Virus record (IMG/VR): IMGVR_UViG_3300050821_008669
Coordinates: 1 to 21,652 of that record
Reading direction: 5' to 3' (one strand)
DNA: 21,652 nucleotides
DNA from: a virus
Each line of letters opens with the position of its first letter. Position 1 is the first letter of the stretch. The position numbers and the translations under genes were made by a program. The notes under the pieces were generated by a model, which ran no database searches, had not been told where the DNA came from, and saw only the letters and a program-made list of their open reading frames with translations. Below, piece by piece: positions 1 to 21,652 of this stretch.

Positions 1-26
1 CCCCCCCCTCGGGGGCCTCTTTTTTT
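1..26 (+). terminator. Partial intrinsic terminator cut by the window edge
   Basis: A C-run (1-5) can pair with GGGGG (11-15). The following CCTC would pair with bases just outside the window. A seven-T run follows at 20-26. The geometry fits the 3' part of a rho-independent terminator for an upstream rightward gene. It isolates the gene at 55 from upstream transcription. Only part of the stem can be seen. Confidence 0.55.
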
Positions 27-54
27 ATGCCGCCCTGATGCCTATATCGACAAC

Positions 55-591
55 ATGATGAAAAAGGGTTCCATCGCTTCCATATCCGCGGCCGTCGTAA
101 TGGGCTTGTTTGCTGCCTCGCTTACGAGCACGTGGTTGAAAGAGCAGACCGATTCAGCTAGGCGCGAAGCGACGGCACTAGCCCTATCCACTCGGGCCAG
201 AGACCCGACAGGGCTCGCTGCCGGCGAACGGGCTCTAATGGTGGCGGTCGAGAATGCGGGGGCGATAAAGCCGGGCGACCGCGTAGACGTGGTCATGGTC
301 CGCAAGGGATATGCCGCAATGATACTGAACAACGTCAAGGTCGTCGCCATTGACAAGACAACCGCTACTCTAGCCGTCCTGGCCAGCGCCGCGCCTAAGG
401 TTCTGCTCGCCGGGAGCGTCGGCAAGCTATCGCTGGCCGCCAGTGGCACTAGCGATGCATCGGGGACATCGGGGACCGCAACTGACGCCGAATTAGAGGG
501 CCCCGCGCTCACTCCTAAGCCTGACGGCAGAGTTACGGTCACGGTAGTAAGGGCGGGAGTTCCAACGCAATACAAGGTCACTAAATCGTGA
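55..591 (+). CDS. CpaB-like membrane-anchored protein (shortened Flp/Tad pilus assembly relative)
   Basis: A 178-residue protein with a basic start and a hydrophobic segment at about 6-24 that could be a signal anchor. Residues 57-128 resemble the core of CpaB/RcpC: IKPGDRVDV (71-79), NNVKVVAID (92-100), then a TATLAV strand and GKLSLA. The C-terminal TVTVVRAGVP (161-170) matches the VTVxRGG-type end of CpaB. Full CpaB proteins are around 250-300 residues. This one lacks the usual N-terminal SAF half and has a Gly/Ser/Thr-rich linker at about 128-146. CpaB family members act in the periplasm on Flp pilus secretins; a role here is inferred. The gene sits alone between two terminators, the layout of a phage moron. 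No clear Shine-Dalgarno precedes ATG 55; ATG 58 is also possible. The family call is moderately sure, the function unknown. Confidence 0.7.
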   Translation: MMKKGSIASISAAVVMGLFAASLTSTWLKEQTDSARREATALALSTRARDPTGLAAGERALMVAVENAGAIKPGDRVDVVMVRKGYAAMILNNVKVVAIDKTTATLAVLASAAPKVLLAGSVGKLSLAASGTSDASGTSGTATDAELEGPALTPKPDGRVTVTVVRAGVPTQYKVTKS

Positions 592-603
592 CCCACAAAA
601 ACT

Positions 604-631
604 AAAGGGCCCCTTGTGGGGCCCTTTTTTT
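604..631. terminator. Bidirectional intrinsic terminator
   Basis: GGGCCCC (607-613) pairs with GGGGCCC (618-624) around a TTGT loop. Flanking AAA and TTT extend the stem, and seven T follow on the plus strand. The A-run on the left gives some T on the minus strand. It lies between the convergent ends of the CpaB-like gene (591) and the XRE gene (641), so it can end both. Confidence 0.9.
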
Positions 632-640
632 GTACCTTTT

Positions 641-1114
641 TTACGGTGCCCATTCATCCGCTATGTCGTGACACAGTTGTATCAACCGTATCGCACAACG
701 CATCTCTTCGCCTCGCGCGCCGTCGAGTGCATCCGGGCTATCTAGCCGCAGGGCATGAAGCGCCTTTAAGGCTGCCTCGAATGGCTTGTCCCCACCTGCC
801 GGTGCGAGCGCTACGGGAGGACTATGCACCGCGCCATTGACCACGCTGCCTGCATGCAGGTCTAGCTCAAGCGCCCGTTCTATTGCCGGAAGGTACTGGG
901 ATCTCTCTGGGCGCTTGCCCTTTACGCCGTGTTCAAGGGCCGACAATGCGACCTGGACCGCATTGCGCCGTCGCCGGTCGTGCTCGTCGAACCCCGACAG
1001 CCGCATGACGGCGTCTGCAAGGTCACCCTGCGATATGCCTTTAGACTCTCGGGTTGCCCGTATAGTGTCCCCTAGCCCAGGCTGCGGAATCCAGTTCATT
1101 GACAAGTCGGTCAT
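641..1114 (-). CDS. XRE-family helix-turn-helix regulator, candidate phage repressor
   Basis: A 157-residue protein starting at ATG 1114. That start has AAAGGAC about eight bases upstream and is preferred over an in-frame ATG at 1144. Residues 14-84 form an XRE-type DNA-binding domain: GDTIRATRESKGISQGDLA, then LSALEHGVKGKRP and a helix before LEL. The helix-turn-helix carries a longer than usual insertion (LSGFDEHDRRRRNA) between the SQ-helix and the recognition region. The C-terminal half is alanine-rich and has no recognised peptidase site, so a LexA/CI-type self-cleaving repressor is not supported. It is transcribed away from the replication operon, with a shared divergent control region between them, which is the usual position of a lysogeny repressor. 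Cro-like or other regulator roles are possible. Confidence 0.8.
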   Translation of the reverse strand: MTDLSMNWIPQPGLGDTIRATRESKGISQGDLADAVMRLSGFDEHDRRRRNAVQVALSALEHGVKGKRPERSQYLPAIERALELDLHAGSVVNGAVHSPPVALAPAGGDKPFEAALKALHALRLDSPDALDGARGEEMRCAIRLIQLCHDIADEWAP

Positions 1115-1149
1115 GGCTTTGTCCTTTTTCTTTCTCCGAAGCATTAACA

Positions 1150-1237
1150 GCCTTAAAGGCCCTTAGTTTCATAGTCAAGAAAAAAATTTAATGCGCTTGT
1201 TGACGGGGTGGGGGTCAATAGGCCACTTAGTAAAACT
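1150..1237. promoter_or_regulatory. Divergent control region A
   Basis: A leftward -35-like TTGACT (1178-1173) faces the XRE gene, with a weak -10 candidate TAAGGC (1155-1150) at a 17-bp spacing. A rightward TTGACG (1200-1205) faces the VRR-NUC gene; no good -10 is seen. An A-tract lies between the two boxes. The 19 bases at 1187-1205 recur exactly at 14229-14247. The two TTGAC boxes form an inverted pair, so an operator may overlap both promoters. Confidence 0.6.
1187..1205 (+). repeat. 19-bp control element, copy A
   Basis: TTTAATGCGCTTGTTGACG, identical to 14229-14247. Both copies lie in divergent intergenic regions with the TTGACG end pointing at the rightward operon. The element combines a -35-like box with 13 conserved upstream bases, more than a promoter alone would require. 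Confidence 0.85.
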
Positions 1238-1789
1238 ATGAGCAAGGCAACCCCCACAGAAGACCAGCTACAGCGCTTCGCGTACGACCTATACAAGGCG
1301 GCGCGCGCCGAGGGCGCCTATTTCCATCACAGCCCTAACGGCGGGTTCCGGCATGCCGCAACGGCAATCCGCATGAAGCTTAGCGGCACCCAGGCTGGGT
1401 TCCCGGACATCATAGTCCACTCGCCAACCGTCATTGTGGCGTACATCGAACTAAAAAGCGCAAAAGGAACTCTATCGGTCGAGCAAAGCAAGTTCGCTTG
1501 CTACTGCGACGTGCGCGGCATTCCCCATTACATCCTCCGCACATGCGACCAAATCAGAACCGTCCTCACAGACCTAGGAGTCATCAGGCATGGCAGTAAG
1601 TCTATCAACCCTGCGCAAGGTCAAGGCAACGTTTCCGCCTCGGACGCTGATTTACGGTCCGCCCAAAATGGGAAAGACCACGCTCGCGTCCGAGTTTCCA
1701 GGCGCCGTCTTCATCCAAACCGAGCAGGGCGAAAACCTCGACGAAATAACGTCGTTCGGAAAAATCGACAAGTGGGAGGACGTGATTGA
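1238..1789 (+). CDS. VRR-NUC domain nuclease (Holliday-junction resolvase-like)
   Basis: A 183-residue protein. Residues 6-118 match the VRR-NUC fold, a PD-(D/E)xK nuclease: HHSPNGG (30-36), GFPDIIVH with Asp 57, ELKSAKG with Glu 71 and Lys 73, then LSxEQ with Gln 83. These would form the metal-binding catalytic site. Stand-alone VRR-NUC proteins in phages are thought to cut branched DNA. ATG 1238 fits the domain start, although no Shine-Dalgarno is visible; GTG 1208 is an upstream alternative. The last 67 codons overlap the next gene by 200 bases and have no domain character (Arg-rich, low similarity to anything recognised). This suggests that an ancestral stop near 1590 was lost. First gene of the rightward replication operon. 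Confidence 0.85.
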   Translation: MSKATPTEDQLQRFAYDLYKAARAEGAYFHHSPNGGFRHAATAIRMKLSGTQAGFPDIIVHSPTVIVAYIELKSAKGTLSVEQSKFACYCDVRGIPHYILRTCDQIRTVLTDLGVIRHGSKSINPAQGQGNVSASDADLRSAQNGKDHARVRVSRRRLHPNRAGRKPRRNNVVRKNRQVGGRD

Positions 1790-2366
1790 GGCGGTTCGGG
1801 TTCTGTATCGCGAGACGCACGACCTCAAAACGGTCGTCATCGACTCCATTGACCGGCTCGAAAACCTCATTTGGGACCACGTTTGCGTCGAGCAAAAGTG
1901 GGCGAGCGTTCCCGCAGTCGAGTACGGCAAAGGCTACGCCGCGGCAACCGTATTCTGGGCGCAGCTATTTGTCGGCTTGAACCTTCTTAGAACAGAGAAG
2001 GGCATGAACGTCATTCTCATAGGTCATGAAGAGGTGGACCGTTTCGACGACCCGAGGTCCGCGTCATACAGCCGATTTGATTTCAGATTACACAAAACGG
2101 CACACGCAATGATTCAGAACGATATGGATATCATTCTGTTTCTCAATCAAAAGCCCGGAGTAACCGAGGAAAAAACCGGCTTCGGTGGCAAGCGCAAGGT
2201 CGCCGCGGGCACGGCGCAACGTTGGATGCACCTGGAAGGCCGACCGTCCTACAACGCGGGCAATCGCTACAACATGCCGCCGGAAGCCCCGTACGTTTTA
2301 GGCCAAGGGTATGCGGCCCTTTCCCAATATTTCCCTAATGTAACCCAGGAGAAGGCACTTGTATAA
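1590..2366 (+). CDS. AAA_24/RecA-like phage ATPase, Sak4-like recombinase
   Basis: A 258-residue single-domain P-loop ATPase. Walker A is GPPKMGKTT (23-31), Walker B is TVVIDSIDRL (81-90), and a third strand reads VILIGHEEV. The size and motif order match phage AAA_24 proteins, which include the RAD51-like Sak4 single-strand annealing recombinases. Sak4 proteins work with a phage ssDNA-binding partner, and the gene directly downstream encodes a DUF669 protein with an SSB-like tail. An AGGAG precedes ATG 1590. It overlaps the VRR-NUC tail by 200 bases and the next start by eight. ATPase identity is secure; recombinase activity is inferred from family and context. Confidence 0.85.
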   Translation: MAVSLSTLRKVKATFPPRTLIYGPPKMGKTTLASEFPGAVFIQTEQGENLDEITSFGKIDKWEDVIEAVRVLYRETHDLKTVVIDSIDRLENLIWDHVCVEQKWASVPAVEYGKGYAAATVFWAQLFVGLNLLRTEKGMNVILIGHEEVDRFDDPRSASYSRFDFRLHKTAHAMIQNDMDIILFLNQKPGVTEEKTGFGGKRKVAAGTAQRWMHLEGRPSYNAGNRYNMPPEAPYVLGQGYAALSQYFPNVTQEKALV

Positions 2367-2892
2367 TTTGACTACAAACTTAGGCGAAACCTTCAACGTC
2401 GCTGACGTTCCCCAGCCAGATTATGGCGACTTGCCGGATGGCAAATATCTTGTCGCCATTACCGAGTCGGCCCTTAAGCCGGAACGTAATAACGAAAACA
2501 ACATCCGCGCGTCGCTTCAGTTGACCATCCAAGAGGGCGAGCTTGCCGGACGAGTCATCTTCTCAAATCCCTGTTGGATTAACGAGCGAGAAGACCTGCA
2601 ATTGTACGGTCGGCAGGAGTTGAGTCAGGTCATCAAGGCTACCGGGCTTGTCGGAGTTTCCGATTTGACCGAGCTACACGACAAGCTTTTTCACGTCACG
2701 CTTAAGACCAAGCCCGGCAAGGACGGTACGCCGCGCCAGAGGCCGACCTATCAGAAGATGGTAGCGCCTTCGATTGTTCCCACTCAAAAGCCCTCGGCCT
2801 TCAAGCCGCAGCCTCGGGCAAGTTTGCCCCACCCGCAACAGGCGGCTGCACAGCCTCGCCAAATCGTGCGGCCGACCGACCTGCCTTTCTAA
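2359..2892 (+). CDS. DUF669 family protein, probable ssDNA-binding protein
   Basis: A 177-residue protein with the DUF669 pattern: DYGDLPDGKYLVAITES (about 21-37), LQLTIQEGELAGR, a middle helix with LSQVIKATG, and a later VTLKTKPGKDG strand. The C-terminal third is Pro/Gln-rich and ends DLPF, like the acidic-hydrophobic tip (DDIPF) of bacterial SSB. DUF669 genes commonly accompany phage recombination ATPases. The start is TTG 2359 with AGGAG seven bases upstream (2347-2351), overlapping the ATPase stop by eight bases, which implies translational coupling. Likely role: coat single strands for the Sak4-like ATPase and the replisome. ssDNA binding itself is an inference. Confidence 0.8.
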   Translation: MYNLTTNLGETFNVADVPQPDYGDLPDGKYLVAITESALKPERNNENNIRASLQLTIQEGELAGRVIFSNPCWINEREDLQLYGRQELSQVIKATGLVGVSDLTELHDKLFHVTLKTKPGKDGTPRQRPTYQKMVAPSIVPTQKPSAFKPQPRASLPHPQQAAAQPRQIVRPTDLPF

Positions 2893-2996
2893 TTGCGCCG
2901 TTAGCGCCGGGTGCACCGGGAACCGCTGGCACACGCTAGGGCAAGCGATATCCGAGGTTGAAATCTCGGAAGCCCGCCCTTTCACTTATTCGGAGA
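2893..2996 (+). other. Non-coding gap with a hairpin, inside the replication operon
   Basis: A 104-base gap in an otherwise packed operon. TCCGAG (2951-2956) pairs with CTCGGA (2965-2970) around GTTGAAAT. An outer GGGC/GCCC pair (about 2940 and 2972) could extend it. No T-run follows, so it is not an intrinsic terminator, and no complete tRNA cloverleaf can be drawn. It lies just ahead of the nuclease gene's GGAG. A structured leader or processing site is possible. Confidence 0.4.
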
Positions 2997-3911
2997 ATGC
3001 ATTTGTCAATTCTCGACCTCATAAGCAAAGCCAAAGTCGCAGCTTCCGAAAACTGGGACTCGGTTGGCATATCAATCGGTGCGCTCGGAAGCGATTGCGA
3101 CCGTTCGCTATGGTACGAGCATCGCTGGGCAGCAGAAAAGGAAACATTCACCGCGGATAAACTCCGCATATTCGAGGATGGCCACTATGCTGAGAAGCAA
3201 ATACTCGACGACCTCGAACGAGCAGGCATTCTTGTTGCGCGTGAGGACACAGACACAGGCAAACAGTTCAAGGTTTTCGCCCTCGGAGGACACGTGCGAG
3301 GAAAGCTCGACGGAGAGGCGCTCATTGATAACGTCGTGCACGTGGTCGAGGCCAAATCACACAACGACAGGTCATTCAAAGCCCTAGAGAAGGACGGCGT
3401 TCAGAAATCCAAACCCGCGCATTACTGGCAGTGTCAATATTACTGCCACCTGCGAGGCCGTAAGTTCGCGCTGTATCTCGCGAAGAATAAAAATACATCC
3501 AAGCTATACGCCGAGGTCATTCCCTATGACGCGGTTGCCGTCATGCGGATGGAAGGTCGCCTAGCGAATATCATTAATGCACCGCTAGCGCCAGAGCGCG
3601 CGAGCGAAAATCCAGAGGCTTTTGTTTGTCGGTTCTGTCGCGCAAAGCCGGTTTGCCACAAGGAAGCATTCGGCCGGCGCAACTGCCGCACGTGCACGGC
3701 CTCTACGCCAATCATAACCGATGGCGAAGACGCAGTTTGGAAATGCGAGCTTCACGAATGCGAGCTTCCGATTGACCAGCAAAAGGTCGGATGCCGCGAC
3801 CATCTATACCACAAGGACGTTGTACCGGGCGAGCAGAACGACAGCGGAGACGATTGGATTGCGTATGCGCTAGTTGACGGAACTCAATGGGTTAATGGAG
3901 TCCAGGCATGA
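2997..3911 (+). CDS. PD-(D/E)xK nuclease of the RecB/Cas4 type with cysteine clusters
   Basis: A 304-residue protein if translation begins at ATG 2997. TTG 3003, six residues of leader shorter by two, has a better spaced GGAG (2992-2995) and may be the true start. Motifs, numbered from ATG 2997: Cys 34 in SDCDRSLWY, GHYAEK (62-67), GKLDGE with Asp 105, VEAKSH with Glu 118 and Lys 120, and a WQCQYYCHL motif, together a RecB/Cas4-type nuclease core. FVCRFCRAKPVC adds three cysteines that with Cys 34 could hold a Cas4/AddB-like Fe-S cluster. Further cysteines and histidines in the last 70 residues suggest a zinc site. Likely a 5'-3' exonuclease feeding the Sak4-like recombinase. The cluster type is an inference. 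The stop overlaps the next ATG (ATGA). Confidence 0.8.
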   Translation: MHLSILDLISKAKVAASENWDSVGISIGALGSDCDRSLWYEHRWAAEKETFTADKLRIFEDGHYAEKQILDDLERAGILVAREDTDTGKQFKVFALGGHVRGKLDGEALIDNVVHVVEAKSHNDRSFKALEKDGVQKSKPAHYWQCQYYCHLRGRKFALYLAKNKNTSKLYAEVIPYDAVAVMRMEGRLANIINAPLAPERASENPEAFVCRFCRAKPVCHKEAFGRRNCRTCTASTPIITDGEDAVWKCELHECELPIDQQKVGCRDHLYHKDVVPGEQNDSGDDWIAYALVDGTQWVNGVQA

Positions 3912-4327
3912 AGAAAATCTACATTATCGGCGCTCTCAAGAACAAAACCATTCGCCCGCTCGCGATGGAACTACGCGCAATGGGTTTTGATGTGTTCGAC
4001 GATTGGCACGCGGCAGGAAAATACGCGGACAAAATTTGGCATCAATACGAGCGCGAGCGAGGCCGGCCATATGTCGAGGCGATACGCGGGCATCACGCCC
4101 GGTGCGCCTTCGAATTCGATATGAAAAACCTTAACGAGTCCGATATTGCAATCGTGGTCGCGCCGTTCGGAAAATCAGCCGCCGTAGAAATGGGCTGGTT
4201 CGCCCGAGGCGGTAACCCAGTTTACATCCTGCTCGACAAAGAGCCGACGCGTTACGACCTAATGTTCCAGGTCGCGACCGGCATATTCTTGGACAAGAAC
4301 GAGCTTTTCAAATGCCTAGCTGGTTAA
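3908..4327 (+). CDS. Nucleoside 2-deoxyribosyltransferase-like protein
   Basis: A 139-residue protein beginning MKKIYIIGAL, the first strand of the deoxyribosyltransferase Rossmann-like fold. Near the C-terminal half it has ESDIAIVVAPFGKSAAVEMG (about 77-96). The Asp and Glu of the SD...G.S...E.G pattern match the substrate-binding and catalytic positions of this family, which swaps or removes the base of deoxynucleosides. Phage versions may adjust the nucleotide pool or process modified nucleosides; the substrate cannot be read from sequence. It is coupled to the nuclease gene by an ATGA overlap, and its end overlaps the start of a small membrane protein gene by 16 bases. Confidence 0.7.
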   Translation: MKKIYIIGALKNKTIRPLAMELRAMGFDVFDDWHAAGKYADKIWHQYERERGRPYVEAIRGHHARCAFEFDMKNLNESDIAIVVAPFGKSAAVEMGWFARGGNPVYILLDKEPTRYDLMFQVATGIFLDKNELFKCLAG

Positions 4328-4449
4328 TGCCGGCGGTCGGCATGGCAATCAACATCGCGTCGGCCAGCACATACGTTTTTTATGGCGATTGGCGACGCGC
4401 CGTCTACTGGGCCTGTTGCGCACTCTTAACCGCGGTGATGACGTTTTGA
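4312..4449 (+). CDS. Small membrane protein (45 residues)
   Basis: A short gene reading MPSWLMPAVGMAINIASAST and then YVFYGDWRRAVYW, ACCALL, TAVMTF. It has two hydrophobic stretches around a central polar GDWRR turn, so a hairpin of two membrane segments is likely. I have a general impression of similar small phage proteins with a GDWxRAxYW centre, but no function is known to me. Start ATG 4312 lies inside the end of the preceding gene. Its TGA (4447-4449) overlaps the helicase TTG start (4446-4448), so the three genes look translationally coupled, which supports it being real. Confidence 0.65.
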   Translation: MPSWLMPAVGMAINIASASTYVFYGDWRRAVYWACCALLTAVMTF

Positions 4450-6095
4450 TTGAACTCCGGAATTATCAGACCGAGGCCGTGGACTCCATTGCCAGAGCTT
4501 GGAGAAACGGATGCAATCCGCTCGTCGATATGGCGACGGGCACGGGCAAGAGCTTGGTTATCGCGAGCCTTGCTCAAAGGCTGCTCGCCGCAATGCCTAG
4601 CGCTCGCATCCAAATGTTAGTCCATGTGAAGGAGCTGGTCTCGCAAAACGCCCAGGCCTTGCTTAAGGCATGGCCTAAGGCGCCGCTTGGGATTTACTGC
4701 GCTGGCTTGAACCGGCGCGACACGAATAGTCAAATCGTTTTCAGTTCGATTGATTCCGTCTACAGGCGGGCCGACCTATTCGGTCGCCGTGACCTAATCA
4801 TCATTGACGAATGCCATCGCGTTCCCACGTCCGGCAATGGCAAATATTTGACGTTCATTGAGAAGGCGCGGCTGTTCTGCGAAGACCTCCGCGTGGTCGG
4901 TTTCACTGCCACGCCGTACCGGCTCGACTGCGGCCGCCTCGACGAGGGAGCCGACAGTCTCTTTACGGAAACCGTCTATTCCTACGATATCGCGGCAGGC
5001 ATTGCGGATGGGTACTTGAGTCCTCTGGTAAGCCCCTTCGCGTCGAGGTGCGCCAAACACAAAATCGATACCTCAAACGTCGGGCGACTCGGCGGTACGG
5101 GTGACTTTAAGGTCGGCGAGCTTGAGGCTGCGGCGAACAAGGATATAATCGTAGACGGCGCTTGCCGGGAGATTGTCTCGATAGGTGCCGACCGTAAATC
5201 CTGGCTCGTGTTTTGCGTTGGAGTCGAGCACGCGTGCAACGTTCTGGCGCACTTGAGACGCCTGGGCGTAAACGCGGAAATGGTTATCGGGACCACGCCA
5301 AGCGGTGAGCGCGACCGCATTTTCAAGGCGTACAAAGCCGGGAAAATCCGTTGCCTCGTCGGATGCCAAGTGTTTACGACGGGCTTCGATGCGCCGAGCG
5401 TCGACCTAATCGTTTTGCTCCGCCCGACCATGTCAACAAGCCTCTACGTGCAAATGCTTGGCCGCGGCACCCGCAAGGCGGATAACAAGGAGAACTGTTT
5501 AGTCCTCGACTTCGCTAACAACATCATGACGCACGGTCCGGTCGACTCGGTTCGCGTCCGAACCAAGAAAAAAGGCGGAGAAATAGACGCCGAGGCGCCA
5601 ACCAAAATATGCCCGTCGTGCGACTACTACATGCCCGCGGCAATTCACCAATGCACGAACTGCGGTCACGAGTGGCCAATCGACGAGGAGCCTAAGCATA
5701 GCGGTTCGGCCGATTTTGAAGCGCCGGTTCTCACGTCAGAAATTGTTAAAAAGTGGCTCCCGGTCAAGGTGAGAATGCACGACCGAAACACCGGAAAGAA
5801 CGGCAAGCCCGACTCCGTTTGCGTTGAGTACATGTGCGGGTTCGCCTCGTACCGCGAGTACATTTGCCCGGAACATACCGGCTTCGCGGCCGTCAAAGCC
5901 GGCCAATGGTGGCGGGCAATGGGCGGAAACGCGCCAGCGCCTAAGACGGTTTCGGACATGCTGCGCCGAATGGATGAAAGAGAACTAATCGATACCGAGC
6001 AAATCATGGTCATCCCGGACGGGAAATACATGCGGGTTAGCGGCTATTGGCTTCAAGACGGAACCGAGATTGACCACAAACTGAGGGCGAGATAA
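4446..6095 (+). CDS. DEAD/DEAH-type superfamily 2 helicase
   Basis: 549 residues from TTG 4446. This start gives the usual MIELRNYQTEAV opening of phage SF2 helicases and overlaps the preceding TGA. Motif Q-like RNYQ (5-8), motif I ATGTGKS (30-36), motif II DECH (about 121-124), motif III TATP (about 152-155) and motif VI QMLGRGTRKA (about 336) are all present. A four-cysteine zinc ribbon (CPSC...CTNCG) follows at about 388-405, with a C-terminal extension of unknown fold. ATP-dependent unwinding of DNA during phage replication or recombination is expected; the polarity is not evident. A longer reading from 4389 is possible but lacks homology. The methyltransferase ATG follows directly after its TAA. 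Confidence 0.9.
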   Translation: MIELRNYQTEAVDSIARAWRNGCNPLVDMATGTGKSLVIASLAQRLLAAMPSARIQMLVHVKELVSQNAQALLKAWPKAPLGIYCAGLNRRDTNSQIVFSSIDSVYRRADLFGRRDLIIIDECHRVPTSGNGKYLTFIEKARLFCEDLRVVGFTATPYRLDCGRLDEGADSLFTETVYSYDIAAGIADGYLSPLVSPFASRCAKHKIDTSNVGRLGGTGDFKVGELEAAANKDIIVDGACREIVSIGADRKSWLVFCVGVEHACNVLAHLRRLGVNAEMVIGTTPSGERDRIFKAYKAGKIRCLVGCQVFTTGFDAPSVDLIVLLRPTMSTSLYVQMLGRGTRKADNKENCLVLDFANNIMTHGPVDSVRVRTKKKGGEIDAEAPTKICPSCDYYMPAAIHQCTNCGHEWPIDEEPKHSGSADFEAPVLTSEIVKKWLPVKVRMHDRNTGKNGKPDSVCVEYMCGFASYREYICPEHTGFAAVKAGQWWRAMGGNAPAPKTVSDMLRRMDERELIDTEQIMVIPDGKYMRVSGYWLQDGTEIDHKLRAR

Positions 6096-6554
6096 ATGGA
6101 ATTGTTAGCAAACGGACGCGTTACCCTTCATTGCGGCGACTCGCGCGAAAAGCTTTCGCTAATAGCCGACAACTCGATTGATAGTGTGGTGACGGACCCT
6201 CCCTATGCGCTTGTCTCAATATCAAAGCGTTTCGGAAAGAAGGGCGCCGCGCCGGCAAAAGCGGGAACCGTTTACGCAAGAGCGTCTAGCGGATTCATGC
6301 AAGTTAATTGGGATACCGGCGAGGTTGCCTTTAACCCGGAATTCTGGGGCGGCGTTCTTCGCGTCATGAAGCCCGGGGCGCATATATGCGCCTTTGGTGG
6401 CGACAGAACGTTTCATCGCTTGGCGTGCGCTATCGAAGATGGAGGATTCGAAATTCGCCACTCCATGTCCTGGCTTTTTGGGTCAGGTTTTCCCAAAAGC
6501 AGAAATATTTCCAAAGACTTAGCTAAAACAGAATGGTGTCAATGCGATGACTGA
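6096..6554 (+). CDS. DNA methyltransferase, N-terminal half (split gene)
   Basis: 152 residues carrying the first half of a permuted (beta-type) amino-methyltransferase. It has VTLHCGDSREKL, then motif IV DPPY (34-37), the EFWGGVLRVMKPGAHICAFG strand-helix pair, and HSMSWLFGSGFPKSRNISKD. Motif I, which binds S-adenosylmethionine, is absent here and lies in the downstream piece (7122-8030). The reading frame ends at WCQCDD and TGA 6554. The next gene, an HNH endonuclease, begins at 6547 in another frame. The two methyltransferase pieces share phase (7122 minus 6096 is 1026, a multiple of three). DPPY implies N6-adenine or N4-cytosine methylation. Whether the halves assemble into an active enzyme is unknown. 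Confidence 0.85.
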   Translation: MELLANGRVTLHCGDSREKLSLIADNSIDSVVTDPPYALVSISKRFGKKGAAPAKAGTVYARASSGFMQVNWDTGEVAFNPEFWGGVLRVMKPGAHICAFGGDRTFHRLACAIEDGGFEIRHSMSWLFGSGFPKSRNISKDLAKTEWCQCDD

Positions 6555-7125
6555 AAGAACCTGCGAATATTGCGGCAATACGTTTCGCGTACAGCCGTCA
6601 CGAATTAAGCATGGGCGCGGACGACACTGCTCAAAAACGTGTCAATACGCATCGGCTAAGGCCAAGCCTCGACGCGACGTCAAATTTACCTGCCTATGCT
6701 GCGGCGTCGCATTTTCTCTTTCAGTCAGCAAGGCCAGCAACAAAGGAGCCGGCAAGTACTGCTCACGACAATGCCGGGACCAGCATTGGGTAGGCGAAAA
6801 CACTCCTAACTGGCAGCATGGGGGCGGCGTCTACAAAAGAGGGCCGCGCTGGTACTCTACACGACGGCGAATTCTTGACCGCGATAAGACGTGTCGTCAG
6901 TGCGGCGCCGAGGGCGGGCTTCATGTGCATCACATTATCCCGTTTAGGATGTTTGATAATGCGGATGACGCCAATTCCGACAACAATCTGACTTCACTTT
7001 GCCCGCCATGCCATCGTCTGGCGGACTCCCAATTCAAATGGGTTGCGACTGCGGAAGGTAGCATCCTTCGTTTTAACTCTGGCGGCTACGCGTGGTCGCT
7101 CGTGCGCGAGAAAGGACTGATATGA
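6547..7125 (+). CDS. HNH endonuclease with tandem zinc fingers, inserted in the methyltransferase
   Basis: 192 residues. Two tandem treble-clef-like modules come first: CEYCG...HCSKTC (Cys 6, 9, 28, 32) and CLCCG...YCSRQC (Cys 49, 52, 72, 76). Then comes the GENTPNWQHGG motif common in phage HNH homing enzymes, and the HNH core: CRQCG (116-120), HVHHIIPF (126-133), DNNLTSLCPPCH (145-156). It should nick or cut DNA at a site set by the zinc fingers, perhaps an uninterrupted methyltransferase allele. It starts eight bases before the upstream half's stop and ends with an ATGA overlap with the downstream half. Its frame differs from the methyltransferase, so it is not an intein, and it leaves no room for an intron core. 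Confidence 0.85.
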   Translation: MTERTCEYCGNTFRVQPSRIKHGRGRHCSKTCQYASAKAKPRRDVKFTCLCCGVAFSLSVSKASNKGAGKYCSRQCRDQHWVGENTPNWQHGGGVYKRGPRWYSTRRRILDRDKTCRQCGAEGGLHVHHIIPFRMFDNADDANSDNNLTSLCPPCHRLADSQFKWVATAEGSILRFNSGGYAWSLVREKGLI

Positions 7126-8030
7126 CCATTTGTTCGTGTTGCGGTAAGCCAAGGCGACCATTAAACCTGAGCGGACTAGGCACGGCTTTGAAGCCGGCAA
7201 TGGATTTAATATGCCTCGCGCGCAAGCCGCTCATAGGCACGGTTGCCGAGAATGTTTTGGAACATGGAACCGGCGCGCTCAATATAGATGGGTGTCGAGT
7301 TGGAACGGACGAAAACCTTAACGGTGGCCGCTACAGCGACGACAAGAAGGGCGACGACGGCAACACGTATGGCAGCGGCATCAATCTTCGCAGCAAGGAT
7401 GATTATAAACAGCCGCTAGGCCGCTGGCCCGCAAATGTCATCCATGACGGAAGCGACGAGGTGGTCGAGGCTTTTCCGGAGACGAGTACGCACGGACGAA
7501 GCGGCGCAGAATACGCAAACGGAACATTTAGCAGTGGAGCAGTTCAAAAAGAGATAGACAAAGACTCCGGCTCTGCCGCGCGCTTTTTTAAGTCCTGCAA
7601 TGGACGCGACGGCGAAGCTTCGGCCGACAGGCGCTATGTCGACGAAACAGGATTTGCGATGCTTCCAGGCGCTCGACGCGATGGCGTACCGCCCGCGCGG
7701 TTCTTTTACACGGCCAAAGCCGGCGCAGACGACAGGCTCGGGAGCAAGCATCCAACTGTTAAGCCTCTCGACCTCATGCAGTACCTTTGCCGGCTCGTAA
7801 CGCCAAAGGGCGGGACCGTCCTCGACCCATTTGCCGGAACCGGAACCACGGGCGAGGCAGCATTCCGAGAGGGCTTCAACGCGGTTCTGATAGAGCGCGA
7901 GACCGAATACCAAGCCGATATACGGCGCCGCATGAGCCTTGTTCTCGGAGGGCCGGAAGAGAGACGCAACGCGAGCCTTAAGGCCAAGGGGCTTGTTGAG
8001 GATGCTGGGCCGCTATTCGGAGGGTTATGA
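7122..8030 (+). CDS. DNA methyltransferase, C-terminal half (split gene)
   Basis: 302 residues from ATG 7122, with AAAGGA six bases upstream and an ATGA overlap with the HNH gene. The start MTICSCCGKPRRP could complete a zinc knuckle with WCQC at the end of the N-terminal piece. LSGLGTALKPAMDLICLARK and HGTGALNIDGCRV are segments found in the middle of intact phage methyltransferases. HPTVKPLDLM and motif I DPFAGTGTTGEAA (about 233-245) form the cofactor-binding end. Residues about 60-200 are the variable region expected to include target recognition. Both halves keep their motifs and lack internal stops, which argues against simple decay. An intact enzyme would total about 450 residues. Confidence 0.85.
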   Translation: MTICSCCGKPRRPLNLSGLGTALKPAMDLICLARKPLIGTVAENVLEHGTGALNIDGCRVGTDENLNGGRYSDDKKGDDGNTYGSGINLRSKDDYKQPLGRWPANVIHDGSDEVVEAFPETSTHGRSGAEYANGTFSSGAVQKEIDKDSGSAARFFKSCNGRDGEASADRRYVDETGFAMLPGARRDGVPPARFFYTAKAGADDRLGSKHPTVKPLDLMQYLCRLVTPKGGTVLDPFAGTGTTGEAAFREGFNAVLIERETEYQADIRRRMSLVLGGPEERRNASLKAKGLVEDAGPLFGGL

Positions 8031-8031
8031 C

Positions 8032-8352
8032 ATGTTGAACAGACTCAGAGTCGCAAACGAGTTCCGTCAAGCGGAGTGGGACCCGGATGACCGAATTTCG
8101 CTTACATACCGCGGCAACGAATTGGCCGGCGAGGTGGGCGAGGCTTGCAATGTGATCAAGAAGCTAGCCCGTGAATATATGGGAATCCCGGGAAGCCGCG
8201 CCAGTCTATCCAACCTCGCTGAAGAGCTGGCCGACGTGGTCATATGCGCCGATTTGATTGCCATGCACGTCGGGATAGACCTCGGCGACGCGGTGAAGGA
8301 AAAGTTCAATACGACCTCGGCGAAAGTTGGCCTGAACACAAGGATTGATTGA
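8032..8352 (+). CDS. MazG-like nucleotide pyrophosphohydrolase
   Basis: 106 residues from ATG 8032, preceded by GGAGG at eight bases. The all-alpha MazG/dUTPase-like metal site is clear: ELAGEVGEA (Glu 30, 34, 37) and EELADV (Glu 64, 65, Asp 68), the ExxE...ExxD arrangement that binds magnesium. Family members hydrolyse (d)NTPs to monophosphates; phage versions clean the nucleotide pool or lower host alarmone levels. The substrate cannot be told. It lies in the replication operon between the methyltransferase and a zinc-ribbon protein. Confidence 0.8.
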   Translation: MLNRLRVANEFRQAEWDPDDRISLTYRGNELAGEVGEACNVIKKLAREYMGIPGSRASLSNLAEELADVVICADLIAMHVGIDLGDAVKEKFNTTSAKVGLNTRID

Positions 8353-8354
8353 TA

Positions 8355-8645
8355 ATGACATACATCCTAAGCGACAAAATTCGCAAGGCGTTCAGGCGAC
8401 ACCGCTGCGACCAATGCGGCGGCACCATCGAAGCGGGACAATTCTACAGAATGCAGGTCAACACTTATGACGGGTTCGGAGTCTACAAGGCGCACGAAGA
8501 CTGCGACCTAGCTGCGCAGCGCTATACGGAGCTGAATGGGGTGCTACATGAAGAGCACGTGCCATTGTACAATATAACACGCAAAGACAAGCCTTGGATT
8601 GAAACCGAGTTCCCATCCGTAGCAAAGAGGTTTTTCGCACGATGA
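8355..8645 (+). CDS. Phage zinc-ribbon protein of unknown function
   Basis: 96 residues from ATG 8355; a TTG at 8349 is less likely. A metal site is formed by HRCDQCGGTI near the N-terminus and YKAHEDCDL about 35 residues later, giving two Cys pairs or Cys/His pairs around a small beta-hairpin (FYRMQVNTYDGFGVYK). This is a common layout for small phage zinc proteins. The C-terminal half (WIETEFPSVAKRFF) is featureless. No function is recognised. Its stop overlaps the next start by ATGA, linking it to the primase gene. Confidence 0.65.
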   Translation: MTYILSDKIRKAFRRHRCDQCGGTIEAGQFYRMQVNTYDGFGVYKAHEDCDLAAQRYTELNGVLHEEHVPLYNITRKDKPWIETEFPSVAKRFFAR

Positions 8646-10867
8646 CAGCACCCTACGCAAACGTTGGACCTAAGCTAGTTGAGCGCGGATATGCGGCCAT
8701 TCCTATCATTCCGGGAACCAAGCGCCCGGGGCAGCTTGTCGGCGGCGAGTGGGTCGGGATTAATAAATGGTCAGAAATTCAATCCCCGACCGAGGAGGAG
8801 GTCGACCGGTGGTCCGACTCCGACGCTGGCGTGGGTGTTGTCTGCGGGCCCGCCTCGGGCGGGTTGATTGGAGTCGATATCGACACGGACGACTCTGACA
8901 TAATCGACGCAATCCTTTCCGCCATTCCGCCCTCGGACGTAAAAAAAGTCGGTGCCAAGGGAATGACGCTTTTCTACCGGGAGAGCGGTATCGAGTCGAA
9001 AAGTTGGAACGTCGAGGGCGCGCGGGCATGCGACCTGATAGGCCCTGGAAGGCAGACGCTGCTCCCCCCGACCTTGCACCCAGGAACGGGTCAGCCGTAC
9101 CGTTGGATAGGGTCCGAGGCGCTTGAATGCTCTGCCGTCGCTGACCTGCCGGAACTCACCATGGAGCACGTCGAGGCCATTGGCGAGGCTTTAAAGCCTT
9201 TCGGCTGGAAAGCAGAGAAGCCGCAACAAGCCGGGGTTCCCGGACAAGCCTTCGACGACCCGGAAACGCCATTCCGGTCCTTGAACAACGACGCGCTAGC
9301 GAACCTGCCAAAGTGGGTTCCTGCGCTTGGCCTATTCGGGTGTAGACCTGCCCGAGGAGGGTATGAGGCCGTGCCGTCTTGGCGAGCCTCGAACACTGGC
9401 CAGCCTCTTGAGAAGCGCAAGCTGAATCTCAAGCTGCACCCCCGCGGCATCGTAGACGAGGGCGACGGTCCGAAAGGATATACGCCCATTGACTTGGTCA
9501 TACGGGCTAACGGGTGTGATTTTGACGAGGCGCGCAAGTTCCTAACGGACCGTCTATGGGAGCACGACAAGTACATCAAGATAAGCGCCGTCACTCAGAT
9601 AGTCCCGCATGAGCCGAAAGAGGTCGGATTTGAAGCGCAGCTTGAGGCGCTTACCCACTGCAATGGAGTGGTGAACCAGATAATCAATTGGGTCACCGAG
9701 ACATCTCGCATTCCTAACCGTATCCTCGCGCTCGGAACCGCGCTCGCCACGGTCGGGACACTTATCGGCCGGCGCGCGCAAGGGCCGACCAAGAGCGCAA
9801 CACACCTATACGTCATCGGGCTGGCGCCGACCGGGAGCGGTAAAGACCGGCCGCTGAAGGCAACAGACGCCCTATTCGAGGCTGCTGGCGCCCTCCACCA
9901 TGTCGGGACATCCGGCGAATGGGTGTCGATGCAAAGCCTGATGAACGACGTGCAGGCGCATCCGTTGGCTCTATTCCGCCAAGACGAATGGGGGAGCTTT
10001 CTTCGCCGCGTCAATGGGCGGAAGGCGAGCGGGTTCGAGCAGTCGATCGGAAAGGGCTTGCGGGAACTCTGGTCAACGTCTTTTGATAGGTACTTGCCGC
10101 CGAGTTCCGCGGCGAAAAAGGCAACGCCCGTTAACAGCCCTGCGGTTTCCGTCCTTGCCATGTCTACGCCCAAGGAATTCTATACCTCAATCCGAGGCGC
10201 AGACATTGAAAACGGGTTCCTAAATCGCTTGCTTATCCTCCGTTCTGACCGCTTTGTGCGCGCCGTAACACCGGGCGAAATAGAAATTCCGTCCGGCCTC
10301 GCCGCGGCGTTGCAAGAGCTTTACCTATGGGGTGGCACGGAAATCGAAACAGCAGGCCTCGCAAGCCCGGACTATGAGACGCCGCCATTCTATATCGAAT
10401 GGGAGTCGCCAGAGGCAAAAAAGGCATTTGACGATTTTGCCGAGTTCACGCGCGAGCGAATGGCGGTGGATACGGACATAGCGCCGTTCTTGTCGAGGAC
10501 GGCCGAAAACGCGGTGCGGATGGCGACCATCATGGCGGCCGGACGCTGGGGGCCTGGGTGCGCGGTCGACACGCACGACATGCTATGGGCACTCGACGTG
10601 TCGAAAAATTGCACCGAGCGCGCGATTGCGGATGCAGCGGCATCAATGAACAAAGAGCTTTCGCATAGCGAGGTCTATGGCCGCATCCTTGAAATGATTG
10701 CGGCGAAGGGTGGCAAGCTGTCCCGGCAAGACCTGATTGCCGACCTCGGGCCCTCGGTGCGGTCAAAACGGGAAATCGACCAAACGCTAGAGCTTCTATA
10801 TGAGGGCGGGCGCATCAAGTGGTATGACGTTTCAGGTGACAAAAAAGATATCTGGTATACGGCGTAA
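8642..10867 (+). CDS. Prim-Pol domain primase fused to a DUF3987 helicase-like ATPase
   Basis: 741 residues. The first 180 match the bifunctional primase/polymerase domain: RGYAAIPIIPGTKRPG, then GVVCGPASGGLIGVDIDTDD with the catalytic DxD at about 78-80, and DLIGPGRQTLLPPTLHPGTG. A linker follows; from about 345 there is a DUF3987-type ATPase with Walker A LAPTGSGKD (about 394-402), FRQDEWG and a C-terminal winged-helix-like tail (SRQDLIADLGPSVRSKREI). This is the phage's likely replication initiator, making primers and loading or acting as a helicase at the origin. It ends the rightward operon at a convergent terminator. Domain identities are confident; exact enzymology is inferred. Confidence 0.88.
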   Translation: MTAPYANVGPKLVERGYAAIPIIPGTKRPGQLVGGEWVGINKWSEIQSPTEEEVDRWSDSDAGVGVVCGPASGGLIGVDIDTDDSDIIDAILSAIPPSDVKKVGAKGMTLFYRESGIESKSWNVEGARACDLIGPGRQTLLPPTLHPGTGQPYRWIGSEALECSAVADLPELTMEHVEAIGEALKPFGWKAEKPQQAGVPGQAFDDPETPFRSLNNDALANLPKWVPALGLFGCRPARGGYEAVPSWRASNTGQPLEKRKLNLKLHPRGIVDEGDGPKGYTPIDLVIRANGCDFDEARKFLTDRLWEHDKYIKISAVTQIVPHEPKEVGFEAQLEALTHCNGVVNQIINWVTETSRIPNRILALGTALATVGTLIGRRAQGPTKSATHLYVIGLAPTGSGKDRPLKATDALFEAAGALHHVGTSGEWVSMQSLMNDVQAHPLALFRQDEWGSFLRRVNGRKASGFEQSIGKGLRELWSTSFDRYLPPSSAAKKATPVNSPAVSVLAMSTPKEFYTSIRGADIENGFLNRLLILRSDRFVRAVTPGEIEIPSGLAAALQELYLWGGTEIETAGLASPDYETPPFYIEWESPEAKKAFDDFAEFTRERMAVDTDIAPFLSRTAENAVRMATIMAAGRWGPGCAVDTHDMLWALDVSKNCTERAIADAAASMNKELSHSEVYGRILEMIAAKGGKLSRQDLIADLGPSVRSKREIDQTLELLYEGGRIKWYDVSGDKKDIWYTA

Positions 10868-10900
10868 AAAAAAGGCCCCTTCAAGGGGCCTTTACTCTTT
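10864..10900. terminator. Convergent bidirectional terminator
   Basis: AAAGGCCCCT (10871-10880) pairs perfectly with AGGGGCCTTT (10884-10893) around TCA. An A-run on the left becomes a T-run for leftward transcripts, and TTTACTCTTT follows for rightward ones. It lies between the primase stop (10867) and the stop of the leftward operon's last gene (10892), and the 3' arm overlaps that stop codon. Confidence 0.88.
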
Positions 10901-11053
10901 CGCCGCTTTCAAATGATGACCTTTAGGCCATTCAGAGCGGAACAGTTCAGCCTCTTCTTTGGTTTCGTACCGCGCGGCAAGCCGCTTATCAAGCGTGTAG
11001 TATCCTGGCAAGCCAGCCCTGGCGTGGAACATGCCGGTAGTTAGGATGTACAT
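10892..11053 (-). CDS. Small hypothetical protein (53 residues)
   Basis: A short reading frame beginning MYILTTGMFHARAGLPGYYT and ending HHLKAAKE. It has GAGG about seven bases before ATG 11053 and overlaps the upstream stop by 13 bases. Its stop lies in the 3' arm of the convergent terminator, so it is the last gene of the leftward operon. It has an N-terminal beta-like stretch and a charged C-terminal helix with TKEEAE. No family is recognised. Confidence 0.6.
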   Translation of the reverse strand: MYILTTGMFHARAGLPGYYTLDKRLAARYETKEEAELFRSEWPKGHHLKAAKE

Positions 11054-11202
11054 TCAGCCACCTCAACATTGTGGTCGTGCCAGCACCATTGGACCTGACC
11101 CGAGTTATGCATGGTAAGCGCAAGCGCCTTCGCTTCTGCCTCAGACGAAGCAGTGACAGACACCTCGATATCGGCAGACCCGTAGACTAGATATTTCTTC
11201 AT
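11041..11202 (-). CDS. Small hypothetical protein (53 residues)
   Basis: MKKYLVYGSADIEVSVTASS opens a small beta-alpha protein with a SEAEAKALA helix and a second strand (NVEVAECTS). ATG 11202 has a strong AGGAGAAGC just upstream, which chooses it over the in-frame ATG at 11232. Similar small phage proteins with a vSVtVeAeSeeEA pattern exist, but their function is not known to me. Confidence 0.65.
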   Translation of the reverse strand: MKKYLVYGSADIEVSVTASSEAEAKALALTMHNSGQVQWCWHDHNVEVAECTS

Positions 11203-11210
11203 TGCTTCTC

Positions 11211-11693
11211 CTATATGCCTTCCGGCATCCATCCGATTGAAAATGCGCTTAGAGCCTTCTTTTCCGTCTTAGGTATCACCATCCGAACATTGCGCCGGCA
11301 CGGGTCGCACTTGCGCACGCGACTTGACCGAAGCTTGGTGAATTGGTCGCCGCATTGCATGCACTCGCGCGTCACCTCCACATCGGGCTTTGGCTTCCAC
11401 TTAGTCTTTTTAGCGCATTTCCATTTGCATTTAATGGAATGGAATTTCTGACTGCGACTCTTTGGCGCAAACAACGCACCGCAACAGGCGCAAGGCTTCT
11501 CGGGCAATTGGTTTCTAAGCGCGTGTGCGATGGAATGATGGTGCACCCCAAAAATGCGGCCGACTGCCCGCAGCGACAGGCCGCGCGCGCGCAATTCCAA
11601 CATAACATCTCGTCGCGCCTCGGTCGGAGTCGCGCTCCTCGCCGCAGAGGCTATCAGTTCCGCCGCGGTTGGCAGGGCTCGGAAAGTAAGCAC
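11211..11693 (-). CDS. Helix-turn-helix protein with two C-terminal zinc modules
   Basis: 160 residues from GTG 11693, with GGAG seven bases upstream, two bases after the preceding stop. Residues about 28-60 form a helix-turn-helix (VMLELRARGLSLRAVGRIFG then HHHSIAHALR). Two cysteine modules follow: CACCGALF...HSIKCKWKC and CMQCGDQF...RKCDPC. These resemble the zinc modules of the HNH enzyme at 6547 and the protein at 13888. Likely a DNA-binding regulator made of separate reading heads; the target is unknown. Confidence 0.7.
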   Translation of the reverse strand: MLTFRALPTAAELIASAARSATPTEARRDVMLELRARGLSLRAVGRIFGVHHHSIAHALRNQLPEKPCACCGALFAPKSRSQKFHSIKCKWKCAKKTKWKPKPDVEVTRECMQCGDQFTKLRSSRVRKCDPCRRNVRMVIPKTEKKALSAFSIGWMPEGI

Positions 11694-11695
11694 GG

Positions 11696-11869
11696 TCAGA
11701 CTCCATCGTCTAATTGCAGGTGTTCGGTCGGCACGTTCTCATATTGCGGGATACCGTGTTCGCGGTAGTTGTCCCATTTCACGGACGACTGGCAAGGGCC
11801 TGGGGTATGCACGGTCCCGAGGCCGAGCGCTGTCCATCGGGTGTCGAAAACTCGGTCACCTTTGTTCAT
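11696..11869 (-). CDS. Small SH3/KOW-like protein (57 residues)
   Basis: MNKGDRVFDTRWTALGLGTV then VKWDNYREHG: a short beta-barrel pattern seen in phage proteins, with a GDRVFD strand, a GxGTV turn and a VKWDNY strand. ATG 11869 overlaps the upstream TGA as ATGA, favouring this start over longer in-frame ones. Binding of a nucleic acid or protein partner is possible; nothing more can be said. Confidence 0.6.
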   Translation of the reverse strand: MNKGDRVFDTRWTALGLGTVHTPGPCQSSVKWDNYREHGIPQYENVPTEHLQLDDGV

Positions 11870-12141
11870 AGGGGCACCATCGTTTCTCCGCACAATGGAC
11901 ATCCGCTCGTCAAGTCTCTGATATGCCTTATGATGCCGCAATCTTCGCAGCGGTACCATCGGTTGCGATACAAGTTGACGATTTCAGCGGTGTTCCGCAC
12001 CTCCTTCATTGTCGCGTCATCCGTGTAACGGCCGGCGTTACGGCGCGCTAAATCCCAAACCATGTCCATCAAGCAGGCCTTTGACAGCTTTTCAATTTCT
12101 CCCTGAAATTGTTCGGGAACAAAGACGGGGGGCCTTTTCAT
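11866..12141 (-). CDS. Zinc-ribbon hypothetical protein (91 residues)
   Basis: MKRPPVFVPEQFQGEIEKLS starts a helical N-terminal half, followed by WYRCEDCGII and SGCPLCGETM, a four-cysteine zinc ribbon at the C-terminus. ATG 12141 shares its A with the upstream TGA (TGATG), a reinitiation junction; GTG 12144 is an alternative start. No specific family or function is recognised. Confidence 0.65.
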   Translation of the reverse strand: MKRPPVFVPEQFQGEIEKLSKACLMDMVWDLARRNAGRYTDDATMKEVRNTAEIVNLYRNRWYRCEDCGIIRHIRDLTSGCPLCGETMVPL

Positions 12142-12413
12142 CACATCACCATCAGGTTATTGGCGACTATGCCCGAGTACAGGGCGACCATGCCGACGAC
12201 GTACCGCAGTCGCGTCTTGCGCGAAGCCAAGACGGGGACGGCCACGGCGAGCACGGCGAGCTTGATAAGCCACCAATTGGCGCCGAGGTGTTCCATGGCG
12301 AAAGCCATAATCGGGTTACCTTCGACCGCGTTGCCGGACGAAAGGAAAGCATTTGTGGTCGCCACGTCGAGGCCTTGAAGCGCCACAAGGGCGAGGATTA
12401 GGGCGGTTTTCAT
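12141..12413 (-). CDS. Small membrane protein, DUF5658-like
   Basis: 90 residues with three or four hydrophobic segments. The LQGLDVATTNAFLSSGNAVE then GNPIM pattern is the hallmark of DUF5658-type membrane proteins (D-x-x-T...E-x-NP). Segments lie at about 1-14, 47-63 and 71-88. ATG 12413 has GGAGG five bases upstream and overlaps the preceding TGA. It should sit in the host inner membrane. Function is unknown; an effect on infection or superinfection is possible but not shown. Confidence 0.7.
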   Translation of the reverse strand: MKTALILALVALQGLDVATTNAFLSSGNAVEGNPIMAFAMEHLGANWWLIKLAVLAVAVPVLASRKTRLRYVVGMVALYSGIVANNLMVM

Positions 12414-12652
12414 CAAAACCTCCATCCGTGTGCGTGCAAAAACTTGGCGTTGCGAGTGATAGCCTCGGGCAGGGTGCGCAGGGCCTCGTCGGCCACGGTG
12501 CGGGTAGAGGCTATATAGTTGTTTGCCGAATTGGCGTGAAAGCGAACCCCTGCAACATCCCAATTGCCGGTCTCAGTTAGCATCGCGACGATGCCGGCAA
12601 GCTGCCTTTGGGCTTCTCTGGCTATTGTCACCTTGTTAGGTCCGCGGCTCAT
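12413..12652 (-). CDS. Hypothetical protein (79 residues)
   Basis: MSRGPNKVTIAREAQRQLAG begins a mostly helical small protein that ends AKFLHAHGWRF. The start at 12652 lies five bases after the preceding stop, with a weak GGAGTGACC-like site; the long upstream in-frame extension is a shadow of the neighbour gene. No motif or family is recognised. Confidence 0.6.
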   Translation of the reverse strand: MSRGPNKVTIAREAQRQLAGIVAMLTETGNWDVAGVRFHANSANNYIASTRTVADEALRTLPEAITRNAKFLHAHGWRF

Positions 12653-12657
12653 GGTGG

Positions 12658-12891
12658 TCACTCCTTCTCGACTAGCGTGGCGCGAATGCCGCCCATTGCA
12701 AAGCAATTGGTGTAAGCAACCACGTTGCCCTCGATTCCGGTGACGCGGGCAATGGCGCGCGACCATTCGGTGCGGCGCTTGCCAACGGTCAGGCCGTGCT
12801 CGGTCGCCCAACGCTCCATTTCGTCCCACGACTTGGCCTCGATTTGGCTAGGGACTACGTTCAGGCGGTCGTCGTAGATAGTGAATGACAT
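12658..12891 (-). CDS. Hypothetical protein (77 residues)
   Basis: MSFTIYDDRLNVVPSQIEAK starts at ATG 12891 with AAGGAG nine bases upstream, a strong site that rejects the longer ORF. SWDEMERWATEHG looks like an amphipathic helix, followed by beta-prone sequence (GNVVAYTNCFAMGG). No family is recognised. A 46-base gap separates it from the exonuclease gene; that gap holds an inverted CGGCCG pair but no T-run. Confidence 0.6.
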   Translation of the reverse strand: MSFTIYDDRLNVVPSQIEAKSWDEMERWATEHGLTVGKRRTEWSRAIARVTGIEGNVVAYTNCFAMGGIRATLVEKE

Positions 12892-12937
12892 GGGGAACTC
12901 CTTTTTTGTTGACGGCCGCACCTTACGGCCGCGCTCC

Positions 12938-13573
12938 TTAATAGTCAAGCCAAATTGCTTTAACACCTAGCGTCTTAATAAACGCCTTGTGCGCCTCTTT
13001 TTCAGTACTTGTTAGCCGCGGGGGCAGAGGCGCCGGGCGAGGCCGTACAGGGGCTTGTTCGATAGGCGCCTCAGTGACGCGGGATAGCCCAAAAGACGCC
13101 TGGGTGGGGCGCCTAAGGCGAATATAGACGTGCGCCAACAGGATTGCGTCTTTTAGCGCGCCGTGCACCTTTCGGTCGGCCTCTATTTTGTACTTTTTGG
13201 CCAATTGGTCGAGGCTTGTCGGCGCCAGACTCATGGTGTCGAACCATCCATTTATTAGCGGCCGGCCAACCTCTGCCTCGATGAAAGACCGGTCGAACCG
13301 GGCATTGTGGGCGACACATGGCGAGTCGCCTATAAAGGTCAAGAAATCGGGCTCAACGTCCTTCCAGGCGGGTTCCCTGAAAAGCCGGGCTTGGGATAGC
13401 CCGTGAACCGCGACGGCCTCACGAGGCACGTGGCGTTGCGGATTGATATGCCGGTGAAATGTGGCACCGAGGCGCTCCCGGTCCAACACCTCGACACAGC
13501 CGACCTCGACCATGCGGTGGCCTTCCGCAGGATCAAAGCCGGTTGTTTCGGTGTCGAGAACGATTTCCCTCAT
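12938..13573 (-). CDS. DnaQ-like 3'-5' exonuclease (DEDDh)
   Basis: 211 residues from ATG 13573. The exonuclease motifs are clear: Exo I LDTETTGFD (Asp 7, Glu 9), Exo II CVAHNARFDRSF, and Exo III KVHGALKDA with the His and Asp of the DEDDh class. Residues about 1-155 match the epsilon subunit of DNA polymerase III. The remaining proline-rich tail has no domain. It probably trims 3' ends in replication, recombination or host DNA turnover. The start overlaps the upstream 27-residue gene's stop as ATGA. A phage exonuclease outside the replication operon suggests independent timing. Confidence 0.88.
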   Translation of the reverse strand: MREIVLDTETTGFDPAEGHRMVEVGCVEVLDRERLGATFHRHINPQRHVPREAVAVHGLSQARLFREPAWKDVEPDFLTFIGDSPCVAHNARFDRSFIEAEVGRPLINGWFDTMSLAPTSLDQLAKKYKIEADRKVHGALKDAILLAHVYIRLRRPTQASFGLSRVTEAPIEQAPVRPRPAPLPPRLTSTEKEAHKAFIKTLGVKAIWLDY

Positions 13574-13653
13574 GTGGCGATTAAATAGGCCAAGCCTATG
13601 AGGCTCGACACCAGGAGGGCGGCGACAATCCAAAGAACGATATCTGTCAACAT
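13570..13653 (-). CDS. 27-residue single-pass membrane peptide
   Basis: MLTDIVLWIVAALLVSSLIG then LAYLIAT: essentially one hydrophobic helix with an N-terminal acidic residue. ATG 13653 has AAGGGA eight bases upstream, and the TGA overlaps the exonuclease ATG (ATGA). The coupling and ribosome site support translation despite the length. It would insert in the inner membrane; role unknown. Confidence 0.6.
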   Translation of the reverse strand: MLTDIVLWIVAALLVSSLIGLAYLIAT

Positions 13654-13654
13654 G

Positions 13655-13891
13655 TTAGAATCCCTTTCTTCTTGCTCGGAACTTGGACTTAGGTGGCTCG
13701 ACGACCTTCTCAAAGTAGGTTTTTTCGAACGCCTTTTCCACCTCAGGAAGGCGTTCACGCATAAGGAACTCTGGGATTCCGTTAGCGTCGCCGGACCCGG
13801 TGCAATCCATACAGACTATTGTTCCCATTTCTGTTTCCCATGGGGCCTTGTGCGGCACGAAGCCCGTGCCCTGGCATGTCTCGCAAATCAT
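13655..13891 (-). CDS. DnaJ-type CxxCxGxG zinc protein (78 residues)
   Basis: Two CxxCxGxG half-sites, CETCQGTGF and CMDCTGSGD, flank about 20 residues near the N-terminus, as in the DnaJ cysteine-rich domain. The C-terminal half is charged and ends KSKFRARRKGF. No J domain is present, so it is not a DnaJ chaperone. ATG 13891 overlaps the preceding TGA as ATGA. Small phage proteins with this motif are common but unassigned. Confidence 0.7.
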   Translation of the reverse strand: MICETCQGTGFVPHKAPWETEMGTIVCMDCTGSGDANGIPEFLMRERLPEVEKAFEKTYFEKVVEPPKSKFRARRKGF

Positions 13892-14160
13892 GGCCGCACC
13901 TTGCGGTCGAGGGCCGACCGTCCCGGCAAAGGGTCCCCAAAGATGCTTTGAAAATGCGAGTATGCGTGGCGCTTCTCGGCGACAACCTCGGGGGGCGGGA
14001 TGGGGTCAAGGTCAATTTCACTCGTTAGGCTCAGTCGATAGGCTTCCTGACGCGCATTGTGGACCTTGTTTCGGCATATCCGAGAACAGAACAGGCGCTT
14101 AGTGCCGCCCTTAGCCTTGAATTCAAACGCGGTTTGACAACATTCGCAGACAATTTGCAT
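13888..14160 (-). CDS. Zinc-finger protein, first gene of the leftward operon
   Basis: 90 residues with one treble-clef-like module at the N-terminus: CECCQTAFEF...RLFCSRICRNKVHNAR. The module resembles the repeats of the HNH enzyme at 6547. The rest of the protein is proline-containing and carries no known domain. ATG 14160 has GAGGAGAACG upstream, a strong ribosome site. It may bind DNA or RNA; its position right after divergent region B makes a regulatory role possible but unproven. Confidence 0.7.
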   Translation of the reverse strand: MQIVCECCQTAFEFKAKGGTKRLFCSRICRNKVHNARQEAYRLSLTSEIDLDPIPPPEVVAEKRHAYSHFQSIFGDPLPGRSALDRKVRP

Positions 14161-14184
14161 TTCGTTCTCCTCTGTTGAGGCTTC

Positions 14185-14270
14185 CTTAAATGGTCGTTAG
14201 CATTACTTTGTCAAGCGTCAGAAAACTTTTTAATGCGCTTGTTGACGCGATAGGGGGCGACCGTGCACAA
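14185..14270. promoter_or_regulatory. Divergent control region B
   Basis: A leftward TTGACA (14214-14209) has TTTAAG (14190-14185) 18 bp downstream, a fair sigma-70-type promoter for the 14160 operon. A rightward TTGACG (14242-14247) faces the 14294 operon; its -10 is weak (CACAAA region). The 19 bases at 14229-14247 repeat those of region A. The TTGAC boxes again face away from each other around an A/T-rich core. Confidence 0.65.
14229..14247 (+). repeat. 19-bp control element, copy B
   Basis: Identical to 1187-1205 (TTTAATGCGCTTGTTGACG) and in the same position relative to a rightward operon. The distance from the inverted GTCAAG box is 19 bases here and 13 in copy A, so the 19-mer itself, not the whole region, is what is conserved. 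Confidence 0.85.
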
Positions 14271-14293
14271 AAGGATACAACAAAGGAAAACTT

Positions 14294-14728
14294 ATGAACC
14301 TGTTCCCGAAAGCGGCGTGCGCGGTAACTGAAATAAGGCAGCACCCTGCCTTCCTCTATTACAGCACGTCGAGGCTTCAAGGGCAGGAATACAGCCAACT
14401 AACGCTCATGAAGGCCTTTGCGGACTTGGTCGACCGGAACCCCGGGCGCTACGCCAACGGACTTAGCCTGGAAGCCTTTATATCTGATTTCCCGAGTCAC
14501 CCGGTAGCTATGGACGCACTAGAAATACTCAAAAAGATGCGCGTCTATAAGGTGGCCGAGGACGTGTTGCTTCCGCTTAAGGTTTGGAAGCCTAAAGGGC
14601 ACCGAACGGTAACATGCATAAGCCTTCCCACTAGCGTCCTTAACAGCCTCAAGCAAGCAGCTTCCGAGCGCGAAATCAGCGTTTCGGCCCTAATCACCCA
14701 ACTATGGAGCGACCAATGCAAGGCATGA
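14294..14728 (+). CDS. Protein with a C-terminal ribbon-helix-helix-like domain
   Basis: 144 residues from ATG 14294, preceded by AAAGGA. The N-terminal 100 residues are mostly helical without a known domain. The last 35 fit a ribbon-helix-helix pattern: RTVTCISLPTSVLNSLKQAA then SEREISVSALITQLW, one strand and two helices with the usual spacing. First gene of the second rightward operon, directly after control region B, so it could be a regulator of that region. RHH assignment is by pattern only. Confidence 0.6.
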   Translation: MNLFPKAACAVTEIRQHPAFLYYSTSRLQGQEYSQLTLMKAFADLVDRNPGRYANGLSLEAFISDFPSHPVAMDALEILKKMRVYKVAEDVLLPLKVWKPKGHRTVTCISLPTSVLNSLKQAASEREISVSALITQLWSDQCKA

Positions 14729-14892
14729 TTATTCTGACCACGCTTGCCGGCAAGGACTTATTCGTCAATCCCCGGCGCATCTATGCCATCCAGGACAAGA
14801 CCTCCCATTCGGTGGTTTTCGCGGGCAGCGAGTCGTTTGTCGTCGCCGAAACTCCGGGAATGATTTTCGACCTTTACGACGGGATTTCCTGA
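14716..14892 (+). CDS. Small beta-rich protein (58 residues), FlbD-like pattern
   Basis: MQGMIILTTLAGKDLFVNPR then RIYAIQD: ATG 14716 has GGAG seven bases upstream (14705-14708) and overlaps the preceding gene by 13 bases. The strand-turn pattern (liLTxLaGk-vNPxxI) weakly resembles the small flagellar protein FlbD, but such small phage proteins are common and no flagellar role is implied. Function unknown. Confidence 0.55.
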   Translation: MQGMIILTTLAGKDLFVNPRRIYAIQDKTSHSVVFAGSESFVVAETPGMIFDLYDGIS

Positions 14893-14893
14893 G

Positions 14894-15019
14894 GTGGAGC
14901 AGGACATTATCGACCGGATTTACGAGTTCGATATCGAATGCCTTCCGGCCGATTGGAAGGTGGCGCTGCGCCAGCTTCTCGACGACTGCGCCGCAGAAAT
15001 CGAGGAATTGCGCGAATGA
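14894..15019 (+). CDS. Small acidic hypothetical protein (41 residues)
   Basis: From GTG 14894: MEQDIIDRIYEFDIECLPAD then WKVALRQLLDDCAAEIEELR. It is acidic and probably helical. It starts one base after the preceding stop and ends with an ATGA overlap with the gene at 15016. The contiguous coupling supports it; a non-ATG start and short length leave doubt. Confidence 0.5.
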   Translation: MEQDIIDRIYEFDIECLPADWKVALRQLLDDCAAEIEELRE

Positions 15020-15579
15020 GGGCGCCGTTACCGCCAGTAATCGACAACCGACTGACGGAAGGCGACGAGCCCTTTAACGGCACGGTTGCGGAAATCAGTG
15101 TGCCGAATCCCTTTGTTTTGGGAATGCACGTCACCGCGTCAATATCGCTGCGGGACGACCCGCTAGCGTGCTTGTACGCAAGGGGAGGGCTGGAGGTATG
15201 GCAGTTCGTCACCGGGCGGAAACTCCAAGAGTGTTTCGAAACTGTAGAGGCTGGACGTCTAAAGGCTTTTGACCCTACTGCGATACACATCTCTTGCGGT
15301 TCCTCGTCAAGCTTCGCGATAGATATCGCATATGAGTCTCTCAAAGCGGTTGAACAAAAAACCGGCCGCCGTGACCCAAAGACCGGAATGCGAGGGTTCG
15401 ACACGCTTCGGTCCGTGCTTCGTCACGGGCTCACGCTAGCGGCAGTCGCGCGCAATTCCGGGATAACCCGCAAGGTGGCGACACGTATTTTCAAGAACGC
15501 TCTTAGTACGGCCGGCGAGGTCCTAGGCCTAAAAGGACGCGCCCAGGCAATAGTCAACGATTGGAGAGGTAAGCAGTGA
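15016..15579 (+). CDS. Hypothetical protein with a C-terminal helix-turn-helix
   Basis: 187 residues from ATG 15016 (overlapping the previous TGA). The N-terminal two-thirds has no recognised domain. The C-terminal part reads GFDTLRSVLRHGLTLAAVAR then NSGITRKVATRIFKNAL, a helix-turn-helix-like pattern. Its ATGA overlap with the metallophosphoesterase (15576) suggests a paired role. It might be a DNA-binding adaptor or regulator; terminase small subunit is a weaker guess because no large subunit is near. Confidence 0.55.
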   Translation: MRAPLPPVIDNRLTEGDEPFNGTVAEISVPNPFVLGMHVTASISLRDDPLACLYARGGLEVWQFVTGRKLQECFETVEAGRLKAFDPTAIHISCGSSSSFAIDIAYESLKAVEQKTGRRDPKTGMRGFDTLRSVLRHGLTLAAVARNSGITRKVATRIFKNALSTAGEVLGLKGRAQAIVNDWRGKQ

Positions 15580-16796
15580 AATACACCGACCAAGAGATTA
15601 TCGACGCATACCGCGACCACGGTTCATTGCGGAAGGCTGCGACGGCGCTAGGCTGCTTTCCAAACGCGGTCAGAGAACGCATCAAGCGCCTCGCAGAACG
15701 CGGAAAGCTAGGCGTCGAGCGGAACCCGTTGCCTGGGTTTTCAATCAAAGAGGTGACGGAAACGCCGCGCGGTAAAAGCGTCAAGTACGCCAAGGAGCAC
15801 GGGAAGGCTTTCGAAACTCCGGCGGGCCACGCGATTAAGGGCGTCTCGGCCCTCCTCGACGCGGAAGGGCGCACGGTTCAACAGTGGGTCAAGACGCGGA
15901 CGGATGGCGCGGAAATCGATTGGAACGCGGTCTACGGCGAGGCTTTCAAGACGTTCCGCGGGCTCGCAACGCCAGTGCCTAAGCCTTGGTTTGCCCGGTC
16001 GGAATTGCTCAACCTTATCCCGTGCAACGATTGGCATATTAATATGTTAGCGTGGCGCAAAGATAGTTCCGAAAACTGGGACCTGGAAATTGCGGAAAGG
16101 GTTATCGGGGGTGCTATTCACGACGCAATTGCCCGCACCCCGTCTGCCGGAATCGCGGTTGTCCTTGGTGGCGGTGACGTGCTGCACAATGACGACAACA
16201 CAAATCGCACGGCAAAATCCGGCAACGTGCTGGATTGCGACGGTCGGCATCGCAAGGGATTGGTGGTCGCCAAGCGGCTCATTATTCGCACGGTCGAGGC
16301 TGCGCTCACGCATAACGATAAGGTAATCATCAAGTTCCTTCAGGGCAACCACGACGAAAACTCGACTATCACCCTCGCGATGGTTTTGGAGGAGGTTTAC
16401 AAGAACGAGCCTCGGGTGACCGTCCTTCAAGACGACCCGCTCTTTTTCTTTTACGAATTCGGATCCGTAATGCTCGCCGCGACACACGGGCATAGGACGC
16501 GCATTGCCCAACTTCCGGGTGTCGCAGCCGCGCGACAGGCGCCGATGTGGGGGCGAACAAAGAAACGCTACGGCCACGGCTTCCACGTGCATCATGCATC
16601 CAAGGGAATGGTTCACGAGTCTCAGGGAATGGAGCTCGACACCCATCAAGCTCCCATTCCGCCCGACGACTGGCATTACGGCCAAGGCTACAACAGCGGC
16701 CGGACCATTCGGACACTCACGTATCACCGCGAGACCGGGCTGTATGCGACTAGCGTTGTCGGCATTATGGATGGAATTGGTAATGCCGCCCAATAG
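15576..16796 (+). CDS. Metallophosphoesterase with an N-terminal helix-turn-helix
   Basis: 406 residues. Residues 1-45 look like a winged or simple helix-turn-helix (TDQEIIDAYRDHGSLRKAAT then ALGCFPNAVRERIKRL). The C-terminal calcineurin-like core has all its metal ligands: NDWHINM (about 151-157, in place of DxH), GGGDVLHND (about 199-207), GNHD (about 258-261), ATHGH (about 302-306) and HVHH (about 338-341). Related phage proteins are probable nucleases or phosphodiesterases; a DNA-binding head would place the active site on DNA. Overlaps genes on both sides. Confidence 0.85.
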   Translation: MKYTDQEIIDAYRDHGSLRKAATALGCFPNAVRERIKRLAERGKLGVERNPLPGFSIKEVTETPRGKSVKYAKEHGKAFETPAGHAIKGVSALLDAEGRTVQQWVKTRTDGAEIDWNAVYGEAFKTFRGLATPVPKPWFARSELLNLIPCNDWHINMLAWRKDSSENWDLEIAERVIGGAIHDAIARTPSAGIAVVLGGGDVLHNDDNTNRTAKSGNVLDCDGRHRKGLVVAKRLIIRTVEAALTHNDKVIIKFLQGNHDENSTITLAMVLEEVYKNEPRVTVLQDDPLFFFYEFGSVMLAATHGHRTRIAQLPGVAAARQAPMWGRTKKRYGHGFHVHHASKGMVHESQGMELDTHQAPIPPDDWHYGQGYNSGRTIRTLTYHRETGLYATSVVGIMDGIGNAAQ

Positions 16797-16941
16797 AATT
16801 CACCGAGAGGCAATAAACCTGATTGCCAGAGCGCGCGTCACCGAGGATTGGCATAGCCTGCCCGAGAAACTGATTGAGCTTCGCAGGCAGCTTTCAACAG
16901 ATATCGACTTACGGGAAAGGACGTTCAATGTTCGCGATTGA
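16783..16941 (+). CDS. Small hypothetical protein (52 residues)
   Basis: MPPNRIHREAINLIARARVT then EDWHSLPEKLIELRRQL: charged and helical. The start at 16783 overlaps the phosphoesterase end by 14 bases; ATG 16771 is an alternative. It overlaps the next gene by 14 bases. No family is recognised. Confidence 0.55.
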   Translation: MPPNRIHREAINLIARARVTEDWHSLPEKLIELRRQLSTDIDLRERTFNVRD

Positions 16942-17119
16942 GAAGAAAGTTACTACCGATAAGAAAAACACGACTTGGGAACGCGTTTCGGAGTGGAGCA
17001 CGCGCGATTTGGCTGTTAACCGGGCTCGGATGCAATTCGGCACGAGAAACCAGTTTATCCGCATAGTCGATACGGAAGCGGCGGCGAAGCTTACCGAAAA
17101 TCCGAATAAGAGGCGATGA
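16928..17119 (+). CDS. Small hypothetical protein (63 residues)
   Basis: MFAIEKKVTTDKKNTTWERV then SEWSTRDLAVNRARMQF. ATG 16928 has AAAGGACG seven bases upstream, which rules out the longer in-frame extension. The sequence has alternating strand-like and helical stretches and a basic C-terminus. No function is recognised. Confidence 0.6.
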   Translation: MFAIEKKVTTDKKNTTWERVSEWSTRDLAVNRARMQFGTRNQFIRIVDTEAAAKLTENPNKRR

Positions 17120-17120
17120 T

Positions 17121-17291
17121 ATGAAAATCAGTGAAACCAAGCGGCTTTCGCATCTTCTCGAAAAAGCAGACCTTACCCTTAAGCAAGAGTGGCGAATCCG
17201 TGACTTTATCAACGATGTGGAGGACCGGGCGTTTGCCGAGGGGTATCGATATTTCTATAAGCTTTCGCTCGGAGGGAAAAATGCGAAATAG
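17121..17291 (+). CDS. Small hypothetical protein (56 residues)
   Basis: MKISETKRLSHLLEKADLTL then KQEWRIRDFINDVEDRAFAE: mostly helical and charged. AGAGG lies upstream of ATG 17121, one base after the previous stop. Its end overlaps the HslV-like gene by 11 bases and contains that gene's GGAGG ribosome site. No family is recognised. Confidence 0.6.
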   Translation: MKISETKRLSHLLEKADLTLKQEWRIRDFINDVEDRAFAEGYRYFYKLSLGGKNAK

Positions 17292-17781
17292 TCTGCGGAC
17301 GCACGGAACGACCATTGCCTACCGTGACGGCATCATGGCTTGCGACAGCCAATGGACTAGCGCGGAAATGGTTCTGAGTTCTGCCTGCAAAATCGAGAGG
17401 CTCCCAAGCGGTGCGCTGTACGGCGCGAGCGGATACACAGACGACCGGGAACTAAAGCTCTTGATTTCTGGCGTCAAGAAAGAAGAGGACCTTCCGCTAG
17501 CCTCGGTCCTTGAGAAAATCTCGATTGAATGCCAAGCGCTGCTGATACTGCCTAACGGAAGGGTTCTGCGGATTATGACCGGCGATAATGCCGAGGTATG
17601 CCCGATTGAGGCGCCCTTTGCCGCGGTCGGCAGTGGGCAGGGTATCGCGCTCGGCGCAATGGCGCACGGCGCTTCGGCACTAGAGGCCGTCACTATCGCC
17701 TGCGATTTGGACATCTACACGCGTCGGCCGGTTCACAGTTTGACCCTAAAGAAAGGCAAAAAGAATGGAAAGCGGATTTAA
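17281..17781 (+). CDS. HslV/proteasome-like Ntn-hydrolase
   Basis: 166 residues from ATG 17281, with GGAGG six bases upstream. HGTTIAYRDGIMACDSQ (8-24) fits the start of proteasome-type Ntn hydrolases: processing before Thr 10 would expose a catalytic threonine, with Asp 22 nearby. ACKIERL supplies the expected lysine; AVGSGQGIALGAM matches the GSG turn, and ITIYT-like DLDIYTRRPVHSLTL matches the last strands of HslV. HslV is about 175 residues and acts with the HslU unfoldase; no HslU is in this window. Phages carry such stand-alone homologues. Peptidase activity is inferred; substrate unknown. Confidence 0.8.
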   Translation: MRNSLRTHGTTIAYRDGIMACDSQWTSAEMVLSSACKIERLPSGALYGASGYTDDRELKLLISGVKKEEDLPLASVLEKISIECQALLILPNGRVLRIMTGDNAEVCPIEAPFAAVGSGQGIALGAMAHGASALEAVTIACDLDIYTRRPVHSLTLKKGKKNGKRI

Positions 17782-17944
17782 GGAAAGCATCTCGCGCAAG
17801 TTGCGGGACAAGCGCCTCGAACGACACGCCGCAAGGCTCCGCGTATGGCGGGACATCATGAGCGGAAAGCGTCGCATGCGGCCTAACGCGACGGTCGGCG
17901 CGGGTAAAGCGAAAGTGGTTCCGGCAAAGAAGGGAAAGAAATGA
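17765..17944 (+). CDS. Highly basic small protein (59 residues)
   Basis: MESGFKESISRKLRDKRLER then HAARLRVWRDIM and a Lys/Arg-rich tail ending PAKKGKK. More than a third of residues are Lys or Arg and few are acidic, so nucleic-acid or membrane binding is plausible. ATG 17765 lies inside the end of the HslV-like gene (17-base overlap), and TGA 17942-17944 overlaps the next ATG. No family is recognised. Confidence 0.6.
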   Translation: MESGFKESISRKLRDKRLERHAARLRVWRDIMSGKRRMRPNATVGAGKAKVVPAKKGKK

Positions 17945-18123
17945 GCAACTACTTCGTTATCAGAGATGGCATTCTACAGACCCCATACGAGCGACTAGAG
18001 AATGCAGAAATGGCCGCCCTATCAAAGACGAAGGGCGACGGCCTTGCTTATATCATCTTGCAGCAGGTTAGCATAGCAACGCCTGTCCAAATCTCAGCCA
18101 AAATCGAGAGGTTTAGAGAATGA
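17941..18123 (+). CDS. Small hypothetical protein (60 residues)
   Basis: MSNYFVIRDGILQTPYERLE then NAEMAALSKTKGDGLAYI. AAGGGAAAG lies a few bases before ATG 17941, and both ends are ATGA overlaps. The pattern is beta then helix, like many small phage early proteins. No function is recognised. Confidence 0.6.
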   Translation: MSNYFVIRDGILQTPYERLENAEMAALSKTKGDGLAYIILQQVSIATPVQISAKIERFRE

Positions 18124-18281
18124 GCAACGTTAGAATCGTAAGCGGTAGGTGGGTTTTCGACGAGCGCGGGCGCGAGGTGGTCCGGGTTCTGTACCTTCGC
18201 GACGGAGTGTCACGCGTGGTCTATGCGGCAAGCATGAGTGCAACCGACGTTACCGCGGCAATCGATGGAGATGCATCATGA
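18120..18281 (+). CDS. Small hypothetical protein (53 residues)
   Basis: MSNVRIVSGRWVFDERGREV then VRVLYLRDGVSRVVYAAS: mainly beta-strand. ATG 18120 and TGA 18281 both take part in ATGA overlaps, and a GAGG-like site precedes it. No family is recognised. Confidence 0.55.
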   Translation: MSNVRIVSGRWVFDERGREVVRVLYLRDGVSRVVYAASMSATDVTAAIDGDAS

Positions 18282-18436
18282 GGTTTGAACAGGACGAACT
18301 AAACGACATAGCGCTATATCACGGCTGGCGCACCGTCGTGCAGCACCTTGACGGGGCTCTTTCCTACGAGGCTGAATTGAATGGCAAATGGGACACAGTG
18401 ACTTGGACTCATGTAATTGAGGCATTACAACTATGA
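18278..18436 (+). CDS. Small hypothetical protein (52 residues)
   Basis: MRFEQDELNDIALYHGWRTV then VQHLDGALSYEAELNGKWDT. The ATG 18278 start is set by the overlap with the preceding TGA and GGAG eight bases upstream. Acidic N-terminus; no family is recognised. Confidence 0.55.
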   Translation: MRFEQDELNDIALYHGWRTVVQHLDGALSYEAELNGKWDTVTWTHVIEALQL

Positions 18437-18597
18437 GACCGGAAATAGGAAGCTATTGGAAAGACGGCATCGGAAGATGCTACCGCGTAGAGGGCATACT
18501 AGACGAATCGGGCGAGGCATACGTGCGACCGGTCCGGCCGACCGGAACGTTCTTTCCGTTCCGCGATTTCGGCGACCGTCTTGTGGAGGAAACATGA
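18433..18597 (+). CDS. Small hypothetical protein (54 residues)
   Basis: MRPEIGSYWKDGIGRCYRVE then GILDESGEAYVRPVRPTGTF: likely a small beta-barrel or hairpin. ATG 18433 overlaps the previous stop and TGA 18597 overlaps the next ATG. No family is recognised. Confidence 0.55.
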   Translation: MRPEIGSYWKDGIGRCYRVEGILDESGEAYVRPVRPTGTFFPFRDFGDRLVEET

Positions 18598-18758
18598 ACT
18601 ACGAATGGGACATCTTGCGGTCGTTTCACGAAATTGGCGAGCCATACGTTAGGCCTGTGAAGCCAATTGAAACTAATGAAAAGAGGATTGAGGCCCTTGA
18701 AAAGAGGGTTCAAGAGCTTGAGGACGCGAGTTGGCGGAATGGATGGGAATCGAAATGA
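18594..18758 (+). CDS. Small protein with a coiled-coil segment (54 residues)
   Basis: MNYEWDILRSFHEIGEPYVR then an IETNEKRIEALEKRVQELED heptad pattern in the second half, which predicts a short coiled coil for self- or hetero-association. GGAGGAAAC precedes ATG 18594. It overlaps the next gene, also helical, by ATGA; the two could form a pair. Function unknown. Confidence 0.6.
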   Translation: MNYEWDILRSFHEIGEPYVRPVKPIETNEKRIEALEKRVQELEDASWRNGWESK

Positions 18759-18931
18759 ACGGATATTACGACATTGAAGACGGCCAGATTCACCCGCAGC
18801 GCCGGCGCGACATGGAGAAAATGGAGGAGCTTGGTGAGGAGCTTCGCATAGTCAATGCCAAGCACAAGGCGATTGGCGCGAGGCTACAGGAGCTTGTGAT
18901 TAAAGTGACGGGTATCAACAGAGTTCACTAA
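18755..18931 (+). CDS. Small helical protein (58 residues)
   Basis: MNGYYDIEDGQIHPQRRRDM then EKMEELGEELRIVNAKHKAI and GARLQELVIKVTG. A long helix with heptad-like leucine and isoleucine spacing suggests a coiled coil, like its upstream neighbour. ATG 18755 overlaps the previous TGA. No family is recognised. Confidence 0.6.
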   Translation: MNGYYDIEDGQIHPQRRRDMEKMEELGEELRIVNAKHKAIGARLQELVIKVTGINRVH

Positions 18932-18946
18932 ATATAGGAGATGAAC

Positions 18947-19261
18947 ATGGGAGCAATATTAATGGGTGCAATATTCGAACCAGAACCGCGCTCGCGGTGT
19001 CTAGACGAGGCAAAGGCGGCTATATGCGGCGACCGCGACCTTGCCTACGGGCAGCCTGAGGACAATTTTGCCCGCATAGCGACCATGTGGAACGCGTGGT
19101 GGGATGTGCGCCAATCCGGGCCGTTCGATAGTGCCGACGTGGCAATCATGCTCGGGCTCATGAAGGACGCGAGGCTGGCAAACAACAAGCAACACCCCGA
19201 TAGCTGGCGCGACAAGGCCGGCTATGCCGCCTGCGGATATGAAATAACGGAGGGCCTATGA
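18947..19261 (+). CDS. DUF6378-type phage protein
   Basis: 104 residues from ATG 18947, which has AGGAG six bases upstream; ATG 18941 abuts that site and is less likely. The pattern GDRDLAYGQPEDNFARIATM then WNAWWD, DVAIMLGLMKDARLANN and HPDSWRDKAGYAACG matches a widespread phage family (DUF6378). It is helical with conserved acidic and His residues, somewhat like MazG-type folds, but the function is unknown. Its stop overlaps the next ATG. Confidence 0.8.
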   Translation: MGAILMGAIFEPEPRSRCLDEAKAAICGDRDLAYGQPEDNFARIATMWNAWWDVRQSGPFDSADVAIMLGLMKDARLANNKQHPDSWRDKAGYAACGYEITEGL

Positions 19262-19437
19262 CAATCAACGGAAGCGCTTGGGGCGTGTTGCACGACCTGC
19301 AAAACGGCGAGGCGGACGAATGTGTCACGCTATGCCAAGCGGGTTGCATGAACGGGCTCGTTTACACGGTGCATGAATTTTGCCTGCGGTCGGCCGACTG
19401 CACGGAATGCGGCGGAAGGGGATGGGTATACAAATGA
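19258..19437 (+). CDS. Small cysteine-rich protein with a CxxCGGRG motif
   Basis: 59 residues: MTINGSAWGVLHDLQNGEAD, then CVTLCQAGC and, near the end, CTECGGRGW. The CxxCxGxG-like motif resembles half of a DnaJ zinc site; together with the upstream cysteines it could bind zinc. Bounded by ATGA overlaps on both sides. Function unknown. Confidence 0.6.
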   Translation: MTINGSAWGVLHDLQNGEADECVTLCQAGCMNGLVYTVHEFCLRSADCTECGGRGWVYK

Positions 19438-19688
19438 CGACTGGCAAGCTTGCCGGCACAAGTAAAGATGGTTGGAAAAGGATGACGCTGCAAATGAGAA
19501 CATTCGTGCTGTTGGAATTGCTACATGCCGCGCGAGGCGCCGAGGGTGACAGGAAGGCGGAACTCGCCAACGCGGCCGAAGCTCTGAACGCCGACATTAA
19601 CGCGTTTCTGAAGCTACAGAGCGGTGACAACATGATGGCCATGGTCGGATCGTGGGCAGCAGGATACAGGCTCCTGGAAGGGCGGTAG
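19434..19688 (+). CDS. Hypothetical helical protein, last gene of the rightward operon
   Basis: 84 residues: MTTGKLAGTSKDGWKRMTLQ then MRTFVLLELLHAARGAEGDR and two further helices. ATG 19434 overlaps the previous TGA. The gene ends at the base of the terminator stem (19688). No family is recognised. Confidence 0.6.
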   Translation: MTTGKLAGTSKDGWKRMTLQMRTFVLLELLHAARGAEGDRKAELANAAEALNADINAFLKLQSGDNMMAMVGSWAAGYRLLEGR

Positions 19689-19715
19689 AGGAGGGGTTCC
19701 CCTCCTCTTTTTTTT
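19688..19715 (+). terminator. Strong intrinsic terminator of the second rightward operon
   Basis: GAGGAGGGG (19688-19696) pairs with CCCCTCCTC (19699-19707) and is followed by eight T. The first stem base is the last base of the preceding TAG. It acts only rightward, because no T-run follows on the minus strand. Confidence 0.93.
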
Positions 19716-19906
19716 GATTTGACTGTGGCCTTTTTTGTGGCCTTTCGGACCGTAAAATGGCGTATGTTCACGTAATATTCCGTAGGTATAATTTTCTTGC
19801 TGCGCTCTAACACCCTGTTGATTCAACACAATTTTCGCCGATAACAGGGCACAATCAGAACCCAATCCAGCGGTTGGAATAGCCGTTCTGGGCGGTCTTG
19901 AAACAC
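19716..19906. other. Non-coding, dyad-rich region beside the integrase: candidate attP
   Basis: No convincing gene in 191 bases. TGTGGCC occurs twice with a 12-bp period (19724, 19736), a perfect 13-bp dyad TGTTGATTCAACA lies at 19816-19828, and CCCTGTT (19813-19819) is inverted at 19843-19849. Repeats of this sort, between an operon terminator and the integrase 3' end, fit a phage attachment region with arm and core sites. The core itself cannot be assigned without the host junctions. Confidence 0.45.
19723..19742 (+). repeat. Imperfect 20-bp direct repeat, copy 1
   Basis: CTGTGGCCNNTTTTGTGGCC, matched at 19956-19975 with two differences (TT against GA at the N positions). Each copy contains two TGTGGCC boxes 12 bp apart. 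Copy 1 is intergenic; copy 2 lies in the integrase C-terminal codons. Confidence 0.8.
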
Positions 19907-20974
19907 CTAACTTGTGCCCATTTCATCGGTGTTTCTTGCAATATTCACGGTGGCGCTGTGGCCGATTTTGTGGCCGGCCTTTGCGATGCGCTCCTCGTCG
20001 GGAGTCAGGAATTTGCAGTAACCCTCGGTCACGTTGATTGACGCGTGGCCCAGGCGCTTTTGTAGGTCGTAAATCGTGCGGCCGGAACGCAACCACTCGA
20101 CCGCATGCAGGTGCCTCAAATCGTGGAACCGGAACCGGCGAAAGTCGGTATGCTTGCGGGCTAGCGCAGCGGCGAGCTTGGTGAATTGCGTCGCGACGTT
20201 GTTGTATCGCTCGCCGTTCCCGTGTGAGAACAGCAAATCGCCAACGGGCAGGGCGGAAAATATCTCAATGCCGCCGAATGGAACGAGATCCACAACGCGT
20301 AGCTTGTTGCCCTTGCCGACAACGGTCAGCGTCTTGGCGGTCAAATCAAGCTGACTGCGGCGCGCGCTAACGAGCTCGTCTTGCCGGCAGCCCGTGGCGA
20401 CCGCGGCTCGTATCATGTCCTTAAGCATGCCTGGAGCGCGAGCAATGATGCGAGCAACGTCCTCGGGCTTCGGCAGCACGATAGGGTCGCGACGCTCGCG
20501 CGCGAGGTCTAGACGGCCCGGCACTGGATTGTCGGTTATCCATTCGTGTTGCTTCGCGAAATTCATGACGCTTGAAAGGGCGCCGAGGTCGCGACGTATG
20601 GTCGCATTGGTGGTTCCCCCTGCCTGTCGAGAACGGATAATCTCGACAACCAGTTTGCCGGTGACCTCGTCGAGGTATCGACCGGAAAGGAAGGGTTCGA
20701 GCATGCCGAGCGAAACGGCATACCGCTTGACGGTACTTGGGCTAACGTCAGTCGCAATCCATGTGGCCCAATCGGCATAGACCTCGGTGAAAGTGCGACG
20801 GTGTTCGCCAAAGTACGCCGCACCGACTAGGCGGCCGGTTTCAGCCGCGTACCGCTGCTTCGCAATCTTTGGGTCGTCAGTGCGTAACGACCACCGGTAG
20901 CGCTCGCCACGGACAATCTTTTTTCCCCATAGCGTGTCGCCACGCCAATAACAGCCGTGCGGGGGCTTTCGCAT
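19907..20974 (-). CDS. Tyrosine recombinase, phage integrase
   Basis: 355 residues from ATG 20974, with AAGGAG eight bases upstream. The N-terminal MRKPPHGCYWRGDTLWGKKI is typical of alphaproteobacterial phage integrases, followed by a core-binding domain (about 60-150). The catalytic residues are in place: Arg in ATGCRQDELV (about 197), Lys in GKGNKLR (about 220), HDLRH (about 283), His in LGHAS (about 309) and the nucleophile Tyr in TEGYCKF (about 319). It integrates and, with an excisionase, excises the phage. The start lies 148 bases inside the overlapping HTH gene. The attachment site may be the adjacent 19716-19906 region. Confidence 0.93.
   Translation of the reverse strand: MRKPPHGCYWRGDTLWGKKIVRGERYRWSLRTDDPKIAKQRYAAETGRLVGAAYFGEHRRTFTEVYADWATWIATDVSPSTVKRYAVSLGMLEPFLSGRYLDEVTGKLVVEIIRSRQAGGTTNATIRRDLGALSSVMNFAKQHEWITDNPVPGRLDLARERRDPIVLPKPEDVARIIARAPGMLKDMIRAAVATGCRQDELVSARRSQLDLTAKTLTVVGKGNKLRVVDLVPFGGIEIFSALPVGDLLFSHGNGERYNNVATQFTKLAAALARKHTDFRRFRFHDLRHLHAVEWLRSGRTIYDLQKRLGHASINVTEGYCKFLTPDEERIAKAGHKIGHSATVNIARNTDEMGTS
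19956..19975 (+). repeat. Imperfect 20-bp direct repeat, copy 2
   Basis: Partner of 19723-19742, inside the last codons of the integrase, where it encodes the GHKIGHS part on the minus strand. The intergenic copy in the matching minus-strand frame reads GHKKGHS. Confidence 0.75.
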
Positions 20975-21144
20975 GCCTCGGACTCCTTGCGCTCGACAAG
21001 GCTCTTTAGCTTGTTCGGGTCAAATGTCCAATCGCGCCCAATGCGGGCGGCGCCCGGTATGCGGCCGAGCCTCGCCGCGTCCACTAGGGCTCGCGGTGAG
21101 AGGCCTAGCATGGGTGCAGCTTCAGTTTTGCTAATTCGGTTCAT
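20827..21144 (-). CDS. Excisionase-like HTH protein with a tail overlapping the integrase
   Basis: 105 residues from ATG 21144, with AAGGAG upstream. Residues 1-55 form a MerR/HTH_17-like domain of the excisionase kind: ISKTEAAPMLGLSPRALVDA then ARLGRIPGAARIGRDWTFDP. After about residue 57 the frame runs 148 bases over the integrase start; this tail is low-complexity and basic, with no domain. Position directly upstream of and overlapping the integrase fits an xis gene. Excisionase function is inferred from context. Confidence 0.75.
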   Translation of the reverse strand: MNRISKTEAAPMLGLSPRALVDAARLGRIPGAARIGRDWTFDPNKLKSLVERKESEACESPRTAVIGVATRYGEKRLSVASATGGRYALTTQRLRSSGTRLKPAA

Positions 21145-21194
21145 TATGGCTCCTTGATAGCCTAATAATTGGGTCAATCGGCTAAGCTTGTCTA

Positions 21195-21210
21195 TATAAC
21201 TTGCGTTATA
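21195..21210. promoter_or_regulatory. Perfect dyad TATAAC-TTGC-GTTATA
   Basis: A 6-bp inverted repeat around a 4-base spacer, 50 bases upstream of the excisionase-like ATG. A/T-rich arms could serve as an operator or overlap a -10 box of the leftward xis/int promoter. Confidence 0.45.
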
Positions 21211-21211
21211 G

Positions 21212-21255
21212 GTGACACCGTTTCTGACGCTCGTAAGCGGCAGAGGCTGTGTCAC
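21212..21255 (+). other. 44-nt near-perfect hairpin
   Basis: GTGACAC (21212-21218) pairs with GTGTCAC (21249-21255), and CGCT pairs with AGCG around a CGTA loop (21232-21235). Between them GTTTCTG pairs with CAGAGGC. Counting two G-U pairs in plus-strand RNA, 18 pairs form with only two single mismatches. No T-run follows on either strand, so it is not an intrinsic terminator. Its right end covers the stop codon of the 21252 gene. Confidence 0.65.
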
Positions 21256-21419
21256 TCCCCCCTAAGAAACCGGCCTATGTCGCCTATTCGTCTAGCAGCG
21301 TGGCGGACGCCGTCCGAAACGTCCGCGGAATTGCCGCGCTCGGCCTTCATGTCGTTAGCTATAGCTTCCAGCTTATACGCCAGTCGGATAAGCTGCTCGG
21401 CGCGTCTTTTTCTACTCAT
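21252..21419 (-). CDS. Small basic helical protein (55 residues)
   Basis: MSRKRRAEQLIRLAYKLEAI then ANDMKAERGNSADVSDGVRH. Probably two amphipathic helices. ATG 21419 shares its A with the upstream TAA (TAATG), implying reinitiation; an AGGT lies about ten bases before. No family is recognised. Confidence 0.6.
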   Translation of the reverse strand: MSRKRRAEQLIRLAYKLEAIANDMKAERGNSADVSDGVRHAARRIGDIGRFLRGE

Positions 21420-21565
21420 TAGTTCAACCTATGTTGACTATATGAAGATGCTTCGCGGGTCGCGTGCGACGACCCTATAACATCGATAGCATAGTTGAGT
21501 GCGATGACAATCGGCACCCAAAGAATGAGCGCGATACACCAGTTAACCCAGTTAAACAGTCCCAT
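21419..21565 (-). CDS. Small single-pass membrane protein (48 residues)
   Basis: MGLFNWVNWCIALILWVPIV then IALNYAIDVIG, followed by a polar tail (SSHATREASSYSQHRLN). One clear membrane helix at about 5-30. GGAG lies eight bases before ATG 21565. Ends by TAATG overlap with the next gene. Role unknown; small membrane proteins near lysogeny genes can influence superinfection, but nothing here shows that. Confidence 0.6.
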   Translation of the reverse strand: MGLFNWVNWCIALILWVPIVIALNYAIDVIGSSHATREASSYSQHRLN

Positions 21566-21652
21566 CTAACGACTCCATTCCGGTTTGTGTGATGTACCAA
21601 CGGCCGTCGCGTAGTACAGCTAGGCCACGGCTAGATGCCGTTTGGCCGGGTC
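21552..21652 (-). CDS. C-terminal fragment of a protein running off the right edge
   Basis: An open frame enters from the window edge and stops at TAA 21552. It reads ASSRGLAVLRDGRWYITQTG then MESLDGTV. The LxDGRWxITxxG pattern resembles the last wing of a winged-helix domain. It overlaps the 48-residue membrane protein's start by 14 bases. Too short to name. Confidence 0.45.
   Translation of the reverse strand, partial: PGQTASSRGLAVLRDGRWYITQTGMESLDGTV

Follow-up and report, generated by a model that had tools for sequence, protein, structure and literature searches.

A probable homing-type HNH gene at the zinc-knuckle site of a phage DNA methyltransferase may give a coupled gene-in-pieces enzyme

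AquI is a C5-cytosine methyltransferase (MTase) whose two separately made chains have to come together. For SssI, another C5-cytosine MTase, an engineered split into complementing fragments has been reported (PMC3404938). Among phages, enzymes encoded by genes-in-pieces include that of Aeromonas phage Aeh1, in which mobE is inserted in nrdA and the two-piece enzyme still works, and further cases involve mobA in T4 gene 60 and seg43(25) at gene 43, with the 43A and 43B pieces forming a working enzyme (PMC2988022). The overlap of start and stop at T4 mobE suggests translational coupling, and homing with co-conversion has been described in T4-type phages (PMC2988022). In the DNA methylases of mycobacteriophages, the ShiLan domain is an HNH insertion concealed in another reading frame (PMC11855218, PMC9957025).

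The locus studied here lies in the window, the whole 21,652-nt stretch of DNA that was analysed (virus record IMGVR_UViG_3300050821_008669, positions 1 to 21,652), which belongs to a virus of bacteria. Annotation of the neighbouring genes placed an MTase cassette within a phage replication/recombination operon, in the order Sak4-like annealing protein, SSB-like protein, Cas4-like exonuclease, nucleoside deoxyribosyltransferase, helicase, MTase cassette, MazG-like protein and primase, and an integrase gene is located close to the window's right end. The cassette consists of three genes on the plus strand. MTase-N (6096..6554, 152 aa) extends from motif IV, DPPY (6195..6206, residues 34-37, columns that are invariant in the N-part alignment), through a GFPKS block to its end at WCQCDD-stop, where CQC (6537..6545) forms the first cysteine pair of a split zinc knuckle, in the same place as CxC in zinc-knuckle relatives. 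Its last 8 bases, ATGACTGA (6547..6554), hold the HNH start codon followed by the MTase-N stop, and so overlap the HNH endonuclease gene (6547..7125, 192 aa). The HNH protein has two zinc ribbons, seen in the sequence and the HNH family alignment (C6, C9, C28 and C32, 6562..6642; C49, C52, C72 and C76, 6691..6774), and a C2C2-HNH domain, whose catalytic/zinc motif (C116, C119, H128, H129, N147, C152, C155 and H156, 6892..7014) occupies invariant columns. A 4-base overlap, ATGA (7122..7125), preceded by AAAGGA, combines the HNH stop with the start of MTase-C. Although mechanical ORF calling began this last gene earlier, at a GTG at 7092, it comprises 302 aa counted from the ATG at 7122 (7122..8030), and contains the second cysteine pair, CSCC (7131..7142, from sequence and the zinc-knuckle alignment), a GLGTALKPA block, a variable target-recognition-like region, and the SAM-binding motif I, DPFAGTGTTG (7824..7853, from sequence and the C-terminal alignment). 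The three ORFs, the 8- and 4-base overlaps, the phase shared by MTase-N and MTase-C, and the DPPY and DPFAGTGTTG motifs had all been claimed in an earlier sequence-only reading, and all are present as described. Between the two halves, the MTase frame has 12 stops of all three kinds, and a point frameshift or an alternative genetic code was therefore rejected.

Pfam N6_N4_Mtase (PF01555) was matched by both outer genes, with profile positions 1-90 in MTase-N (E 1.3e-5; 25.7 bits, just below the 26.7 cut-off) and positions 159-218 in MTase-C (E 1e-15). As judged from sequence, MTase-N and MTase-C together make up a single phage DNA MTase of the beta class (CcrM-like), with the split point between the two cysteine pairs of the zinc knuckle. 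We modelled a read-through chain in which the stops were replaced by Gly, a modelling device only, so that a monomer stood in for the two-chain complex. The MTase core had pLDDT values of 90-98 in both halves and the linker was below about 40; Foldseek matched the model across both halves to CcrM (6pbd, 1.8e-8), and likewise to M.BceJIV (TM 0.70 on target). Since the alignment of intact homologues biases such a model toward the joined fold, it speaks to the position of the break, predicted in a loop outside the MTase core, and is no demonstration of two-chain assembly.

Each half fell, by tblastn, within single continuous MTase genes in hundreds of phages, so that the uninterrupted homologues that the sequence-only reading had proposed to seek were found in named phages, such as Caulobacter phage DMCA, whose continuous MTase matched the two halves at 61% and 46%. 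The closest intact MTase belongs to a related phage, L008, and has neither an HNH gene nor a zinc knuckle. DNA identity between the window and L008 was 79% over 3055-4449, 81% over 4446-6322, and 83% over 7693-8026. Within the MTase, codons 1-60 were 91-98% identical, codons 76-147 of the N half were 44-62% identical, and the start of MTase-C was also within this low stretch, followed by about 81% at 7209-7315, variable values in the recognition region, and 76-91% past 7695; identity of the MTase-N protein to L008 was complete in the first ~48 residues only, so that part of the sequence of the two halves may derive from different MTases. The tract unlike this empty relative (6322..7209) measures about 0.9 kb, surrounds the HNH gene, and takes in family-conserved codons. 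Because these conserved codons diverge there as well, the tract reads as an import, and it looks like a segment brought in with the HNH gene inside, as homing with co-conversion would leave. The same tract would result from plain recombination between MTases.

To place the insertion among related genes, N-part, C1 and C2 profiles were run over all fetched loci, giving 279 distinct N-C1 pairs (about 280 loci). Well over 200 of the 279 MTases have no internal HNH gene. Apart from the window, about 20 loci have one at the zinc-knuckle site (Site A), about 18 of them outside the mycobacteriophages. In the mycobacteriophages Molly, StellaBean, SG4 and Lamina13, the HNH gene sits between CxC and CxxC, wholly inside an open MTase frame. 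ShiLan-like HNH genes were found at Site A in two other contigs (L295 and L320), and HNH_3-like genes in L019, L070/L015, L074, L088/L193, L131, L358, L360, L361, L363-L366 and L368; the HNH_3-like hidden genes outside the mycobacteriophages are apparently unreported. All plus-strand Site A HNH genes have the same frame relation to the MTase. The one recognised zinc-knuckle MTase of the sample that lacks an HNH gene is that of phage Oogway, the same MTase without the insert (CDCLDPRDGQP-RVDPGRS...VCSWCG), and a zinc knuckle can therefore exist without an HNH gene. Continuous relatives such as this one (CDC...CSWCG) back the proposal that WCQC and CSCC in the window are a single knuckle cut in two. 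Antisense HNH genes were also observed at Site A inside an open MTase frame, at L168:1549-2013 (-) and L397:281-703 (-), along with an antisense HNH remnant at L426:2364-2477 (-), likewise in an open frame.

Other insertions are at Site B, the SAARFF/YTAKA position (L028, L253, L254, L031 and L326), within the EPIxLARKP block (L031 and L326), and at another position in L369, where a 1467-base insertion in a 361-kb contig contains a 212-residue hidden HNH stretch with 44% G+C. No Pfam HNH model matched L019, L131 or L254 at E 0.01, and L253 gave a weak NinG match; the HNH calls for these four loci are based on shared profile, motifs and homology. In the window itself, MTase-C contains a 35-residue in-frame extra block (7590-7694) between two ARFF copies, at the same position as the hidden HNH genes of L028, L031, L253 and L254. 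The block looks like a recombination scar or a tandem duplication, and the idea of a decayed second HNH gene was rejected, as no HNH remnant was recognised in it.

The MTase frame of the other Site A loci has 0 stops where the window has 12. To evaluate the expectation without constraint, synonymous codons were shuffled within the HNH ORF and stops in the MTase frame were counted. Expected stops were 12.6 for L074, 9.5 for L131, 6.7 for L015, 5.8 for both L088 and L032, 6.2 for both L295 and L320, 13.9 for L369, 7.2 for L366, 6.5 for L360 and 6.3 for L358, and all 11 of these hidden copies had 0 stops, with shuffle fractions <=0.001. The test was uninformative for L253, L326 and L397, and borderline for L028, L031, L254 and L365. 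By this test, the MTase frame across the hidden HNH gene is held open by selection in most of the loci tested, and the usual arrangement at the zinc-knuckle site is dual coding, not splitting. The window, the only Site A case without an open MTase frame, had 12 stops against 10.7 expected. A comparable result (7 stops observed, 7.3 expected) was obtained for the independent contig L030, where a different HNH gene (1693-2295) divides the same MTase at another position, after GRWPANLIL and before HGSDEV, and the junctions overlap by 14 and 10 bases. Because observed stops match the shuffle expectation, both the window and L030 have given up the second frame. The in-phase halves of these two loci would fit descent from in-frame hidden inserts, an outcome that chance alone would give with a probability of 1/9. 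We tentatively raise the possibility that a once-hidden HNH gene lost its dual coding here, leaving a three-cistron operon and a two-chain beta-class MTase with a shared four-cysteine zinc site.

The HNH gene of the window interrupts an MTase that is continuous in relatives, and forms with it a three-gene cassette in which the overlaps suit coupling and the halves keep the catalytic motifs, in agreement with the main proposal of the sequence-only reading. We consider it probable that a homing-type HNH insertion gave a coupled genes-in-pieces MTase, and we infer two-chain activity and homing. In this scheme, a free-standing homing-type HNH gene would occupy the zinc-knuckle region and leave two MTase cistrons, and the operon mRNA would be read in the order MTase-N, HNH, MTase-C. 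Ribosomes ending MTase-N at its TGA could re-initiate at the HNH ATG, which is five bases back from that stop, a distance that suits re-initiation, and ribosomes ending the HNH gene could restart at the MTase-C ATGA, or bind the AAAGGA ahead of it. A hybridisation estimate gave weak Shine-Dalgarno pairing at the HNH start (-2.8 kcal/mol) and did not distinguish either of the two internal starts from background ATGs; since this analysis did not set the starts apart, it is the overlaps that point to re-initiation. MTase-N (motifs IV-VIII) and MTase-C (recognition region, motifs X and I) would then fold together into a two-chain MTase, possibly joined by a zinc site to which each chain contributes two cysteines. 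MTase copies lacking the HNH gene would be cut by the HNH protein, and repair would copy flanking MTase sequence too, so that the locus spreads.

A homing-type insertion might instead have inactivated the MTase, leaving the pieces as remnants at a locus that persists only on account of the HNH gene or because the phage can do without the MTase. Residue losses offer some grounds for this: at the KPAxEP block, the window has D in place of an E that is essentially invariant among the surveyed homologues, and in the family alignment 3/30 near-invariant residues are changed in the N half (none of them in DPPY), with 2/26 in C1, this E among them, and 0/28 in C2, the last 111 aa of MTase-C. Such losses are within the family range, however, as 26% of N halves lose as many. 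That the enzyme can be done without is suggested by close relatives of ShiLan-type phages that lack this MTase entirely (PMC11855218), and the split form is rare among the ~280 loci, that of the window being known from one viral population. Against inactivation, both halves are full-length ORFs without degeneration, and their overlaps suit coupled translation. In addition, dN/dS between the window and L008 was 0.019 for the 111 codons of C2, and in the 75 codons of this region that two outgroups allowed to be polarised, the window lineage had 9-12 synonymous changes and none that altered an amino acid. These values point to purifying selection on the halves, with the reservation that dN/dS spans time before the split and is not datable to after it, and the halves may have been separate for too short a time for selection on them to tell much. 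Overall, we regard inactivation as unlikely, and the coupled two-piece MTase as the better reading.

The middle ORF matched Pfam HNH (PF01844, E 4.1e-8) and the PHROG 1271 HNH endonuclease family (3.8e-21), retained every invariant position of its family, and gave an AlphaFold2 model with a mean pLDDT of 83.9. A fold search with the HNH protein returned weak matches only (best E 0.018), among them Hpy99I and VcaM4I. Its closest relatives, L276 (59%) and L277 (55%, with a frameshift), are located beside the MTase and not inside it, directly upstream of intact MTases of the window's MTase family, and in both the HNH stop and MTase start overlap as ATGA, as at the HNH/MTase-C junction of the window. 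The HNH start of L276 is apparently made of MTase N-terminal codons (MSETFLDGRVTLHC-). Several further members of this HNH family lie <= about 3 kb from an MTase of the same family, and the HNH-MTase association is therefore broader than the insertion in the window. In L278, L284 and L309, relatives of the window HNH are next to such MTases on the opposite strand. Zinc ribbons like those of the HNH protein, without an HNH domain by eye, were also noticed in two small ORFs of the window, 11211-11693 (-) and 13888-14160 (-), and at L005:4510-5873 an HNH gene with four zinc ribbons separates two parts of a tape-measure-like phage gene.

The adjacency of HNH and MTase genes throughout the closest HNH group (3/3 members), together with the existence of HNH-type restriction enzymes and the weak fold matches to two of them, Hpy99I and VcaM4I, lends something to the restriction-modification-like pairing that the sequence-only reading had offered as a bolder alternative, in which the HNH protein would act as a restriction enzyme and the split MTase would protect its site. 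We think this improbable. Stable HNH-MTase pairing was not seen in the survey of the 279 loci, which covered HNH genes inside the MTase: most loci have none there, and where present the internal HNH genes are of unrelated types (HNH_3, PF01844 and NinG-like) and vary in position and strand (two antisense), as intruders would. Together with the conversion-like tract at the flanks, these observations fit homing better.

An artefact of assembly or sequencing, or a chimeric join between two MTase genes, might be suspected, since metagenomic contigs are the sole source and the ends of the gene do not share the origin of its middle part. A second contig of 44.4 kb (IMGVR_UViG_3300020581_000017) was compared with the window over 1547-12122 and over 12000-15324 and was 100% identical throughout; the two contigs, probably samples of one population, end at different places. 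An assembly error at 6554 is unlikely because the second contig agrees at 100% yet ends elsewhere, and a sequencing frameshift at that position, a concern of the sequence-only reading, is countered by this identity as well as by the 12 stops between the halves. L030, an independent contig, also has a comparable split, at a different site. We give an artefact very little weight. Least probable of all is a self-splicing intron or intein that would leave the mature MTase as one chain: group I introns often carry HNH genes, and L037 and L238 have intein-like in-frame insertions elsewhere in the same MTase family, but the insert here is the HNH ORF only, with ends that overlap both halves, an intein is ruled out by the 12 stops in the MTase frame, no splicing domain was recognised in any frame of the insert, and a group I or II intron has no space outside the HNH ORF and no Rfam structure, a search at E<=5 having given two chance matches only.

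These results suggest that at one hot spot there are two ways for a homing gene to live in a host gene without splicing, since most loci keep the MTase frame open across the HNH gene, and the window and, independently, L030 split the gene instead. Whether this MTase methylates DNA both in its split and in its dual-coded form is thus open to direct comparison. The more general result is the survey, which shows that hidden HNH genes occur in phages other than mycobacteriophages. The survey also carries a warning for annotation, as about 150-200 apparent MTase residues in L015, L019, L131 and similar loci are a shadow translation of the HNH gene.

In comparison with the two-chain C5-cytosine MTases AquI and SssI, the window encodes a predicted beta-class amino-MTase divided into a motif IV-VIII half and a recognition/motif I half; its halves have PF01555 N6_N4_Mtase and DPPY, not the motifs of C5-cytosine MTases. 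The beta-class adenine MTases CcrM, M.BceJIV and RsrI resemble the window in the modelled fold, which spans both halves with motif IV before motif I, and differ from it in being single chains with no insert. We found no report in the open-access literature of this MTase family being split by an HNH gene.

The ShiLan phages share with the window the MTase family, the zinc-knuckle region (CxC to CxxC), the frame relation, and the lack of an intron or intein. In contrast to the window, with 12 stops and two cistrons, the ShiLan MTase is one continuous frame with 0 stops. The HNH proteins share a homologous HNH domain, with 39.6% identity over residues 71-156 only, and by eye their N-terminal parts differ, that of the window having two zinc ribbons and that of ShiLan a single ribbon and a stretch resembling a helix-turn-helix. 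The native spacer of Oogway (about 32 residues) is missing in the window, and the insertion bases of ShiLan and the window are not equatable. Because the open host frame, the defining oddity of ShiLan, is absent, the locus is not a ShiLan element. Like the known genes-in-pieces, it has a free-standing endonuclease gene that leaves a conserved phage enzyme encoded by two cistrons; the host gene is continuous in relatives, the insert is neither intron nor intein, and both pieces keep conserved residues (E to D excepted) under purifying selection that is not datable to after the split. It is unlike the reviewed examples in that the host gene is a DNA MTase and both junctions overlap. By sequence criteria, then, the window contains a genes-in-pieces MTase that is located at the ShiLan hot spot and is distinct from the ShiLan element.
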